Shown here: piece after piece, positions 1 through 64,000 of the stretch
How the letters are laid out: every line of letters starts with the position of its first letter
Numbering within the stretch: the stretch's first letter is position 1
Origin: Prochlorococcus sp. MIT 1314
GTDB taxonomy: Bacteria; Cyanobacteriota; Cyanobacteriia; PCC-6307; Cyanobiaceae
Direction: 5' to 3'
DNA: 64,000 nucleotides
Assembly: GCF_034093315.1 (NCBI RefSeq)
Contig: NZ_CP139300.1
Coordinates: forward strand, 496,001 to 560,000
The notes under the pieces: model-generated
The model's input: the letters and a program-made list of their open reading frames with translations, nothing else
Database searches by the model: none
Told to the model about the DNA's origin: nothing
Translations under genes and position numbers: made by a program

Positions 1-2294
1 CCTTTGATTTTATTGGATTTATTAGAAATAAATGAGAGATAGGGACATAAAACTACGTCAAATTCAAGACCCTTACTACTATGGATAGTAGTAAGATTAA
101 TTCCATTTTGAAGGCTATAATCTTTCTTTAAAAATTCTTCCCCAGTACAAATTCTTAAAGAATGATCTAACTGATTTTTGTACCAGTTAAAAACTTTATT
201 AAGATTAAAATCATTATTGATTAATTCTTTTTCAATAATTTCTGAAAGTTGAAATAAATTTGATTTTAAATCTGAATCTCGAATAATCGAGGATGACTTA
301 TAATTTATAAGAAGTTCATTAACAATATTTAGAAATCCTTTTTCTTTAATTCCCTCCGACCAATTAATACATTTATTAATCAAAATTTCTAACTTATTAG
401 TAATTCCATCATCAACTAATTCTTCTAAATCAATTTCTATAAATTTTGAAGCAGCCAACAAAGTTATATTTTTATAAAGCCTAGGATTCAATAAACAGTC
501 AATGAAGATTAATAATAGATTACTTGCTTCTGTATCAAAAATATTTTGTTTATTTTGAATTTTGGATGGAATATTAAACTGAATTAATTTATTTTTCAGA
601 TCTAAGCATTGCGAATTATTTAATGTAAGAATCGCAATCTTATTAATATCAATTTCTTTATTATTTAAAATAAAATTAACTATATAACTAGTTACAAGAT
701 CCTCTAAAACAATCTCTTTTTTTGAAAAATCTACAATTTCAAATACATCCTTAAATTCAAATTCAGAATTAACATTTTGATTAATTCTGGAGGTTAATTT
801 CCTATAGTTTAGTTTTGATTCTTTAAGTCCATTCTTATAAAGTTTATTAATAACATCTAGTAATCTTTTAGAGGATCTATAGTTATCTGTGAGACTAAAT
901 ACTTCGATTGCATTAGACCTTGCATCTAAGTAAGTTTCAATATCTCCTCCCCTAAATTTGTAGATAGCTTGTTTTGGATCACCTACACAAAGTAAAAAAT
1001 GATTTTTTGTATTAAAAAACTTTTTTATTAAATTCCACTGAATTTTATCTGTATCTTGGAACTCATCTACTAAGACACATTTAAATCGATTTTGAATTTG
1101 CAATAGAGTACTTTTATTACATACATCTGAATCTAGATATGTATTTTCAACAGTTTTTATAAGATCATTGAAATTAAAAATTGAAGAACTTTTCTTTAAT
1201 TCAATTAATTTCAAATAAGCTTTTTGGGTAAATATTCTTACAAATTCGGTATATAACCCTTCTTTTATTTTATAAATTTTATCTTGTAGTAGATTAAATT
1301 TACTAAAATCTAATTTTAGATTATGTTTTTTAATTTCTTTAGATATATTTTCTTTATAAAAATATTTAAATAAAAGATCATTATCATTAGAAATATCATA
1401 TAGAAGATCAATCACATTATTTGAATTAAGCCTTTTATTAATATCATCAATCCAATAAATGATTTGATTAAACTTATCATTTCTTGGTTTTGCTGCGTAT
1501 ATTTGACTTTTACCTCCACAGTCCTTAATTAAATTTCCCAACTCAATAAGTTCCAAAAATAATTCATTTCCTTTCTTATTCCATTCCAAACAAAACTCAT
1601 TCCAATTAAAATACAAAAACTCTTTTAAATAACTATTTATATCAATATTCTTATATTTATTAATTATTTGAATATTGCAAATATTTTCATGATCTATATT
1701 TTTTAAAATTTCTACAAAAAATGATTTATTGAGTCTAATTCCAAATCTAGAACTTATTTTTTTTTTGCTGACCGCTGAAATTAGTTTTGGATGAAGATTT
1801 AGAAAATCTTCGATCCACAAATTATCTATTACATCTTTATAAAAATTATCTATATTATTCTCAATGCATGGATCTTGATTTAAACCAATCTCTATACTAT
1901 ATTCATCCATAATATTATTGCAAAAAGAATGGAATGTAATTACTTTTAATTTATAAATTTCATTAATAAAATTATCAATTTCATATATAATTTTTTCCTT
2001 AGAATTTTCCTTCTCCTTAAATTTTAAATACCAATCATTAAGAGTATTATCTATTTCAGTTCCATTATGATTTTGCAAAAATAATTTTAAATTCTTAAAT
2101 CTTGAAAGTATTTTGTCTCGTAATTCAGAACAAGTGTTTTTTGTAAAACTTAATAAGAGTAACTCCTCTGGTTTAATTTTTTTCTCTAAAACATTTCTTA
2201 AAACTATGTGCGCCAAAGTAAAACTTTTGCCAGTTCCTGCACTTGCTTCTAATAATTTAAACTTATTATCTAATTTGATTTGATTAATATCCAT
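1..2294 (-). CDS. recB: RecB, exonuclease V beta subunit (3' end outside window)
   Basis: This is the N-terminal ~764 codons of a UvrD/Rep-type helicase read leftwards; the gene runs off the window edge. A Walker A motif (ASAGTGKSFT) lies at residues 17-26, followed by a conserved block ending LLLLSFTKNT. Near the edge (about residue 735) the helicase motif TIHSSKGLEFDVVL is visible. RecB joins RecC and RecD to resect double-strand breaks. The recC gene lies just upstream on the same strand, separated by a small methyltransferase gene, which supports recB over another UvrD paralogue. The start ATG is 12 bp after the preceding gene. The C-terminal nuclease domain cannot be seen. Confidence 0.9.
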   Translation of the reverse strand, partial: MDINQIKLDNKFKLLEASAGTGKSFTLAHIVLRNVLEKKIKPEELLLLSFTKNTCSELRDKILSRFKNLKLFLQNHNGTEIDNTLNDWYLKFKEKENSKEKIIYEIDNFINEIYKLKVITFHSFCNNIMDEYSIEIGLNQDPCIENNIDNFYKDVIDNLWIEDFLNLHPKLISAVSKKKISSRFGIRLNKSFFVEILKNIDHENICNIQIINKYKNIDINSYLKEFLYFNWNEFCLEWNKKGNELFLELIELGNLIKDCGGKSQIYAAKPRNDKFNQIIYWIDDINKRLNSNNVIDLLYDISNDNDLLFKYFYKENISKEIKKHNLKLDFSKFNLLQDKIYKIKEGLYTEFVRIFTQKAYLKLIELKKSSSIFNFNDLIKTVENTYLDSDVCNKSTLLQIQNRFKCVLVDEFQDTDKIQWNLIKKFFNTKNHFLLCVGDPKQAIYKFRGGDIETYLDARSNAIEVFSLTDNYRSSKRLLDVINKLYKNGLKESKLNYRKLTSRINQNVNSEFEFKDVFEIVDFSKKEIVLEDLVTSYIVNFILNNKEIDINKIAILTLNNSQCLDLKNKLIQFNIPSKIQNKQNIFDTEASNLLLIFIDCLLNPRLYKNITLLAASKFIEIDLEELVDDGITNKLEILINKCINWSEGIKEKGFLNIVNELLINYKSSSIIRDSDLKSNLFQLSEIIEKELINNDFNLNKVFNWYKNQLDHSLRICTGEEFLKKDYSLQNGINLTTIHSSKGLEFDVVLCPYLSFISNKSNKIK

Positions 2295-2306
2295 ATCCTT
2301 TTTGAA

Positions 2307-2780
2307 TTAATATTTGACCTCTTTTTTATAAAGTAAATAATTTTTAAATTTATTGTTTAAATATTGTTCTTCTAAGAAAATCTTGAGTGTAATTATAAAA
2401 CACAAACTTATTAATAAACATAAATAATAAATAGATAGATTTATTATAAAAACGCCTAATGAAATAAATATTAAAGAATAATAAATAGGATGACGCGTAA
2501 ATCGATAAATACCTTTAGTAACCAGCTTGCCATTATTTATAGGTCTTGGGAAAGGGGATAAATTTCTACCTAAGTCTTTAATTGCGAATAATATTATTAT
2601 GAAAGCGATTATGATAATTAAAATCCCAATTAAATAAAATATAGGACTAACTTGCATTATTTGTTTTTTTGGAAGTAATTCCCATTGAAAAAAATGGAGA
2701 CTAATAATAAAAAACTGAAAACAAACAAGTATTAGTTCATAGGAAGATTTAAAAAAAACTTTCAACTGAAATTTAGTCAT
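2307..2780 (-). CDS. Isoprenylcysteine carboxyl methyltransferase/PEMT-like membrane protein
   Basis: 157 aa with about four hydrophobic segments. The C-terminal half carries the family signature: G-R-N-L-S-P-F-P, then GIYRFTRHPIYYSLI, and a later E-E pair, as in the ICMT/phospholipid methyltransferase family of SAM-dependent membrane enzymes. The substrate cannot be predicted. It sits between recC (3 bp downstream of its stop) and recB (12 bp), so it is probably co-transcribed with both, although no functional link with recombination is known to me. Confidence 0.75.
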   Translation of the reverse strand: MTKFQLKVFFKSSYELILVCFQFFIISLHFFQWELLPKKQIMQVSPIFYLIGILIIIIAFIIILFAIKDLGRNLSPFPRPINNGKLVTKGIYRFTRHPIYYSLIFISLGVFIINLSIYYLCLLISLCFIITLKIFLEEQYLNNKFKNYLLYKKEVKY

Positions 2781-2783
2781 TAT

Positions 2784-5700
2784 TTATTTCTTTAATGCTT
2801 CAATTAGAGGCCCATATAATCTGAATGATAATTTATCAAAATTAGTATTTCCAAAAAAGAAATCTGGTTCTTTTTTATCTCCAAAACACATTTTCATTTC
2901 GATATTATCTCTTTCTCCTTTAGAAAACGTTTTATTACCAATCCATCTATCTGAAAAAGCTTTTTTCTCATTTCTTAATTTTATTTTTGCTTCTACGTAT
3001 TTATAAGTGCTTTCTGGAGGTAGAGGCAAACATTTTTCCGAATAATTCTTAAAAAGATTTAAATATTCATCTAATATTAATTTTGAGTCTATTGCTCCAG
3101 GGGATTCAAGAATTTGAGATTTATATTGATTTTCTGTTCTAAAAATAATTTTACTCTTTTTTATATTTTTCTTTAAAGAAGAAATAAAGAGTAATTTTAT
3201 CCAAGCTTCTGTCAAATGACTTAAACTTAGTTTCGCATGAATTAATTCAATAACTGTGTTATCAGCAATAAAATATTCTTCTTTATTTGAATTTAATTTA
3301 ACGTAAATTCTATTAATTTTGTTATCAAGACTCAACTGTTCAGATAGACTTCCTATTAAATCTTTAATTTCTTTTTCTTTTGTAAGAATACTATTTTTGG
3401 GAGTAATAATTCCATTTTCAATAAATTGATCATTAATATTCAAATTTTTTAAATCATCAATAATATTATGGTTATCAATCTCTAATTGCTGAATTACTTT
3501 AGTTATTAACCGCGACTTTTGAAAATTACTTACATGCTCATCATCTGGATGATGCACAAATATTCCCTTGGGAGAAATATTTATTTTATTAAGCCAATAT
3601 TTTTGTGGTGTTTTGAACCAATAAATTAATTCTGATAATTTATAATTTTTAATATCATATTTTTCTTCTTTCCAATCTATATTGTTTATTAAAGAATAAT
3701 TACTTTTAATAATTTTACTACTATCAAGATCAACAAACTCTTTTTTATTTAAATCATAATTTTTGATTATTAATTCTCTTTGGCCTTTGCTTAAAAAACC
3801 ATCAAAAAAATAAATTAACTCTTTTATAGGAGAAGAAACATCTAAATTTTTATTGTCTTTATCATTCTTTACCCAAGTTACTATAATTTTATCTCTACAA
3901 GAAATTAACAACTCTAGAAAAAAATATTTCTCTCTTTCAAAAACTGAGGGATCTCCTAAATGGTATTTATTATTCAATAAATTAATATTTTCATTCTTTG
4001 ATAATTTTGGATAATAAACACTATTCATGTCTAATAGAAAGATAACCTTATGTGGAATGTGCCTGGCCCTCTCAATATCACTTACCAGAATTTTATTGTT
4101 ACGTGATTGATTTTGATATCTAACATTATTAATATAAGAAATTAATATCTCTCTGAAAACATTTAACTTTATTAGGTCATCAGGTATTAAGGGTATTGCT
4201 TGATTATCAAGTATTCTATTTATTTCACTAATTTCTAAATTAAAATTCGCATTAAAATCAGCAATATTTTTAATTATAAACTTTATCTTTTCAACCCAAC
4301 TTAAGAAATTAAATGAACCCCTTAGCAAATTAATATATTTTTTCAACTTAAGTAATATTTTAAGCCATTTATTCAAATCCAAACTTATATTTTTTGGGCT
4401 AAATGGTTTTAGATTGAAAGTCCTTAAGTTGTCTTCTTTATCATAAATAAGTCCTAAAGTAATTCTATTTATGCACCAATCTAGAGTATTTTCTTCTTCT
4501 CCTAATCTTTCATTAGCATCTAAACCCCAATGAAAACCTACTTGACTAAGTAACAAAATAATTTCATCCTTCTCAGTTATATTAAAATTAAAAATATTCT
4601 GAGTAAATTCTTTAGAAAGAAGATAATCTATTTTTTCAACTGTAATTTTCGAATCTGCTATCTCAGTAATATCAATTAAAAATTTATATATATGCGAAAA
4701 ATCTTCATTATCCTCATCTATAAAAAAATAAGGTACCTTTTCACCATTAATTAACTCATTATTAAAGATATATCTTAGATAAGGTTTAATTTGACTAGTA
4801 ATGGGAGATAAAACAGCAATATCACTATATTTAATATCCTCAGAAGAATTTAGTATTTCTATGATTTTATTTCTTAAATATTCTATTTGACTTAGTTGAT
4901 TAGAATTCTCAACAAGTATTATTGAATCATCATTTTCCTTTACTATAAAATCATTATTATTATTATCAATTAGTCTTTTTTGTATTTGATTAAGCAAGGG
5001 GATATCTGTCTTATTATAAAAATTAATTGTTGGATCAATATATATTGAATTATTTTTTAAATTTATATCATCGGTATAAATATTTTCCTCAATTAATTTC
5101 TGGAAATTAGCTCCAAATTTAGCAAATATTTTTTCAATATTTGTATTATTTAAATTGAATTTAGTCTCAAAACTACCAAAATCCAACTCGCCCTCAAGAC
5201 AATTTATTCTATTCCATAAATCATCTCCTACAGATAAAAGATATAAATTCACCTTAGTAAATTTTGAAAGTTCAGAATAAAAATTAATATGCAGTTTTGA
5301 TAAATTATTATCCGAAATAATATAAATTTGATTTGGTATCTTAATTTGTAATTTTTTAAATTTTTTTAAATTATTAATTAAATCCATCATGTATAAACAT
5401 GAAGGTTTTTCAGATATCTTTTTCTCTAATAATTTATATAAGATAGGTTGCCAAAATTGATTCGAATTTAAATTTTTAAAAAGATTTAGTGAATTAATTT
5501 CATATCTATTCCATTCAGCAATCATTTCAGGTCTAAATATAAGATAATCAATAAAGTTCTTCGTTATCTTTGTTGTCAGATTATAAATATCTCCATCAAT
5601 TGTCTTTTTATTTTTCAAATATTTTTTTATCCAATTGCTAAGTGGCAATGATTCTTTAAAGCTATTTAATTCTTCTAAGGAATCTATAATCCCCCATTTA

Positions 5701-5966
5701 ATTGACTCGAAATTCCATAAGCCCATATCAATCTCAGGGAAAAAATTTGTTAATAATGACTCTGTATAACTTGATATTGTCTTTAATTCATATAGAGCAC
5801 TTATTTGATTTTTTATAGTTATTTGTTCACGTAACCACTTACCAAAAAAATAATTGGGTACAGCTATTTCTAGTTTCTCAGTTATAAAAGGAGGAGATAT
5901 TTTTAGTTCTTCTGCTAAAAGCTCACTAATTACTTCAATTTTGTTTGACTTGTAAATATTGAGCAA
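2784..5966 (-). CDS. recC: RecC, exonuclease V gamma subunit
   Basis: 1060 aa, the usual size for RecC. It opens with the typical MLNIYKSNKIEVISELLAEE and later has conserved blocks such as DIAVLSPITSQIKPYLR, FLLDMNSVYYP and the C-terminal YVEAKIKLRNEKKAFSDRW. RecC is the catalytically inactive helicase/nuclease relative that recognises Chi within RecBCD. It is first in a minus-strand run recC-methyltransferase-recB. No recD is visible in this window. The protein is very rich in Asn, Ile and Lys, as expected for an AT-rich genome. Confidence 0.9.
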   Translation of the reverse strand: MLNIYKSNKIEVISELLAEELKISPPFITEKLEIAVPNYFFGKWLREQITIKNQISALYELKTISSYTESLLTNFFPEIDMGLWNFESIKWGIIDSLEELNSFKESLPLSNWIKKYLKNKKTIDGDIYNLTTKITKNFIDYLIFRPEMIAEWNRYEINSLNLFKNLNSNQFWQPILYKLLEKKISEKPSCLYMMDLINNLKKFKKLQIKIPNQIYIISDNNLSKLHINFYSELSKFTKVNLYLLSVGDDLWNRINCLEGELDFGSFETKFNLNNTNIEKIFAKFGANFQKLIEENIYTDDINLKNNSIYIDPTINFYNKTDIPLLNQIQKRLIDNNNNDFIVKENDDSIILVENSNQLSQIEYLRNKIIEILNSSEDIKYSDIAVLSPITSQIKPYLRYIFNNELINGEKVPYFFIDEDNEDFSHIYKFLIDITEIADSKITVEKIDYLLSKEFTQNIFNFNITEKDEIILLLSQVGFHWGLDANERLGEEENTLDWCINRITLGLIYDKEDNLRTFNLKPFSPKNISLDLNKWLKILLKLKKYINLLRGSFNFLSWVEKIKFIIKNIADFNANFNLEISEINRILDNQAIPLIPDDLIKLNVFREILISYINNVRYQNQSRNNKILVSDIERARHIPHKVIFLLDMNSVYYPKLSKNENINLLNNKYHLGDPSVFEREKYFFLELLISCRDKIIVTWVKNDKDNKNLDVSSPIKELIYFFDGFLSKGQRELIIKNYDLNKKEFVDLDSSKIIKSNYSLINNIDWKEEKYDIKNYKLSELIYWFKTPQKYWLNKINISPKGIFVHHPDDEHVSNFQKSRLITKVIQQLEIDNHNIIDDLKNLNINDQFIENGIITPKNSILTKEKEIKDLIGSLSEQLSLDNKINRIYVKLNSNKEEYFIADNTVIELIHAKLSLSHLTEAWIKLLFISSLKKNIKKSKIIFRTENQYKSQILESPGAIDSKLILDEYLNLFKNYSEKCLPLPPESTYKYVEAKIKLRNEKKAFSDRWIGNKTFSKGERDNIEMKMCFGDKKEPDFFFGNTNFDKLSFRLYGPLIEALKK

Positions 5967-5982
5967 TTTAAGTTTTGGTTAA

Positions 5983-6300
5983 TTATTCAACTTTAAATGG
6001 ATCAGTTATTTCTGCATTAGGAAGTTCGAATTCTCCCACAGCAACAAACTCTAAGCGAAGCTTTAAGAAAGTTATAAATTTTTTATCCGTTGACAAGACA
6101 ACCGCTGGAGGGGAGGGGATCTTTGATTTTAGATCAACAAATTGAGTAGTTTGTAAAAAAGAGGGATTTTTTAAAAGCCAAAAATCTATTTCTTTATTGT
6201 TTTCTTTATAATTCCTCACCCTCTCTTTCAAAATTTCTTCAAGTGGTTCTTCAACTGTTAAAAACTTTTCACTTGCGGCCACAAAATAATATGTTGTCAT
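5983..6300 (-). CDS. ycf54: Ycf54-like subunit of Mg-protoporphyrin monomethyl ester cyclase
   Basis: 105 aa, full length for the family. It matches the conserved pattern MTTYYFVAASEKFL, EPLEEIL, EIDFWLL and FITFLKLRLEFVAVGEF. Ycf54 is needed for stability and activity of the aerobic (AcsF) oxidative cyclase that forms the isocyclic ring of chlorophyll. It lies 7 bp after pdxJ and 16 bp before recC on the same strand, so the genes may share a transcript. Confidence 0.88.
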   Translation of the reverse strand: MTTYYFVAASEKFLTVEEPLEEILKERVRNYKENNKEIDFWLLKNPSFLQTTQFVDLKSKIPSPPAVVLSTDKKFITFLKLRLEFVAVGEFELPNAEITDPFKVE

Positions 6301-6307
6301 TTTGAAA

Positions 6308-7024
6308 TTAATTTAATGTAATAAGTGACTTCATTTCACGAACAGACTTTTCTAATCCTACCGCTAAAGCCCTTGCAACAATACTATGACCTATGTTTAA
6401 CTCGTTCATATTGTTAATTGATGCAATTTTTTTAACATTATTGTAGTTAAGTCCATGTCCAGCATTAACCACTAATCCAAGGTCATTTGCTTCATGTGTA
6501 GACTCTATAATCCTCTGAAGCTCTATATATTGATCACGACCGGATAGTTCGGCATATTTACCAGTATGTAATTCTATAAACTTAAACCCTATTTCCTTAG
6601 AAAAGTTTATCTGCTCACTAAGGGGTTCAATAAATGCACTTACTTCAATATTTGAATTTTTTAAATTTTCAACAAAATTCTTAAGATATTTAAAATTACT
6701 TTTTACATCCAACCCGCCTTCAGTAGTCACCTCCTGTCTTTTCTCTGGTACAAGTGTTACATAATCCGGATGAAGTTTTTGGGCAATTACTAACATTTCT
6801 TCTGTAGCAGCCATCTCTAAATTGAGTTTTGTTTTTATGGTTTCTTTCAAAAGAAATACATCTCGATCTTGTATGTGCCTTCTATCCTCTCTTAAATGAA
6901 CTGTTATTGAATCTGCGCCTCCTAATTCAGCCAAAAAAGCAAATTGAACAGGGTCAGGCTCTACAGTTTTCCTAGCCTGCCTTACATTAGCGATATGGTC
7001 AATGTTTACTCCTAAAGTAGCCAT
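6308..7024 (-). CDS. pdxJ: Pyridoxine 5'-phosphate synthase PdxJ
   Basis: 238 aa. It starts ATLGVNIDHIANVRQARKT and contains GGADSITVHLREDRRHI, LEMAATEEM, FIELHTGKYA and GLVVNAGHGLNY, all hallmark PdxJ segments. The enzyme condenses 1-deoxyxylulose-5-phosphate with 3-amino-2-oxopropyl phosphate in cytosolic vitamin B6 synthesis. It is the first gene of a minus-strand group with ycf54 and recC and diverges from the acyltransferase gene to its right. Confidence 0.96.
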   Translation of the reverse strand: MATLGVNIDHIANVRQARKTVEPDPVQFAFLAELGGADSITVHLREDRRHIQDRDVFLLKETIKTKLNLEMAATEEMLVIAQKLHPDYVTLVPEKRQEVTTEGGLDVKSNFKYLKNFVENLKNSNIEVSAFIEPLSEQINFSKEIGFKFIELHTGKYAELSGRDQYIELQRIIESTHEANDLGLVVNAGHGLNYNNVKKIASINNMNELNIGHSIVARALAVGLEKSVREMKSLITLN

Positions 7025-7116
7025 AATTTAAAATCTTAGCTTCTAGACAATCTAGTAACCGCCCAATAATAGCTAATAAAAAATTACAAACCTATAAATT
7101 ATTAATATATAGTAAA

Positions 7117-7797
7117 TTGAAATTGAAGAAAAAATCTATTGATAATGATTATGGTATTAATCCTTTCTTAGGTTTATTAGCAATGGTTCTTACACAAGAC
7201 ATTGTAATAAAGGTTTTTTTTAGTGAAATAAAAATAAAAAATAGAAATTTTTCAATACCAAAAAATTCTTCAATTATTTTAGCCCCAACCCATAGATCAA
7301 GATGGGATGGATTGGTCCTTACTAAGGCAATGGGCAGAAGGATAACTAGTAAAGATTGTAGATTTATGGTTACAAAACCCGAAATGAAAGGAATCCAAGG
7401 TTGGTTTTTAAAAAGACTTGGTTGTTTTTCAATAAATCAGTTGTCTCCTTCTCTTTCAATATTAAGATATGCTGTAAATCTAATAGTTAAAAAAAATCAG
7501 CTAGTAGTTTTCCCTGAAGGCAAAATAAACAAATATGGCAAAAAATTAATTCTTAAAGAGGGTTTATATAGATTGGCCCTATTGGCCTCAAAAAAAACAA
7601 CCTCAATATTTATAATTCCAATAGGAATTGCTTATAGCCAAGTTCCTCCAAGAATTAGAGGTAAAGTTTCTTTATGCTTTGGAGAACCTTTATTAGTAAA
7701 TAAAAGTCAAAATTTATCAATTAAAAAATTTAATGAAATTTTGAACAAAAGAATGCACAACGCTGAAAAAATTGCTTTAAAAAATGTAGGTCGATAA
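7117..7797 (+). CDS. PlsC-like 1-acylglycerol-3-phosphate acyltransferase
   Basis: 226 aa. The acyltransferase box THRSRWDG (variant of NHxxxxD) is followed by a VVFPEGKINK block equivalent to the EGTR motif and by IIPIGIAY. Such enzymes acylate lysophosphatidate or related acceptors at the membrane. No in-frame ATG occurs before residue 22, so translation most likely starts at TTG 7117 (or TTG 7123); no clear ribosome binding site is present. Exact acceptor specificity is unknown. Confidence 0.82.
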   Translation: MKLKKKSIDNDYGINPFLGLLAMVLTQDIVIKVFFSEIKIKNRNFSIPKNSSIILAPTHRSRWDGLVLTKAMGRRITSKDCRFMVTKPEMKGIQGWFLKRLGCFSINQLSPSLSILRYAVNLIVKKNQLVVFPEGKINKYGKKLILKEGLYRLALLASKKTTSIFIIPIGIAYSQVPPRIRGKVSLCFGEPLLVNKSQNLSIKKFNEILNKRMHNAEKIALKNVGR

Positions 7798-7839
7798 ATC
7801 CATAATCAGTTAATATTAGATTTAATAAATTATGAGAAG

Positions 7840-8358
7840 ATGAAATTCTTAAGAATGATCCCAATAATATTTATTTTTCTTGGGATACCACCCTATATGA
7901 ACCTTTCTTATGCAGAAAGTAAAAACCCAAATGAATATAAGGTACTTTCTAGTACAAACAAAAAATTATCAATCTCCGATGTCCAAGAATACTTAATGAA
8001 GGGAGACAACCTTGTAGAAAATGGTAATTTTGAACAGGCAAAGCAAACTTACGATAAAGCTAGGAATTTAGCAAAGCAACTTGCTGGATTCTACAGAGAC
8101 CTGAACGGCTCATTCAAAGGTTTGGATGCAAGAATACCTCTTGAAATGGAAAAAAAAGGAAGGAAATCTATAAAAATTTGGGCACAATCAAATGCCAGAT
8201 TAGTTTCTCTCTACAAAAGCAAAAAACAACCTGAGGTGGCTGTACCTTTACTTGTTGAGATTATTAGATTAATGACTCCAAATAGTCCTGAAGGGAAAGA
8301 AGCATATGAGAATTTATTACAACTTGGTTTCGTTGATACAACATATAAAGGTTTCTAA
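7840..8358 (+). CDS. Secreted or membrane-anchored TPR-like protein
   Basis: 172 aa. A hydrophobic N-terminal segment (residues 5-25, ending near SYAES) looks like a signal peptide. The mature part is helical, with a TPR-like stretch around VENGNFEQAKQTYDKARNLA. I do not recognise a specific function. It lies 9 bp before bolA on the same strand and may be the first gene of a bolA-glutaredoxin transcript. Confidence 0.75.
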   Translation: MKFLRMIPIIFIFLGIPPYMNLSYAESKNPNEYKVLSSTNKKLSISDVQEYLMKGDNLVENGNFEQAKQTYDKARNLAKQLAGFYRDLNGSFKGLDARIPLEMEKKGRKSIKIWAQSNARLVSLYKSKKQPEVAVPLLVEIIRLMTPNSPEGKEAYENLLQLGFVDTTYKGF

Positions 8359-8367
8359 ATAATTATC

Positions 8368-8598
8368 ATGATTACTAAATCAAAAGTCATCAGCTTAATA
8401 ACTAACAAATTACCAGATTCTCAAGTAAAAGTTGATAATCTTAAGGGAAACGATCATTTGCAAGTTACGGTAATTTCATCTAAGTTCAATGGATTATCAT
8501 TAGTTAAACAACATCAGCTAGTTTATTCTGCCCTTAAAGAAGAATTAGCCTCAGAGGCTATTCATGCACTAGCTCTAAAAACAGAAACCCCAAGTTAA
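8368..8598 (+). CDS. bolA: BolA-family protein
   Basis: 76 aa with the class II KH-like BolA fold signature: an internal [27 protein letters not shown]-like stretch and the terminal [10 protein letters not shown]. BolA proteins pair with monothiol glutaredoxins to bind a [2Fe-2S] cluster. The next gene, 3 bp downstream, is exactly such a glutaredoxin, which strongly supports this call. Confidence 0.93.
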
Positions 8599-8601
8599 AT
8601 T

Positions 8602-8925
8602 ATGGAAAATCATACTAAAGATAAAATCCAAAATCTAATAGAATCAAATCCAATTATGGTTTTCATGAAAGGTACTAAATTAATGCCGCAATGTGGATTC
8701 TCGAACAATGTCGTTCAAATTCTCAACTCTCTAGGTGTTGAATTTAGCACTTTTGATGTTCTTAGCGATTTTGATATACGAGAAGGTATTAAAGAATATT
8801 CAGATTGGCCGACTATCCCTCAAGTTTATCTAAAAGGTGAATTCCTAGGAGGATCAGACATTCTTATCGAAATGTACAACTCTGGAACCCTAAAGGAAAA
8901 AATTGAAATTGAATTGGCATCCTAA
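8602..8925 (+). CDS. grxD: Monothiol glutaredoxin (Grx4/GrxD type)
   Basis: 107 aa. It carries the CGFS active site (PQCGFSNNVVQIL), the preceding VFMKGT strand, DWPTIPQVYLKGEFLGGSDI with the cis-Pro, and a C-terminal helix. This class ligates [2Fe-2S] clusters with glutathione and BolA rather than acting as a general reductase. It is translationally adjacent to bolA. Confidence 0.95.
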   Translation: MENHTKDKIQNLIESNPIMVFMKGTKLMPQCGFSNNVVQILNSLGVEFSTFDVLSDFDIREGIKEYSDWPTIPQVYLKGEFLGGSDILIEMYNSGTLKEKIEIELAS

Positions 8926-8974
8926 AACAATTTATAAGTATAAATACTGATATTAGTTAATAAAAATTAATATT

Positions 8975-9244
8975 TTAAAATCTTTTTTTATCAAAAAAAC
9001 CTTTATTTTCATCACCACCTGGTTCAATAAAACTTGATGGATCTAAAATCCATCTTTCTATTAATTTCTCCAATTTCTCTTGATCTCTCGGCTCTAAACT
9101 ACTGCAATTCCTCAGGGCTTGGAGATAACCATCACAATATAATTTAAGGTCCGTAGGTGTATGAAAACGACTAATCAAGTCTTGGCAACTATCGCAAATT
9201 GATTGAAAATGACGAATTGCTCTAGGATTTTCAAATGATGTCAT
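8975..9244 (-). CDS. Conserved small cyanobacterial protein (DUF6761-like)
   Basis: 89 aa, soluble. The pattern FENPRAIRHFQS, LKLYCDGYLQALRNC and ILDPSSFIEPGG resembles a short protein family widespread in cyanobacteria; assignment to DUF6761 is from memory. Function unknown. It converges with grxD and diverges from the response regulator to its right. Confidence 0.7.
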   Translation of the reverse strand: MTSFENPRAIRHFQSICDSCQDLISRFHTPTDLKLYCDGYLQALRNCSSLEPRDQEKLEKLIERWILDPSSFIEPGGDENKGFFDKKRF

Positions 9245-9330
9245 AATTCGATAGATTCTGATTTTTTTTTAGCATTTGTTATACCTTATTAAGGATGATA
9301 AAAAATTGCCTGGCCCAACAGTAATTAAGA

Positions 9331-10068
9331 ATGCAATCAACTGAGCAAATCTTAGCTTCAACTCCTGGCAGTTCACAATTGCCTTCGAGCTCTCAAGCAC
9401 CCTCCAGAGTTCTTGTTGTTGAACCTCACCCCACACTTAGAACAGTCCTAGTACAAAGGCTTCGGCAAGATGGTCACTTTGCTGCTGCAGTTGGATCCGC
9501 TGCGGAAGCAGTTGACCTATGCAGAGAACAATCACCTGACCTTTTGGTCAGCGCTGAAATTCTTGAGCAGAACACTGCAATGAGGTTGGCCCAACAGTTG
9601 GGATGCTCAGTGATCGTTTTAACTGCAAGATCAGGTGTTGAAGCATTAGTAAATTTATTAGATGAAGGAGCTGATGATGTACTCAGAAAACCCTTTGGTC
9701 TAGAAGAATTAGCCGCAAGATGCAGAACTCTTTTGAAAAGAGGCAGAATAGGACTACAAGAAAAAGTTGAAGTGGGACCTTTAGAAGTCCATCTTCTCCT
9801 AAGACAAGTTACATTAAGTGAGAAACCGGTTGAATTAAGCCCTAGGGAGTTCGCATTGCTTTGTGCCTTACTAATGCCTCCAGGGATGGTCAGAAGCAGA
9901 CAGGAGCTTTTAAGGATGGCCTGGCCTCCATTTAGCGGTGGGCCAAGGTCGGTTGATACTCAAGTATTAACTTTACGAAGAAAACTTGAACAGGCAGGCC
10001 TAGGAGAAGGTGGGGGGATAACAACAGTTAGGCAGCAAGGTTATAGATTTAGTCTTGATAATATCTAA
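9331..10068 (+). CDS. OmpR-family response regulator with degenerate receiver domain
   Basis: 245 aa. A Ser/Pro-rich N-terminus (1-26) precedes a receiver-like domain (about 27-140) and a winged-helix OmpR/PhoB DNA-binding domain (about 147-243; ELSPREFALLCALL, RSVDTQVLTLRRKLE, TTVRQQGYRF). The acidic pair at the start of the receiver is replaced (LVVEPHPTLR). The phospho-acceptor region reads PDLLVSAEILE, with no Asp at the expected place, although the T and K switch positions (VLTARS, LRKPFG) remain. It therefore probably works without canonical phosphorylation, like NblR-type atypical regulators. Its target is unknown. Base composition is visibly richer in G+C than its neighbours. Confidence 0.85.
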   Translation: MQSTEQILASTPGSSQLPSSSQAPSRVLVVEPHPTLRTVLVQRLRQDGHFAAAVGSAAEAVDLCREQSPDLLVSAEILEQNTAMRLAQQLGCSVIVLTARSGVEALVNLLDEGADDVLRKPFGLEELAARCRTLLKRGRIGLQEKVEVGPLEVHLLLRQVTLSEKPVELSPREFALLCALLMPPGMVRSRQELLRMAWPPFSGGPRSVDTQVLTLRRKLEQAGLGEGGGITTVRQQGYRFSLDNI

Positions 10069-10577
10069 ACCAAAAATAAGATGATTTCTCCAATAATCAT
10101 TAGTACTGATAATACTGTTAATAATTTATAAGTCCAAAGAGGAGAGATATAAGTTATCTGATTAACATCTATATCAAGATTTGTATTTTTGCTAATTAAA
10201 GATAAAAGTTTTTCTAGATTTTCTATTCTTTGTGGTACTAAATAATTTTCTTCATTATTTAATGTAAAATAATAAACTTTACTGCCTTGGCTTGTTGGCA
10301 GCGATTTTATTAACTTAATATCTTTCCAAAAGATTTCCCAATTTTTCTTACCAAATAGATTAGAAAGAAAACTTGTTTTGTAGTAAATTTTACTATCGTT
10401 AGTTTCTACACAGTCACTAGTTAAACTATTTATAAAATATAACCCAAAAAAAAAGAAAACTATCGAAACTACTTTTAATTTATCGCTTGATATATATGGG
10501 ATAGGAATTGTAAGAGCTAAATATAAAGAAATCAGAGAGCTTTTTACAACAAAAAGAGTTTTAAACTTTTCAATCAT
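10065..10577 (-). CDS. Small integral membrane protein, function unknown
   Basis: 170 aa with two N-terminal hydrophobic segments (about 12-32 and 35-52), a cytoplasmic central domain (YYKTSFLSNLFGKKNWEIFW) and a C-terminal hydrophobic helix. The layout recalls membrane proteins with a PH-like middle domain, but I do not recognise the family. Its stop codon overlaps that of the convergent response regulator by 4 bp. It lies 14 bp downstream of crtH on the same strand. Confidence 0.6.
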   Translation of the reverse strand: MIEKFKTLFVVKSSLISLYLALTIPIPYISSDKLKVVSIVFFFFGLYFINSLTSDCVETNDSKIYYKTSFLSNLFGKKNWEIFWKDIKLIKSLPTSQGSKVYYFTLNNEENYLVPQRIENLEKLLSLISKNTNLDIDVNQITYISPLWTYKLLTVLSVLMIIGEIILFLV

Positions 10578-10591
10578 AAGACAATAACTTT

Positions 10592-12136
10592 TCAGTCTGG
10601 CAGATTAAAACTATTTATATTTAATTTTGCTCCTATTTTATGCGCGCATGCATATCCACTAAAGGCTACTGCATTAAGTCCTTGTCCTGGGAAACATGAA
10701 TCTCCAACGCAATACAAGTTCTTAATTTCAGTAGTATTAAATGGCATAGGAAGAAGACCAAGTAACTTTTTCGTTGGGATTGGACCATAACTTCCTTCAT
10801 ACCTACCAAGAAATTTTCTATGAGTCTTTGGAGTACCAATTTCTTTGTGATCAATATTTTGATCTAGATTTGGAATAATTTTTGAAATCTTCTGTACTAA
10901 AAAGGAAAAATAATTTTCTTTTTTCTCTAGGTACTCTTTCCTTGAAAGATTTTCCCATCCCTTTATTGAAGACGGAGTAAATGCATGGATAATATGTTTA
11001 CCTTCTGGAGCCAAAGATGAATCCAGTAAAGTAGGAATAGAAACAAAAATTACACCCTTTTCATTTTCTAATTCTTCCCAATTCTCAACAATAATATGGT
11101 GACAATTAAAGTCTTCACTTAATAAACTTTTTTCTACTCCAAGATGAATTGACACAAAAGAGGGAGAGGCTTTATAAGTTTTTGACCACTTATATTCACT
11201 TTTTGGCACGTTTTTAGATGCAATTAATCCTTTCTTTTTATCTTTAAGTCCAAATGTATCCCATCTTGTAGAATTGGATATAATAATATTTGAGTAAATT
11301 TCTTCACCATTTGAAAGCTTAACTCCTACCGCTTTCTTATCCTTTAAAAGTATTTCAGTCACATTAGCTTTGTAGCGAACTTTGCTTCCTAATTTTTCGA
11401 TACCAGAAACTAACTTTTCAGCTATCTTTCCTACCCCTCCTTTTGGATAATTTATACCTCCAGCATGCCTATCTGTAAAAACCATTCCTGCATTAATCAT
11501 AGGTGTTTTGAGAGCTGGCATTACTGACCAACAAAAACATTCGATATCTATAAATTTCAAAAGTTCAGGATCTTTTATAAACTTTCTTGCGACATCACCC
11601 GCATTTACAGGCAACCATCTAGCTAACCCTAAACAAGATAATGGGGATTTAAAGAAAACTTTAAGAAGATAACTTGGATCCTCTATTGATAAAAGAGGCA
11701 TTGAATCTAAACATTTAAAAACTCTTGCACAAGTATCATAGAATTTCTTGATTCCTACTTTTTCTTTGGGGAAAATAGCTGATAATTTGCTTATAAATTG
11801 CTCATAATTTTTATCTACAGAAATACTAAAGTTATTCGGGAGGTGATATTCGAGTTGCACTGGATCAGGAATAGTTTCACATTTTTCATTTACATCTTTG
11901 AGTGCACGAGTTAATAAATTAGTATAGCCTTTTTCTCCAAATCCAAAAATCATTGAAGCACCAACATCAAAGGTATAACCTTTTCTCTTGAAAGAGCCCC
12001 CACTTCCTCCAGGAATAATATATTTCTCAAGAACCAAAACTTGAGCTCCCTTAACAGCTAATTGTGATGCAGTTACGAGCCCTCCGATACCTGAGCCAAT
12101 AATAATTGCATCAAAATTTTCCTTATTAAATTTCAT
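10592..12136 (-). CDS. crtH: Carotenoid (prolycopene) isomerase CrtH
   Basis: 514 aa, normal for CrtISO/CrtH. The N-terminal dinucleotide-binding motif IIGSGIGGLVTASQLAVKG, the following GGSGGSFKRKGYTFDVGAS and the C-terminal NLYCVGDSCFPGQGLNAVAFSG are diagnostic. The FAD-dependent enzyme converts poly-cis-lycopene to all-trans-lycopene, upstream of the beta- and alpha-carotene used by Prochlorococcus antennae. It lies 24 bp downstream of trmFO on the same strand. Confidence 0.94.
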   Translation of the reverse strand: MKFNKENFDAIIIGSGIGGLVTASQLAVKGAQVLVLEKYIIPGGSGGSFKRKGYTFDVGASMIFGFGEKGYTNLLTRALKDVNEKCETIPDPVQLEYHLPNNFSISVDKNYEQFISKLSAIFPKEKVGIKKFYDTCARVFKCLDSMPLLSIEDPSYLLKVFFKSPLSCLGLARWLPVNAGDVARKFIKDPELLKFIDIECFCWSVMPALKTPMINAGMVFTDRHAGGINYPKGGVGKIAEKLVSGIEKLGSKVRYKANVTEILLKDKKAVGVKLSNGEEIYSNIIISNSTRWDTFGLKDKKKGLIASKNVPKSEYKWSKTYKASPSFVSIHLGVEKSLLSEDFNCHHIIVENWEELENEKGVIFVSIPTLLDSSLAPEGKHIIHAFTPSSIKGWENLSRKEYLEKKENYFSFLVQKISKIIPNLDQNIDHKEIGTPKTHRKFLGRYEGSYGPIPTKKLLGLLPMPFNTTEIKNLYCVGDSCFPGQGLNAVAFSGYACAHKIGAKLNINSFNLPD

Positions 12137-12160
12137 TTTTGAATCTTTTAATATTTTATT

Positions 12161-13573
12161 TTAGTTAATTTTGGTAACTAAGTGATCCTTTTTAAAACAA
12201 GAATCTAAAATTTCTTTAAACCCATTCAAGGCTTCTATAGATTTTTCTTGATAAGCTTTATACCTTAATCTTTTATCTTTTATTCTATTAGTTAGTTCTG
12301 GAACTAACCCAAATGAAGCAGGCATTGGCTGGAATTTATTTTTTTTCTGTTTAGACAATATTTGATTTCTATTACTGATGAAATTCATTAGAGAACCAAT
12401 CATTGATTCACTAGGGAAACTTACAGGTTTCTCACCCTTAACCAATAAAGATGCATTTATTCCTGCAAGCAAGCCCCCAGCGGCAGCAGCGGCATAACCT
12501 TCCGTCCCCGTTATTTGACCAGCCGCGAAAAGATTTTCTCTTTTAATAAATTGCAATGTCGGTAAAAGTAATTTTGGAGACTCTAAAAAAGTATTTCTAT
12601 GCATTACTCCAAAACGTACAAACTCAGCTTTTTCTAAACCAGGAATCATCCTAAATATTCTTTTTTGTTCTGACCATTTGAGATTAGTTTGAAAACCTAC
12701 CATATTTAATAATTTCCCTTCTAAATCTTCTTTTCTTAATTGGACAATTGCATGAGGTCTTTTTTTTAATCTATTTTCCCTATCTAATAAATCTCCCCAT
12801 TTTGGATTCCACAACCCGATAGATTTCAAAGGGCCGTATCTCATTGTATCAACTCCTCTTCTAGCAATTTCTTCAATTGGCAAACAAGCTTCAAAGAAAT
12901 TAGCAGATTCTCTTTCAAAGTCTTTTAAATTAGCTTGTTCTCCTTCTACTAGTTCGTTCCTGAAATTGATGTAATCATTTTTATCCATAGGGCAATTCAA
13001 ATATGCCGGATCTCCTTTATCGTATCTACTAGCTTTAAAGACAATATCTTGATCAATAGTATCACCATAAATAATTGGGCTAGCAGCATCAAAAAAATGA
13101 CATGCATCAATACCTGTAAAGAGTTGAATTTTATGGAACAACTCATCTGAAGTTAATGGACCAGTAGCGAGGATAGTTATATTTTCTTTGCCGGGAAGCT
13201 CCAATTGTTCAAATCTCTTAATTTCAACTAAAGGATGATTAGATAAAACCTCAGTCAAAGCATTACTAAATTTTGATCTATCAACAGCCAAAGCACCTCC
13301 AGCTGGGACAGAAAATTTATCTGCTGTTTGAACTATTAATGAATTGAAAATTCTTAATTCTTTTTGCAATAAACCAGCAGCTCTATCAGGACTTATTGCT
13401 CCAAAACTATTACTACAAACCAATTCCCCAAATTCACCAGTATGATGAGCTGGAGTCGATTTGGCAGGTCTCATTTCAACTAATTTAACTGGTACTCCAG
13501 TATTTGCTATCTGCCAAGCAGCTTCAGTACCTGCAAGACCTGCTCCTATTACAATTACTTCTTTATCAATCAA
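12161..13573 (-). CDS. trmFO: Folate/FAD-dependent tRNA (uracil-54-C5)-methyltransferase TrmFO
   Basis: 470 aa. The FAD-binding start [19 protein letters not shown] is followed by [45 protein letters not shown] and [17 protein letters not shown], all typical of TrmFO (Gid). It forms ribothymidine 54 in tRNA using methylene-tetrahydrofolate. It is followed by crtH and preceded by psbY, all on the minus strand. Confidence 0.96.
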
Positions 13574-13580
13574 TTAATAT

Positions 13581-13694
13581 TTATTTCTCTCCGAATTGTC
13601 TATTCCATTGTTCTCTTGCAGGTTTTTGAATATTGAAAACAACCCATACAACTGCAGCAATTATTGGTGCAAAAACTACAATAGCTCTTAACAT
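13581..13694 (-). CDS. psbY: Photosystem II protein PsbY
   Basis: 37 aa, one transmembrane helix. The protein begins [17 protein letters not shown] and continues [13 protein letters not shown], matching the PsbY pattern of a short N-terminus, a Pro near the start of the helix, W-x-x-x-N-I, and a basic tail. PsbY is a peripheral low-molecular-mass PSII subunit near cytochrome b559. It ends 8 bp upstream of trmFO. Confidence 0.7.
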
Positions 13695-13870
13695 TTGAAA
13701 AATTCCGTTATTTGTTAAATATCCTACCTTTTAATTTCAATTAAAGAGAGGATTCTTAATTTTTTAGTAAATAAGTTAAGAAATGTATTTCTATTGTTCA
13801 AGTTAGGATAATAAGTTGTTTTTTTTACCTTAAAAAGGGATAATTTCATATGTACTCAATTTAACAAAAT

Positions 13871-13942
13871 GGGTCGCTAGCTCAGTGGTAGAGCATCCGG
13901 CTTTTAACCGGCTGGTCCTGAGTTCGAATCTCAGGCGACCCA
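13871..13942 (+). tRNA. trnK: tRNA-Lys (UUU)
   Basis: A 72-nt cloverleaf: acceptor arm GGGTCGC pairs with GCGACCC at the 3' end. The D-arm is GCTCAGTGGTAGAGC, the anticodon loop CTTTTAA gives UUU, and the T-arm is CTGAGTTCGAATCTCAG. The outermost anticodon-stem pair looks imperfect by eye. CCA is not encoded. Confidence 0.95.
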
Positions 13943-14422
13943 CATTCATTAAATTGAGTTCATTATTGAGATATCAAAAAATAATTACAAACTTCTTAAG
14001 AATAAGAAAATTTCTTCCATAAAATTTAAGTTATTGACTATTAGTTTAAGAATCCTAAAGATAGTCATTCTATGAAATTAATTCTCTGCATAATCTTAAA
14101 AAGGCTAACAAAGATTATCAATAGAAGGACTTGAACTCGAATTGACAAAGCAAACTGTTCCAAAATGGGTTTTAGAGAATCATCTCTAATTATCTCAATG
14201 CTAGAACAATATATTACGTTTTCAATGTGTGAGGAGAGCTCTCTACACCAATTACATTTAAGTAATATAAACCCCTGCTCTCACAAAAAAATTAATTAAG
14301 CTTCAATCCTCGTAACAAACCAGAAGAAAATAAGTGACTTACACAAATATGAAACATCTTTGTGTATCTGAAATGCATTTCGGAATTAAATTTTATTATT
14401 TTTAGAAATTTCAAAAAAATAC
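13943..14422. other. Intergenic region between tRNA-Lys and hli; no gene seen
   Basis: About 480 bp without a convincing reading frame on either strand. It contains a palindrome GAGAGCTCTC (14234-14243) next to GTGTGAGGAG (14227-14236), a sequence complementary to the core of the sRNA Yfr1. Confidence 0.5.
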
Positions 14423-14452
14423 TTTACAAAGCTTCATGAATACTGTTACAAT
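14423..14452 (+). promoter_or_regulatory. Putative promoter of hli
   Basis: A -35-like TTTACA (14423-14428) and a -10-like TACAAT (14447-14452) separated by 18 bp, about 26 bp before the hli ATG. The leader is short and lacks a clear Shine-Dalgarno sequence. Confidence 0.5.
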
Positions 14453-14478
14453 CATTTACATAAATTTATTCAATTATC

Positions 14479-14586
14479 ATGACTCCAGAAGCAGAACGTT
14501 TTAATGGTTGGGCAGCAATGTTAGGTTTCGTTGCAGCGGTTGGCGCATACGTTACAACAGGACAAATCATCCCAGGTTGGTTCTAG
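14479..14586 (+). CDS. hli: Short high-light-inducible protein (HLIP)
   Basis: 35 aa, single transmembrane helix with the HLIP chlorophyll-binding signature ERFNGWAAMLGFVAA followed by GAYVTTGQIIPG. HLIPs bind chlorophyll and carotenoid and protect photosystems during high light, stress or assembly. The protein is at the short end of the family, as often in Prochlorococcus. It has its own promoter and terminator. Confidence 0.93.
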   Translation: MTPEAERFNGWAAMLGFVAAVGAYVTTGQIIPGWF

Positions 14587-14730
14587 ATTTAATTCCCAAT
14601 TGATTTTGGCTCAATTCTGAAATATAAATAATTGATTAGGTACCATCCATTTTTATAGGAGCCTAAACAATTTATTTCCATTTTAGTTTGAACTTTACTG
14701 AGAGCTATTCAATTTGAATACCTCAGTTTA

Positions 14731-14757
14731 AACCCTGATTTATTCAGGGTTTTTTTG
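14731..14757 (+). terminator. Rho-independent terminator of hli region
   Basis: Stem AACCCTGA/TCAGGGTT (14731-14738 with 14744-14751) with a 5-nt loop, followed by a run of T. Confidence 0.85.
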
Positions 14758-14803
14758 TTTTAAGAAAAAATTAAACATAAAATTTAAAAAATTTATAAAT
14801 TAG

Positions 14804-14932
14804 CTAATCTAATTTCTTATCCATGCTATCTAAACAGGAGGAGCATAATAAATGACCTTTTTTTTTCCAGAAAGTTTTTGTAGACCTCTCTATATCCTTC
14901 CTACATATTAAACATTTGAATATTGGTGTCAT
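14804..14932 (-). CDS. Small protein with two CxxC motifs (zinc-ribbon-like)
   Basis: 42 aa found by hand translation. It has two cysteine pairs, CLIC near residue 7 and CSSC near residue 32, separated by a basic stretch (STKTFWKKKGHLL), as in a minimal zinc ribbon. Function unknown. It lies head to head with the thermonuclease gene, with 61 bp between them. Small size keeps confidence moderate. Confidence 0.5.
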   Translation of the reverse strand: MTPIFKCLICRKDIERSTKTFWKKKGHLLCSSCLDSMDKKLD

Positions 14933-14993
14933 TTATGATTATTAGATTAATGGGAGTATTGATGATATTAATGTTATAAATTATTTAAAAATA

Positions 14994-15380
14994 ATGGCAA
15001 GAATTATCTTTGTAATACTCTCAACATTTTCTTTAAATCAAGCTTACGCGTCCCTAATAACAGAAGTCATCATCAAAGATTGCTATGACGGTGACACTTG
15101 CACAACAATCAAAGGAGAAAAGATTCGATTAGCTTGTATAGATACACCTGAATTAAAAGGGCCTAAAGCTAAGCCTGTTGAAGCCAAAGAAGCCAAAGAA
15201 TTCTTAAATAACTTAGTAGCTAACAAACAAATTTCGGTTAGAAGAATTACTAAGGATAGATATGGAAGAACAGTTGGTGAATTATTTAAAAACGGATTAA
15301 ATATTCAAGAAATGATAGTGGCAAAAGGTCATGGAAAAATTTATAAAAAATATTCACATCAATGCAATTGGACAAGATGA
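14994..15380 (+). CDS. Secreted staphylococcal-nuclease-like (thermonuclease) protein
   Basis: 128 aa. A signal peptide (about 1-20, ending NQAYAS) precedes an SNase domain with DCYDGDTC, IRLACIDTPE, ITKDRYGRTVGELF and MIVAKGHGKIY. The Arg of IRLACID, the acidic DTPE and the Arg of YGRTVGE match catalytic positions of the family. Likely an exported Ca-dependent nuclease for nutrient scavenging or DNA clearance. Confidence 0.9.
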   Translation: MARIIFVILSTFSLNQAYASLITEVIIKDCYDGDTCTTIKGEKIRLACIDTPELKGPKAKPVEAKEAKEFLNNLVANKQISVRRITKDRYGRTVGELFKNGLNIQEMIVAKGHGKIYKKYSHQCNWTR

Positions 15381-15441
15381 TAGTTTATAAAAAATTTTTA
15401 TTTTCACACTCTAATTCAAAAATTTAAAGATAAATTTTCTT

Positions 15442-16233
15442 TTACTTAGCTTTATCAGGATCGCTTATTTTTACTCCTTTAAATAAAAGTTTTCCATCTT
15501 CTACCCAACTAAAACCAGGAAAAGATAAACCATTTAATATTCCATGAAAGACTAATTGATTCTTATTATCACAATCATCCCTGTAATAACCATCGATAGC
15601 AGTTGTCACAAAGTTTTCAGCCACATCTCCACCAAGTGGTATTAAATAATCCTTGATCCAGAAATCATCTGCATCTTTAAATCTTAATCTCACAGAATTA
15701 TCACGATTTTTAACCAAATTCTCTAATTCTTTTTGTCTATCGGTAGAAAATTTACAGTTAAGTGTACCCTTATTATTTGTGGTAACTGGGGCTTTAATAG
15801 CAAGTCTGTAAAGCATTTGTCCTTCAAGAGCTCTATACTTGATGCGAGTATTTATTTCGAAGTCTTTCCATTGATCATCAACACTAAATATCTCTCCTGA
15901 TCTGACATCATTTTTATTAACACTAACAACAGGTGCTACTCCCTTAGCTTCTGCTCTAGCTAATGCTCTTTCCTCATTTATTTTTTCCTGTCTAACTTTG
16001 TTTTCGGAGTTTTTATCCATCTTGACAAACCTGGTTTCTCCTCGTGGTCCATCAATATATCCATACATGTCACCTGTTTCTTTATCGGTGTAAATCGAAA
16101 ACAATTCGCTTTCTTGCATTCGCTCATTTTTTAAAGGCCTAAGGTTTCTTGCCGTCCAAGGAGCTGAAATTACTAATGCAAGAGATCCCAAACCAATGGA
16201 TCCAGTTACAGCATATTTTAATAAATTATTCAT
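15442..16233 (-). CDS. Membrane-anchored or exported protein of unknown function
   Basis: 263 aa with one N-terminal hydrophobic segment (about 10-27, GSIGLGSLALVISAPW) and a soluble domain with many charged residues. The C-terminal part has a regular beta-like pattern (QLVFHGILNGLSFPGFSWVEDG). I do not recognise the family. It is convergent with the nuclease gene and divergent from the repeat protein. Confidence 0.7.
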   Translation of the reverse strand: MNNLLKYAVTGSIGLGSLALVISAPWTARNLRPLKNERMQESELFSIYTDKETGDMYGYIDGPRGETRFVKMDKNSENKVRQEKINEERALARAEAKGVAPVVSVNKNDVRSGEIFSVDDQWKDFEINTRIKYRALEGQMLYRLAIKAPVTTNNKGTLNCKFSTDRQKELENLVKNRDNSVRLRFKDADDFWIKDYLIPLGGDVAENFVTTAIDGYYRDDCDNKNQLVFHGILNGLSFPGFSWVEDGKLLFKGVKISDPDKAK

Positions 16234-16338
16234 ATGTAAAATTTAAAGTATTTTATAATTTAGAATTATCCGCTGTAGACTAATGATATTAGTTTTATAT
16301 TAAAATTTTTTTACAAAGTTAAATTCAATTTTTAACAA

Positions 16339-17349
16339 ATGAAATTAATTAGAAAAATAAATATAAATAAATACCTTTTTCCTTTAGTAATACTTGCTTC
16401 TTTATCCAATCCATTGTTCGCAGGTTATGGAGGGGAAGGAACTAAAAACAAAGCTGAAAAAATTACAAAATACAGAACTCAAGAATTGATTAATTATGTA
16501 AACCTCACAATATACTATCTATATTCAGCAGAAAATAAAAATGAAAGGCATGTAATATTATTTAAAAGTTGTCAGAAATTACTAAATAGCAATAAAAAAA
16601 CAGTTAAGGGGAAAGATAAAAAGAACTTAATATCATGTACAAATCTCATGAATATGGGGACTTACAAAAAAGAAAGTTCTGGTATAAATTCGAATTCTTT
16701 TGAAAATAGTATAAAAACAAACGAAGAAACTAAAAGAAAAGAAGAAGCTAGAAGGGAAGCTGATGCTAGAAGAGAAGCAGATGCTAGAAGAGAAGAAGCT
16801 AGAAGAGAAGAAGAAGCTAGAAGAGAAGAAGAAGCTAGAAGAGAAGAAGAAGCTAGAAGGGAAGCTGAAGCTAGAAGAGAAGCAGAAGCCAGAAGAGAAG
16901 CAGAAGCTAGAAGAGAAGCAGAAGCTAGAAGAGAAGCAGAAGCCAGAAGAGAAGCAGAAGCTAGAAGAGAAGCAGAAGCTAGAAAAGAAGAAGAAGCTAG
17001 AAGGGAAGCAGAAGCTAAAAGGGAAGCTGATGCCAAGAGGAGAGAAGAGGCTAAAGCTAAAAGAGAAGCTGATGCCAAGAGGAGAGAAGAGGCTAAAGCT
17101 AAAAGAGAAGCTGATGCCAAGAGGAGAGAAGAGGCTAAAGCTAAAAGAGAAGCAGATGCCAAGAGGAGAGAAGAGGCTAAAGCTAAAAGAGAAGCTGATG
17201 CCAAGAGGAGAGAAGAGGCTAAAGCTAAAAGAGAAGCAGATGCCAAGAGGAGAGAAGAGGCTATTAAATCCAGATCAACTATTGATTTTAAATCCAGGTC
17301 AACAATTGAATTTTCAGATGATGAAGAGTCAAATTTAATAGATTACTAA
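16339..17349 (+). CDS. Secreted Ala/Arg/Glu-rich coiled-coil repeat protein
   Basis: 336 aa. A hydrophobic signal segment (about 12-29, FPLVILASLSNPLFAG) is followed by a ~100-residue globular part. Residues ~135-310 are an almost pure low-complexity helix built from REEAR, REAEAR and then six 14-residue units EADAKRREEAKAKR. Composition resembles the TolA helical stalk or other periplasm-spanning rods. The ~20-residue tail (RSTIDFKSRSTIEF) has a short internal repeat and an acidic end. Length probably varies by repeat slippage. The function is unknown. Long open frames inside the repeat on other frames are artefacts of its codon periodicity. Confidence 0.8.
   Translation: MKLIRKININKYLFPLVILASLSNPLFAGYGGEGTKNKAEKITKYRTQELINYVNLTIYYLYSAENKNERHVILFKSCQKLLNSNKKTVKGKDKKNLISCTNLMNMGTYKKESSGINSNSFENSIKTNEETKRKEEARREADARREADARREEARREEEARREEEARREEEARREAEARREAEARREAEARREAEARREAEARREAEARREAEARKEEEARREAEAKREADAKRREEAKAKREADAKRREEAKAKREADAKRREEAKAKREADAKRREEAKAKREADAKRREEAKAKREADAKRREEAIKSRSTIDFKSRSTIEFSDDEESNLIDY
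17023..17263 (+). repeat. Six tandem 42-bp repeats inside the coiled-coil gene
   Basis: Units begin at 17023, 17065, 17107, 17149, 17191 and 17233, each starting GAAGCTGATGCC or GAAGCAGATGCC. Copies are nearly identical at the DNA level (the synonymous GCT/GCA alternates), indicating recent expansion or homogenisation. The last unit is incomplete. Confidence 0.9.
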
Positions 17350-17352
17350 AAA

Positions 17353-17379
17353 AAAGATCTGCCATATTGACAGATCTTT
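17353..17379. terminator. Bidirectional terminator between repeat protein and porin
   Basis: Perfect 9-bp stem AAAGATCTG/CAGATCTTT (17353-17361 with 17371-17379), flanked by A/T runs on both sides. It serves convergent transcription from both genes. Confidence 0.85.
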
Positions 17380-17403
17380 AATTTTTTGGAATTAAGATTT
17401 TGA

Positions 17404-18618
17404 TTAGAAACTAAATGATGTCTTAACCATTACCCCACTTTCATCTTCTGTTCCTGAAGCAAACTCTTTTGTATAAATCAATGGTGTAACTGTCATTCCA
17501 TCATTAATTTCGTAAGAGTAATATGCTTCATACATTAAGAGCTCATCATCAACTGAGGTTGAGTCAAAATCAACAGTATGTTGCTTTGTACCCACAGCTA
17601 TACCAGCTGAACCTGGACCAAGCTCATCCCATGAAAGTCCTACAAACCAAGATGATGAATCAATATTACTAGTTGTGCTTAGCTCAGGAATGTCGCTATT
17701 AGCAGTCTCATAACCAGCACTTATTGATGGTAAACCTTCTCCACTTGGAATAAAGTAGGCATTTAATCCATAAATATCTGAATCAGTTACTACCTGGGTG
17801 AAAGTTGGATTCTCTTTGTAGGCATAAGTGAAAGATACACCATAGTTATCGCCAGAGTAAGTTACTTGTGTTGCGTATGCATCGTCTCCCTCTTCAGTCA
17901 TTAACCCAGTTGGGCTACCTGTATAACCGAAAGCGGCAGTGAATCCATTACCTACATCATAACTAGCACCAAAAGCTGATCCTCCTCCAGCATTCAAAGC
18001 TGAATAGTTATTACCACAATCATCTAAGGTATTTGATGGGCCTCCATATACACATGCTGTGTCAAATAGTAAACTTCCGTCTGTATTGTCTCCAACAAAG
18101 GCTGTTGTTTTCGCACCAATTGGGAAAGTGTATGAAACACCATCAACAACTAAAGAATCAGATGAAGTTGCATTTCCATCGAATTCAACAACACCAGCAC
18201 TACCAGCATTACCAGCATCAATAGAAACATCAAGTGAATCTTCACCTGTAAAACTAGTGTTTAAATCGATTTGGAAACTATAGGCACCCATTACAGATTG
18301 GCCGCCATTACCAGTATCTCCAACATCAGCAGTGGCTTCATTATCAATAGCACCTAACATGAAGTCAGCACTGAAGGAAGCAGTTGTAGTTTCTGAGAAA
18401 CTACCGTCATGACTATGAACGTCGACTAAGCCTTCTCCTCCCGCAACTAAATTATTTTCACTTAAATCTTCGTTATTAAAAGAATTAGCAAAATCTATAC
18501 TCTCAATATCAGAGTAATTAGAAATTTCATTTAAATTTGTTTCAGAAGCAGTTGCAGACAAAGGGGCTAAAAGACCCAAAGCCGCAGGTGCTACCAGCAA
18601 ACTCCTAAAAAGTTTCAT
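17404..18618 (-). CDS. som: Outer-membrane porin of the Som family (copy 2)
   Basis: 404 aa. The signal peptide is about residues 1-24 (LLVAPAALGLLAPLSATASE). A linker (LVAGGEGLVDVHSHDG) then leads to a beta-barrel with alternating hydrophobic strands, ending in the C-terminal Phe (VKTSFSF) typical of outer-membrane barrels. Som proteins are the major porins of marine picocyanobacteria. The first barrel third (ETTTASFSADFMLGA to VVDGVSYTFP) is almost identical to the upstream copy, while later strands diverge. It has its own promoter, and its leader carries a Yfr1-complementary site. It lies 156 bp downstream of the other som gene. Confidence 0.9.
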   Translation of the reverse strand: MKLFRSLLVAPAALGLLAPLSATASETNLNEISNYSDIESIDFANSFNNEDLSENNLVAGGEGLVDVHSHDGSFSETTTASFSADFMLGAIDNEATADVGDTGNGGQSVMGAYSFQIDLNTSFTGEDSLDVSIDAGNAGSAGVVEFDGNATSSDSLVVDGVSYTFPIGAKTTAFVGDNTDGSLLFDTACVYGGPSNTLDDCGNNYSALNAGGGSAFGASYDVGNGFTAAFGYTGSPTGLMTEEGDDAYATQVTYSGDNYGVSFTYAYKENPTFTQVVTDSDIYGLNAYFIPSGEGLPSISAGYETANSDIPELSTTSNIDSSSWFVGLSWDELGPGSAGIAVGTKQHTVDFDSTSVDDELLMYEAYYSYEINDGMTVTPLIYTKEFASGTEDESGVMVKTSFSF

Positions 18619-18623
18619 AAAAA

Positions 18624-18633
18624 TTCCTCACAC
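18624..18633 (-). promoter_or_regulatory. Yfr1-complementary site in som leader (copy 2)
   Basis: On the coding strand the leader reads GTGTGAGGAA just before the start codon, complementary to the conserved single-stranded ACUCCUCACAC core of sRNA Yfr1. It includes the GAGG ribosome binding site. Yfr1 regulation of two outer-membrane protein mRNAs in Prochlorococcus MED4 is known; that this is the same pair is inferred. Confidence 0.75.
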
Positions 18634-18652
18634 AGAAATCAAATATTACTAA

Positions 18653-18680
18653 AGATAAATCAAAAAAATTAGTTTTACAA
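18653..18680 (-). promoter_or_regulatory. Putative promoter of som copy 2
   Basis: Read leftwards: TTGTAA (18680-18675), 16-bp spacer, TTATCT (18658-18653). The start codon is 35 bp further on. The other som gene uses the same -10 hexamer. Confidence 0.5.
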
Positions 18681-18710
18681 CCCGCTGTAGACAATAATAA
18701 ATTTGTCATC

Positions 18711-18740
18711 AAAAAAGGCCTGCATTTATGCAGGCCTTTT
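18711..18740 (-). terminator. Terminator of som copy 1
   Basis: A 12-bp stem AAAAGGCCTGCA/TGCAGGCCTTTT (18713-18724 with 18729-18740) with a 4-nt loop, followed on the minus strand by a T run. It separates the two porin genes into independent transcripts. Confidence 0.92.
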
Positions 18741-18774
18741 GGCATGTAAGAGATTTTTCTAAATTATTTTAAAT

Positions 18775-19941
18775 TTAGAAGCTGAATGATGTTTTAACCA
18801 TTATTCCAGTTTCATCGTCTGATCCAGCTGTTGAAACTTCCTTGATGAATACTAATGGAGTAATTGTCATACCATCATTGATTGGATATGAGTAATATGC
18901 TTCATACATATACTCCTCATCTGTATCTTCAACTGTAGGTGTTTTTGTACCCATAGCGATTCCTGCAGAACCTGGTCCAATTTCATCCCAAGTCAATCCA
19001 ACGAAGAAGCTTTCAAGACTATCAGATGATGTAGTTACACTACCATCTTCACCAGACTCGAAACCAACACTAATTGAAGGGAATCCATCAGGAGTGTAGT
19101 AACCATTAATAGCAGTGAATGTATCTTCTTCTGTACCTGTTTCTACAACACCATAAGTAAGTGATAAGCCGTAGTTATCAGCGGTGTAAGCAGCGTTAAT
19201 AGCATAAGCATCATCAGACTCTTCAGTCATGATTCCGCCTTCAGGGCCTGCATAACCTACAGCACCTGTAAAGCCGTTACCGAAATCATAAGCAGCACCA
19301 GCCATTGCACCACCATTAGTGATACCAGCATTTACATTACCGCAATCATCTAGAGTGTTAGATGGCCCACCGTATACACAAGCTGTTGTGAAAAGCGCAC
19401 TACCGTCAGTGTTGTCACCAACCATGACTGTTGCTCCACCAACAGGGAAAGTGTATGAAACGCCATCAACAACTAAAGAATCAGATGAAGTTGCATTTCC
19501 ATCGAATTCAGCAACACCAGCACTGCCAGCATTACCAGCATCTAAAGAGATATCAAGTGAATCTTCACCTGTAAAACTTGTGTTTAGGTCGATTTGAAAA
19601 CTGTAAGCACCCATTAGAGACTGAGATCCCTCACCAGTGTCACCAGTATCAGCGGTTGGAGTGTCATCAACAGCACCTAACATGAAGTCAGCGCTGAAAG
19701 AAGCAGTTGTAGTTTCTGAGAAACTACCAGCTTCAATATTGTTCATTCTTGCTTCCAATCCATCAACACGGCTGTTTGTAACAGCTAGTTCTTTTGGATA
19801 GAATTCGCTAATGTTCTGTACCTCTTCAGAAGAAGAGTAGCCAGAAACCTCAGCAAGGTTAAGCTCATTAGCTGTTGCAGACATAGGTGCTAAAAGACCT
19901 AACGTTGCAGGAGCTATAAGCAAGCTTTTGAAAAGCTTCAT
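18775..19941 (-). CDS. som: Outer-membrane porin of the Som family (copy 1)
   Basis: 388 aa if started at MKLFKSLLIAPATLG. This ATG (19941) lies right after the GAGG ribosome binding site and aligns with the start of the other som copy; a longer in-frame start at 19971 would put the Yfr1 site inside the coding region and is rejected. A signal peptide ends near SATANE. The region NLAEVSGYSSSEEV and the linker RVDGLEARMNNIEAG (short coiled segment) precede the barrel, which ends VKTSFSF. Same family and partner as copy 2. Confidence 0.9.
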   Translation of the reverse strand: MKLFKSLLIAPATLGLLAPMSATANELNLAEVSGYSSSEEVQNISEFYPKELAVTNSRVDGLEARMNNIEAGSFSETTTASFSADFMLGAVDDTPTADTGDTGEGSQSLMGAYSFQIDLNTSFTGEDSLDISLDAGNAGSAGVAEFDGNATSSDSLVVDGVSYTFPVGGATVMVGDNTDGSALFTTACVYGGPSNTLDDCGNVNAGITNGGAMAGAAYDFGNGFTGAVGYAGPEGGIMTEESDDAYAINAAYTADNYGLSLTYGVVETGTEEDTFTAINGYYTPDGFPSISVGFESGEDGSVTTSSDSLESFFVGLTWDEIGPGSAGIAMGTKTPTVEDTDEEYMYEAYYSYPINDGMTITPLVFIKEVSTAGSDDETGIMVKTSFSF

Positions 19942-19945
19942 AAAT

Positions 19946-19955
19946 TTCCTCACAC
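19946..19955 (-). promoter_or_regulatory. Yfr1-complementary site in som leader (copy 1)
   Basis: The coding-strand leader reads GTGTGAGGAA directly before the ATG, as in the other som gene, complementary to the Yfr1 core and covering the ribosome binding site. Confidence 0.75.
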
Positions 19956-19975
19956 GAAATTTAAAGGACACTTTA

Positions 19976-20004
19976 AGATAATGTATTTATGCATACAAAA
20001 TCAA
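19976..20004 (-). promoter_or_regulatory. Putative promoter of som copy 1
   Basis: Read leftwards: TTGATT (20004-19999), 17-bp spacer, TTATCT (19981-19976). Confidence 0.5.
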
Positions 20005-20139
20005 GTATCGACCGCTACATTTTTGAATATTTTGTGCCACTTTCTCAACCTATACAAAATAAAGAATTTAAATCTTAATGTTTTATTTCCATAAATAAAT
20101 TAACATGAAACATTTTTATAAATTAATCCTTGGGGTAAC

Positions 20140-20310
20140 TTATACTGACTTTTTAGAAATTTTAAAAGAAACTTCCTTAGTTTTATATTTTTTAATTTTG
20201 TTCTTTTTCCCTAATGTATCTACATACCATCCAGAAGCTAAACGAGTATCAATTTCCTCATAACTTTCATTAGAGTTTAAATTGCTAAGCGATTTCTTTT
20301 TATAATCCAT
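20140..20310 (-). CDS. Small basic protein, unknown function
   Basis: 56 aa from an ATG at 20310. Contains EEIDTRLASGWYVDTLGKK and a Lys-rich C-terminus; no membrane segment. Unrecognised. It occupies most of the otherwise empty gap upstream of the som genes. Confidence 0.45.
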   Translation of the reverse strand: MDYKKKSLSNLNSNESYEEIDTRLASGWYVDTLGKKNKIKKYKTKEVSFKISKKSV

Positions 20311-20596
20311 TTTTAATTTAAAAAATAATATTCTATAAAATATAGCATTTAAAAATTTTTTGCCCTTAGAAATTTAGATAACCACTATAAATTAATTTGA
20401 TGAATTTGCTAATAAATTAAAAAGTTTGTTTTTCGAATCACAAGATTTTCAGTAATGTAATAATTTTCTGGAGCAAAGTGAAAGTAAATCATTGAATTCT
20501 TTAGAAAAAAGAAAAAAAAGAGTATATCTGCCTCAACAAAAAAATTTATTGGCTATATTTTTTGAAAATTATTAAACCTGAGGAGCACAAGGTTAA

Positions 20597-20701
20597 ATGA
20601 CTCAATTAAATTTAATTGTAAATTCTTTACCTAGAGATCTACTTGAATTCTGTTTATTTCTTGTAGTTGGTTTTACAGCTGGATCTGTTGGTCTGATTTA
20701 A
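20597..20701 (+). CDS. 34-aa single-helix membrane protein
   Basis: Starts MTQLNLIVNSLPRDLLEF, then one hydrophobic helix (CLFLVVGFTAGSVGLI) reaching the C-terminus. A GAGGAG sits 12 bp upstream and AAGG closer. It resembles the size class of photosystem or cytochrome b6f mini-subunits, but I cannot assign it. Confidence 0.5.
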   Translation: MTQLNLIVNSLPRDLLEFCLFLVVGFTAGSVGLI

Positions 20702-20761
20702 ATCCCTAAAAAATCACAAATTCCAAACTTGATAAATATAAGTAGGGTTATTTTTTAAGTA

Positions 20762-21439
20762 TTAAAAATTATTTTTCATTTTCTTGAAATTCCTAAAGCA
20801 ATGTAGGAATATTCCTGTTGAAAGTAAAAATTCAAAAATTTCTTGATCATTTCTTATTTGTTCTGTTGTTGAAGCCCAAGAAATGTCAAAATAAAAATAA
20901 AAAAGGGCTACAGACAAAAAGAATAAAGAAAGATTTTTACTTGGTAAAGATTCTAAATTTTTAAATCTCTTCCATCCAAACCATCCTAGAAAAATGCAAC
21001 TTACTTCAAAAACTGGATCTAATAAATAGTTATGAAAAAAGGGCAAATTATGAAAATTAGTTTCTCCTTGAACATTAAAATCAGCAACCATATCAATTCC
21101 AATTCCAGTTAATCTCTCACCCCAACTTATTTCCTCCCCAGCAACTATAAAAGATAATGTTGCTATCAAAAGCCAAATTACAGAATTAAGACTTTTCTTT
21201 TTCTTTTTCTTTATAAAAATCAAGAAGGCAAGACCAGATGAAATCAGATATTCTAAAAACTGAATCCATTCAAGAGGGCCATCTTCACTTCTAAGCCAAT
21301 CAAACCAACTAACTCCAATAAGATCCTTGCCATAGGGAAGTATATAAACAAAGCCATAAATAAAAAACAAATAATAAATTGGGAACAAGCTCACTTCTGG
21401 AGTTATTGTCCCCCAAGTTGTTTTAATTTCTTTAGGCAT
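20762..21439 (-). CDS. Polytopic membrane protein, unknown function
   Basis: 225 aa with five to six hydrophobic segments. Recognisable features are FIVAGEEISWGERLTGI and NVQGETNFHNLPFFHNYL, with conserved-looking Glu and His residues inside or next to membrane helices. Marine cyanobacteria carry such short membrane proteins, but no function is known to me. It is the last gene before the tRNA-Pro island. Confidence 0.65.
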   Translation of the reverse strand: MPKEIKTTWGTITPEVSLFPIYYLFFIYGFVYILPYGKDLIGVSWFDWLRSEDGPLEWIQFLEYLISSGLAFLIFIKKKKKKSLNSVIWLLIATLSFIVAGEEISWGERLTGIGIDMVADFNVQGETNFHNLPFFHNYLLDPVFEVSCIFLGWFGWKRFKNLESLPSKNLSLFFLSVALFYFYFDISWASTTEQIRNDQEIFEFLLSTGIFLHCFRNFKKMKNNF

Positions 21440-21922
21440 TAAAGATAAAATACTTATAGTGTTTTACTTTATTTTATTTTCGTACAATTCTCAAACCAGA
21501 CTTTAATTTTTAATTAACTTTTTTTTATTTGTTCAAAAAAAACAATGTTGATTCAACAGTAAAATTAAATATTAAAACTAGGTTTGCTCTGAGTCGATTC
21601 CCTTACTATTTTTCAAGTTCGTTCATATTAAATAGTATTTATTTGAATAATATTAATTTTTAGTTTTTAAAAGTTGAAATCATTTCTCGAAATCAAAACA
21701 ATATATTGCGATTAGACAAATTAGAAAATAACTCCCTAAAGTTAATCAACATAATTATTATTTCTGTAGCTGAGCAACAATAATTTTAAGCGACCAAACA
21801 CTAACTTTTTTTAGTCATAAATAGCGACAAAAATATTATTTAGCCTTATAAAGTGATTTTTTATAAATTTTTTAAGAATTTGGTCTTTTATAGATGTCTG
21901 TTATGAACTAAGATCTTATGAG
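21440..21922. other. AT-rich intergenic region before tRNA-Pro; no gene seen
   Basis: About 480 bp with no convincing ORF, tRNA or long inverted repeat. It probably holds only the promoters of the flanking genes. Confidence 0.5.
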
Positions 21923-21996
21923 CGGGGCGTGGCGCAGCTTGGTAGCGCGGGTGCTTTGGGAGCACTAGGTCGCAGGTTCGAATCCTGTCGCCCCGA
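21923..21996 (+). tRNA. trnP: tRNA-Pro (UGG), island attachment tRNA
   Basis: A 74-nt cloverleaf: acceptor CGGGGCG pairs with CGCCCCG plus discriminator A. The anticodon loop contains TTTGGGA (UGG), and the T-arm is CAGGTTCGAATCCTG. It is the only intact copy. Its part from the anticodon arm to the 3' end recurs at least eight times downstream, which identifies it as the integration target of the island. Confidence 0.97.
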
Positions 21997-22018
21997 CTCT
22001 TAAAAACCAAGTTATACT

Positions 22019-22045
22019 AGAGAGTTTCCCAGACTCTCTTTTTTA
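22019..22045 (+). terminator. tRNA-Pro terminator
   Basis: Stem AGAGAGT/ACTCTCT (22019-22025 with 22033-22039) followed by T6. Versions of this hairpin follow most tRNA fragments in the island. Confidence 0.85.
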
Positions 22046-22173
22046 TTGTCTGCAATCTCAAATGAGAAAAGGGATCTGTAGGGGGATCTAGAATGTTTAA
22101 ACATTTCAAAAAGGTGCTTAATAATAGATATTATGATTTTCATTGTTTAATATCTACCTAAAACTGCTAAGAG

Positions 22174-23235
22174 ATGATTGATTCAACGGAACAAAATGAT
22201 GATGGACCTTATCCTTATTATGATGAAGTTGATAAAATATATATAGAAACAGAAAGCTCTTTACAAGAAATAAAAGGATGGGCTGAATTCAAGGAGAAGT
22301 GGTCTGACTATCTTTCAAATCACATAAAAGAAAATAAAATTAAGCAAAGTCTTGAATGGTTTCTTGTGATTTGGTTCGACCATGAATTAAAGGAAGAAAC
22401 AAAATTATTTAAAGATAAACCTCCCGAAGAACCTGATAATGAAAATATTACGGCTGATAAGGTGGAAGAATACAAAAAAAAGTTTGATATGTATATTTTG
22501 GCTCTAAAAGAATGGAATAAAAAATTAATTGAAGTTGCGCCAAAAGCCTTAGAAACAATGAAATTAGGAAATATTTTTAATATAACTATTCAAGATGGTA
22601 ATCATAGTGATAAAGAATATACAGGAGATGACCCAGCAAAATTTATGAACATGGCGTTTTCCTACAAGGCGGAGAAGAATTGGGACTCTGCTATTAAATA
22701 TTTAAAAAAATCATTTGTTGCCTTTGAAAAATCTCCTCTTGAATATCCATATGACTTTAGTATTCAAGATTTTATAAGACTTCCACTATATATGCATCAG
22801 GGAGGATACATTGAAGAAGCTTGGGAAACCTTCAATAACTTTTTGAAAGGGAACTTTCCAATTAAGGTTCCAAATTCAAATGGGTTAGAAAAAGATCATT
22901 TAAAAACTTGGGAATGTAGGGATATTTATGACAAGATGAGAGTTTCGAGTGTAAGAGAAAAAAAATACCAAGATGCTTTGCGATATAGATGTCTAGAATT
23001 ATTTTATGGATGCGCGCAAATGTTCTTTTCTTATAAAATTGATGGTTATTCGAGCGAAAAAAAAGCTTTAAAAGAAAATTCTGAAAAACTAACAATAATT
23101 GAAAGATTGAAAACTAATCTGAAAAAAGCAAAACTAGAAAACGAGGGCGATAGAATTGCAGATTTAATAGTAGAGGCAATTTCCTTTTTGCCAGATTACG
23201 AAAAGGGTCAGGAGAAGATCCTTAAGGGAATTTAG
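22174..23235 (+). CDS. Large acidic protein with TPR-like segment (E1 cargo)
   Basis: 353 aa, soluble, rich in Glu and Lys. A helical repeat around MNMAFSYKAEKNWDSAIKYL and HQGGYIEEAWETFNNFLKG resembles tetratricopeptide repeats. The N-terminal 120 residues contain many Trp and charged residues (QSLEWFLVIWFDHELKEE). I do not recognise the family. It is the only plus-strand gene in E1 and is convergent with the nuclease-like gene; a defence partnership is possible but unsupported. Confidence 0.7.
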   Translation: MIDSTEQNDDGPYPYYDEVDKIYIETESSLQEIKGWAEFKEKWSDYLSNHIKENKIKQSLEWFLVIWFDHELKEETKLFKDKPPEEPDNENITADKVEEYKKKFDMYILALKEWNKKLIEVAPKALETMKLGNIFNITIQDGNHSDKEYTGDDPAKFMNMAFSYKAEKNWDSAIKYLKKSFVAFEKSPLEYPYDFSIQDFIRLPLYMHQGGYIEEAWETFNNFLKGNFPIKVPNSNGLEKDHLKTWECRDIYDKMRVSSVREKKYQDALRYRCLELFYGCAQMFFSYKIDGYSSEKKALKENSEKLTIIERLKTNLKKAKLENEGDRIADLIVEAISFLPDYEKGQEKILKGI

Positions 23236-23317
23236 AAATAAATAAACGATTATGAGGATAAAATAACTCAAAGAAGTTATCAAATCTAATAGTAGGAATA
23301 GTAAGCTTTCCTTTTCT

Positions 23318-24226
23318 TTACAGGACTTCTTTTAAATTTTTTACATATAAATCTTGCATCTGATGAAGCCAATCAACCTTTTCTGACCAACAAGTTTCAT
23401 CAGTCAAATCCCCAGATGATTTTTGGTTAAAGAAATATCCTCTTTTCCCTCCATCACCGAGAGGGGCACCAAGAGACTTTTCTAATGTTTCTTGATGAGG
23501 TTCCAACTGTAGGAATATATTCTCAATGTCTGCATTTCGCCCACCTCGAACAAATAAACCTACTTCCTTTTTTCCAATATAAATAGAAACCCAAAGATCA
23601 GAGTCAGGAACGTGACGCCAATGAGAACTAGTCGCCAAACGTCCATCCCATTCTTCTTGCTCAGGATGACGTTCAAGAAGATGTTCCCAAAAGCGAAGTC
23701 TCCATTTACTTAATCCACTAAGTTCTCCTGATGAACGTACTTGTTTTTGTATTTGACGATCCCAATCATTTGGCTTAGCAACGATTTCGAATAATGGAGC
23801 TATTGGAGAATTACCAATTTGGACAGCTTTTACCTGAACAGCAAAAAAAGCAAAAGGTGCAACGGTGTGATCATTGAGCCACTGCACTGCTGATACATGA
23901 GGATCTCTAAAACTGCTCGCAACCCAAATAACAACTTGCGCTTCTAATCCAGCTAAATAGGTAAGGATTTGTCCAAGATGTGTGTGATCAGTTTGTTCTA
24001 ATTGGTTTTCAATAAGAACTCTTGAATCGTTTTGTGGATTCCTGGCAAGGATATCCGCAGAGAATGAATCAACACTCACTTCTTGGCCTTCTAATTCGAG
24101 AGGTATTCCTATAGCTGCAGATAACCGGTCAAGATTGTTGGCAAGCCAAGGAGTGAAATCTTGTGCTTCATGACTCCATGCTTCTCTAAGATTTACATTC
24201 TTAAGTGTTCCAAGTTTTGTATCCAT
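23318..24226 (-). CDS. PD-(D/E)XK-like nuclease, DUF4268-type (E1 cargo)
   Basis: 302 aa. The segment SVDSFSADILARNPQ then RVLIENQLEQTDHTHLGQIL and LTYLAG has the PD-(D/E)XK layout: Asp in strand 2 (SADILA), E-x-Q in strand 3 (IENQ), then a conserved helix with H-L-G-Q. The C-terminal part (WVSIYIGKKEVGLFVRGG) is an alpha/beta domain common in this group. Its G+C is clearly above its surroundings, suggesting acquisition. Such orphan proteins are often linked with restriction or defence; a role here is inferred. DUF assignment is from memory. Confidence 0.7.
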   Translation of the reverse strand: MDTKLGTLKNVNLREAWSHEAQDFTPWLANNLDRLSAAIGIPLELEGQEVSVDSFSADILARNPQNDSRVLIENQLEQTDHTHLGQILTYLAGLEAQVVIWVASSFRDPHVSAVQWLNDHTVAPFAFFAVQVKAVQIGNSPIAPLFEIVAKPNDWDRQIQKQVRSSGELSGLSKWRLRFWEHLLERHPEQEEWDGRLATSSHWRHVPDSDLWVSIYIGKKEVGLFVRGGRNADIENIFLQLEPHQETLEKSLGAPLGDGGKRGYFFNQKSSGDLTDETCWSEKVDWLHQMQDLYVKNLKEVL

Positions 24227-24238
24227 TTCTATAACCTA

Positions 24239-24364
24239 TTATCCATCTAGCCTGTCAGCATAATCTCTTAATATCTCTGCCATCTTTTGAGGTGGAATTT
24301 CTTCTTGATATTCTCTACATAAATCAAAAAACTTATTCAAGAAATCTTTCATTGAAGAGGACAT
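24239..24364 (-). CDS. 41-aa acidic helical protein (E1 cargo)
   Basis: Starts MSSSMKDFLNKFFDLCREY and ends with QKMAEILRDYADRLDG. A frameshifted relative lies at about 46500-46640. The ATG is preceded by a CCTCTTTTTTT tract and a TAGATCTAATAT motif similar to the shared island leader described in the findings. Function unknown. Confidence 0.55.
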   Translation of the reverse strand: MSSSMKDFLNKFFDLCREYQEEIPPQKMAEILRDYADRLDG

Positions 24365-24606
24365 AAAAAAAGAGGATTTTATCACTCTATATTAGATCTA
24401 CTTTCGTAAAAAACTATCAATTCAACGACCTAGTTAACATAGGGCACTAGGTTGACTAGGGGGGATCTGTAGGGGGATCTACAACATATAAACAAGTTAA
24501 AACATGTTTAAACTTTATGCAATATCCAATCTCAAACTCATTCCAATAACTATAATTAGACTAGGCTATAACTAAAGTCTCAAGCTTTTCTTAAAAATAC
24601 CGCCCA

Positions 24607-24652
24607 GTGCTTTGGGAGCACTAGGTCGCAGGTTCGAATCCTGTCGCCCCGA
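24607..24652 (+). repeat. tRNA-Pro 3' fragment F1 (att remnant)
   Basis: 46 bp from the anticodon arm (GTGCTTTGGGAG) to the discriminator base, matching intact tRNA-Pro exactly. The usual downstream terminator hairpin is missing here. Upstream lies CTATAACTAAAGTCTCAAG, also found before F5. Confidence 0.95.
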
Positions 24653-24758
24653 TTGACTTCTCACAATTCTTAAAAACTCTCTGGGCGATCTCTGGGCGAT
24701 CATTTGCTATACCTTGCATAACTTTGCATGGTGCATCGCCCGCTATGTTAAAAACCAT

Positions 24759-25082
24759 TTATTCACAAGATCTTTTACTTGATGATGACTGAATTAAATT
24801 ACCCATCCAATTTTTAATATCTGATAAGACTTCCAAATCTAATTTGTAGTAAACCCATCTACCCTCCTGCCTATCAGAGATAAGACCTGAATCTTTTAGG
24901 ATCTTTATGTGATAAGAAATTTTAGATTGAGATAATCCAGTTACTTTAACTATGTCGCAAACGCATATCTCTCCACCCATCATTAATTCAAGAATATTTA
25001 TTCTGATCGGATCTGAGAGGGACTCCATTATCCCAATAAATTGCTTACTATTAATCTTTTTAAGTTGTTCTAACAAAATCAA
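24759..25082 (-). CDS. arsR: ArsR-family arsenic-responsive repressor
   Basis: 107 aa winged-helix repressor. SLSDPIRINILELMMGGEICVCDIVKVTGLSQSKISYHIKIL shows the ArsR fold, and EICVCDIV carries the classical CxC metal(loid) site near the recognition helix (ELCVCDL type). A C-terminal run of Ser and a Cys complete it. It is divergent from gap, with paired operator palindromes between the two start codons. Confidence 0.93.
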   Translation of the reverse strand: MILLEQLKKINSKQFIGIMESLSDPIRINILELMMGGEICVCDIVKVTGLSQSKISYHIKILKDSGLISDRQEGRWVYYKLDLEVLSDIKNWMGNLIQSSSSKRSCE

Positions 25083-25130
25083 AAGATCATTAACTTATTA
25101 AATACTAACCTAAAAAAATTAATTACACAT

Positions 25131-25171
25131 ATCAAGAATTATTGATGCATCAAATATTTTTGATATATAAT
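25131..25171 (+). promoter_or_regulatory. ArsR operator pair and -10 box of gap/arsJ
   Basis: Two palindromes, ATCAAGAATTATTGAT (25131-25146) and ATCAAATATTTTTGAT (25149-25164), separated by 2 bp, lead straight into TATAAT (25166-25171). The placement would let a bound repressor block both the divergent arsR and the gap promoter. The first palindrome reappears exactly, inverted, before pstS. Confidence 0.75.
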
Positions 25172-25193
25172 AAAGCAGTTTTCAATATTTGTT

Positions 25194-26222
25194 ATGAAAA
25201 TTGGAATTAACGGATTTGGAAGAATTGGGAGATTAGTTTTAAGAATTTTATGGGAAAGAAAAGATATTGAAATAACTCATATAAATGAAATAAGTGGGAA
25301 TTCTTTAATTGCATCTCATCTTCTAGAGTTTGATTCCGTTCATGGTAGATGGAATAAAAATATAACTTCGAATGACAACGAAATAATAATTGAAGGTAAA
25401 AAAATTTCCTTTACATCAACAAAGAATTATCTTGATGTTCCATGGAATAAATCTTCGGTTGATCTTGTTTTGGAATGTACAGGGAAAAATAAAGATCCCA
25501 AAGAATTAAATCCATACTTTGATTCTCTTGGAATAAAAAAAGTAATTGTTGCCTGCCCTGTAAAAGGAATTGTTGGAGGGGAACAAGCACTTAATATTGT
25601 TTATGGAATTAATCAAGACCTTTATAAACCTGAAAAACATAAATTAATTACAGCAGCATCATGTACTACAAATTGCTTGGCTCCCATCGTAAAAGTTGTT
25701 AATGAAAATTTCTCAATTAAACATGGGGTCATAACAACTATTCATGACCTTACAAATACACAATCTCCAGTAGATTTTTACAAAAGTGACTTAAGAAGAG
25801 CGAGAGGATGCATGCAAAGCTTAATACCTACTACAACTGGATCAGCTAAGGCGATTGCTGAAATTTTCCCTGAATTAGAGGGAAAACTAAATGGTCATGC
25901 AGTAAGGGTTCCACTTCTAAACGCCTCATTAACCGATGTAGTTTTTGAATTAAATAAAGAAGTAACTGAAGAGCAAGTAAATAATGAATTTAAAAAAGCA
26001 TCTGAAACATACTTAAAAGGTATTCTTGGATACGAGGAGAGACCCTTAGTGTCCGCTGATTACTTAAATGACTGTAGAAGTTCAATAATTGATGGACTTT
26101 CAACGATGGTTGTAAATTCAAAATTATTAAAGATTTATGCTTGGTACGACAATGAGTGGGGTTATAGTTGCAGGCTTGCCGATCTTACTTCTTATGTAAT
26201 TGAAAAAGAAAAGCAATTTTAG
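25194..26222 (+). CDS. gap: Glyceraldehyde-3-phosphate dehydrogenase of the arsenate pathway
   Basis: 342 aa. Rossmann motif [13 protein letters not shown], active site [17 protein letters not shown]-like block ([20 protein letters not shown]), PTTTGSAKA and [15 protein letters not shown]. In ars loci this class uses arsenate in place of phosphate, making 1-arseno-3-phosphoglycerate, which ArsJ exports. The neighbours arsR and arsJ (5 bp downstream) support this role rather than central glycolysis. Confidence 0.93.
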
Positions 26223-26227
26223 TTTTT

Positions 26228-27484
26228 ATGAAGTTATCTAGCCTTCAACAATATAGTGTCGTTACCGCAAACTATTGGGCATTTACTCTTACTGACGGTG
26301 CATTGAGGATACTAGTTGTTGGTCATTTTCATGAACTTGGTTATTCAACTCTGCAAATTGCTTTACTTTTTCTTTTCTATGAATTTTTTGGAATAATTAC
26401 AAATCTTTTTGGAGGCTGGATAGGGGCAAGATATGGTTTAAGACTTACTTTATGGATAGGAACAATTCTGCAAATTCTTGCTCTTTTTATGCTGATTCCA
26501 GTCAAAGAGAATTGGTCAGTAATCTTTAGCGTCTCATACGTTATGTTAGCCCAAGCGCTTAGTGGGGTAGCAAAAGATTTAAATAAAATGAGTGCAAAAA
26601 GTGCTGTTAAATCAATAGTTCCAGATTCAGGAGAGAATAATCAAAATAGTCAAAAACAATTGTTTAAGTGGGTTTCAGTTCTAACAGGATCCAAAAATGC
26701 ACTCAAGGGTGTTGGCTTCTTCCTAGGGGGTCTCTTATACAAGCTATTGGGCTTTAATAATGCAGTTGGAATAATGGGTTTAGGTCTATGCTTGGCATTC
26801 TTCTTAACTTTATGTCTTCCTAAAGATTCAGGGAAAATGAAAAGAAAGCCAATCTTTAAAGATCTTTATTCAAAGTCTCAAGGTATTAATATTCTTTCAA
26901 GTGCCAGGTTTTTCTTATTTGGAGCAAGAGATGTCTGGTTTGTAGTAGCTCTTCCAGTATTTTTAGACATTTCTTTTGGATGGGACTATTTAAAAATAGG
27001 ACTCTTCTTGGGTGGATGGATAATAATCTATGGTTTCTTTCAAGTATTAGCTCCATTACTTAGAAAAGTATGGGGGAAAAATAATAGCCCAACAAAAACT
27101 ACCGTTCAATTTTGGGGACTTATCTTAACTTTTATTCCTTTATTTATTGCTGGAGCATTAAACGGTGATAAATCATTAGGTCCTGTAATTGTTATTGGAT
27201 TAATAATATTCGGCTTTATTTTTGCAATGAATTCATCTACTCATTCGTACTTGATTTTGGCTTATTCAGATAATGAGAAAGTAAGTTTAAATGTTGGTTA
27301 TTACTATATGGCTAATGCAGCTGGAAGATTATTTGGAACCCTACTATCTGGCTTGTTATTTATGCTCGGTAAAAATGCCACTATAGGTATGCAGTATTGT
27401 TTATATACTTCCTCTATTTTGATTTTTATTGCTTGGCTTACTAGTTCTAAATTACCTTCCTATTCTTCCAACAGCCTCAATTGA
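26228..27484 (+). CDS. arsJ: ArsJ, 1-arseno-3-phosphoglycerate efflux permease (MFS)
   Basis: 418 aa, about 11-12 transmembrane segments. It opens with QQYSVVTANYWAFTLTDGAL and contains GALRILVVGHFHELGYS, FGGWIGARYGLRLTLW and FLFGARDVWFVVALPVFL, characteristic of ArsJ. It directly follows gap. The last 33 bp of its coding sequence overlap the 3' end of the convergent pstS. Confidence 0.92.
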   Translation: MKLSSLQQYSVVTANYWAFTLTDGALRILVVGHFHELGYSTLQIALLFLFYEFFGIITNLFGGWIGARYGLRLTLWIGTILQILALFMLIPVKENWSVIFSVSYVMLAQALSGVAKDLNKMSAKSAVKSIVPDSGENNQNSQKQLFKWVSVLTGSKNALKGVGFFLGGLLYKLLGFNNAVGIMGLGLCLAFFLTLCLPKDSGKMKRKPIFKDLYSKSQGINILSSARFFLFGARDVWFVVALPVFLDISFGWDYLKIGLFLGGWIIIYGFFQVLAPLLRKVWGKNNSPTKTTVQFWGLILTFIPLFIAGALNGDKSLGPVIVIGLIIFGFIFAMNSSTHSYLILAYSDNEKVSLNVGYYYMANAAGRLFGTLLSGLLFMLGKNATIGMQYCLYTSSILIFIAWLTSSKLPSYSSNSLN

Positions 27485-28423
27485 TTTTTTTAAAATTTCT
27501 CCTTTCAAGGGAACGAAACCTAAGGCAGGAGCTTTATCTTGATATTCATCGCTGAGCAATTTATAGAATGTATCTTGAATTGCCTTAGTATTTCTTCCAT
27601 TACCTCTTTCGTAAGCAAGTATCCAAGTCAATGTTGCTATTGGATAAGCTCCTTTAGCAGTAGGATTGGGATTTTTACCCGCCAAGTTTTCATCAAGATT
27701 TATTCCATTTAAAGCTATTGCACCTGACTCAGTATTGGGGGTAACGAATTCACCAGAAAGATTTTGAAGTGCAGCAGCCTTAACATTACCTTTAATGTAT
27801 GACTGGTTTACATAACCAATTGCACCTGGAGTATTTTGAATAACACCTGCAACACCAGAATTACCTTTTGCGCCAACTCCGGAAGGCCATTTAACTGATT
27901 TACCAGTACCTAAATTCCAGGTTTTAGAGAAAGCCTCCATCGAATTTGTAAAAGCTTTGGTCGTGCCTGAGCCATCAGAGCGATGCGCCCAAGTTAATTT
28001 ACCTGACTTACATCCTAATTCCTTCCAATTTTTTATCATTCCCATTGCTACTTGAACAGCCTGCTCTTGAGTTAATTTCAAATCGCAATCATAGTTATAT
28101 CCAAACGCAATTGTTCCACCAACCATCGGTATTTGTACGAGTCCTCTTTTAACTTTCTCTATATCAGAATCTTTCATTGGATCATCTGATGCACCAAAAT
28201 TAACAGTTTCGTCTATGAAAGCTTTTCTTCCAGATCCTGAACCTACTGCTTGATAATTAACTCTAGGACCTCCAGATTTAGCTAAGTCAAAAAACCACCT
28301 GGTATAAATTTTCGAAGGAAATGATGCACCAGCTCCACTCAATCTTTTTGAAGCCATCGCAGATGGAGCAAGTATTAATGAAATTGCAGAAGATAAAATG
28401 AGAGTTTTTTTGAAAATACTCAT
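27452..28423 (-). CDS. pstS: Phosphate ABC transporter substrate-binding protein PstS
   Basis: 323 aa with a signal peptide (LSSAISLILAPSAMAS). Phosphate-binding blocks: LSGAGASFPSKIYTRW, VGSGSGRKAFID, NFGASDDPM, WAHRSDGSGTTKAFT and PGAIGYVNQSY. It delivers phosphate to PstCAB. No pstCAB genes are present here, so this copy must use a transporter encoded elsewhere. Its upstream region carries the same operator palindromes as gap, suggesting ArsR control. It overlaps arsJ tail to tail by 33 bp. Confidence 0.94.
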   Translation of the reverse strand: MSIFKKTLILSSAISLILAPSAMASKRLSGAGASFPSKIYTRWFFDLAKSGGPRVNYQAVGSGSGRKAFIDETVNFGASDDPMKDSDIEKVKRGLVQIPMVGGTIAFGYNYDCDLKLTQEQAVQVAMGMIKNWKELGCKSGKLTWAHRSDGSGTTKAFTNSMEAFSKTWNLGTGKSVKWPSGVGAKGNSGVAGVIQNTPGAIGYVNQSYIKGNVKAAALQNLSGEFVTPNTESGAIALNGINLDENLAGKNPNPTAKGAYPIATLTWILAYERGNGRNTKAIQDTFYKLLSDEYQDKAPALGFVPLKGEILKKSIEAVGRIGR

Positions 28424-28494
28424 TAGCCACTTTAATTAAAGTCAATTCATTTATAGCATCAAACAAAAGACGAAATTCAAAGGTTAAGAAATAC

Positions 28495-28536
28495 ATCAAA
28501 TTATTTTGATATAATCAATAATTCTTGATATATAAT
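28495..28536 (-). promoter_or_regulatory. ArsR-type operator pair upstream of pstS
   Basis: ATCAAATTATTTTGAT (28495-28510) and ATCAATAATTCTTGAT (28514-28529). The second is the exact reverse complement of the first palindrome before gap, so read in the direction of pstS the two regions are almost the same. It lies about 70-105 bp before the pstS start. Confidence 0.7.
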
Positions 28537-28819
28537 CTAGCAGCTCAATTAAAACGCTTACTACTTGCATAAAAAAGCTGAGCCTGCATTATTTAATACT
28601 TAAGGCCACAATGTGACAATGATTGGCTCGTGAAAATTATTAGTGTCTTTATGACACTAGGTCATAGCCGGGCGATCCTTGGGCGATCAAATGCTTAACT
28701 TTGCAACACTTTGCTGCATATAAGACAATTCTTGAGACTCATATTAATCCTAGTCATACCAACTAATAAGCTATAGCCTCACTTCGTTCTCATGGATGCT
28801 GTCGCAATTTGCTGATCGA

Positions 28820-28865
28820 GTGCTTTGGGAGCACTAGGTCGCAGGTTCGAATCCTGTCGCCCCGA
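28820..28865 (+). repeat. tRNA-Pro 3' fragment F2 with terminator
   Basis: 46-bp exact copy, followed by CTCAATCAAAACCAAGTCAT and hairpin AGAGAGT/ACTCTCT with T6 at 28888-28914. The upstream block contains AAGCTATAGCCT, shared with F3 and F4. Confidence 0.95.
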
Positions 28866-29140
28866 CTCAATCAAAACCAAGTCATAGAGAGAGTTCCCCA
28901 GACTCTCTTTTTTATTGTAAAGAAGTTGGAATAATGAGACTGAGCGAGATTTGAGCGAGGATTTGCAATACCTTGAGTAACCTTGCTTTATTTAATTCTC
29001 AAATATTATTGGGCTAGATGACCAATAGCATTATTTAAAATATGTAGATTACCAAAATTCTAAATAAGAATTTATAGGACAGACTTAACTATTTCCAATA
29101 GTAAAATTTATACAAAATATATATAGTATCTGATTGCATA

Positions 29141-29178
29141 AAAAAACCTCTCTAGCTAAAGAGAGGATATTTTTTTTA
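29141..29178 (-). terminator. Terminator downstream of pcb fragment
   Basis: Stem CCTCTC/GAGAGG (29147-29152 with 29161-29166), with A and T runs on both sides. Confidence 0.7.
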
Positions 29179-29185
29179 AATTTAA

Positions 29186-29674
29186 CTATTTTTGTGTAAT
29201 TTTTGCGTCTTCCATATTGTCAAACGCTTGACCAATTTTCTTGAAGTCAAATCCCATAGCTCTTAGAGCATGCCATAAATGACCTTGTAAGAAAAAGAAT
29301 CCCAAATAAAAATGAGCATTTGCAAGCCAAGCTCTTGAACTATATACACCAGAACCTAAATCAACTGTATCAGTAAAATAAGGAGCGAATTCAAATTGAA
29401 GTTTTAAAGGTTCTCCATAAAGATCAACTGGGTAAATTGTTGTATTAGAAGCGCACCAGAATGCAGCTACAAAAGCCATATAGGAAACGCCTACTACTGA
29501 GTAAGACAAAATAGCCTCAGCTCCAAGTAAACCTTTACCTTTGAATTCCGTATATTCTCCAACTTGCTTAGTAAAAATGTGGAAAATTCCGCCAATAATT
29601 TCTAAAAAGGCTAGAAATGCATGACCTCCTAAAACATCTTCTAAACTATCTTTTGAACCTATTTTTAAATAGCT
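29186..29674 (-). pseudogene. pcb: 5'-truncated Pcb chlorophyll a2/b2-binding antenna gene
   Basis: The open frame encodes ~162 residues equal to the C-terminal part of a Pcb/CP43-type antenna: DVLGGHAFLAFLEIIGGIFH, FKGKGLLGAEAILSYS, FWCASNTTIYPVDLYGEP and FYLGFFFLQGHLWHALRAMG. A complete Pcb is ~350 residues with six helices; the first half is absent, a TAA precedes the frame, and no good start exists. It probably no longer makes an antenna. The retained sequence is well conserved, so truncation is recent. Confidence 0.85.
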
Positions 29675-29862
29675 TTACAGAATTTATGGCATTTGTTCAT
29701 AAGACATATTTAAAACATCATTTAATACACTTGTTTGAATTAATAATTACTTCTTAGTGTCTAAAAAGTATCTTTAACCCTCTTGGTATATTTTTTTGCT
29801 TAATAGTTAAAAAAAACAATTTAATATGAATCTAATATATTTTCTTAATTACAAATAAATTC

Positions 29863-30015
29863 ATGTTTTCTTTTTCATTTAATTCATTGGCTTCATTTGC
29901 TATTGGTGGTTTCAATCCTTCTGCGGCTGCCGTAGGATTTGGTTTTATGGCACTTTTTGCCCTTATAGGGATTATTCTTGGACCAAACTTTAGTAAACTT
30001 GATACTGATCAATAA
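29863..30015 (+). CDS. 50-aa single-helix membrane protein (E3 copy)
   Basis: Contains FAIGGFNPSAAAVGFGFMAL, then a hydrophobic helix and GPNFSKLDTDQ. A near-identical paralogue is encoded at 40363-40500 in cassette E7. The N-terminus differs slightly between the copies. Size and topology suggest a thylakoid mini-subunit, but the family is unrecognised. Confidence 0.7.
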   Translation: MFSFSFNSLASFAIGGFNPSAAAVGFGFMALFALIGIILGPNFSKLDTDQ

Positions 30016-30217
30016 ATTTTTTTATAGATTTGAATTCAAAGGTAAACTTAAAAACCTTATTTTTTATTTTTTGAGCGAGATTTGAGCGAGATTTTGCATA
30101 TTTTTGCAATACCTTACTAAATCTTTTAAATTTTTGAGACTCAAATATTTTGCTTTTATTGCAACAAATAAGATATAGCATAACTTGTTTCTCATGGGGG
30201 CTGTCGCATTTTGCGTA

Positions 30218-30267
30218 GCGGGTGCTTTGGGAGCACTAGGTCGCAGGTTCGAATCCTGTCGCCCCGA
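30218..30267 (+). repeat. tRNA-Pro 3' fragment F3 with terminator
   Basis: The match begins slightly earlier than in other copies (GCGGGTGC). It is followed by hairpin AGCGAGT/ACTCGCT (30291-30297 with 30304-30310) and T6, a stem that differs from the tRNA-Pro terminator at paired positions. Confidence 0.95.
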
Positions 30268-30470
30268 CCATTTAAAATCCAAGTTATATCAGCGAGTTTC
30301 CCGACTCGCTTTTTTATTTCTCATTTGTCTTAAAAACTCAAATAGCGATTAAATAGCGATTATTTGTATAGCTTTGATATACCTAGTAGGCTTAATCGCT
30401 AATGATTATATTTATCTTTGAGTACCTTTTTATTTTTTTAGCTATAAAGTAATTAAGAATTTTATGTTCA

Positions 30471-31055
30471 ATGGCTAAAGAGGATTGGGCTGTAAAAGGT
30501 AGATATCTGCTTAAAGGTATAGATGATCTTAAAATTCAAGGTGAAGATGAAAAACTATTCCCTGAATTATTTGGTTATCGTGATGAGAATGATTTAAGAG
30601 AAGCTATTGAGGATGCAAAAAAAATACCCGAAAAAAAATTAACCCCCCTTAGTTCTAAAGATGAATTAGTCAATCCTGACTTTAATTTCATACCAGATTT
30701 TTTTATATTAAATGACTTCCTTGCTCATACAATTTATGAAGAGGGGATTTTATATATGTCAAATAAATGTCTAGAACAAAACTATGCTGATACAGAGCTT
30801 GAGTGGTTCGAAGTTGATGAAGAGCATTTAGAGGACAATGGTTTAGATTTAAATGTTTTTGATGAACCAATGTCTTACTCATATATTGATGCGATTATTT
30901 ACGCAGATGGAGAACCAGTCGAATTTGATGACATTCTCGAACATTATGGCAATTTGAAAAAACATCATCTTGATCTCGATCATTTTTATTGGATGGGTAA
31001 ATCTTTCGTTTCTAGGCATAATTTTGGATTACGAACTCCTTACGGACTAAATTAA
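30471..31055 (+). CDS. Acidic soluble protein, unknown function (E4 cargo)
   Basis: 194 aa with strong excess of Asp and Glu, particularly in residues 95-160 (FEVDEEHLEDNGLDLNVFDE). No membrane segment or known motif. The C-terminus contains HFYWMGKSFVSRHNFG. It is the sole gene of cassette E4, so its function may relate to element maintenance, host fitness or anti-restriction mimicry; all speculative. Confidence 0.7.
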   Translation: MAKEDWAVKGRYLLKGIDDLKIQGEDEKLFPELFGYRDENDLREAIEDAKKIPEKKLTPLSSKDELVNPDFNFIPDFFILNDFLAHTIYEEGILYMSNKCLEQNYADTELEWFEVDEEHLEDNGLDLNVFDEPMSYSYIDAIIYADGEPVEFDDILEHYGNLKKHHLDLDHFYWMGKSFVSRHNFGLRTPYGLN

Positions 31056-31229
31056 TTATCTTTTAGACATTTTTAAAAATTAGCGATTATTTAGCGATTA
31101 ATTGTATACCTAAGGATAATATTGTATATCTTTGGCCTATTTTTAAGACTCGTAATTTTGTAGATATAGCAACTAACAAGCTATAGCCTGACTTGTTTAT
31201 TTAACCTACTGTCTCAATTTGTCGTATGG

Positions 31230-31275
31230 GTGCTTTGGGAGCACTAGGTCGCAGGTTCGAATCCTGTCGCCCCGA
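31230..31275 (+). repeat. tRNA-Pro 3' fragment F4 with terminator
   Basis: 46-bp exact copy. It is followed by hairpin AGACAGG/CCTGTCT (31295-31301 with 31310-31316) and T6, again a compensated variant of the terminator. Confidence 0.95.
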
Positions 31276-31458
31276 CTCTAATAATCCAAGTCATAGACAG
31301 GTTTCCCAGCCTGTCTTTTTTATTGGATAATTGTCTCATAATGAGAAAGGAGCGCTAGAAGGAGCGCTAGTATCTTCGAAGATCTTAAAAGGGTGCTTAA
31401 ATTGTTAATTGATAGATAAAAATAATTCCAACCCTCTATAAGCTGAACTTATTAAAGC

Positions 31459-32145
31459 TTATGCAACTCTAAATTCCTTTTTCATATTCATTTCTGGCAA
31501 GTCATTCATTGAGTCTCTCCATTCCTGGGCCCATTCACTTTGACTATGTCTATAAATTCTAATTAGTTCATCTACAGAGGAATCATGATAATCAACTCTC
31601 AGATCTAAAAGAGGAAAGCCTAGTTCTCCACTAACTTTTAGAGCGCTTGAGGTTGAACGGAGGCTTCGTTTATCTCCACCTATATTTTCTCCTGCATTAA
31701 GAGCATCAAGTAGTCTTTTCCCTAATTTAATATTTGGATCACTTTGCTTGAAAACATCAGCCATCACCTCAAGAACTTCAATATTCTCTAGAAAATTGCC
31801 AGCTACAGAAAAGTTTTCTCCACTTATATGTCCGCTTGTCTGAAAACATTCTTGACCTGTCCAGCATGCGCTTCTCCCATACTTATCAATTAGGTGAACC
31901 TGTCTTTTTTCCCTGCCAAAATCTTCTTTAATTAAATCTTCCAAAACAATTTTCGAATCAGAGCAGGATTGGAGTGACTCAAGACTTCTTATTCCTAAAT
32001 ACGGATTAGTTTGCCCTTGAGTTGCAACAGCACCAACCTGTGATCTAACGAATGAAACTGTTGAGCCAACAGCTATATGACAAGAAGAAACTGCAACACC
32101 AAATCTATTTTTTAAAGGATCAAAACCAATAATTGAAAATGTCAT
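31459..32145 (-). CDS. DUF1028-family protein (Ntn-hydrolase-like)
   Basis: 228 aa. TFSIIGFDPLKNRFGVAVSS, GAVATQGQTNPYLGIRSLE and SVAGNFLENIEVLEVM are typical of DUF1028. The family has an Ntn-hydrolase-like fold and often sits beside amidohydrolases. Last gene of the E5 operon; its start abuts the end of the M20 hydrolase gene. Confidence 0.88.
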   Translation of the reverse strand: MTFSIIGFDPLKNRFGVAVSSCHIAVGSTVSFVRSQVGAVATQGQTNPYLGIRSLESLQSCSDSKIVLEDLIKEDFGREKRQVHLIDKYGRSACWTGQECFQTSGHISGENFSVAGNFLENIEVLEVMADVFKQSDPNIKLGKRLLDALNAGENIGGDKRSLRSTSSALKVSGELGFPLLDLRVDYHDSSVDELIRIYRHSQSEWAQEWRDSMNDLPEMNMKKEFRVA

Positions 32146-33423
32146 TTATATCATTAGAGGCTTGTATAAAAAATTCTTATCGATGGAAAATATTGTATTT
32201 AATAAAACTTCAATACCATTAGCACATTGATCAAGAGAAGTATATTCCTTGTAGGAATGACTCAGACCATTTCTGCTCGGGACGAAGATCATAACCATAG
32301 GACAGATCCTTCCTATTTCTTGTGAGTCATGACTTGCTTTGCTTGGTAATATTCCAGTTTTAAATCCCAACTTTTCAGATTCATGAAATGAAGAGCTAAC
32401 TAACTTAGGGCATGACTTAGTGGGAATCACTTCAAATTGAGGTTCTATCTGTACTACGCATCCAGTAACTTCTTGAATTTCTGAGCATAGAATCTCAGTT
32501 CTTAAACTCATTTTCCCAAGTACATCTTCATCTAAATCTCTCATATCTATCGTGAATACTGCTTCTCCTGGAATAACATTTGCCGCATTGGGATGTAACT
32601 TCAATTTACCAACTGTTGCGACTGCACTTTCAGAAGTAGTTTTAGCTATCTGTTCAATGCCAACAATAATTTTAGAGGCTGCCAAAAGTGCGTCATTTCT
32701 ATTTGACATCGGTGTAGTTCCAGCATGATTTGCCTGACCTTTAACCCTAACGGTTATTCTTTTTTGACCTACTATTCCATTAACAATTCCGATATCCAAA
32801 CCACCATCTTCAAGGACCTTTCCCTGTTCAACATGTAATTCAAGAAAAGCGAATATATCTTTTTTACTTCTTGCCGCACTTTTAATCTCAAGCCAATTTC
32901 CACCAATCCGAGAAAGATTATCAATTATTGAGCAAGAATTACTGGTAACAAAATCTTCTTCTTTAATAGATAAATTACCTGTAAAGCCTTTACAACCAAT
33001 CATTGTCGATTCTTCATCAGCAAAGACAATGATTTCAAATGGTCTATTTAATTTAATATCATTTTCCTGAAGAAAAAAAGCAATTTCAATTCCTGCAATC
33101 ACGCCTAAAGTTCCGTCATACTTACCTCCCTTTGGAACAGTGTCGAGATGAGATCCGGTAACAATGGGAGGTAGATTATTATCATGCCCATCTAATCTTG
33201 CAATAATATTTCCTGCAGTATCAATCCTTATTTTTAAACCTAATTCCTTAAGGGTTTTCATAAAAAAATTTCTTGCATATATATCTTCATCAGAAAAACC
33301 TCTTCTTGAAACAGAACCATTCTCAGAAGCTCCGATTGAAGAAAAAGAATTTATCAAGTCTTGGATTCTCTCCCTATTTATTACCTGTGGCTCTAGGATA
33401 TTTAACCCAGCGCTATAACTCAT
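32146..33423 (-). CDS. M20-family N-carbamoyl amino acid/allantoate amidohydrolase
   Basis: 425 aa. Zinc-site blocks: VTGSHLDTVPKGGKYDGTLG (His, Asp), FADEES, ELHVEQGKVLEDGG, and the lid-domain sequence QANHAGTTPMSNRNDAL. These mark the hydantoinase/carbamoylase group (N-carbamoyl-L-amino-acid hydrolase, allantoate or ureidoglycolate amidohydrolases). Partner genes suggest a carbamoylated amino acid as substrate. Metal-dependent, cytosolic. Confidence 0.9.
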   Translation of the reverse strand: MSYSAGLNILEPQVINRERIQDLINSFSSIGASENGSVSRRGFSDEDIYARNFFMKTLKELGLKIRIDTAGNIIARLDGHDNNLPPIVTGSHLDTVPKGGKYDGTLGVIAGIEIAFFLQENDIKLNRPFEIIVFADEESTMIGCKGFTGNLSIKEEDFVTSNSCSIIDNLSRIGGNWLEIKSAARSKKDIFAFLELHVEQGKVLEDGGLDIGIVNGIVGQKRITVRVKGQANHAGTTPMSNRNDALLAASKIIVGIEQIAKTTSESAVATVGKLKLHPNAANVIPGEAVFTIDMRDLDEDVLGKMSLRTEILCSEIQEVTGCVVQIEPQFEVIPTKSCPKLVSSSFHESEKLGFKTGILPSKASHDSQEIGRICPMVMIFVPSRNGLSHSYKEYTSLDQCANGIEVLLNTIFSIDKNFLYKPLMI

Positions 33424-33517
33424 ACTTCTATTACTTAAACCTTTTTAAGGTCTCTTATTTTTCAAATAAAACCTGTATTGGTTTACACCTTTTCAGAAAT
33501 TAATTTAAGAAACGAAT

Positions 33518-35530
33518 TCAAACTTTCCAGCCCAAATTATCAGCCATCTTTTGAGCCTTATCAGGGATATCCTCAATTATAAAAATCTTATATAAGATCT
33601 GAACACTTAAAAGATGATTGATTATTGCATCCAATTGTACTTTTTCTGAGGCATCAAGCTCTGAACTAAAAAATGTATTCAGCAAATCATTTACTTCTTT
33701 TTCATCCAAGATTCCAAATTCTCTTATCCTCTCAGGACTTAAAAATTCATTCACAATTTCCTTCATAGAACTTAAATTATCTTTATCTGCATGGGAAGGG
33801 GGAGCCATGAAAGGAAATTTTTCACGTTTATATAGTGATTCAGGCAGCAATCCTGACATGGCTTCTCTTAAAACATACTTCTCGACATTGTCTTTAATCC
33901 TTAATTCAGGGGGAACAGCAACGGCAGCTTCAGCTAGGTGATGATCTAAAAATGCAGGTCTGGCTTCCATTGAATTTGACATATCCACTCTATCTCCACC
34001 CCATGTGAGAATTTGGCCCTCAAGCATAGTCTTCATCCAAACATACTGAGCCTGATCAATTGCGTATCTATTTTCTAACTGTTCAAGGTCAAGTTCTCCA
34101 AAAATTGCCGCCCCAGGATCATAAGTTTCCGTTATCTCTTTATATTTACTTGAGACTAGACTTTTCGCATAAGTTTCACATGCAAGCCAAGGTTGAAGGC
34201 AACTTGGCGTGAATCCTAAAAATTCCTTGAAAGATTTATTACTTATATCTTCATTAGCTAGCATCGCGCCCTTGAAAATATCATTTGAATTTTCCAGATT
34301 TTCTCTAAGATTCTCAGATCCTGAATTAGAAATTCCGACACCATAGGTATACATATCTTTTCTAAAAGCGGGATAGCCTCCAAACAATTCATCTGAGCCC
34401 TCTCCTGTCATAACGACCTTATAATCGAGCTCATTTACTCTTTTACTCATAAGGTACTTTGCAATTGCAAGAGTGTTATAAATAGATCTTTCAGTAAACC
34501 ATAGAACCTTTTCAAAATTCCCATACAGATCATCTCCATTTATTTTTAAAATCTCATGATCTGCATTGGTGGCGACAGCCATCTCTTTTGCTATCGAAGT
34601 TTCATCATATCTTTCATCACTGAAACCAATCGTGAATGCCTTGACTGATTTTTGACTTATGGCAGAAGCCAATCCCAAAATTGAGCAACTATCAATTCCA
34701 CCGGACAAATAACAGCCGACAGGAACATCAGCGACCATTCTTAATTCAACTGCTCTCAACAATTCTTTTCTAATATTTTCAATAAAATATTCTTCACTTT
34801 TCTCTCTTTCATAAGTGTTTTTCTTAGGGAAATTTATATCCCAGAATTTTTCCTCTGTTATCTGAAATTTATTATTTACTCTTTTGACCTTAAGGATATA
34901 TCCGGGTTTAACTTGTTTAACACCGGCGAATGCTGTAGAGCCAGGTACCATTACCTGCATCAATTGATGTACCAGTCCTTCACCCGTAAATTTCCTTTCA
35001 ACTGATGGATGGGCGAATAATACTTTTAATTCAGAGCCAAATATTAAGGAATCATCGGTCTCAATCCAGTATTGAGGTTTAATCCCAAAACGATCTCTTA
35101 CAAGATAAAGACAATCCTGTTCTGCATCAAACAATGAAAAGGCAAATTCTCCTCGCAGATAAGATAATGATTCATCAATGCCATATTTCTCATAAAGCCT
35201 AAGTAATATTTCAGAATCGCTTTTTGAAGAAAAGCTTACGCCCTGTGCAACAAGATCAGCCCTGATTCTCTGAAAGTCATAAAATTCACCATTATGCGCC
35301 ATCAGAATATGATTTTCGGCACCACCGACAAAAGGCTGTCTGGCTCGATTTTCATTTAAATCTATTATTGATAATCTCGCATGACAGAATCCTACAGAAG
35401 CATCATCTGATAATTTATATCCAAAACCGTCAGGTCCACGATGGCTTTGAATAGCCGCCATGTTTACAAGAATCTGAGGTTCAACAGATTTATTTTTTGA
35501 TTTATTAAAAACCCCGCCTATTCCACACAT
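33518..35530 (-). CDS. asnB: AsnB-like glutamine-dependent asparagine synthetase
   Basis: 670 aa. It has N-terminal Cys2 (MCGIGGVFN) of the class II glutaminase domain, RGPDGFG, MAHNGEFYDF and LRGEFAFSLFD. The synthetase domain carries the PP-loop SGGIDSCSILG, VVMTGEGSDELFGGYP and SMEARPAFLDHHL. It amidates a carboxylate with glutamine nitrogen via an acyl-adenylate. Because it sits in a mobile operon with transcarbamylase-like and M20 genes, the true acceptor may not be aspartate. Confidence 0.9.
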   Translation of the reverse strand: MCGIGGVFNKSKNKSVEPQILVNMAAIQSHRGPDGFGYKLSDDASVGFCHARLSIIDLNENRARQPFVGGAENHILMAHNGEFYDFQRIRADLVAQGVSFSSKSDSEILLRLYEKYGIDESLSYLRGEFAFSLFDAEQDCLYLVRDRFGIKPQYWIETDDSLIFGSELKVLFAHPSVERKFTGEGLVHQLMQVMVPGSTAFAGVKQVKPGYILKVKRVNNKFQITEEKFWDINFPKKNTYEREKSEEYFIENIRKELLRAVELRMVADVPVGCYLSGGIDSCSILGLASAISQKSVKAFTIGFSDERYDETSIAKEMAVATNADHEILKINGDDLYGNFEKVLWFTERSIYNTLAIAKYLMSKRVNELDYKVVMTGEGSDELFGGYPAFRKDMYTYGVGISNSGSENLRENLENSNDIFKGAMLANEDISNKSFKEFLGFTPSCLQPWLACETYAKSLVSSKYKEITETYDPGAAIFGELDLEQLENRYAIDQAQYVWMKTMLEGQILTWGGDRVDMSNSMEARPAFLDHHLAEAAVAVPPELRIKDNVEKYVLREAMSGLLPESLYKREKFPFMAPPSHADKDNLSSMKEIVNEFLSPERIREFGILDEKEVNDLLNTFFSSELDASEKVQLDAIINHLLSVQILYKIFIIEDIPDKAQKMADNLGWKV

Positions 35531-35534
35531 CTAG

Positions 35535-36647
35535 TTAAACGACATCCATCACTCTTGTTGTTCTATCCATCAGACAGGTAAGTAATGCCATTCTTACAAA
35601 TACCGCTCCTCTTGACTGAGCAAAATACCAATTTTTTGAGGTCTGATCAAGTGATGTTGACAATTCAGGTCCACGAGCAAGTGGATGCAATATTATGGAA
35701 TCTTTTTTAAATGGCAACTCACTGTGCAATTTAAATGAACTTCCATGAACCTCATAATTTTCTCCTACCCATGCAATTGCATTTATATATGTAACGTCCA
35801 GGGAAGGCAGTACTTTTTGCATATCAGTCTCAAGCTCAATCTTTAGATCAGATTCAATAAGTTGTTCCAGCTGGCCTTCATCAAATAGATCGTTCTGATC
35901 AATGGATTTTTCATCGTAAATCACAATAATTTTTTTTATGAAATATGGAAACTTGCAGAATAATTTCAGAAGAGATCTGACTGTTCTCATACGTGATGGA
36001 ACTCCGATGATACCAATGGTTATTTTTTCACTTTCATCAATTGATTTGTTAACCAGATGAGGTCTCCATTTAAAAATCGTATAAAGATCAGCCATCGCCT
36101 GAGTGGGATGTTCATCGATTCCATTACCGGCATTGATAATTGGGATTCTCAATGATTTTGTCATTTCAAAGATCGCCTCATTGTCACTTTCTCTGAGGAC
36201 AACGCAGTCACCGTAGTTATTAAACATATGAGCAATATCCAGATGGGATTCTCCCTTGGCAATTCCAGTGGAACTTTTATCGGTGATATTTATTGAATCG
36301 CCCCCCAGCCTGTGCCATGCACTGTCAAAGGATAACCTTGTTCTGGTGCTTGGTTCATAGAAGGCATTTATGAGTATCTTTCCCTTGAGGGGACTGTTAT
36401 GGGAAATATATCTGTTTGGGTTACTTTCAAATTTTGCCGCCAGCCTGAAAAGTTGCAGAAGACAATCTTTACTGAAGGGGTCTATGGAAATTACATGTCT
36501 GTCCAATAACTCATATAGAAATTCCGCTCTTTCCTTTATTTCAGATAATAAATTCTGAGGATGAGTGAAGCCGTAAATATCAGGTCCGATTCTTGAAAAA
36601 GAAAATGATTTTTCCTTATGTAAGGTTTTTACTTTATATGATCCCAA
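35535..36647 (-). CDS. Aspartate-carbamoyltransferase-like protein with altered substrate loop
   Basis: 370 aa, about 60 longer than bacterial PyrB because of an N-terminal extension. The carbamoyl-phosphate site is intact: STRTR at residues 100-104 and HPTQ at 180-183 (HPTQ is the aspartate-transcarbamylase form). The loop that in PyrB reads HPLPRVxEI is HPLARGPELS here (321-330), so the second substrate may differ. First gene of the E5 operon, 4 bp before asnB. Confidence 0.8.
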   Translation of the reverse strand: MGSYKVKTLHKEKSFSFSRIGPDIYGFTHPQNLLSEIKERAEFLYELLDRHVISIDPFSKDCLLQLFRLAAKFESNPNRYISHNSPLKGKILINAFYEPSTRTRLSFDSAWHRLGGDSINITDKSSTGIAKGESHLDIAHMFNNYGDCVVLRESDNEAIFEMTKSLRIPIINAGNGIDEHPTQAMADLYTIFKWRPHLVNKSIDESEKITIGIIGVPSRMRTVRSLLKLFCKFPYFIKKIIVIYDEKSIDQNDLFDEGQLEQLIESDLKIELETDMQKVLPSLDVTYINAIAWVGENYEVHGSSFKLHSELPFKKDSIILHPLARGPELSTSLDQTSKNWYFAQSRGAVFVRMALLTCLMDRTTRVMDVV

Positions 36648-36803
36648 AATATTAAAGTTCTAAAATTTGTACCTATAACTACATTTTTATAAACAAAACC
36701 CAATAAAGACAACTAATTACAAAGAAAAATCTCAGAAAAAGTCCAATAATTATAAGTTTCTGTATAGATCTAATACAGGAAATAAATAAAATATTAAAAA
36801 CTA

Positions 36804-36844
36804 GAGGTCCTATCCTCTGATGTTTAGATCGACTATCAATCAAA
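36804..36844 (-). promoter_or_regulatory. Shared island leader motif upstream of E5 operon
   Basis: Minus-strand TTGATAGTCGATCTAAAC, followed by hairpin AGAGG/CCTCT (36804-36808 with 36815-36819). It is about 150 bp before the transcarbamylase-like start, so it may drive the operon; alternatively it is an orphan copy. Confidence 0.45.
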
Positions 36845-36893
36845 AAAAAGTTAGAACTAGAATTATTAGCTATTAATTAATAAAGAATATTAA

Positions 36894-37042
36894 TGAACCT
36901 AAAAATCAATATAAATTTTTTAGAAAAATATTTAGCTAATTTTGTAAATGATATTGAATATAAAAGGATTACTAAAAAATTAAAAGAATATGATTTAATG
37001 GCGGACGTTGATGATCAAAGATTTCATCATTTTTGTTCTTAA
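36894..37042 (+). CDS. 49-aa small protein (E5 cargo)
   Basis: Starts MNLKININ and contains FLEKYLANFVNDIEYKRITK and DVDDQRFHHFCS. Unrecognised; real coding status is uncertain. Confidence 0.4.
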
Positions 37043-37262
37043 ACTTAATTGTATGGTCGAGATTGAAAAACATCATTATTTACGACCTTATTAAAATAGA
37101 CACTAGGTCGTATAGGGGAGCGCTAGGGGGAGCGCTAAGTTCTATAAAGATCTTGTATGATCTTCGAAGATTTAGCAATAAGCTGTCTCAAACTCGTTCC
37201 ACCATCTATAGTTAGTCTAGGCTATAACTAAAGTCTCAAGGTTTTCTTAAAAATAACGCCCA

Positions 37263-37308
37263 GTGCTTTGGGAGCACTAGGTCGCAGGTTCGAATCCTGT
37301 CGCCCCGA
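37263..37308 (+). repeat. tRNA-Pro 3' fragment F5 with terminator
   Basis: 46-bp exact copy. It is followed by hairpin AGCGTGT/ACACGCT (37331-37337 with 37345-37351) and T6, a third compensated stem variant. Confidence 0.95.
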
Positions 37309-37414
37309 CTCTTAAAAACCAATTTATACTAGCGTGTTTCCCAGACACGCTTTTTTATTGTGTGCAATCTCAAATGAGAAAGGGGCGCTAGAGGGGGTGC
37401 TAGTATCTTCGAAG

Positions 37415-37647
37415 ATCCCCAATAGGGGCCAAAAAGGAAATCCATCTTTCCCATTACCTTTAGGTTCCCAATTATTTTTCTGATCTAATACCTCTTGTCC
37501 AGCGGCTTCGAATAATTGTTTACTTTGCATTGGTACTGTCCAGTTATTCTTTTTCCACTCAACTAAAAGATAATAATTAGCGACTTATGAATTAACAGCA
37601 GTAGGTAAAGCGCGTACAGCTAGTAGTGGAAGTATTAAGCGTTTCAT
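37415..37647 (-). pseudogene. Truncated secreted-protein gene cut by cassette end
   Basis: ATG 37647 starts a signal peptide (MKRLILPLLAVRALPTAVNS) interrupted by TAA. The frame then continues VANYYLLVEWKKNNWTVPMQ and LFEAAGQEVLDQKNNWEPKG to PFWPLLG. At the palindrome and repeat pair of the cassette end, the reading frame passes into non-gene sequence (including the tRNA terminator). An internal stop plus a foreign 3' end indicate a broken gene. Confidence 0.65.
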
Positions 37648-38073
37648 TTAAGGATTAAAGTCTCTACATTTTGATCTTTCGTTTTCATAATCTTTTATAG
37701 CAGTATCCCATTCTGATAAATCTGCTTCTTTTCCAGAAATATATAATTCCATTTGTTTCCCATAGTTTGCTGATTCAATCCGACTATTGAATGAAGCATT
37801 GCAAAAAAGTATACTTCCAAATTTTTCATAGTCCGCATAATCCCTATTCGCGGCAAATTCAGCATTTGCCCTTTTCTTATCTAATGCTTTATATTCCAAA
37901 TCCTCAATACTAGGTTTTGGACGGAGTAAGAATGCTTTATATTCCAAATTTTGAATACTAGGTTTTGCACTGAGTAAGGATGGTTTCTCTTGTGAATTTA
38001 GATATGCGATAAGGCAAACACAAATAAGAACAATAGCAAATACTCTAATTAACCAAGTGTTACTTTTATCCAT
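37648..38073 (-). CDS. Membrane-anchored small protein with internal repeat (E6)
   Basis: 141 aa. N-terminal transmembrane segment (VFAIVLICVCLIAYL), then KPSIQNLEYKAFLLR repeated as KPSIEDLEYKAL, and a soluble C-terminal part with two Cys (LFCNAS, SKCRDF). Unrecognised. Its ATG overlaps the stop of a tiny signal-peptide-like ORF (38073-38129) as TAATG, suggesting translational coupling with the gene upstream. Confidence 0.6.
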   Translation of the reverse strand: MDKSNTWLIRVFAIVLICVCLIAYLNSQEKPSLLSAKPSIQNLEYKAFLLRPKPSIEDLEYKALDKKRANAEFAANRDYADYEKFGSILFCNASFNSRIESANYGKQMELYISGKEADLSEWDTAIKDYENERSKCRDFNP

Positions 38074-38129
38074 TAATACTTAATAGCCATCTGCCAATAA
38101 GAAAGCGGTGCAAGTAGTAAGCGTTTCAT
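38073..38129 (-). CDS. 18-codon signal-peptide-like micro-ORF linking two genes
   Basis: Encodes MKRLLLAPL followed by SYWQMAIKY. It begins right after the stop of 38130-38612 and its stop overlaps the next ATG. Similar MKRLLLA starts recur at 37647 and 42597. Probably a relic of a secreted-protein gene, perhaps kept as a coupling ORF. Confidence 0.35.
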   Translation of the reverse strand: MKRLLLAPLSYWQMAIKY

Positions 38130-38612
38130 TTATATTCTTCCTGACCAATTTATTTGGTTTCCTTTATCTTTTCCTTCCAAAACTATTAAACGATCTTTTT
38201 CCTCCGAATTAACAATAAATTCTTTACCCCAATTATCCATATCTAGATCGTAGGAAGTTATATTGTATTTTTCTAATTTACAACCACCTTCTTTCAAGAC
38301 TAGAACTAATTCTTTATATATGTCTTCCTTACTAGAATCCTTTGGCATTGAAAATGAAATTTTTGTATTTCCATCTACTACTTCAACTGTTTCTTTAACA
38401 ACCTCGATAGCATTTTGTTTTTCGCCGATTAATCTTATATATTTTCTTAATTTCCTATCAGGCAAACCCGCTGCGGCAATTAAAGCAATAAAACCAAAAA
38501 AGAAGCCCCCAATAGCCCAAGCGGCTCCGCTATACCCTTTTTGATGAGCAACTTCTCCAGAGTAAAATCCAGCAGAAAGCCAAACAATCACTAAAAAAAG
38601 AAATATTTCCAT
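38130..38612 (-). CDS. Small membrane protein with soluble C-terminal domain (E6)
   Basis: 160 aa. Two N-terminal helices (FLFLVIVWLSAGFYSGEVA and AIGGFFFGFIALIAAAGL) precede a ~100-residue alpha/beta domain. Unrecognised. It is preceded by the shared leader motif, with hairpin AAATTGG/CCAATTT just before the ATG. Confidence 0.6.
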   Translation of the reverse strand: MEIFLFLVIVWLSAGFYSGEVAHQKGYSGAAWAIGGFFFGFIALIAAAGLPDRKLRKYIRLIGEKQNAIEVVKETVEVVDGNTKISFSMPKDSSKEDIYKELVLVLKEGGCKLEKYNITSYDLDMDNWGKEFIVNSEEKDRLIVLEGKDKGNQINWSGRI

Positions 38613-38660
38613 AAAAAAATTGGTTTTTTATCCCTCCAATTTTAGATCGAATGTCAATGA
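38613..38660 (-). promoter_or_regulatory. Shared island promoter/leader (copy at 38.6 kb)
   Basis: Minus-strand CATTGACATTCGATCTAAAA, then stem AAATTGG/CCAATTT with a T run ending directly at the ATG of 38130-38612. Confidence 0.55.
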
Positions 38661-39002
38661 AATTTGAAGCCTATTGCTAGTTGGCATAAATTCGTTTTGA
38701 TATATACAGAAGAATTTATAAAATGCTTAAGTTAATTGTTTATCTGGTTCTTGGGTTTTACTCAACTTATATGGAAGTAGTACAGTTAGTATCAAAAATT
38801 AGAAGATTTAAAATTATCCCAGTATCAAATCAATTACCTGCTTAAAAGCAAGAAACCTCTCCAGAAATTCCAACTACCAGAGAGGTTATTAAATTGACTC
38901 GTACTATATAAAGTCAATCTATGTCTTGGAGTAAACGAAGAGTGTACTCATTGAGGTTTGGCCTCATTTAATTTATAGCAAAAGAATTTCAAATTAACTG
39001 AT

Positions 39003-39188
39003 TTAAACTTCCCAATCTATGTCGTAGTCGTCATCAATATCTTTTTCATAAACCCTCGCAAGTTCTCTTAGTAGAGTTTTTACTTCCATATCTGTAGCGC
39101 CTGATTCATCTTGGAACTTGATGCAAATTGCCTTAAGTTCTTCATAAGCTTGTTCAAGCAATATTGTTTTTTGATCTGGATTTGCCAT
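39003..39188 (-). CDS. Small acidic protein, island family (E6)
   Basis: 61 aa from MANPDQKTILLEQAYEELKA; the C-terminus is very acidic (EKDIDDDYDIDWEV). Start chosen at 39188 because a damaged paralogue at 51417-51602 begins at the same Met. Function unknown. A longer start would overlap the preceding gene. Confidence 0.6.
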   Translation of the reverse strand: MANPDQKTILLEQAYEELKAICIKFQDESGATDMEVKTLLRELARVYEKDIDDDYDIDWEV

Positions 39189-39192
39189 TTGG

Positions 39193-39498
39193 TTAATCAC
39201 AACAACTATCTTTTGTTAATGAAGCAGTCCAAGATGATTCCTCCATTGTTGATAAGTCAACTCTATGAGTTGCCATCCAGTCACCGTTTGCTTCCACAAA
39301 CTTTTGAACATTACCTTCTGGAGCTTGATGAATAACAATTATTTTTTGAGGATCTTCCTTGCTTACTCCTCTGAAAAGTGGCTTTATATTAAATTCTGAA
39401 TGCCTTTTATCTGCTTCTGCACTATCAAATATTGCAGCCCATTCATCGAAGGTGCTTTCAATTTTAAAAGTAAACACGGAGGTAACTGAACAAGACAT
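39193..39498 (-). CDS. DUF3764-like small protein (E6)
   Basis: 101 aa, soluble. FTFKIESTFDEWAAIFDSAE, FRGVSKEDPQKIIVIHQAPE and WMATHRVDLSTMEESSW resemble a ferredoxin-like (dimeric alpha-beta barrel) family common in Prochlorococcus. DUF number from memory. It is preceded by a shared leader with hairpin AGGGGC/GCTCCT immediately before the ATG. Confidence 0.65.
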   Translation of the reverse strand: MSCSVTSVFTFKIESTFDEWAAIFDSAEADKRHSEFNIKPLFRGVSKEDPQKIIVIHQAPEGNVQKFVEANGDWMATHRVDLSTMEESSWTASLTKDSCCD

Positions 39499-39543
39499 AA
39501 AAAAGGAGCTAATTGCCCCTTATTGTAGATATGTTGTCAACCG
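39499..39543 (-). promoter_or_regulatory. Shared island promoter/leader (39.5 kb)
   Basis: Minus-strand GGTTGACAACATATCTACAA followed by hairpin GGGGCAATTAGCTCC and a T run ending at the ATG. Confidence 0.5.
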
Positions 39544-39547
39544 AATT

Positions 39548-39820
39548 CTAAGAGTAGACTTTGGCAACCATTGGACCAGCTTCTTCATCAGTAAAGACAG
39601 GAGTTGTTTCCCAATTTAGGAATTCACCCCATTCAGCTGCATGTTGATATATTGCTTTTGGATCATCAGTCTTTAAAACTATCCAACCTTCTAAAGAACC
39701 AGGTGCGTGATATCTTCCAATCATCTCAACTCCAGGATAATCTCCGCCACCACCAAGAAATTTTTCTGCACCTTTTTGATGATATCCAGTCTTAAATGAC
39801 CAATGCTGAACATAAAGCAT
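39548..39820 (-). CDS. DUF3303-like small protein (E6)
   Basis: 90 aa. MLYVQHWSFKTGYHQKGAEK, YHAPGSLEGWIVLKTDDPKA and WETTPVFTDEEAGPMVAKVY match a dimeric alpha-beta-barrel family; a relative is at 55360-55668. Function unknown. Shared leader motif lies at 39898-39917. Confidence 0.7.
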   Translation of the reverse strand: MLYVQHWSFKTGYHQKGAEKFLGGGGDYPGVEMIGRYHAPGSLEGWIVLKTDDPKAIYQHAAEWGEFLNWETTPVFTDEEAGPMVAKVYS

Positions 39821-40052
39821 TTCTTTTAATTTTTATTAGCTTTCTATTACTAGCAAGAAAAATAATTCCTGAAAATAAAAAATGTTAATTGCCTCTTTTT
39901 TAGATCGCTGTCAATCAAGCAATATTACATAAAATCTTTCCTAATACATTGATTGCCGACAAATAATACTTAATTTGTCAGGAGGAGCTACGTAAAACTA
40001 AGCAGAAAAATACTCATAGCTTGAAAACCTATTGCTGCACTAGAGCTGTTAA

Positions 40053-40098
40053 GTGCTTTGGGAGCAAAAGGTCGCAGGTTCGAATCCTGTCGCCCCGA
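40053..40098 (+). repeat. tRNA-Pro 3' fragment F6 with terminator
   Basis: 46-bp copy with AGCAAAAGGT instead of AGCACTAGGT. It is followed by hairpin AGCGAGT/ACTCGCT (40121-40127 with 40134-40140) and T5. Confidence 0.93.
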
Positions 40099-40313
40099 CT
40101 CTAATAATCCAAGTCATACAAGCGAGTTCCCCAACTCGCTTTTTTATTGCTTACTGTCTCAACTTGCAAAAGGGGCACTCAATAGATATAGTTTGATCCA
40201 AAATGTGCCTAGTTTTCTACTTATCTATAACGGAATATGTTATCTCTAAATTTAATATTCATTTTATATAAATAAACTAGTAATTAAAATAATAAAAAAA
40301 TACTAGAATTTCA

Positions 40314-40340
40314 CAAAAAAAAAGACTCTAATGAGTCTTT
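40314..40340 (-). terminator. Terminator of the 45-aa membrane protein gene
   Basis: Stem AAAGACTC/GAGTCTTT (40321-40328 with 40333-40340), with a long minus-strand T run. Confidence 0.85.
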
Positions 40341-40362
40341 TAATTCAAATCTATAAAAAAAT

Positions 40363-40500
40363 TTATTGATCAGTGTCAAGTTTACTAAAGTTTGGTCCAA
40401 GAATAATCCCTAAAAGGGCAAAAAGAGCCATAAAACCAAATCCTACGCCAGCCGCAGAAGGATTGAAACCACCAATAGCAAATGAAGCTAATAAATTCAT
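40363..40500 (-). CDS. 45-aa single-helix membrane protein (E7 copy)
   Basis: Starts MNLLASFAIGGFNPSAAG; the rest is nearly identical to the E3 copy at 29863-30015 (FGFMALFALLGIILGPNF, tail SKLDTDQ). Two copies in separate cassettes and strong conservation argue for a real gene. Leader motif at 40619-40638 (minus-strand ATTGACAGTCGGTCTACT). Confidence 0.75.
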   Translation of the reverse strand: MNLLASFAIGGFNPSAAGVGFGFMALFALLGIILGPNFSKLDTDQ

Positions 40501-40690
40501 GATTAAAAAACAAATATCTTGAAATCATACAGAATTTTAGAGAAAAATATACCAATATATATAAAAAGAAATAATCTAAAGATCTATTATTCCATAGTTC
40601 TTTAATTTTAATCAGCGAAAGTAGACCGACTGTCAATCGTTAATAAGTAAAAGTTGAATTATTGAATAAATCATTCGATCGACCTAGCTG

Positions 40691-40730
40691 TTTGGGAGCA
40701 CTAGGTCGCAGGTTCGGATCCTGTCGCCCC
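40691..40730 (+). repeat. tRNA-Pro 3' fragment F7 with terminator
   Basis: 40 bp, starting at TTTGGGAGCAC, with one change in the T-loop region (TTCGGATCC). Hairpin AGCGAGT/ACTCGCT (40756-40762 with 40769-40775) and T6 follow. Confidence 0.9.
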
Positions 40731-40906
40731 CTACTCTTAAAACCCAATTCATACTAGCGAGTCTCCTAACTCGCTTTTTTATTGGATATTGTCTCATATT
40801 TTGAAAGGGTAGCTCTAGGGGTAGCTAGATTTATGTACTTTGTATATACTTGTGCCTAGTTTTCTCCTTATATATAATGTTTTTTGAAACTTTCTAAGCA
40901 AGAACA

Positions 40907-41035
40907 ATGCTCCTCGCGCAAACTGGACAAGGTGTTGATATTTTTTCTCCAATAGGAATTTTGATTATTTTTATTGGCGTTGTTTTGACTGTTGGCTTCC
41001 CTGTCGCAATGATTAAGTTTGGAAGAAAGAGATAG
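40907..41035 (+). CDS. 42-aa single-helix membrane protein (E8)
   Basis: MLLAQTGQGVDIFSPIG is followed by a hydrophobic helix (ILIIFIGVVLTVGFPVAMI) and basic tail KFGRKR. Photosystem-mini-subunit-like in size; unrecognised. Confidence 0.6.
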   Translation: MLLAQTGQGVDIFSPIGILIIFIGVVLTVGFPVAMIKFGRKR

Positions 41036-41076
41036 TAAGCATTTAATTCCGTAAGTGCTTCTTCTTTATCAAACAA

Positions 41077-41199
41077 TTAATAATTAATTAATTTTCTTTT
41101 CCCATCTCTAGTTTCTACTTTATTTATTCTTAACCCAATAAATAGAACCCATATAAGTGCAAAGACTATTGGTAAAAAAACGATAGCAAGTTTCATCAT
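41077..41199 (-). CDS. PsbY-like 40-aa membrane protein (E8)
   Basis: MMKLAIVFLPIVFALIWVLF followed by IGLRINKVETRDGKRK. The helix aligns with PsbY of this window ([14 protein letters not shown]) including the Pro and Trp positions. The tail is more basic. Tentatively a divergent PsbY paralogue carried by a cassette. Confidence 0.55.
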   Translation of the reverse strand: MMKLAIVFLPIVFALIWVLFIGLRINKVETRDGKRKLINY

Positions 41200-41507
41200 C
41201 TTTCAAATAGTGTTATTTGCTTAAAATAATACCTTAAAATAAATAAACAAGAATAGGTACTTTACATAAAATTTGACAAAAGCATTTAAATATCTACTAC
41301 ATAAATACTCTTATACCTAATATCCAATCTTCATTATTCGACTTAACTGACATGTGGCACTATGTCGTAGATGGTTAGCTAAAGTTAAGTATCAGCTATA
41401 TACAAGTATGTACTTTGTGCGATATGCAGTTTCAAACTCGTTCCACTAACATCAATAAACTCTTGTTATAGCAAGTGAATATTGGATAATCTCAAATTAA
41501 CAAGGAA

Positions 41508-41552
41508 GTGCTTTAGGGCACTAGGTCGCAGTTTCGAATCCTGTCGCACCGA
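41508..41552 (+). repeat. tRNA-Pro 3' fragment F8 with decayed terminator
   Basis: 45 bp with several changes (CTTTAGGGCACTAGG, GCAGTTTCGAA, CGCACCGA). The following hairpin AGCGAGT/ACTCTCT (41574-41580 with 41588-41594) has one broken pair, fitting an older copy. Confidence 0.9.
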
Positions 41553-41693
41553 CCCTATAAAACCAAGTCATAGAGCGAGTTTCTCAGACTCTCTTTTTAT
41601 TGTAAAGAAGTTGGAATAATGAAACGGAGCGAGATTTGAGCGATGATTTGCAATACCCTGCATAACTTTGCTGCCTCATGTCCCTCAGTATCA

Positions 41694-41942
41694 CTAGAAA
41701 TAGCTATTAAATATAGAAGTTTTCTTCCAGCCCTCAGCTAGTAATTTTTTATATTCTTCCCTGGCACTTTCTATAGTCTCTACTCTGCTGCCTTTCATAA
41801 CTGGTTTACTACTTCTCTTATAAACACATCCATAAGAAACCATTATTGCATCAACACTAGGACTAGGCTTCGATACATCTTCAAATGGTTCAAATACTTT
41901 TATCCTACTTCTGTCCTTGTTTATAAGAGTAAATTTCTCCAT
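41694..41942 (-). CDS. DUF1651-like small protein
   Basis: 82 aa. MEKFTLINKDRSRIKVFEPF and the C-terminal SAREEYKKLLAEGWKK fit the DUF1651 family of Prochlorococcus/Synechococcus. Its ATG abuts the end of the next gene. A frameshifted copy lies at 44921-45153. Confidence 0.7.
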   Translation of the reverse strand: MEKFTLINKDRSRIKVFEPFEDVSKPSPSVDAIMVSYGCVYKRSSKPVMKGSRVETIESAREEYKKLLAEGWKKTSIFNSYF

Positions 41943-42262
41943 TACTTACCTTTAGATAAAAGAAAATTTAAAAAGATACCTCCAAAGACTAATAAACCAC
42001 CCATAGCCACAAATACAAGTAAATCTATTATTGATTTATCAGTATTTATTTTTAGAAAAGTTAAAGCAAAAGCTATTGGAGGGAATAATAATATTGCTTT
42101 TGGAATAAGTGCATGATTCCATTTCTTTATATCAGTATCTTCTTTGAGTTCTTGATAAATCTTTTCTAACTTTTTTCTATCTTCTTCCATTAAATAAACA
42201 AGTAAGCAAATAATTGCTCCAATACTAAAAATTAAGCTCCACCTCTGTGAGTAAAAAGCCAT
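41942..42262 (-). CDS. Small membrane protein (E9)
   Basis: 106 aa with about three hydrophobic segments (FSIGAIICLLVYLM, ILLFPPIAFALTFL, LVFVAMGGLLVFGGIFL). Translationally linked to the DUF1651 gene (1-bp overlap). A short N-terminal remnant of a paralogue is at about 45165-45225. Confidence 0.6.
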   Translation of the reverse strand: MAFYSQRWSLIFSIGAIICLLVYLMEEDRKKLEKIYQELKEDTDIKKWNHALIPKAILLFPPIAFALTFLKINTDKSIIDLLVFVAMGGLLVFGGIFLNFLLSKGK

Positions 42263-42275
42263 TCAATTTATTCCT

Positions 42276-42359
42276 TTAGTAATGCCAAAGTACCCAAAAT
42301 AATCCACAACCATAAATAATCCCTATCGTTACTACTAATGGCATTAGTATTCTTTTCAT
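42276..42359 (-). CDS. 27-aa membrane micro-protein
   Basis: MKRILMPLVVTIGIIYGCGL plus FWVLWHY. Its ATG overlaps the TGA of the 52-aa gene upstream (ATGA), suggesting coupled translation. Confidence 0.4.
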   Translation of the reverse strand: MKRILMPLVVTIGIIYGCGLFWVLWHY

Positions 42360-42514
42360 CTAATTAAAAATCTACCCATATCATTCATAAAGAACCAAAT
42401 TGCTATTGAAAGATTTAATAGTACTGTGAGAGAAATAGATATTATTAGAAACTTTTCCCCAACTCCTGATTGATTTGCGTCTTTACCCGCAACTGAAATC
42501 GACTCAAGTTCCAT
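42356..42514 (-). CDS. 52-aa single-helix membrane protein
   Basis: A polar N-terminus (MELESISVAGKDANQSGVGE) is followed by one helix (FLIISISLTVLLNLSIAIW). Shared leader with hairpin GGGCC/GGCCC-type and T run right before the ATG. Unrecognised. Confidence 0.5.
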   Translation of the reverse strand: MELESISVAGKDANQSGVGEKFLIISISLTVLLNLSIAIWFFMNDMGRFLIR

Positions 42515-42560
42515 AACAAAAGGGGCTAATTGGCCCTTATTTTAGATCAACTATCAATCA
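42515..42560 (-). promoter_or_regulatory. Shared island promoter/leader (42.5 kb)
   Basis: Minus-strand GATTGATAGTTGATCTAAAA, then AAGGGCCAATTAGCCCCTTT ending 3 bp before the ATG. Confidence 0.6.
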
Positions 42561-42592
42561 TATTTAATATAGCGCTGCAAGCAGTAAGCGTT

Positions 42593-42724
42593 TCATTTGT
42601 TTTCCTCTTGTATCTTCTTAAGTCTTTTGTATTCCTGATTCAGAACACCTAAACGCCAAGCACCTATCAATCCTTTAACACCTTGAGTTAATAGTTTTAC
42701 ATCTGCAGGTGAATGGAACTTCAT
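42593..42724 (-). CDS. 43-aa small helical protein
   Basis: MKFHSPADVKLLTQGVKGLI then GAWRLGVLNQEYKRLKKI. The frame is open further upstream without an ATG. A MKRLLLAAL micro-ORF overlaps its stop as ATGA. Unrecognised. Confidence 0.4.
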   Translation of the reverse strand: MKFHSPADVKLLTQGVKGLIGAWRLGVLNQEYKRLKKIQEENK

Positions 42725-42771
42725 CTCCAAGAATTCTTTCTGCCAAGAAGTGTCGTCCCATTTAGTAGTAA

Positions 42772-43068
42772 TTAATGAGTTACACTCCCGTCCATGATTG
42801 TGATATTTGTATCGATTGAGTTAGCCCAGCGTAACTTGCTTAGTTCCTGATATTCAGAACTGTTATAGGCCTCAATTGCAGCTTGCTTTGACGGGAACTC
42901 AATAATTACCGATAATTTTCCACCTTTCCCTTCAACAGTTTGACTATCAAGATCCTTTGCAAATACATAACCACCTACTGATTCGATCCAAGGTTGAAAT
43001 GCTTCAACATATTCAGTAAACGCTGGATTTGTAACTGTGGTAGTAACGAGCCAAAATCCTTTAGACAT
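42772..43068 (-). CDS. DUF1330-like small protein
   Basis: 98 aa. SKGFWLVTTTVTNPAFTEYV, GKGGKLSVIIEFPSKQAAIE and YNSSEYQELSKLRWANS match the DUF1330 ferredoxin-like fold. Function unknown. Confidence 0.8.
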   Translation of the reverse strand: MSKGFWLVTTTVTNPAFTEYVEAFQPWIESVGGYVFAKDLDSQTVEGKGGKLSVIIEFPSKQAAIEAYNSSEYQELSKLRWANSIDTNITIMDGSVTH

Positions 43069-43138
43069 TAAATAAAAATTTTTTTAAGACTTTAACATGA
43101 AATAGCGGTGAAAGTAGTAAGAGTTTTATATGTTGTCT

Positions 43139-43525
43139 TTATTTAATCCGTAAATACATAAAAGAGGATTGGCTATCAAAACAATCCAAAAAGGAGAAGG
43201 AGGTCCACCATCGACAAATTGTTCCAGCATTAAAAGAATTGAATAAAGCTACTGCCAAAAAACAAGACATTAAGACTAATTCACCAAATAAAACTTTTCT
43301 TAGAGAAGCCTTATCTTTTATGGAACTAGAAATAATCAATAAACAACCAATTCCTAAATTACTAGCTGCTACATTATCCGCAGTACCTCTAACATGAAGC
43401 AATGTTTCATTAGATGCATTACCAGCAATAGTCTCTACGAAAAAACTCAGTAGGAAAATAATTAATAATCCCAATAGAATATGAAGAATTCCAGTATTTT
43501 TAAAATTTTTCTTAACTTCATACAA
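43139..43525 (-). pseudogene. Membrane protein gene with probable C-terminal frameshift
   Basis: 128 residues with three to four helices (ILHILLGLLIIFLLSFFVET, LGIGCLLIISSSI, LVLMSCFLAVALF). After LFNSFNAGT the frame gives an unlikely tail, while the neighbouring frame reads LEQFVDGGPPSPFWIVLIAN then PLLCIYGLNK, far more protein-like. This points to a frameshift. Shared leader with hairpin lies just upstream. Confidence 0.6.
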
Positions 43526-43570
43526 AGAAGGGGTGAAGTTCCTCTTATTTTAGATCGACTGTTAATCAAT
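43526..43570 (-). promoter_or_regulatory. Shared island promoter/leader (43.5 kb)
   Basis: Minus-strand GATTAACAGTCGATCTAAAA, then AGAGGAACTTCACCCCTTCT and the ATG. Confidence 0.6.
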
Positions 43571-43720
43571 AAATTTATAAATTCTATGATCTAGTTCTCA
43601 TAGGGTACTAGGTTTCTTATGAGCGAGATTCGAGCGAGATCCTGTAATAGCTTTCATTTCCTTGCAGAGTGGTATCGCTCAAAATGATTATGAAAACCAC
43701 AAAAAATTCACAATAATCCT

Positions 43721-43915
43721 ATGATTTTAAAAACAATAATTACAATGAAATCACTACTTTCAAGTAAACGATCAAAAGCAATATTAGGAATTGGTTTAAT
43801 AGCTATTGGTATTGGTGCAATTTCAAAAAAGGTCATCAGCTTTTCAGCTGGGGGCTGTATAAAAGGTGATCAAGAGTTGACTATAAATAAAGGGATAAAT
43901 AAGTTCTATATTTAA
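43721..43915 (+). CDS. 64-aa small protein with hydrophobic segment
   Basis: MILKTIITMKSLLSSKRSKA, then AILGIGLIAIGIGAIS and a polar tail with GGCIKGDQELTINKG. A second ATG at residue 9 is an alternative start. Unrecognised. Confidence 0.45.
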   Translation: MILKTIITMKSLLSSKRSKAILGIGLIAIGIGAISKKVISFSAGGCIKGDQELTINKGINKFYI

Positions 43916-44018
43916 CAAGTAATCGTTTCATTTTTAAAGGTCATTTTGAATGATAGATACGCAAATCGACCAAGTAATAACAAACTAGCGACTGCATAAG
44001 TAATTGCTATTAAGTCAT

Positions 44019-44120
44019 TTAATCCTTCTTTTTATCTTTCTTTTTTTTATTAGTTCCTTCTATAAATGGAACGAGTAAATCTAGTAACCACCTTTTAAAT
44101 ATGTCTATTGGATTATTCAT
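44019..44120 (-). CDS. 33-aa amphipathic/basic micro-protein
   Basis: MNNPIDIFKRWLLDLLVPFI followed by EGT and a Lys-rich tail. One of three consecutive micro-ORFs on this strand. Confidence 0.4.
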   Translation of the reverse strand: MNNPIDIFKRWLLDLLVPFIEGTNKKKKDKKKD

Positions 44121-44124
44121 TGTT

Positions 44125-44217
44125 TTATCTAATAAAGTAAAAAATCCCACCAACAAATGTGCTTCCTACAAGTAATAACACCATTAAAAGAGCAATTAAT
44201 TTAGGTAAACTTCCCAT
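44125..44217 (-). CDS. 30-aa single-helix membrane micro-protein
   Basis: MGSLPKLIALLMVLLLVGST then FVGGIFYFIR. Ends 4 bp before the next micro-ORF. Confidence 0.4.
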   Translation of the reverse strand: MGSLPKLIALLMVLLLVGSTFVGGIFYFIR

Positions 44218-44222
44218 CACTA

Positions 44223-44342
44223 TTAATGATATTTATTGAGTAATCGATTATAAATCACCAACAATACTATTAATCCTCCTATACCAAGAATTGCATGGTA
44301 TGGGTCATGATGATTCTGCCAAAGCTCCTGTAAAAATTCCAT
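44223..44342 (-). CDS. 39-aa single-helix membrane micro-protein
   Basis: MEFLQELWQNHHDPYHAILG then IGGLIVLLVIYNRLL. A decayed paralogue lies at 45238-45355 (KELWHNQPST then stop), which supports a real gene family. Confidence 0.5.
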   Translation of the reverse strand: MEFLQELWQNHHDPYHAILGIGGLIVLLVIYNRLLNKYH

Positions 44343-44789
44343 ATAAAATTACTCAATTATATATTGAGAGTAATCATTATCTAATTAAATATATAGAGTA
44401 ATTATTCTCTAATTTAATTATCAGATTCAGCATAAATAAAAAAAGTATTTGTCCCCTCCAATCTAGCCAATGCAGTTTTAATACTTTTGCTTCTTAAGTA
44501 TTCACTAAAATTCTATCCTGCTTTTCCTTATGTTATTTCTAGTAATTTTTCTCCCGCTGCTAACCTTTGCGCCAATTTATAAAATAACACCAATTAAAAC
44601 CTTTCCCATCTATATCTCTAACCATTAAATGTAATAATTTCTTTTAAATATTAACTTCAACTATATAAAATTCTTATTTGAAATTTTGAGTTAATTACTT
44701 CATATAATCTCTTTATTGTAACTATAGCGGGCCAATATTGAACTAAACATTATTTTTTTGATTATATAAGGTGGTTTTAAAAACTGTAT
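44343..44789. other. AT-rich stretch, no gene seen
   Basis: About 450 bp with only short interrupted frames. Probably decayed island DNA. Confidence 0.4.
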
Positions 44790-44820
44790 AAAAAGTCTTC
44801 CTAACTCTCTTTTTTATTGT
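44790..44820 (+). repeat. Orphan copy of the island terminator segment
   Basis: CTTCCTAACTCTCTTTTTTA corresponds to the 3' arm and T tract of the tRNA-linked terminator. It is followed by TTGAAAGGGCACTC as after F6. The tRNA part and 5' arm are gone. Confidence 0.6.
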
Positions 44821-44920
44821 TTATTGTCTTAAATTTTGAAAGGGCACTCTGGGTGGATTCGTTTGAAGTATTTTGATCTAAAATGTTCCACCTTAATAAC
44901 TAGAAACAACTCCTGTAGAT

Positions 44921-45153
44921 ACTTATTTCTTCCATCCTTCTTCTAGTAACTGCTTATATTCTTTTCTAGATTGTTCGATAGTCTCCACTCTCGAATCTTT
45001 CATAACGGTTTTACTACTCCTTTATATACACATCCATAACTAATCATCGTTGCATTAATAGGAAGAGTAGGTTTAGATAAATTCTCAAATGGTTCAAAAC
45101 CATTATCCTACTTCTGTCCTTATTTATAAAAGTAAATTTTTCTACTTTATCCA
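44921..45153 (-). pseudogene. Frameshifted DUF1651-like gene
   Basis: Begins MDKVEKFTFINKDRSRIMV, clearly related to 41694-41942, then shifts frame; later segments of the family are recognisable in other frames. It is followed upstream by a truncated copy of the neighbouring membrane gene, so the two-gene unit was duplicated and decayed. Confidence 0.65.
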
Positions 45154-45237
45154 TTAAATATAAAATAAGCAAAACATTGCTCCAACAGTAAAAATCAAGC
45201 TCCACCCCTGAGAGTTAATATTCATTAAAAAATACTA

Positions 45238-45355
45238 TTTATATGTATTGAGTAATTTTATATAAATTGTTAAGAATAATACTATTGCTGCACTTGAACC
45301 AATTTAAGTACTTGGTTGATTATGCCAAAGCTCCTTAACAAATTCTTTATTCATT
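45238..45355 (-). pseudogene. Decayed copy of the 39-aa membrane micro-protein
   Basis: MNKEFVKELWHNQPST, stop, then AAIVLFLTIYIKLLN, matching 44223-44342 in layout. Confidence 0.55.
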
Positions 45356-45612
45356 TAAAGAATTGGATATGCTATCCAACCAAATAAGGTGTAATTAATA
45401 ATGACAGCCATGAAGCCTATCATTGCAAGCCTTCCATTTGTTCTTTCCGCAATAAACCAATAGCTATTTGGCCATTCAAAAATTTCCCCCTTATTGGATA
45501 TTTGATCTTCTGAGACAGGAGTCTCTTCAGAAGTTTTGTACTGATCAAGATAATAATTACTGTCTGGGTAAAAGCTTTCGCTTGACATATTTTCTGATTT
45601 AAAATCAACCAT
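45355..45612 (-). CDS. hli: High-light-inducible protein with polar N-terminus
   Basis: 85 aa from the ATG giving MVDFKSENMSSESF. The C-terminal half holds the HLIP motif WFIAERTNGRLAMIGFMAVI, with the Glu/Asn-Arg pair that binds chlorophyll, and ends FGWIAYPIL. The open frame extends 24 codons further upstream, but that part is basic and unlike HLIPs. A third start is MSSESF. Island location fits the known mobility of hli genes. Confidence 0.88.
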   Translation of the reverse strand: MVDFKSENMSSESFYPDSNYYLDQYKTSEETPVSEDQISNKGEIFEWPNSYWFIAERTNGRLAMIGFMAVIINYTLFGWIAYPIL

Positions 45613-45739
45613 TATATTAAAAATTTTATATAAATATCTTAAAAAGATTTTGTTAATTATGTTGTTCCCAGTTCCTAAAACCACACTATTAATTTAATAA
45701 CAATAGGAGGAAAATATAGATGTAGATACAGGAGGTCTT

Positions 45740-45886
45740 ATGAAACTCATTACTCCCTTCACTATCCTCAATAAAAACTTCCACGAAATGGATTTTACTA
45801 AAGAAGCAATAAAAAGCAGAAAGTTAGCAACTAAAAGATTGCATGAAGATTATAGAAAAATATACAAACTTCACCAATTTGCTTAA
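45740..45886 (+). CDS. 48-aa basic small protein with strong RBS
   Basis: MKLITPFTILNKNFHEMDFT then KEAIKSRKLATKRLHEDYRK. AGGAGG ends 5 bp before the ATG, unusual in this window and good support for translation. Function unknown. Confidence 0.6.
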   Translation: MKLITPFTILNKNFHEMDFTKEAIKSRKLATKRLHEDYRKIYKLHQFA

Positions 45887-46024
45887 TTAACTTTGAGGCT
45901 TGTTGTCAGGTCGATTATAGACTTTATTATTTTTCTTTCTTTTTGATTTCTTATAAACCGCAAAAAATCCTAAAAATACTAAAGGAATTAGTAAACCCTC
46001 TAGAAATAAGGGGAAATTAATCAT
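45887..46024 (-). CDS. 45-aa membrane protein with basic tail
   Basis: MINFPLFLEGLLIPLVFLGF then FAVYKKSKRKKNNK. Its start overlaps the end of the next upstream gene by 8 bp. Confidence 0.45.
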   Translation of the reverse strand: MINFPLFLEGLLIPLVFLGFFAVYKKSKRKKNNKVYNRPDNKPQS

Positions 46025-46160
46025 ATACGGGGACTAATGGTAACGATTTTCTCTCTTCAGCCTCCCTATAAAGAAAATAGATAAAATAGCCTCTAGTAAC
46101 AGTGATGCTAGCGGTTAAAAATGCTAATACGACACATATAGGGCAATGAGGGAATCCCAT
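46017..46160 (-). CDS. 47-aa membrane protein with CxxC
   Basis: MGFPHCPICVVLAFLTASIT followed by a short tail (EAEERKSLPLVPVYD). The CPIC at the N-terminus could bind metal or form a disulphide. Overlaps 45887-46024. Confidence 0.45.
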   Translation of the reverse strand: MGFPHCPICVVLAFLTASITVTRGYFIYFLYREAEERKSLPLVPVYD

Positions 46161-46246
46161 ATTAAAAGTTTATTTTTGATTATATTGTCGGGAATCTAGG
46201 GAGACAATAAGCAAAAATACTAAAAAACAGGCTCCAAACTTGCAAA

Positions 46247-46390
46247 TTAATCTCGACCATGAATACTTCTAAAAGAACCAACATAATGAAACTGTTCTCT
46301 ATTAATACCTAAATTCTGTATGAGTTTAGAAGTTGTAAACACACCCATTCTAAAAGTTGAAGTCAACTGATTCTTTTTTGGTCTAGCCAT
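46247..46390 (-). CDS. 47-aa basic small protein
   Basis: MARPKKNQLTSTFRMGVFTT, then KLIQNLGINREQFHYVGSFR. Soluble, nucleic-acid-binding-like charge. Unrecognised. Confidence 0.45.
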   Translation of the reverse strand: MARPKKNQLTSTFRMGVFTTSKLIQNLGINREQFHYVGSFRSIHGRD

Positions 46391-46499
46391 AAATAAGATA
46401 AAAAATACTCATTAATATATAGAGTAATTATTTTCTAATTAAATATCTATTATTCCAGGGTTCCCCGCTTCTAATTGTTAAATATATTCCACTATTTAA

Positions 46500-46640
46500 T
46501 TCACTTTAGCCAGTATTTTTCATCTAATCTATGAGCGTAGTCCCTTAAAATTTTTTCATCTTTTTGGGAATGTTACTTCTAGATATTCTCCACCTCAATA
46601 AAAATTTATAGAAGAAATATTTTATCGAAGAGAGCATAAA
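46500..46640 (-). pseudogene. Frameshifted relative of the 41-aa E1 protein
   Basis: Starts MLSSIKYFFYKFLL. In shifted frame it shows IPKK, then KILRDYAHRLDEKYW, like QKMAEILRDYADRLDG at 24239. It is preceded by a CTCCTCTTTCTTTATG leader, also similar. Confidence 0.55.
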
Positions 46641-46774
46641 GAAAGAGGAGTTTAGCGACGCTTTATCCCCTCTTTTTTGTTGAAACTTTTTGCTAGGCGT
46701 CTCTTTCTTTTTTGAGTAATTGTTTTGATTGCAATTAATAGCAAATATTGCTTTGATATAAAAAATACTCTTCA

Positions 46775-47269
46775 ATGATTAAAGTCTTAATTACTCTTCT
46801 AACTTCATTTCTTATTTGGTTTGGCATTGTAAAAATATTTACCAAAGATAATGAGAATTCAATTAATGTTCTTTCAATTAAATTTTTTAATGATTTCACT
46901 TTAATCTTTCGAAATATAATTGATCTTTTTGATTCTCTTTTTAAAAGCTTCATTCAAATCTATGAACTTTTAGGTACATTATTGAAAAATGTAGTTGGGA
47001 TATTTAAGTCATTGATGTCTGCTTTTATTAAATTCCTAAATCTCTTTAGAATAATAGGGACTACTTGTTTATCCTTTATTTCTTTATGTAACGGATTATT
47101 CCAGGCATCCAGAAAGATTAATCTATTTAATAATTTTGAATTAATCCTTAATAATACTGATACCGCCAAAAATAATGTAGTTAAATTAAATGAAAAAACA
47201 GAAGAAAATAAAAAGGAAGAAAGTTTTATTCCTGCTTTTTTAGGTCGACTTTCATTTATTAATAAGTAA
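46775..47269 (+). CDS. Hydrophobic/amphipathic protein, unknown
   Basis: 164 aa. One clear N-terminal helix (LITLLTSFLIWFGIVKIF), then long amphipathic stretches rich in Phe, Ile and Leu (DLFDSLFKSFIQIYELLGTL). Lys/Glu-rich near the C-terminus. Unrecognised; it may associate with membranes. Confidence 0.5.
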   Translation: MIKVLITLLTSFLIWFGIVKIFTKDNENSINVLSIKFFNDFTLIFRNIIDLFDSLFKSFIQIYELLGTLLKNVVGIFKSLMSAFIKFLNLFRIIGTTCLSFISLCNGLFQASRKINLFNNFELILNNTDTAKNNVVKLNEKTEENKKEESFIPAFLGRLSFINK

Positions 47270-47431
47270 TTACTAAATAATATTTTTTTTTAATCGCGAT
47301 ACTGCCGACATTTTGGGAGATAAAATGTATTCTATTATACGAATTTCTTTAAATATTTATTTTGTTTAAAAATCACATGCTTTTTATAATCAATTTAGCT
47401 CATTTATTCTAATATTTGTAACTTTATAGAA

Positions 47432-47584
47432 TTAATTTTTAAATTTTTCTACCTTATTTTCTAATTTACAAATAACAGAATCAAAAGCACTCTCAAGATC
47501 TTTTGTATTGAGTCTCGAATAGCTTTTCAAATGTGTTTCTAGTTTATGGCCCATTGCATCAGCTATTTGTTTTATAGAAAACAA
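47432..47584 (-). pseudogene. C-terminal remnant of a tyrosine recombinase/integrase
   Basis: The last ~50 codons of a phage-type integrase: IKQIADAMGHKLETHLKSYS then RLNTKDLESAFDSVI. It has the catalytic His of the G-H box (AMGH) and the nucleophile Tyr (KSYSRL), correctly spaced. A TGA lies just upstream in frame, and the N-terminal core with Arg-Lys-HxxR is absent. It is the only recombinase trace in the island. Confidence 0.75.
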
Positions 47585-47603
47585 TCAGTAGAGATAGTTT
47601 AAA

Positions 47604-48404
47604 TTAATATAGGCTAAAAACGGCCTGAAAAGGTCCACCGGCAAATTGGCCTACAACATTTCCATTATTATTAGTTGGTATTATTGTCATTCCACTATTA
47701 GATACGGTAAATTTCACTTCTAATCCTTCGGTACTATCTTCAATGACTACAGAATTAGTCAGTGCTAATGCTCCAACCAAATGAGTTGCATCACAAGCTG
47801 TTGCCGTTACATAAGAACTATTCGTCAATCTTGCTGCCATAGTGCCTTCAGTAAGATTTTCACTTGCTTTTGCATCATCAGCATTATATGGATTACTGCA
47901 ACTTCCACTGAAACTTTGCAAAGTTTCTGTAAAATTTTCAGCTGTACAATTAGGGGTCCCATCCGCTGTAGCATCACTCTTAGAACAATATGTAGTTCCA
48001 TTTAACTGATAACTTCCCTTTAGCCCAAATGTATTAGTCATCTTCACATATGCATGAGGATATGTTGCACTTGCTGGTCTTGTGCTAGTACCACCAGATA
48101 GAGTTGCTACTCCTGCGGCAACATCAATTTCTACACCATCAGTATTTGTATAAGTTGCAGTACAACTATCATCCTCGAAATCATTTCCAGATAAAGGGTT
48201 AGAAGTACATAGTCCCATTTCTAATATCTTGACGACATATCGATCTGGTGTTTTATAACAACCATTTGCATTAATAGATGAAGGATTATCTAAACTACAA
48301 ACATTTGCATCTACAGGCTCAGGCGTAAGAAGGAAAGCACTCATACATACACCAAATCCAGTTGAAAGTCTGAGAAGATAGTTTTGTGATTTAAAAGTAG
48401 TCAT
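47604..48404 (-). CDS. Secreted Cys-rich protein next to barrel gene
   Basis: 266 aa. A signal peptide (about 12-34, LSTGFGVCMSAFLLTPEPVDA) precedes a Thr/Ser/Asn/Gly-rich, beta-type sequence with about ten Cys (NVCSLDNPSS, GLCTSNPLSG, FSGSCSNPYN). A surface or fibre-like protein is likely. It lies 44 bp downstream of the inverse-autotransporter-type barrel on the same strand and may be its partner; inferred. Confidence 0.65.
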   Translation of the reverse strand: MTTFKSQNYLLRLSTGFGVCMSAFLLTPEPVDANVCSLDNPSSINANGCYKTPDRYVVKILEMGLCTSNPLSGNDFEDDSCTATYTNTDGVEIDVAAGVATLSGGTSTRPASATYPHAYVKMTNTFGLKGSYQLNGTTYCSKSDATADGTPNCTAENFTETLQSFSGSCSNPYNADDAKASENLTEGTMAARLTNSSYVTATACDATHLVGALALTNSVVIEDSTEGLEVKFTVSNSGMTIIPTNNNGNVVGQFAGGPFQAVFSLY

Positions 48405-48448
48405 AATTAGGAGATCAAAGATTTAATAATTAATTAAAGAATTAAGAG

Positions 48449-49624
48449 CTATTTACTGGTTGCCCTATTTGTAAATGATCCTGTCGATCTTTCAAGTAAA
48501 ACATCATACTTACGTTTGACAGGTTGAGTCATTTGAGTAATCATAGTTTTCTTATAATTTGATCTCTCAAATTTGACTGGATTGCCAGTAATATTTATTC
48601 TTAAACCAAAAAATGTTTCATCTGTCCCTGGCAGTGAGCTGTTTACTGTAGTTGAAGCCGCTGAAATCTCATTAGAAACCCAAGCTTCAAGGCCAACATA
48701 AGGTGTAGCTTGCCAACTCATTGAGCCTTCTAATCCTGAATTATCTTGGGTATTTTTATAGTCCCAGTTAAATCCTCTTACAAAAAAAGCAAGTTCTGGA
48801 TTATTTGGTAATCTGTAACCTAATTCAACATCCCAGCCTGGGACTACTCTCTCTTCGTAAGAAACACCTTTTATAGTTACATCCTTCTCTTCAGTAATTG
48901 ACATATACCAGTTATTTCTAAACTCAAAATCTTTCCAGAAATATTCTCCACCTAATCCAAACCTACTATGGGCATCACTATAATCTGTCATTCTGTAATC
49001 CCAGAACGCATTAGCTCCAACCATAGATATATCATTAGGACGATTTCTAATTCCTAAACCAAGATTAATAGTTGAACCATCTGCATTTGTGGCTGTAGCA
49101 AATCTTGCCTGAGAAAAAGCGAGAGTTTTTAAATCGCCTTCTTCATCTTTTGCAAGTTCACCAAGTTTCATTAGGCTATTAACTGAGAAACTTGTATCTG
49201 ATTCCGTTCCGCCCGTAATATTTACAGAAGTCTGAGCAAAAAATGGGATTTTTTGTATCTCACCATTGGCTTTTGCATTGGCAAAATCAAATCCAGCATC
49301 AACCAATAATGTCTTAACATCATTAGCCACGATGTCTGTATATTCACTCCCCTCTGCACCATCATTCATTAAAGTTACAAACTTCGTTGAATAAGTTGCT
49401 CCTTTAATTATGTATTCATCTAATTTGTCTTTTGGACTATAACTATTTTTTACATTTAAGCAATTTTTTAAGGCCGCTTTATTTAAATTGCAATTAGCTT
49501 CAGCATAATTTCTATTATTTAAAAATTTTGCCTCATTTTGCAATTGAGAATCAGCGAAGGCTGAAGTGCTATTACCAATTAAAAAGGATGCAAAGGCAAT
49601 CTGCAAATAATGCTTTTTAATCAA
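48449..49624 (-). CDS. Inverse-autotransporter (intimin/invasin-type) beta-barrel protein
   Basis: 391 aa with a signal peptide (ASFLIGNSTSAFADS). Residues ~170-320 match the inverse autotransporter barrel: INLGLGIRNRPNDISMVGAN, AFWDYRMTDYSDAHSRFGLG, EYFWKDFEFRNNWYMSI and ERVVPGWDVELGYRLPNNPE. The C-terminal PVKRKYDVLLERS resembles the segment that follows the barrel in intimins. Intimins normally continue into Ig-like passenger domains; here the protein stops, so it is passenger-less. Confidence 0.75.
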   Translation of the reverse strand: MIKKHYLQIAFASFLIGNSTSAFADSQLQNEAKFLNNRNYAEANCNLNKAALKNCLNVKNSYSPKDKLDEYIIKGATYSTKFVTLMNDGAEGSEYTDIVANDVKTLLVDAGFDFANAKANGEIQKIPFFAQTSVNITGGTESDTSFSVNSLMKLGELAKDEEGDLKTLAFSQARFATATNADGSTINLGLGIRNRPNDISMVGANAFWDYRMTDYSDAHSRFGLGGEYFWKDFEFRNNWYMSITEEKDVTIKGVSYEERVVPGWDVELGYRLPNNPELAFFVRGFNWDYKNTQDNSGLEGSMSWQATPYVGLEAWVSNEISAASTTVNSSLPGTDETFFGLRINITGNPVKFERSNYKKTMITQMTQPVKRKYDVLLERSTGSFTNRATSK

Positions 49625-49888
49625 AATTTTATTAAGAGTTAAATAGTTTATAAATTAAAAAATATAAATTATCTACAAATTTTAGGATATTGATGTAATT
49701 CAATTAAAAGTTAATTTATTACTAAGTTCCCATGGAAATATTTATTAAATAGCTCCTAAGAGGCCCTTTTGACTTCTATCGTTTAATAGAAAGCAATATT
49801 CGAACTAATTTTGGTGTCTCAAAAATGAGACTCCATCAGAAAAATATTCAGTAGTAATAGTCTCATATATCACTAAAAAATTGTCCCT

Positions 49889-49978
49889 AATGCTTTTGGA
49901 GCTATAGGTATCAGGTTTGAATCCCGTAGCCCTAACTCAATCAAACCCAGTTCATAGACAAGAATCCCCAACATGTCT
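49889..49978 (+). repeat. Degenerate tRNA-Pro fragment plus terminator remnant
   Basis: ATGCTTTTGGAGCTATAGGT and CAGGTTTGAATCCCGTAGCC align with the tRNA fragment. The following AACTCAATCAAACCCAGTTC aligns with the segment after F2, and AGACA/TGTCT with T5 is the terminator relic (49956-49978). Confidence 0.8.
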
Positions 49979-50233
49979 TTTTATTATCTAAGTTAAGGCA
50001 ATGATCTCCGTCATATAGACGTTATTATAAAGTAAATATTTTAGGCAAATTCATTGTTATTACTATAGACATAATGTCCTATTTAAGTTGTGAAGAGCTT
50101 ACCTAGCATTAGGTGGCATTAAGATAAGAACTTTTTTGATAATTTGGATGCTTTTAAAAGAGTTGCTTAAATCATCTATCCCTTGCCTAATATACATTCT
50201 TCTTTTAAGTATTTTCATAAATATAATCTATCT

Positions 50234-50338
50234 ATGAAACAACCAAATGCAAATTTGGATAATAAATATAATTCTCTTAATTTATTATTATCAATATCCA
50301 AATATACTGAAGCAATTGATATGACTAATATCCAGTAA
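50234..50338 (+). CDS. 34-aa micro-ORF
   Basis: MKQPNANLDNKYNSLNLLLS then ISKYTEAIDMTNIQ. No membrane segment. Weak support. Confidence 0.3.
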   Translation: MKQPNANLDNKYNSLNLLLSISKYTEAIDMTNIQ

Positions 50339-50401
50339 CAAATCTAAATAAAAAAACAACCCTAATCATGCTTAAATACTCCAAATCTTATAAAATCATA
50401 A

Positions 50402-50716
50402 ATGGCTTATTCAGAAACAAGAATTGTAATAGGTGGTCTAGCCCATATTCCTGTTCTCATTGTTATAGCTAATTTCATTAAAGGAAAATTTAAAGTTAAA
50501 AAAGAAAAGGCAAAAGAAACTTTAGCAAAAGAAGATCCAGTTAAAGTTATTGAGGTGAAAGAAACTTTAGTCAAAGAAAATAAAACAAACGCGATAAAGG
50601 AAATATCAAATAAGCTAGATAATATTGAAGAAAAGGCAGATAAGGTTTATGAAAAAGTGAAGAAAGAAAAGAAAGATAAGAAGAAGAAAAAGAAGAAAGA
50701 TATGAAAAGAGATTAA
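50402..50716 (+). CDS. Membrane-anchored Lys/Glu-rich protein
   Basis: 104 aa. A short N-terminal hydrophobic segment (IVIGGLAHIPVLIVIANF) is followed by a highly charged, probably coiled-coil C-terminus ending in a run of Lys. Unrecognised. The charged tail resembles membrane-tethered nucleoid- or RNA-binding tails; speculative. Confidence 0.5.
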   Translation: MAYSETRIVIGGLAHIPVLIVIANFIKGKFKVKKEKAKETLAKEDPVKVIEVKETLVKENKTNAIKEISNKLDNIEEKADKVYEKVKKEKKDKKKKKKKDMKRD

Positions 50717-50869
50717 CTGATAGCAAGAAAGTGAGATAAAAATATCCTTACAATCAGCCTAAACATCAGCAAATATTTAATTTTGTAATGTCAAATAAAG
50801 TAATTTTCCGTAACTCTTTATGTAAGTAATTTAGGCATATTACTCTACTATGATTTTCAACTTCGTTAA

Positions 50870-50906
50870 GAGTACTAGATCTAAGATTCCAATCCTGTCA
50901 TCCAGA
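50870..50906 (+). repeat. Strongly degenerate tRNA-Pro fragment
   Basis: GAGTACTAGATCTAAGATTC and CAATCCTGTCATCCAGA align with GAGCACTAGGTCGCAGGTTC and GAATCCTGTCGCCCCGA. Confidence 0.55.
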
Positions 50907-51021
50907 TCAGTCATAGTAATCGTTTATAAATTTTAGAGTTAGTCTTGACTTGAGAAAGGAGGGTTAAATAGAAATACTTTGTTCTACTTTGTGCCTAATT
51001 TCCCCCCAATATATAAATAGA

Positions 51022-51138
51022 TTAATGATTTTCTTTTAAATATAGATTCTTAGTGTTTGCACTATCTGAAGAAAGAAATAAAAATAATATGATGCCAATT
51101 AAACCTGAGAAAGCAAGTGTAAGTTGAAAAAACTCCAT
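51022..51138 (-). CDS. 38-aa single-helix membrane protein, ANTKNLYLK family
   Basis: MEFFQLTLAFSGLIGIILFL then FLSSDSANTKNLYLKENH. A paralogue at 58516-58632 keeps SD/ANTKNLYLK, supporting a real family. Confidence 0.6.
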   Translation of the reverse strand: MEFFQLTLAFSGLIGIILFLFLSSDSANTKNLYLKENH

Positions 51139-51229
51139 AATTAAAACCCTCAATTATGTTTCCACTACAAACTTAGGAATATTCTTATTTTTTTAAAAGA
51201 GTAAAACTTCTTAATTATTTGTGAAATAG

Positions 51230-51349
51230 TTACTTTAAAGAATAATAAGTATAGGGAACTTCTTCTCCTGTTTTTATCGAGTCGCCATAGTAACTTTCAG
51301 CTGTCTTCATCAATAACCAGTAGAAGAAATTAGCAAGTGTTTTCTTCAT
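51230..51349 (-). CDS. 39-aa small protein
   Basis: MKKTLANFFYWLLMKTAESY then YGDSIKTGEEVPYTYYSLK. Amphipathic N-terminus. Unrecognised. Confidence 0.45.
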   Translation of the reverse strand: MKKTLANFFYWLLMKTAESYYGDSIKTGEEVPYTYYSLK

Positions 51350-51416
51350 AAGAATATCTAAAGCTATTACTATTCAAATCAGAATTCCTAACTAAAACAA
51401 CGTAGAAAATACTTAT

Positions 51417-51602
51417 TTAAACTTCCCAATCTATTTAGTAATAATTATCAATATCTCTTTCTCAAACCCTAGCAAGTTTTCTTAGTAGAGCTTTTACTTC
51501 CATATCTGGAGCACCACAATCGTCTTGGAACTTTGTGCAAATGACTTTAATTTGTTCATAAGCTTGTTCAAGCCATATTGTTTCTTGATCTGGATTCGCC
51601 AT
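51417..51602 (-). pseudogene. Decayed paralogue of the 39003 small acidic protein
   Basis: MANPDQETIWLEQAYEQIKV aligns with 39003-39188 over its full length (62 codons) but contains two in-frame stops. Confidence 0.8.
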
Positions 51603-51752
51603 TTAATTTTTATCTATTACTTCTCCCCCATACTCTCTAGCTATTACATCTAAACACATAAGAATATCTTTATTTTCTAATAGATCTGTTTCACTCAAAT
51701 ACCTAAGAAGAGTTCTTATTTGATCAATAGTGTTTTCTTGTAATTCCTTCAT
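51603..51752 (-). CDS. 49-aa acidic helical protein
   Basis: MKELQENTIDQIRTLLRYLS, then ETDLLENKDILMCLDVIA and EYGGEV. Ends directly at the start of the damaged gene downstream. Upstream AAGTATTAATG context is the same as at 38071. Confidence 0.5.
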   Translation of the reverse strand: MKELQENTIDQIRTLLRYLSETDLLENKDILMCLDVIAREYGGEVIDKN

Positions 51753-52021
51753 TAATACTTAATTGGCACCTGCCAATAAGGATAGCAACCATATGATTTA
51801 TATATAAATTAGTTCTAATAATCTAGAATTTATTTTTAAATGAGAGATTTATATAGTAAGAATTTCTTTTTTCTTGAGGAATTGATTTCAAACATTTCAA
51901 CATTTCGTCAATCATAAGTTATTTCAGAGATAGAGATTTAATTAAAAAATTTTCATTGAATAATTAAAAAGAAAATATAGATATTAAAAAGCTTCCTCAA
52001 ATTTGATTTAATTGTTTCAAA

Positions 52022-52147
52022 ATGAATTCATTACAGATCCAATTCTATATATCTATGATTTTAGGACTTGGAGGAGTGTATGTATTAATCTATTCTTTCC
52101 ATGATGTTGATGATGATGGGGAGAAATATATTTATACTAACGAATAA
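52022..52147 (+). CDS. 41-aa single-helix membrane protein
   Basis: MNSLQIQFYISMILGLGGVY then VLIYSFHDVDDDGEKYIYTN. Acidic cytoplasmic or lumenal tail. Unrecognised. Confidence 0.5.
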   Translation: MNSLQIQFYISMILGLGGVYVLIYSFHDVDDDGEKYIYTNE

Positions 52148-52219
52148 ACTAATTTAACTTGATAGTTGACAATTTCATAAAGAGTAAAAAGCAATTTATG
52201 GGAACAGAGAGAGTTTCAT

Positions 52220-52858
52220 TTAAAACAAACTCATTTGATTAGTTTGCTTTTTATTAAGGTCTTCTAATACCCATCCGTTTGGTGACCAACCCATCATAAT
52301 TGGGAGTAACCCTTTTAATTCATCAGAGTCTTTTACATGCTCAGTCCATTTTTGCTCATATCCATTAGGAACAACAACAGGCATACGGTGATGTAACGGT
52401 TTAATTAAATCATTTGGTTCAGTTGTCAAAACACAGCAACTTTCTATTTCGGCTCCATCCGATGAAGTCCATTTGCTCCAAATTCCTCCAAGCCAAAAAG
52501 TCTCGTAATTTTCTTTACGAATGAGAAATCTTTTTTCAAAAAAACCACTTGCCGGTATTAGGCATCTTTTGTGCTTCCAACTTCCACTAAATAATTTCTT
52601 TTCTTCAACTGTTTCTGATCTTGCATTAAATGGTCTCGGTCTTTTTTTATCAAATGGGTCTTTAGCATAAGGCGAAATAAAACCCCAAGACATAAAGGTG
52701 GTCTTCATTTTTCCTTCATTCTTAATTACTAAAACTGGATCAGTTGGTCTAATTAAATTTTGAGTTTCGTATTTACTATCAAGACCAATTGGATAGTCTT
52801 GTTTTAAAACTTTAGGCAACCTATCAAATTCAGTTTTAAGTTCAAATCTGCCACACAT
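52220..52858 (-). CDS. SRAP (YedK/HMCES) abasic-site-shielding protein
   Basis: 212 aa. Catalytic Cys2 (MCGRFEL), FNARSETVEE, CLIPASGFFEKR with the conserved Glu, CCVLTTEPNDLIKPLHHRMP with the active-site His. SRAP proteins form a stable crosslink with abasic sites in single-stranded DNA. A copy of the shared leader motif (minus-strand ATTGACAACCAATCTAAAAT) lies about 55-75 bp upstream. Confidence 0.93.
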   Translation of the reverse strand: MCGRFELKTEFDRLPKVLKQDYPIGLDSKYETQNLIRPTDPVLVIKNEGKMKTTFMSWGFISPYAKDPFDKKRPRPFNARSETVEEKKLFSGSWKHKRCLIPASGFFEKRFLIRKENYETFWLGGIWSKWTSSDGAEIESCCVLTTEPNDLIKPLHHRMPVVVPNGYEQKWTEHVKDSDELKGLLPIMMGWSPNGWVLEDLNKKQTNQMSLF

Positions 52859-53043
52859 TTATTTTTTAAAGCATTCATCAAAATCTCATTTAAAATAACG
52901 AGTCTATTTCTTTTAATTTTAGATTGGTTGTCAATAGGAAAATTATGTCATATTTATGTCATATGCTGGATAATTTATCGGGACAATCTATCCAGAACTA
53001 AGTAAAAAGTAGTTATCGCCACAAAACATATCTATATAGAATT

Positions 53044-53135
53044 CTGGGAGCACTAGGTCATAGGTGCTAAGACTGAGGGGCCGCCTAGATCAAATACAAT
53101 TTATCTTAAAAAGTTTCCCAGGCTTTCTTTTTTGT
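53044..53135 (+). repeat. Partial tRNA-Pro fragment and terminator relic
   Basis: TGGGAGCACTAGGTCATAGG (53044-53063) matches the anticodon-variable region of tRNA-Pro; AAAAAGTTTCCCAGGCTTTC and a T run (about 53112-53135) resemble the terminator. Confidence 0.65.
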
Positions 53136-53223
53136 TGAGTAAAGTCTATCCATACCAAAATTGATAGATGTGTAGTTTTTCAGAGCTTTTCTTATTTCTT
53201 CTTGAATGAAAATGACTTGAAGA

Positions 53224-53946
53224 TTAGTCAAATGTTTTTGAAGATTTTTCAAGTAATTCATTTAACTCTAAGAGTTCTTCTTTGTTAAGTTCGCGATATT
53301 GTCCTGATGGTACGTCTAACTTAATATTCATGATTCTTACACGCTTTAATGATTTTACTCTATAGCCTAAGGATTCACACATTCTCCTAATCTGACGATT
53401 AAGTCCTTGAGTCAGTATTATTTTAAATTTTTTTGGTCCCAATTGTTTTACGAAACAATTCTTAGTTATGGTGTCTAATATTTCAACTCCATTACCCATC
53501 CTTTGGATAAAGTCTCCATTAATCGGACGATTAAGTCTTACGATATATTCTTTTTCATGATTATTTCTTGCTCTGAGTATTTTATTTACGATCTCTCCAT
53601 CGTTAGTCAAGAAAATCAATCCCTCACTAGGCTTATCCAATCTTCCAATAGGAAAAATTCTTTTAGGGTAATTTATGAAATCTATAATATTGTTGGGTTC
53701 TACTCTTCTATCTGTTGTGCAAACAATTCCAATAGGTTTATTAAAGGCTAGGTATATGTTTTTTTCTTTTATTGATTTTTTTATTCTTTGACCTTCTACT
53801 TCTACTTGATCCCCTTCCTCTACCTTGGTACCCATTTCTGGAACTTTACCATTAATGGTTACTTTTCCTTCTTCGATTAGTCTATCTGCTCCTCTTCTAG
53901 AACAAAAACCGGCTTCACTTAAATATTTATTTATCCTAATAGCCAT
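53224..53946 (-). CDS. RluF/RsuA-family pseudouridine synthase
   Basis: 240 aa. An N-terminal S4 domain (INKYLSEAGFCSRRGADRLI) is followed by the catalytic motif GRLDKPSEGLIFLTND with its Asp, LAFNKPIGIVCTT, and QGLNRQIRRMCESLGY. The spacing and KEYIVRL fit the RluF branch (23S rRNA U2604) better than RsuA, but the target is not certain. Chromosomal backbone type. Confidence 0.88.
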   Translation of the reverse strand: MAIRINKYLSEAGFCSRRGADRLIEEGKVTINGKVPEMGTKVEEGDQVEVEGQRIKKSIKEKNIYLAFNKPIGIVCTTDRRVEPNNIIDFINYPKRIFPIGRLDKPSEGLIFLTNDGEIVNKILRARNNHEKEYIVRLNRPINGDFIQRMGNGVEILDTITKNCFVKQLGPKKFKIILTQGLNRQIRRMCESLGYRVKSLKRVRIMNIKLDVPSGQYRELNKEELLELNELLEKSSKTFD

Positions 53947-54228
53947 AAAGATATTATATTGTCAAAAAGGATTGTTAGAGCCTCGACTTTTCAAAAAAGA
54001 AGTAAGTTTTTTTTGATAGGATCCCATTACCAAGAGAAAAAAGTTTTCAAGGGATAAAGATAAGGGAACATATTTTTACTCACAACAATTTGTTAGGAAT
54101 TTTATCTATTTTTACATTTGATTGTTGGTCCTCTATCCGTATATGTTTGTACCTCAAACCGTACATCCTAATTAATCGTTTGCTTAACATTCTTAGCTAG
54201 AACCTTAAGGTAACAAAAATTAGTTCAA

Positions 54229-54414
54229 ATGCCTTCAACACCAATCAAATCTTGTAATAAATATGTGTTGAGTTACAAAGATTCATCAAATAATACACAT
54301 CAATTAGGATTCTATGCTCGTGATGCATATGATTGCTTGATGCTTGCGAGAGAATTCAACTCTCACGTACATGAACATCCTGGTTCTGTAATCAGAATCC
54401 AACAAAAATCTTGA
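54229..54414 (+). CDS. 61-aa conserved-looking small protein
   Basis: YVLSYKDSSNNTHQLGFYAR, DAYDCLMLAREFNSHVHEHP and GSVIRIQQKS. Soluble. It is followed 11 bp later by the 54-aa gene, probably co-transcribed. Function unknown. Confidence 0.6.
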   Translation: MPSTPIKSCNKYVLSYKDSSNNTHQLGFYARDAYDCLMLAREFNSHVHEHPGSVIRIQQKS

Positions 54415-54425
54415 GGAAATTAAAC

Positions 54426-54590
54426 ATGAATTTAAAAAGATCACCATTCGCAATTCAAGATAAAAACGAAAGAGATCTTGATAATGTAAAAGATTATCCA
54501 ACTATTGCCGATTTAATGAGAGAACAGAAGGTCCCACAATATAAAAAGAATACTGTTCATCATAGAAGAGATTTAGACTCTCTTGGTTAA
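54426..54590 (+). CDS. 54-aa basic small protein
   Basis: MNLKRSPFAIQDKNERDLDN, VKDYPTIADLMREQKVPQYK. An ATG-less relative follows at 54618-54802. Confidence 0.55.
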   Translation: MNLKRSPFAIQDKNERDLDNVKDYPTIADLMREQKVPQYKKNTVHHRRDLDSLG

Positions 54591-54617
54591 TTTATAACGA
54601 TTAGCTAGTTAAAAGTT

Positions 54618-54802
54618 TAATAAAATCACCATTCTCAATTCTCAAAAAAGAAAAGAGAAAAGAGCAATATATTACATTAAGAGTGTTTAATAAAAGAGGA
54701 GTTCAAGCCAAAATCGAATCTTATAAAGATACCGAGGATGAAGATAAAAGGGATACAATTAAAGCTCAAGATTTATTGTTGCTCGATAGAATCCTAATTT
54801 AG
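54618..54802 (+). pseudogene. Remnant related to the preceding small gene
   Basis: The frame reads KSLIKSPFSILKKEKRKEQY, RVFNKRGVQAKIESYKDTED and AQDLLLLDRILI before TAG. No usable start; KSPFSI resembles KRSPFAI of 54426-54590. Confidence 0.35.
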
Positions 54803-55323
54803 ATAGTAGCTACTTACTAGAGTAGCAATATCCTTTTTATAATTTGGTAGGAATTAATTCACTAATACCTTTGAAGTGACTAAATCACCTAATTTTTATT
54901 CTCAAGAACTTAAATCTCAATCCAGAACGATTTTTTCTGCACCACAAAAATCCAAGAAACCCCTCCAGAAATTCCAACTACTGCAAGGGTTATTAAATTG
55001 ACTTGTACTATATAAAGCCAATCTTTTTCTTAGAATAAACGGAGAGTACTCAGTGAGATTTAGCCTCAAATTATTTATATCAAAAAAATCATAAATTAAA
55101 GAAAATTCCTTATGCAATTTAGTTTTTATTCATAATGTACTATTTTCTTCATCAAGTTTTTTAAGCTCTATAGACATATAAGCAATTATCTTTCTTAATT
55201 GCACCAATGGCGTCTTTATACTTATCAGGTTCAACTAAAAGCATTTTTATAAAATCGTATTGCCTTTCAATTTCCTGAGAAGAGAAGTTTCCAATAAAAA
55301 AATAAGAGAGTTTTATTCCTCCA

Positions 55324-55344
55324 TGTTAGGTCGACTGTCAATCT
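55324..55344 (-). promoter_or_regulatory. Shared island promoter motif, orphan copy (55.3 kb)
   Basis: Minus-strand GATTGACAGTCGACCTAACA, followed by a GAGGAATAAAACTCTC hairpin. Only a degraded frame (about 55130-55300) lies downstream. Confidence 0.5.
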
Positions 55345-55359
55345 TTTAAAGATTAACTA

Positions 55360-55668
55360 CTAATTTGCTGCTGCAATTTCTTTATGGACTGAGAGAAATT
55401 CTTGGTCTGTTAAAACCGGTGTGACTTCAATTTCTACGCCAAAATTATCGACCCAGATACTACTCCATTTCCAAATGTTCTGATGATTTGAAGATTCAAC
55501 TATTGCCCAACCGTTAGCTCCCTCAGGATTTACTACTCGATTAACAACTTTAAACCCATCAAATTCATCACCTTCGCATCCTCCTTCAACGAACCCCGCG
55601 AAAGCTTCTGCCCCTTGCATATGACTTTCTTGATCTGGAAATTGCCAGTGAACAATGTATGATTGCAT
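55360..55668 (-). CDS. DUF3303-like small protein
   Basis: 102 aa. SYIVHWQFPDQESHMQGAEA, FKVVNRVVNPEGANGWAIVE and VEIEVTPVLTDQEF parallel 39548-39820 (HWSFKTGYHQKGAEK, EGWIVLK, TTPVFTDEE). Probable dimeric alpha-beta barrel. Function unknown. Confidence 0.7.
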   Translation of the reverse strand: MQSYIVHWQFPDQESHMQGAEAFAGFVEGGCEGDEFDGFKVVNRVVNPEGANGWAIVESSNHQNIWKWSSIWVDNFGVEIEVTPVLTDQEFLSVHKEIAAAN

Positions 55669-55798
55669 AAATTAAATAATGTTTATTTAATTATTAATTG
55701 TCGAATTTAAAAATTAAATAATAAATCTTTAAACACTAATTAAAAAGGAATAAGCCTAAAGGGGGAATTAACCAAAAAAAAAGACTCTTGCGAGCCTA

Positions 55799-55940
55799 GG
55801 TGATGGGGACTCCTATAATGACAAATTAAATAGAAACAAACAACCCCATCAATAGGTAATTTTTATTACTTACAAACACCATATATAGTGCTAGGATTTT
55901 ACAAAAGGCTGGGTGATGGGGATTATCCCGCTTTTTTTTT
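55799..55940 (+). ncRNA. Candidate structured RNA with alternative pairings and terminator
   Basis: GGTGATGGGGA occurs at 55800-55810 and 55913-55923. A single CCCCATC (55844-55850) can pair with either copy. The second copy leads into GGGATTATCCC and a T9 run (55931-55939), a terminator-like end. No coding frame. The layout suggests an sRNA or attenuator; identity unknown. Confidence 0.4.
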
Positions 55941-56301
55941 ATTAAGGGGCGAAGCTAACGCCCTTTCTTTATAGAAAAATTTACACTAATCAATAAATAG
56001 AGATCGAGGATTAAAAGATTTTAACCTTTTTAAGATAGTGAAAGTTCCTCTTCCATCATTAATTAAATTTTGATTTCTTATTGTCGTGTTTATAAGAGAA
56101 GTAGTAAAGCAGTTATGAAATATTCAAGGGTTGAAACAATAAAAAGGCAAGAAAGGAATATAAGCAGTTATTGGAAGAGGGTTGAAAGAAAACTTGTATT
56201 TTTAATAGTTATCTATAAATAAACGAGACTAGGTAGTTTACCTAAAACTTGACTTTCTCAGTAAATAGTTGCTAGATAAGCGGCAGGTTTAAGTTGTAAT
56301 T

Positions 56302-56469
56302 ATGAAAAAAGACATTTATACAAATATTAAAGAATCAGATGCCTTGGAAAGTTTTTTTGAATGTATAACCTCTTGTAGTATCAAAAGTGAGGGAGTGGAT
56401 TGCACTACAGCATGTTACGTAAGACATTTAGAACCAAAGAATATTAATTACCCACTGAAATTTTCATAA
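56302..56469 (+). CDS. 55-aa protein with twin CX3C motif
   Basis: MKKDIYTNIKESDALESFFE, then CITSCSIKSEGVDCTTACYV. Cysteines at 21, 25, 34 and 38 form CX3C-X8-CX3C, suggesting a disulphide hairpin or metal site. No signal peptide. Unrecognised. Confidence 0.55.
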   Translation: MKKDIYTNIKESDALESFFECITSCSIKSEGVDCTTACYVRHLEPKNINYPLKFS

Positions 56470-56611
56470 GCAAAGCTGATCGATAATTGTTAAATTGAAT
56501 TTATTATATTTCGACAGTCCCAAGCTTTTTTGGTCTATTGCTTTTATATTTGGCAGTTCTGATTTGGGATATTTGATACAATCCTTTAGAGAAGAAGAAG
56601 GAATTTAATCT

Positions 56612-56728
56612 TCAATTGGGGAGTTGATTTGTAGGAGGTGCACTAAATAGTCTTTTCTTTCTTTTAAGTTTTCTATACGCGACTATAGAGCCTAATACTA
56701 ATATTGTAATAGCTATAGAGTTAATCAT
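56612..56728 (-). CDS. 38-aa membrane micro-protein with basic tail
   Basis: MINSIAITILVLGSIVAYRK then LKRKKRLFSAPPTNQLPN. Weak but protein-like. Confidence 0.4.
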   Translation of the reverse strand: MINSIAITILVLGSIVAYRKLKRKKRLFSAPPTNQLPN

Positions 56729-56914
56729 ATTAAATACATATACTTGTATATAAACAAATTTGTTCTAAATATCAATGATTAGAAATTAATTTCTAAAAAA
56801 GTAACTATATGAACTCCTTCTTAATATTTAGCTTTGATGTTAGATATCCAAACCTACCAAGAAGAAACAAACTGCTTATTACACCATAAGTAAATGTTAT
56901 GCCATAATAATGAG

Positions 56915-57019
56915 TCACTTTTGCTTATTTCTCATTTGATACTGCAAAATAGCTTTTAAGTGTTGCACTTCTTTTCCTAAAGTCTCAATTCTTTTTTCTA
57001 ATTCTTTGTTAGTAGCCAT
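56915..57019 (-). CDS. 34-aa coiled-coil micro-protein
   Basis: MATNKELEKRIETLGKEVQH then LKAILQYQMRNKQK, with a heptad pattern of hydrophobic residues throughout. Function unknown. Confidence 0.5.
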   Translation of the reverse strand: MATNKELEKRIETLGKEVQHLKAILQYQMRNKQK

Positions 57020-57171
57020 ATTTATTATCCGATATTAAAATTTTACCGTTTGTTGAATTCTTTAATAGCAACTTATTTAGTTTTTGATATTCAAAACTAT
57101 AAGTATAAGCGCTTATTGATCAAGATAAATTCTCTAGATAAATTAAGCGGAATATGAATTTAGGGGGATGC

Positions 57172-57315
57172 ATGAGTGGAGATTATGAGACACTAGAAAT
57201 TAATCAGCCAAAAATCTCATATTTTCGGAAAAGATCAGAAAACAATAAAGAATGGTTAGATGAATTAATCAACAAAATTGAAGATATGAAAAACAACATT
57301 TCTAAAGCTTCTTAA
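57172..57315 (+). CDS. 47-aa charged small protein with strong RBS
   Basis: MSGDYETLEINQPKISYFRK then RSENNKEWLDELINKIEDMK. TAGGGGGA lies just before this ATG, favouring it over an in-frame ATG at 57154. Function unknown. Confidence 0.5.
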   Translation: MSGDYETLEINQPKISYFRKRSENNKEWLDELINKIEDMKNNISKAS

Positions 57316-57399
57316 GGGCATAAATGAACAAAATGATTTAGATACATTTAAAAAAAAGGCTATAATTATGAGTTAAAAGATATATATTAGGCTCTTTAA

Positions 57400-57645
57400 A
57401 CCAAAATAAAGAATAACGATGAAATCAAATTTAAACCAGATATTCGATTAGCTACAAATATTCTTTTAGTTTTTGGTACTTTTGCTATTGCTTTAAAAAT
57501 CGCATCTAGAGCAAAGTTATATCAAAAATATATATTTATTAAATATTTAAAACATCAAGTAGTTCGAGATACACTTATAAAAAGACTAAAAATATTTAAA
57601 GAAGAAAATCTATCTAGTATTTATGAATCTATTCTTAAAATTTAG
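57400..57645 (+). pseudogene. Open frame without a standard start, one helix
   Basis: The frame reads KPDIRLATNILLVFGTFAIA, LKIASRAKLYQKYIFIKYLK and RLKIFKEENLSSIYESILKI before TAG. Protein-like, but there is no ATG, GTG or TTG; only a short out-of-frame ATG at 57419. Possibly frameshifted at its 5' end. Confidence 0.35.
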
Positions 57646-57707
57646 AAAAATGGAGAAACAAAAATATTTAAAAAACTTCTCTGTAATAAAAAACTAAATT
57701 TGAATTA

Positions 57708-57929
57708 ATGCATATTGTTCTTAAAAAGTTACAAATTCTTATTTTTTTCTTTTTCTTAGCCCTAAATTTCAATCATTATTCACATGCTCATTTGAGGGGT
57801 ACATTTTCTTCTGAGCAAGATGCTGTAAATAAATCATTCGAAATTGGTTGCGAAGGGATACATAAGAACAAAGATAAATGGCTTCCTTGCGAAAACGAAA
57901 AAGAATTACATAAGTATTTAAGTAAATAA
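57708..57929 (+). CDS. DUF3721-like secreted small protein
   Basis: 73 aa. A signal peptide (LIFFFFLALNFNHYSHAH) is followed by GTFSSEQDAVNKSFEIGCEG and IHKNKDKWLPCENEKE, matching the family's A-x-x-x-A-x-E-x-G-C-x-G-x-H...W-x-P-C pattern (possible metal binding). Its stop directly abuts the PepSY-like gene. DUF number from memory. Confidence 0.7.
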   Translation: MHIVLKKLQILIFFFFLALNFNHYSHAHLRGTFSSEQDAVNKSFEIGCEGIHKNKDKWLPCENEKELHKYLSK

Positions 57930-58190
57930 ATGAAAAAATTCAACCTCAACAAAAGGCAAATACACAGAAAAATAGCTGCAATCTCCGCAATCCCTTTACT
58001 AATTACTATTTTATCGGGGACTATCTATAGTTTCCTCCAACCATTAGGAGTAGATGCTTTTTGGTTGATCAAATGGCATACAGGAAATTTTGGCATTGTT
58101 AATTTGCAACCTTTTTATTCGATATTTCTTGGGATTGCATCAATAATTTCTTTGATATCTGGCATTAGATTATTACAAGAAATATCCTAG
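57930..58190 (+). CDS. PepSY-associated transmembrane-like protein
   Basis: 86 aa. LNKRQIHRKIAAISAIPLLI then TILSGTIYSFLQPLG, and a second helix pair with WLIKWHTGNFG. The R-x-x-H-R start and T/S-G-x-I-Y fit PepSY-TM proteins, which often accompany iron or copper systems. Starts immediately after the DUF3721-like stop. Confidence 0.7.
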   Translation: MKKFNLNKRQIHRKIAAISAIPLLITILSGTIYSFLQPLGVDAFWLIKWHTGNFGIVNLQPFYSIFLGIASIISLISGIRLLQEIS

Positions 58191-58363
58191 ATTAAGCATA
58201 AAATAGATTAAAAACTAATAAATCCTTTTTTTGTTTCGCAGCTAAATAAGAAAAAAATCACTCCTAAATACCATATTAGTTATACCCATATAAGGAATTT
58301 TATTATTGATTTGGTAATTGGAATCCATGAAAAGTATCTATAAGATTTATGAAGTAAAACTTC

Positions 58364-58414
58364 TTATTTTTTATGTTGCAAACCTAATTCTTTCCTTCTT
58401 TGAGCTTCGCCCAT
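58364..58414 (-). pseudogene. 16-codon fragment of the MGEAxRRK family
   Basis: Encodes MGEAQRRKELGLQHKK only; the full-length relative MGEAKRRKNLG is at 60748-60969. Confidence 0.45.
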
Positions 58415-58515
58415 GGTTTTAAAATGTAAACACAATTATAAAAAATAAGTCCCACTACTGCGAGTTAATCTTATTAAAGAATAATCCTTATATATTTAAG
58501 GAAATTATTTTCAAT

Positions 58516-58632
58516 TTATTTAGCCTTCTTCAAATATAAATTCTTTGTATTTGCCTGATCTGATGTAAATAACAAAATCAATATAGTTCCAACTAAAAAT
58601 AAAAAAATCATTGTTAAACCAACAACTTCCAC
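58516..58632 (-). CDS. 38-aa membrane protein, ANTKNLYLK family (GTG start)
   Basis: VEVVGLTMIFLFLVGTILIL then LFTSDQANTKNLYLKKAK. The GTG at 58632 aligns with the start of the 51022-51138 paralogue. Confidence 0.55.
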   Translation of the reverse strand: MEVVGLTMIFLFLVGTILILLFTSDQANTKNLYLKKAK

Positions 58633-58819
58633 TATCTCACGAGGTAGATAATTTAGAAACATAATAAATAACTCTATTATCTTAAAACTAGCAAGTGTAT
58701 TTTTTATGTAAAGTCAGGATTCTTCCTTAAATTCCAAAAAGAACTTAGTAAGACTTCCAAATCGTTATTAATTTAACCTTATAGTTAAATAAGTCTTGGC
58801 TTAGAACATCAGCATATTC

Positions 58820-59125
58820 CTACTTAGTTATTCCTAGCTTCTTAAGGAATTTAAGGTAAGGTAAGGCCCAATCACCAAATGTAAAAGAGATTGTAGTATT
58901 TTTTTGTCCTTGAATTAATTTGTTAGAACATAGAGAAACTAATTTTGAGAATTGTTGGATAAACTCTGCTTCTAGATTATCTATATACAATTTTTTTTTG
59001 CCAACTCGTACTTTCTTCTGGGGCAAATAATTTTCTATTAACCATAAGACTTTATCTAACTTTGATTTATTGGTTGAGGCTTTAAATTGTTTAGATTTCT
59101 CTTTAAACATTTTTAGCATCATCAA
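58820..59125 (-). CDS. Basic soluble protein, unknown
   Basis: 101 aa, Lys-rich. FKASTNKSKLDKVLWLIENY, QKKVRVGKKKLYIDNLEAEF and ISFTFGDWALPYLKFLKKLG. No known motif. The first two Met are followed by MFKEK; any may be the start. Confidence 0.55.
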   Translation of the reverse strand: MMMLKMFKEKSKQFKASTNKSKLDKVLWLIENYLPQKKVRVGKKKLYIDNLEAEFIQQFSKLVSLCSNKLIQGQKNTTISFTFGDWALPYLKFLKKLGITK

Positions 59126-59363
59126 ATTTATTTAGTCAAATTTGACATTAATATATATAAAAGCAATATTATGAAGATCAATCTTAGGGTATTTTAATAA
59201 TAGATCGGATATGAATAATTAAAACAAAATTCTATTTACGAATAATTTCTTTTCAGATTTATCTTTCTTAAATTTTTATAGTTTATTAAAAAAACTTAAT
59301 TATAACTATGCATAACGAAGTAAAGGTTTATAAACCTCTTAATTTCTATAAACTTGCATAGAA

Positions 59364-59465
59364 TTATTTTGGATTTTGGTTTTCCAAGTCCTTTTGAGCA
59401 TATTTTATCCTTTCAATAAAAACGCTTCTTCTATAAGGAGTAACTTCTCCATATTTAGTTGCCAA
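59364..59465 (-). CDS. 33-aa small protein (TTG start) or fragment
   Basis: MATKYGEVTPYRRSVFIERI then KYAQKDLENQNPK if the TTG at 59465 is used. Upstream frame continuity is broken at a poly-A tract, so it could be the C-terminal end of a frameshifted gene. The opposite strand is also open over 59376-59621 but looks less protein-like. Confidence 0.35.
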   Translation of the reverse strand: MATKYGEVTPYRRSVFIERIKYAQKDLENQNPK

Positions 59466-59804
59466 GAGTTGAGCTTTTTTTTAACCTTTTTAATCTGTTT
59501 ATTTTTTCTCTTATTTTTAAGAGATTATTCATGGTTTTTTGCAGATAATGAGAATCCCGTTCCCTATTCCCATGTCATGCATCCAGATATACCAATTCGG
59601 ATGAACGTCTTTGACGAATAACACCCACAAAAAATTTATGGGAGAGTAATTCTTACTAATTTTGCTCTAAAAAATTAATAGATAATAAATAAAAAAAAAT
59701 CTCTTAAATTTAAATTATTAATTTAATTAAAAACATAAAAATAATTTTAGAAATTATGAGTTCGATAACAACTTTTTAGAAACTATGAAAAATTTCAAAT
59801 ATTA

Positions 59805-60080
59805 TTATGATAAGAAAATTGTCTGAGAGCCGTCATTATTGTCCTGTATCAATATTTTCTTATCTGGAAAAATTTCTGATAAAATTCTTTTCAAGTTGGA
59901 ATTATCAGAAGGAATTATATTATGCAAATTTTTTGAATTAATTTTCCAATTTTCATCTACAAATAGTTCTTTATCCTCATTTTTTTTAGATTCTATAGAG
60001 GTCTTATTGAGAATCTTAAGTAACAATTCTGAATTATAATCTTTTAAATTTTCAAAGTTATCTTTGGAATTTTTAATCAT
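59805..60080 (-). CDS. Soluble 91-aa protein, unknown
   Basis: NFENLKDYNSELLLKILNKT, DNSNLKRILSEIFPDKKILI and NNDGSQTIFLS. Asn/Lys/Asp-rich, with no membrane segment or known motif. Confidence 0.5.
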   Translation of the reverse strand: MIKNSKDNFENLKDYNSELLLKILNKTSIESKKNEDKELFVDENWKINSKNLHNIIPSDNSNLKRILSEIFPDKKILIQDNNDGSQTIFLS

Positions 60081-60265
60081 TATTGGGAAATCTTATGTTT
60101 CTAAATCTTGCTAAGAAAATTGGGAAAATACAAGGGATTAATTACCTAATTTAAATTTTTATAAAAAATAAAAATATTGCTGGAGACCAATATTAAATAA
60201 AGATGAATTATTCATTTACACCTTTTATTGAATTGTTAAGTTTCAAATAAGAGATAAGTAAAACG

Positions 60266-60397
60266 ATGCCAAGAGTAATTAACAAAAAAATCAGATTTCT
60301 TAGATGGTTGAACTCAGGAATGATATTACCATTTATTTTAATGGCTACATCCTCATCAATTATTCTTTATGGTGTTTTATTTATTCTAATAAAATAG
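60266..60397 (+). CDS. 43-aa membrane protein (antisense frame also open)
   Basis: MPRVINKKIRFLRWLNSGMI, then LPFILMATSSSIILYGVLFI. The opposite strand is also open and protein-like (NHLRNLIFLLITLGIVLLIS) but lacks a start codon, so the plus frame is preferred. Confidence 0.4.
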   Translation: MPRVINKKIRFLRWLNSGMILPFILMATSSSIILYGVLFILIK

Positions 60398-60406
60398 TTT
60401 TCTAAT

Positions 60407-60541
60407 TTAAGCAGCTATATTTTCCTCAGATTTTGAAATTATCATTGCAGCTTTTTTCAATAGAGTAACTACTTCTTTTCTTCCAACTGCATTATCAGCT
60501 TGACGCATTATTTCAGCATATTTTTTATTTATCTTTTTCAT
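60407..60541 (-). CDS. 44-aa basic helical protein
   Basis: MKKINKKYAEIMRQADNAVG then RKEVVTLLKKAAMIISKSEE. Soluble; unrecognised. Confidence 0.55.
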   Translation of the reverse strand: MKKINKKYAEIMRQADNAVGRKEVVTLLKKAAMIISKSEENIAA

Positions 60542-60747
60542 GAAAAGTTTTAATTATACCCAAAACTACAACACCATAATTTATTGTCAATCAGGAATAA
60601 GACTCATAGATTATTTTTTTCATAATTTATTGCACAATTATCATTTCTCATTTTTATCCTAAAAATTTTCTTAATTGATGATGCTAAAGAACCATAAACA
60701 ATTCGAATCAATAAAGAAATTTTTGTTAAAATTATCAATACTTTTAA

Positions 60748-60969
60748 TTATGCAATCTTAAAGGATTTAAAAACAAGAAGTAATCCACCGATTAGGATCA
60801 CTATTGCAGCTCCATAAAAAAGAAAAGGTATTATTGGATATTTATATAATATTGACCTAACTTTTTGTTGTAAGGCTTTTTTATCGAGTTCTGGCAACTT
60901 TATATCTTCAGTTTTTCCTCTAGGCGAAATTCCTAAATTTTTTCTTCTCTTTGCTTCTCCCATAATCAA
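60748..60969 (-). CDS. MGEAKRRK-family small membrane protein
   Basis: 73 aa: the conserved start MGEAKRRKNLGISPRG (second Met), a basic linker and one helix (IIPFLFYGAAIVILIGGLLL). A family found in many bacteria under the MGEAxRR start; function unknown. Confidence 0.6.
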   Translation of the reverse strand: MIMGEAKRRKNLGISPRGKTEDIKLPELDKKALQQKVRSILYKYPIIPFLFYGAAIVILIGGLLLVFKSFKIA

Positions 60970-61286
60970 TTCTTAGGAATCCCAATGTATTTTAAATAAT
61001 TATTATAAGCTAATCTAAAATTAGAACCCTTTCTTCAACTTTACTTTAAATCTTACAAGAAAATAGGTTGTTATTATTATAGAAATAAATAATAAGTAAA
61101 TCTATCACAATTCTAAAAACCATTTAAGATATGCTCAATTATTAAAGCCATCTAATTTTGAAACACAATAACTTTAAAATAAAAATTTCATCTCAATCTT
61201 CTAAGGTAATTCGAAAAGACCTCTAAAAGATATAGCAATATAATTTTAAGTCTCCTAAAAACAAAAACTATATTAGAAATACTTAG

Positions 61287-61700
61287 TTAATTAAAAGGTG
61301 AGGTGTTATTAAAAGGAGCTATTAATAGGATTTCAAATAATATCCCAGTCAAGGCAATTGGTAAAACCCATATACCAATAAATCTATGATCAAAAAACCT
61401 TAGATGATCCTTACCATTGAATACCTTCCTTAAAGCCGTAAATAGGGTTTCTGGCTGCTTATAAGATGGACCATTAACAGAAGGGGCATATGGTTTAACA
61501 AAGGATGATGAAGCAGAAAACTTTGCAATTTTTCTAATAAAGTAAATAGGTAATACCCATACAGCAAAAAATCTTCCTCCTAACCATTGCCTTGCATTAG
61601 GAAGAGCATATTCTTTTATAGATTTATTCTCTGGAACTCCAGACTCTAAATCTTTAAAAATATTCTCTAAAGTATATTCTTTTTCTTTTTTATTAATCAT
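61287..61700 (-). CDS. Two-helix membrane protein with internal duplication
   Basis: 137 aa. Two helices each begin with the same motif: GGRFFAVWVLPIYFIRK (residues ~41-57) and HRFIGIWVLPIALTGIL (~104-120). Between them lies a soluble stretch (VNGPSYKQPETLFTALRKVF). Soluble N-terminus. It lies near PsbY/PsbF-like genes, so a thylakoid role is plausible, but the family is unrecognised. Confidence 0.6.
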   Translation of the reverse strand: MINKKEKEYTLENIFKDLESGVPENKSIKEYALPNARQWLGGRFFAVWVLPIYFIRKIAKFSASSSFVKPYAPSVNGPSYKQPETLFTALRKVFNGKDHLRFFDHRFIGIWVLPIALTGILFEILLIAPFNNTSPFN

Positions 61701-61746
61701 TTATTTATCCAGGAAGTAAAACTATAAGAATTGAAATTTAAATAAA

Positions 61747-61860
61747 AATATTCCTAACTACTAAAATAACTAAAACGTAGTTAAGAATATTTTATTTGGC
61801 TAGGTTCATAAAGACGGATTGTAAACCGTTGCAGATTCGCCAAATATCTACATCCTATTT
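61747..61860. ncRNA. Structured module A (tandem pair), candidate RNA
   Basis: A long hairpin AATAT-C-TAACTAC/GTAGTTA-GAATATT (about 61747-61790, one mismatch) is followed by stem TATTTGGC/GCCAAATA (61793-61800 with 61839-61846) enclosing ACGG/CCGT. The end AATATCTACATC recurs in module B. No coding frame. The family is unknown. Confidence 0.35.
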
Positions 61861-61985
61861 ATAAATAAAAAACTATTTTTTTAAAAGTAAATAATATACA
61901 GAAGAATGAATAATTTTTTAATTAAAAGAGTTAATTAATTAATAAAGATTTTGAATTAATATTTTTACTTCTCTAAAAATATTTA

Positions 61986-62100
61986 AACCTCATTTTCTAA
62001 GATTGCGAAAAAGAAAATGAGGTTAAAGGGAGGTTCTCATTACAAACCGTACTTATCAAAGCTAGCGGCTAGTAGATTGCCCTAATATCTACTTCTATAT
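61986..62100. ncRNA. Structured module B (tandem pair), candidate RNA
   Basis: A perfect 13-bp hairpin AACCTCATTTTCT/AGAAAATGAGGTT (61986-61998 with 62012-62024) without a T run. It is followed by GGTTC...GATTGCC and AATATCTACTTC, paralleling module A. Confidence 0.35.
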
Positions 62101-62175
62101 TTATATAATAATTTTTAATAATTAGAAAGATTTATTTTATACAAATAAGTGTTTAATATTTTATGTAATTAATAT

Positions 62176-62274
62176 TTAAGAAAAGCTAATTAATGTAGTT
62201 ACTATAATCATTGAAAGATGAAAAAAAGCATAGAGAGAAACTGCAAAAAATAAATACTGTTCGATTGGAATCAT
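62176..62274 (-). CDS. 32-aa single-helix membrane micro-protein
   Basis: MIPIEQYLFFAVSLYAFFHL then SMIIVTTLISFS. A weakly similar frame (FHPPVMIITTLVFFY) exists at about 63489-63605 without an ATG. Adjacent to photosystem-like mini-proteins. Confidence 0.4.
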   Translation of the reverse strand: MIPIEQYLFFAVSLYAFFHLSMIIVTTLISFS

Positions 62275-62308
62275 GAAAATTTATTAATTAAGGATAAATA
62301 AAATTGAA

Positions 62309-62494
62309 TTAATTTTTTGTTAAAAAGATATTTTCTAAAATATAATTTTGTTTTTTAAATTTATTTTCAGGAGTCATTTTTTTTGGCCAATTATCATTTG
62401 AAGACTTAAAAGCACCCCATTTTATAAGCCAAAACAAGGTATAAAAAAAAGCAATTAAGAACGGTGCTCCTACAATAAAGAATCTTATATCCAT
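62309..62494 (-). CDS. PsbY-like small membrane protein
   Basis: 61 aa from the ATG giving MDIRFFIVGAPFLIAFFYTL then FWLIKWGAFKSS. It parallels the start of the gene upstream ([30 protein letters not shown]). The ATG at 62494 is preferred over a TTG at 62509. Tail basic and soluble. Confidence 0.5.
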   Translation of the reverse strand: MDIRFFIVGAPFLIAFFYTLFWLIKWGAFKSSNDNWPKKMTPENKFKKQNYILENIFLTKN

Positions 62495-62505
62495 TATGTA
62501 ACTTA

Positions 62506-62802
62506 TCAAAAAGATTTAAACTGCATTGCCAGAATAGCTCCTAGAAAGAAAACCGTAGGGATTCCTAAAGCGTTCACAGCTGCAGTTCGTACAGTAAATA
62601 CTGGATAACCTTCAGCTGGTCTTCCATTATCAGGAACCACTGCGGAATCTTCCCATACTTGATAGTTTTTGAAAGGAGCCACTCCCTTCTTGGGTAATCC
62701 TAATGGTGTTAATCTAAATACATCCCATCTGCCTAGCCAAAATACAGTAAATATCCATGAAAATATTATGGGTGTAATAACAAGAACAATTCTAAAATCC
62801 AT
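62506..62802 (-). CDS. PsbY-like helix joined to PsbF-like (cytochrome b559 beta) domain
   Basis: 98 aa, two helices. The N-terminal part ([20 protein letters not shown]) resembles PsbY. The linker [19 protein letters not shown] leads to a C-terminal segment (66-98) beginning [20 protein letters not shown] and ending LGAILAMQF, very close to PsbF ([29 protein letters not shown]). The haem-ligating His of PsbF is Asn77 here. It therefore cannot ligate b559 haem as PsbF does; it may be an accessory or alternative subunit. Confidence 0.7.
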
Positions 62803-63027
62803 TTGTTTGGTTAGTAAATTTGGTAATTATTTTGCCTTTTTTAAATAAATAATTTATTAAATCATTAACTTATATTTAAACAAAAACACTTAATAACATT
62901 ATTTTTAATCATTAATCACAATTAATAATGATTAATTGATTTTATTAAAGTATATTTTTTAATTATAAATATTTGGATATTTAGTTTGATGTAGATTTAA
63001 TTCAACAATTACAAATTTAAAAAAAAT

Positions 63028-63396
63028 ATGGATACATTTAGATTCTTACTTTTTGGAATAGCAGGAGTAAGCGTGGTCTTTTGGGTAGCAGTAATAGCGT
63101 TATGGCATAGCTATATGTTTCCAACATTCTTTAATGAAGATAAAGGTTTAAATTCTGTTATCAATCAAGAAATAAATGTTTCAACAAAACCCATTTTAGG
63201 CAATTTGGTTAAGAGCAACAATTTCCAAAGTAGGGACAAATATTCAATGAGAAATTTAATTGTGGCCGATTTTTCATCTACAAGCAATAATTTCTCTTTA
63301 AATAAACTTTATACAACAGTAATGATTGGGGTAGCATTTGCAAGTTTTATATTTCTGACATATGGATTAAGTAGTTCTATTACAACTATTAGTTAA
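63028..63396 (+). CDS. Two-helix membrane protein, unknown
   Basis: 122 aa. N-terminal helix (FLLFGIAGVSVVFWVAVIAL), a ~60-residue polar Asn/Ser-rich loop, and C-terminal helix (LYTTVMIGVAFASFIFLTYG). Unrecognised. It diverges from the PsbY/PsbF-like gene across a 225-bp AT-rich gap. Confidence 0.6.
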   Translation: MDTFRFLLFGIAGVSVVFWVAVIALWHSYMFPTFFNEDKGLNSVINQEINVSTKPILGNLVKSNNFQSRDKYSMRNLIVADFSSTSNNFSLNKLYTTVMIGVAFASFIFLTYGLSSSITTIS

Positions 63397-63821
63397 ATGC
63401 AATATATATATGTAATTGTTTTCTTGATTTCCTTTATTTATTTAATTTTCGACTCTTTAAAACATACAGGTATAAAATAAATTACTAATGCTTTTCACCC
63501 TTCAATAAAATTTTTCTTCTTATATAAAAGAAAACTAATGTAGTTATTATCATCACTGGTGGATGAAATGAAATTGAATTTAGATATTCATAATAGTCAA
63601 AGTTTTCCAATTACTTAAACCAAGTTTCTTAAAAACTATATCCTATTCTTTTATCTTTAATTGATATAAATAAATCATTATCATGTATAAAATGTTTATT
63701 TTATTATTATATTTATATAAATTTGATAGTTGGTAAATAAATTCAGTAAATATATTTACCAACTATAACTCGTATTAAATTTTTATATATTTAGTGAAAA
63801 AAAAAGATTAATATTAAAAAT

Positions 63822-63935
63822 CTACTTTTGTGGCTTTAACTTTGAAGAATATTTTAAATTAACAATATATGTTGCGACAAGAGATAGTACCAAAAAAAAT
63901 AATAAACTTTCCAAAGTAGATTGGGGCATAACCAT
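63822..63935 (-). CDS. 37-aa single-helix membrane micro-protein
   Basis: MVMPQSTLESLLFFLVLSLV then ATYIVNLKYSSKLKPQK. A second Met at residue 3 is an alternative start. Unrecognised. Confidence 0.45.
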   Translation of the reverse strand: MVMPQSTLESLLFFLVLSLVATYIVNLKYSSKLKPQK

Positions 63936-64000
63936 AATTAATACCAAAAATAAGCTATTTCTAGAAAAACGAACTATGAAGAAAAATCAACCCTTAAATT

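Follow-up and report, generated by a model that had tools for sequence, protein, structure and literature searches.

A probable dead integrase tail among integrase-less cassettes with paired end tags in a Prochlorococcus tRNA-Pro array

Introduction

Integron gene cassettes form arrays of cargo that has no integrase of its own, and the arm sites of Tn916 and lambda are laid out as repeats at a fixed distance flanking the core. Two further classes of element bear directly on the locus described here: the tycheposons of Prochlorococcus, whose length is quoted as 4–200 kb in PMC10872708, and CIMEs, which, according to PMC5704250, keep both att sites, have lost the integrase and accrete in tandem at a target gene.

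We analyzed a 64,000-nucleotide stretch of Prochlorococcus sp. MIT 1314 (hereafter the window; positions 496001–560000 of a one-contig, 1.70-Mb genome), which contains an array of cassettes behind a tRNA-Pro(TGG) gene and a 50-codon recombinase remnant. Our overall explanation, to which we assign a probability of roughly 0.8, is that the remnant is the dead C-terminal tail of the integrase of a tycheposon-type element at tRNA-Pro(TGG), fused by a deletion, that its neighbors are tagged, integrase-less units moved in trans, and that the remnant was probably not their helper.

The locus resembles tycheposons in its genus, in the tRNA gene at its border and in the tyrosine recombinase of the remnant's intact relatives; unlike tycheposons, the units in the window have no recombinase and several fall short of the quoted 4–200 kb, and the passages of PMC10872708 consulted do not mention paired private tags. 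With CIMEs the cassettes share both att sites, the missing integrase and the stacking at one target gene, but CIMEs, as portrayed in PMC5704250, are decayed and move along with a neighbor, whereas one cassette of the window (C2) recurs with changing neighbors on both sides. As with Tn916 and lambda, there are repeats at a fixed distance flanking a core and, in the model of an intact relative, N-terminal strands and a helix; here, however, the repeats differ from element to element and are common to integrase-bearing and integrase-less units. Integron cassettes are likewise arrays of integrase-less cargo, but here a tRNA 3′ end serves as target and every unit is individually tagged.

Results and discussion

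The remnant and its full-length relatives

An earlier note on this DNA had described a 50-codon recombinase C-terminus that retains a GH box and the nucleophilic Tyr; alignment confirmed that description. Searched against 101 genomes of the genus, the remnant best matched the C-terminal end of a 433-codon frame (83% identity, E = 2.8e-20) that is present in two copies in genome G050; matches at E ≤ 0.01 occurred in 29 of the 101 genomes, the window's own among these, mostly to frames of about 400–470 codons, plus some truncated ones. The integrase-like part comprises residues 3–50 (about 47573 down to 47435, minus strand). In the alignment the GH box and the Tyr are present and the RPEE and SFRHR boxes are missing; intact relatives have GLRP, SFRHR, GH and Y. 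One frame read upstream on the minus strand to 47700 contained no continuation of the integrase. Because DNA similarity to the intact G050 element extends beyond the stop codon as far as 47280 (47280–47573, 82% over 297 columns), about 150 bp of its former 3′ flanking DNA is retained as well. The sole Pfam match of the 50-mer was sub-threshold, to S30AE (18.3 bits, cut-off 23.7); when intact relatives were tested with PF00589, one scored 25.4 bits against a cut-off of 27.1, and two others had no Pfam match. Searches of the window with PF00589 and with a profile of the remnant's family returned no second integrase trace and no integrase in the cassettes, which agrees with the note on both counts, as does the location of the remnant outside the intact cassettes, in the collapsed interval C9 (Table 1).

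Compared over 31 aligned codons with eight intact members of its clade, the remnant shows 3–4 replacements against every one of them, versus 0–1 between intact copies; it is therefore a pseudogene fragment, though not a very old one. Could the frame nonetheless encode a small functional peptide that has been retained? It is open, and 6–12 of its 9–15 base differences from intact copies lie outside the change booked as replacement (these other differences including second changes within replaced codons). However, the upstream domain is absent, two catalytic boxes are lost and three replacements within the 31 codons fall at sites that are invariant in all eight intact copies, which leaves the peptide a very slim chance.

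The full-length integrases most similar to the remnant sit in tRNA-bounded elements. Among 82 relative integrase ORFs, 61 have a tRNA-Pro(TGG) 3′ fragment upstream, in opposite orientation and within 800 bp, and 16 lie at tRNA-Thr, -Ala or -Gly fragments; for the remaining 5 no tRNA fragment was found. (The loci were selected by family match and include near-identical copies, so the sample is non-random; the same applies to the loci behind the right-end and tag counts given below.) Of the 63 loci with this family, 58 are from Prochlorococcus and 5 from Synechococcus; 26 of the 63 entered alignment A2. In the remnant's own clade, nine uninterrupted ORFs (counting the identical copies L023 and L024, and leaving out a tenth close-clade integrase, L029 in G070, with an interrupted frame) start 137–147 bp from the tRNA-Pro(TGG) 3′ fragment. 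The tRNA-Pro repeat of the window also serves as the att repeat of the full-length relatives, and because clade genes start so close to the repeat that bounds the cassettes, the comparison identifies the source of the remnant as an element integrase rather than a chromosomal XerC/D. The same 46-bp fragment bounds the cassettes of the window, which places the remnant in the integrase family that would use this repeat.

A chromosomal XerC/D-type recombinase as the source of the 50 codons was considered and rejected, and we give it next to no weight. An intact relative did show a weak PDB match to a XerC-like protein (E = 0.048), but the best matches were not XerC/D-like and lay in tRNA-bounded elements, and the genome's own 389-aa recombinase is a distant relative (E = 8e-6) located elsewhere. 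That recombinase and the remnant were what the family profile recovered from the genome, with no intact close family member. A search of 50,697 phage records did not find the family, and no occurrence in viral contigs was confirmed.

In intact elements the integrase gene comes last, at the distal end before the repeat, about 147 bp away and directed opposite to the tRNA. The 12 integrase-bearing intervals that we measured span 2.1–11.0 kb, some of them possibly composite; in the window, the remnant's own element has lost its ends. Two tycheposon hallmarks can be traced for the remnant's parent: the tRNA at the border, seen in the tRNA repeats of the relatives and in the array repeats of the window, and the tyrosine recombinase, intact in the relatives and present as a tail alone in the window. 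Other truncated integrase copies exist, two of them near repeats. In G195 an internal deletion fuses both ends of the integrase and retains the 147-bp element end and the repeat; in G163 the integrase deletion extends into the element end, part of which is lost.

Table 1. Positions within the window of the array repeats, end tags, cassettes and remnant.
Feature	Position	Strand	Remark
Intact tRNA-Pro(TGG), attachment gene heading the array	21923–21997	+	
C1 left tag	22071–22090	+	Same 20 bases at right end
C1 right tag	24462–24481	+	Inside 41-bp run identical to integrase-bearing L124
tRNA-Pro 3′ repeat, C1 end	24607–24652	+	
Cassette C2: GAPDH, MFS transporter, periplasmic-binding-type protein, integrase-less	24653–28819		Unit recurring with same borders
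C2 left tag	24683–24701	+	
C2 right tag	28670–28688	+	
tRNA-Pro 3′ repeat, C2 end	28820–28865	+	
C3 left tag	28941–28959	+	
C3 right tag	30072–30090	+	
tRNA-Pro 3′ repeat, C3 end	30222–30268	+	
C4 left tag	30343–30365	+	
C4 right tag	31081–31101	+	
tRNA-Pro 3′ repeat, C4 end	31230–31275	+	
C5 left tag	31349–31370	+	
C5 right tag	37117–37138	+	Inside 26-bp run identical to integrase-bearing L191
tRNA-Pro 3′ repeat, C5 end	37263–37308	+	
tRNA-Pro 3′ repeat	40053–40098	+	96%
tRNA-Pro 3′ repeat	40691–40730	+	97.5% over 40 bp
tRNA-Pro 3′ repeat	41508–41552	+	91%
Collapsed interval C9 holding the remnant	41553–49895		Left-end tag (41627–41645) mismatches right end
Module with 164-aa ORF (46775–47269)	46683–47292	+	89% in another G137 array interval
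Integrase remnant: last ~46 codons and ~150 bp of 3′ flank	47280–47573	−	82% DNA, 83% protein identity
50-codon open frame and stop housing the remnant	47432–47584	−	First residues not integrase-derived
Fusion point	47574–47580		Integrase similarity stops at 47573; porin-type module begins at 47579–47580
266-aa ORF and 391-aa inverse-autotransporter beta-domain protein	47604–49624	−	Cargo of cassette fused to remnant
Decayed tRNA-Pro repeat, C9 right border	49896–49937	+	76% to repeat at 37269

A decaying array and its collapsed end

Identity of the repeats falls along the array from 98–100% in the first six copies to 91–98% and then to about 75%. New elements would enter at the intact tRNA, and older ones would be displaced outward and decay; the remnant, where the repeats are most decayed, would then sit in an old part of the array. 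In kind, the remnant is ordinary: a dead tRNA-Pro element integrase in an old, collapsed part of the array. An almost full-length tRNA-Pro copy, which the Rfam model still scores as a tRNA, lies within the array at 30197–30267, a sign that the sequence carried by certain elements may extend beyond the tRNA 3′ half. A second, short tRNA-like motif, comprising roughly ten anticodon-arm bases, occurs at the outer edge of right ends in the window (24444, 28654 and 37100); many elements have it in the same place, which in intact ones is close to the integrase start.

In interval C9 the remnant is fused to a porin-like cassette. To the right of the fusion point lies a porin-type module that matches G137 from 47580 (90%) and G222 from 47579; this module opens with a 266-aa ORF that ends at 47604, and next comes an inverse-autotransporter-type gene whose 391-aa product belongs to PF11924 (Pfam, E = 3e-62). 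A related gene pair in G142 forms an intact cassette flanked by two tRNA repeats. Judging from the gene order and from the intact arrangements in G142 and G050, a single deletion most likely explains the fusion of integrase and porin cassette; it would have taken the N-terminal part of the integrase together with the 147-bp end and the tRNA repeat beyond it, as well as the porin cassette's left end. A second junction in C9, at 47280–47292, suggests that the left side of the remnant region may also be rearranged. In line with a collapsed stretch, the ends of C9 are unpaired: its left end resembles the C3 type (score 17 against the C3 right end, 11 against its own right end). Mismatched ends are also found in C6 (37309–40052) and C7 (40099–40690), which are probably further collapsed units. 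In G137 the porin pair (L090, 6979–8834) is inverted relative to the array, and cargo orientation is therefore not fixed.

Paired end tags

Each of the cassettes C1–C5 carries a private tag of about 20 bp at both ends, a tandem repeat of 8–10-bp units with a period of about 11–12 bp whose sequence varies between cassettes and agrees within one. (At the right end, the remnant's clade and some others have an inverted repeat instead.) When left tags were scored against right tags, C1–C5 gave 15–21 on the diagonal and 7–13 off the diagonal among these five. Across all ten intervals of the window, 6 of the 90 off-diagonal scores reached 12, our threshold for a match, the highest being the 17 for C9 left against C3 right, and the observed sum was reached in none of 100,000 permutations of C1–C9. 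Over all loci, 52 of 101 distinct cassettes scored 12 or more, compared with 64 of 1212 mispaired ends; the other 49 cassettes fell below 12. Among integrase-bearing intervals 3 of 12 passed this score, and by eye about 7 have a common unit and 5 do not. The best tags occupy fixed spots, which lie some 30, 52 or 75 bp beyond the end of the tRNA and some 110 or 147 bp ahead of the following repeat, and element right ends (from repeat to integrase start) are alike within integrase clades. No description of paired end tags was found in the literature searched, the original tycheposon paper lying outside that scope.

With their repeats, matching ends and lack of an integrase, C1–C5 show one defining trait of a CIME, attL and attR being kept and integration genes lost. 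The definition also includes decay from an ICE or IME and movement in cis with a neighbor; C2, for its part, recurs with no fixed neighbor. They have no tyrosine recombinase of their own, and because none was found in the window outside the remnant, we do not file them as autonomous tycheposons.

We infer that the tag is an arm site bound by an integrase; paired tags would then indicate which integrases, supplied in trans, a cassette is compatible with. A more far-reaching reading, to which we give even odds, is that tRNA-Pro arrays are an address-coded cassette system: integrase-less cargo would be flanked on either side by a private tandem tag that serves as arm site for one integrase class, cargoes could trade end pairs, and in any cell that receives it an integrase of that class could excise and spread every cassette so tagged. 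Helpers would then be predictable from about 20 bases of sequence. Much of the gene-content variation of this abundant marine phototroph is located in such islands, and if tags reveal which integrase moves which cassette, the mobility of integrase-less island genes would reduce to a simple excision test. As arm sites, the paired tags would matter more than the remnant, since helper and cargo could be assigned from sequence and decayed pieces such as the remnant told apart from true helpers.

Recurrence of cassette C2 with changing neighbors

The integrase-less cassette C2 recurs as a whole unit in different surroundings. We compared nine loci, namely the window and 8 of 30 others, read with longer flanks and picked by similarity and left-side contig extent; six contain a long C2 (4156–4167 bp) and three a short one (1438–1450 bp, with the binding-protein gene). 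All nine have a left tag of the same type. With alignment over half or more of 1.2 kb as the criterion for a shared neighbor, the left neighbor was common to 1 of 36 pairs of loci and the right neighbor to 0 of 28; in a wider set of C2 loci with shorter flanks, the right neighbor was common to 1 of 45 pairs and the cargo to 39 of 45. In G050, C2 cargo (95% over 3.8 kb) lies between ends of the C4 type (left 88% over 135 bp, right 97% over 142 bp); because both ends differ from those of C2 yet match each other, end pairs and cargo are recombinable. The C2 gene set (GAPDH, MFS transporter and binding protein), seen at 24653–28819 in the window and at 11194–15520 in L023, is reminiscent of arsenate or phosphate-stress sets.

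The simplest reading of these comparisons is that units like C2 insert and leave whole, with an integrase supplied in trans. The earlier note's proposal of cargo-only units mobilized in trans is thus supported for C2, the cassette for which we have recurring borders and changing neighbors. The cassettes could instead be stranded, CIME-like deletion derivatives that are themselves immobile, in arrays shuffled by homologous recombination at the 46-bp tRNA repeats. Integrase deletion derivatives do exist (G195 and G163), the ends of C6, C7 and C9 are mismatched, and the G050 copy demonstrates that C2 cargo can acquire other ends. However, those G050 ends were exchanged together, as a matching pair, and the borders of C2 stay constant through six long and three short copies with almost no neighbor in common. 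We therefore favor movement in trans and regard stranding, with recombination at the 46-bp repeats, as an unlikely but still live rival.

The C2 type of right end matched 109 of 249 genomes and the C3 type 87 of 249 (E ≤ 0.001), many of these matches being partial. At 60 loci with C2- or C3-type right ends (two being the window itself, and some having short flanks), adjacent ORFs were compared with the integrase family of the remnant, and none belonged to it. One C2-type right end (L229; G109:C1:1059996-1060173), at which a tRNA repeat was not seen, lies beside an ORF that resembles photosystem II D1 (psbA).

Was the remnant the helper?

The earlier note had also suggested that the remnant may stem from the helper element of the cassettes, an idea that comparison of the element ends does not support. 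The right end of C1 is 91% identical over 170 bp to that of an integrase-bearing element of another clade (L124); other-clade integrase-bearing elements were likewise matched by the right ends of C5 (90% over 162 bp) and C8 (77% over 176 bp), and C6 had a weak match to another clade (72% over 90 bp). For the right ends of C2, C3, C4 and C7, the sampled loci yielded no integrase-bearing match. Tags identical to those of integrase-bearing elements were confined to C1 and C5, and these elements too are from other clades and lie in other genomes. With up to four mismatches allowed, the window contains no occurrence of the end motifs of the remnant's clade. More generally, 63 of 117 integrase-less right ends matched an integrase-bearing end, compared with 3 of 115 in the control; at least one of the 63 matches is trivial (the tRNA gene itself, 30 bp), and for 22 of these matches the alignment covers at least 120 bp.

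Since C1 and C5 share their tags exactly with other-clade elements and the window lacks the end motifs of the remnant's clade, a helper role for the remnant is unlikely, and its integrase was probably not the helper of the neighboring cassettes. On sequence grounds its parent most likely belonged to another compatibility group, and the remnant seems to represent an element of its own within this array, one that is older and has collapsed. That a single helper, of which the remnant is what remains, mobilized all nine cassettes would fit the tRNA-Pro repeat common to the cassettes and the remnant's relatives, as well as the remnant being the only recombinase trace found in the window. But in addition to the missing motifs, no right end in the window has a member of the remnant's clade as its best match, and the matches of C1 and C5 fall in one group of other clades, whereas C2–C4 are of another type; we consider mobilization of all nine by this helper highly improbable.

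A PF00589 search of 121 genomes for the helper of C2–C4 turned up, among others, small recombinases without a tRNA 3′ repeat (8 loci read, with flanks of about 1.5 kb). These small tyrosine recombinases, of 183–225 aa (L262, L273–L276 and L278–L280), mostly have ATPase-like genes and an ORF of about 160–220 aa nearby, and several share contigs with larger integrases.

A predicted arm-binding domain

A structure predicted for an intact relative of the remnant, L289 (mean pLDDT 84, pTM 0.52), begins with a first helix (residues 6–18), followed by three strands (23–28, 31–38 and 42–51) and a helix (57–73). An arm-binding domain consists of three strands and a helix, as stated in PMC8138268, and the N-terminus of the L289 model, compared as part of the whole model, is predicted to have this arrangement. 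In Foldseek the integrases of lambda and Tn1549 came out on top, at E = 8.6e-5 to 3.4e-4 (probability 1.00) and with lambda Int as the best hit, and structural comparison gave Z-scores of 11–12 at an rmsd of 6–10 Å (9.6 Å for lambda Int), a comparison that barely probes the N-terminal domain. The model thus supports a tyrosine recombinase fold for the intact relative L289.

Across integrase pairs, tag similarity had partial rank correlations of 0.24 and 0.26 with the N-terminal and catalytic domains, respectively, and hence followed the N-terminal domain no better. One pair of integrases, L109 and L116, has catalytic domains that are 97% identical and N-terminal domains that are 60% identical; the inner ends of the two elements are identical and the outer ends differ, which is suggestive of a possible natural domain swap.
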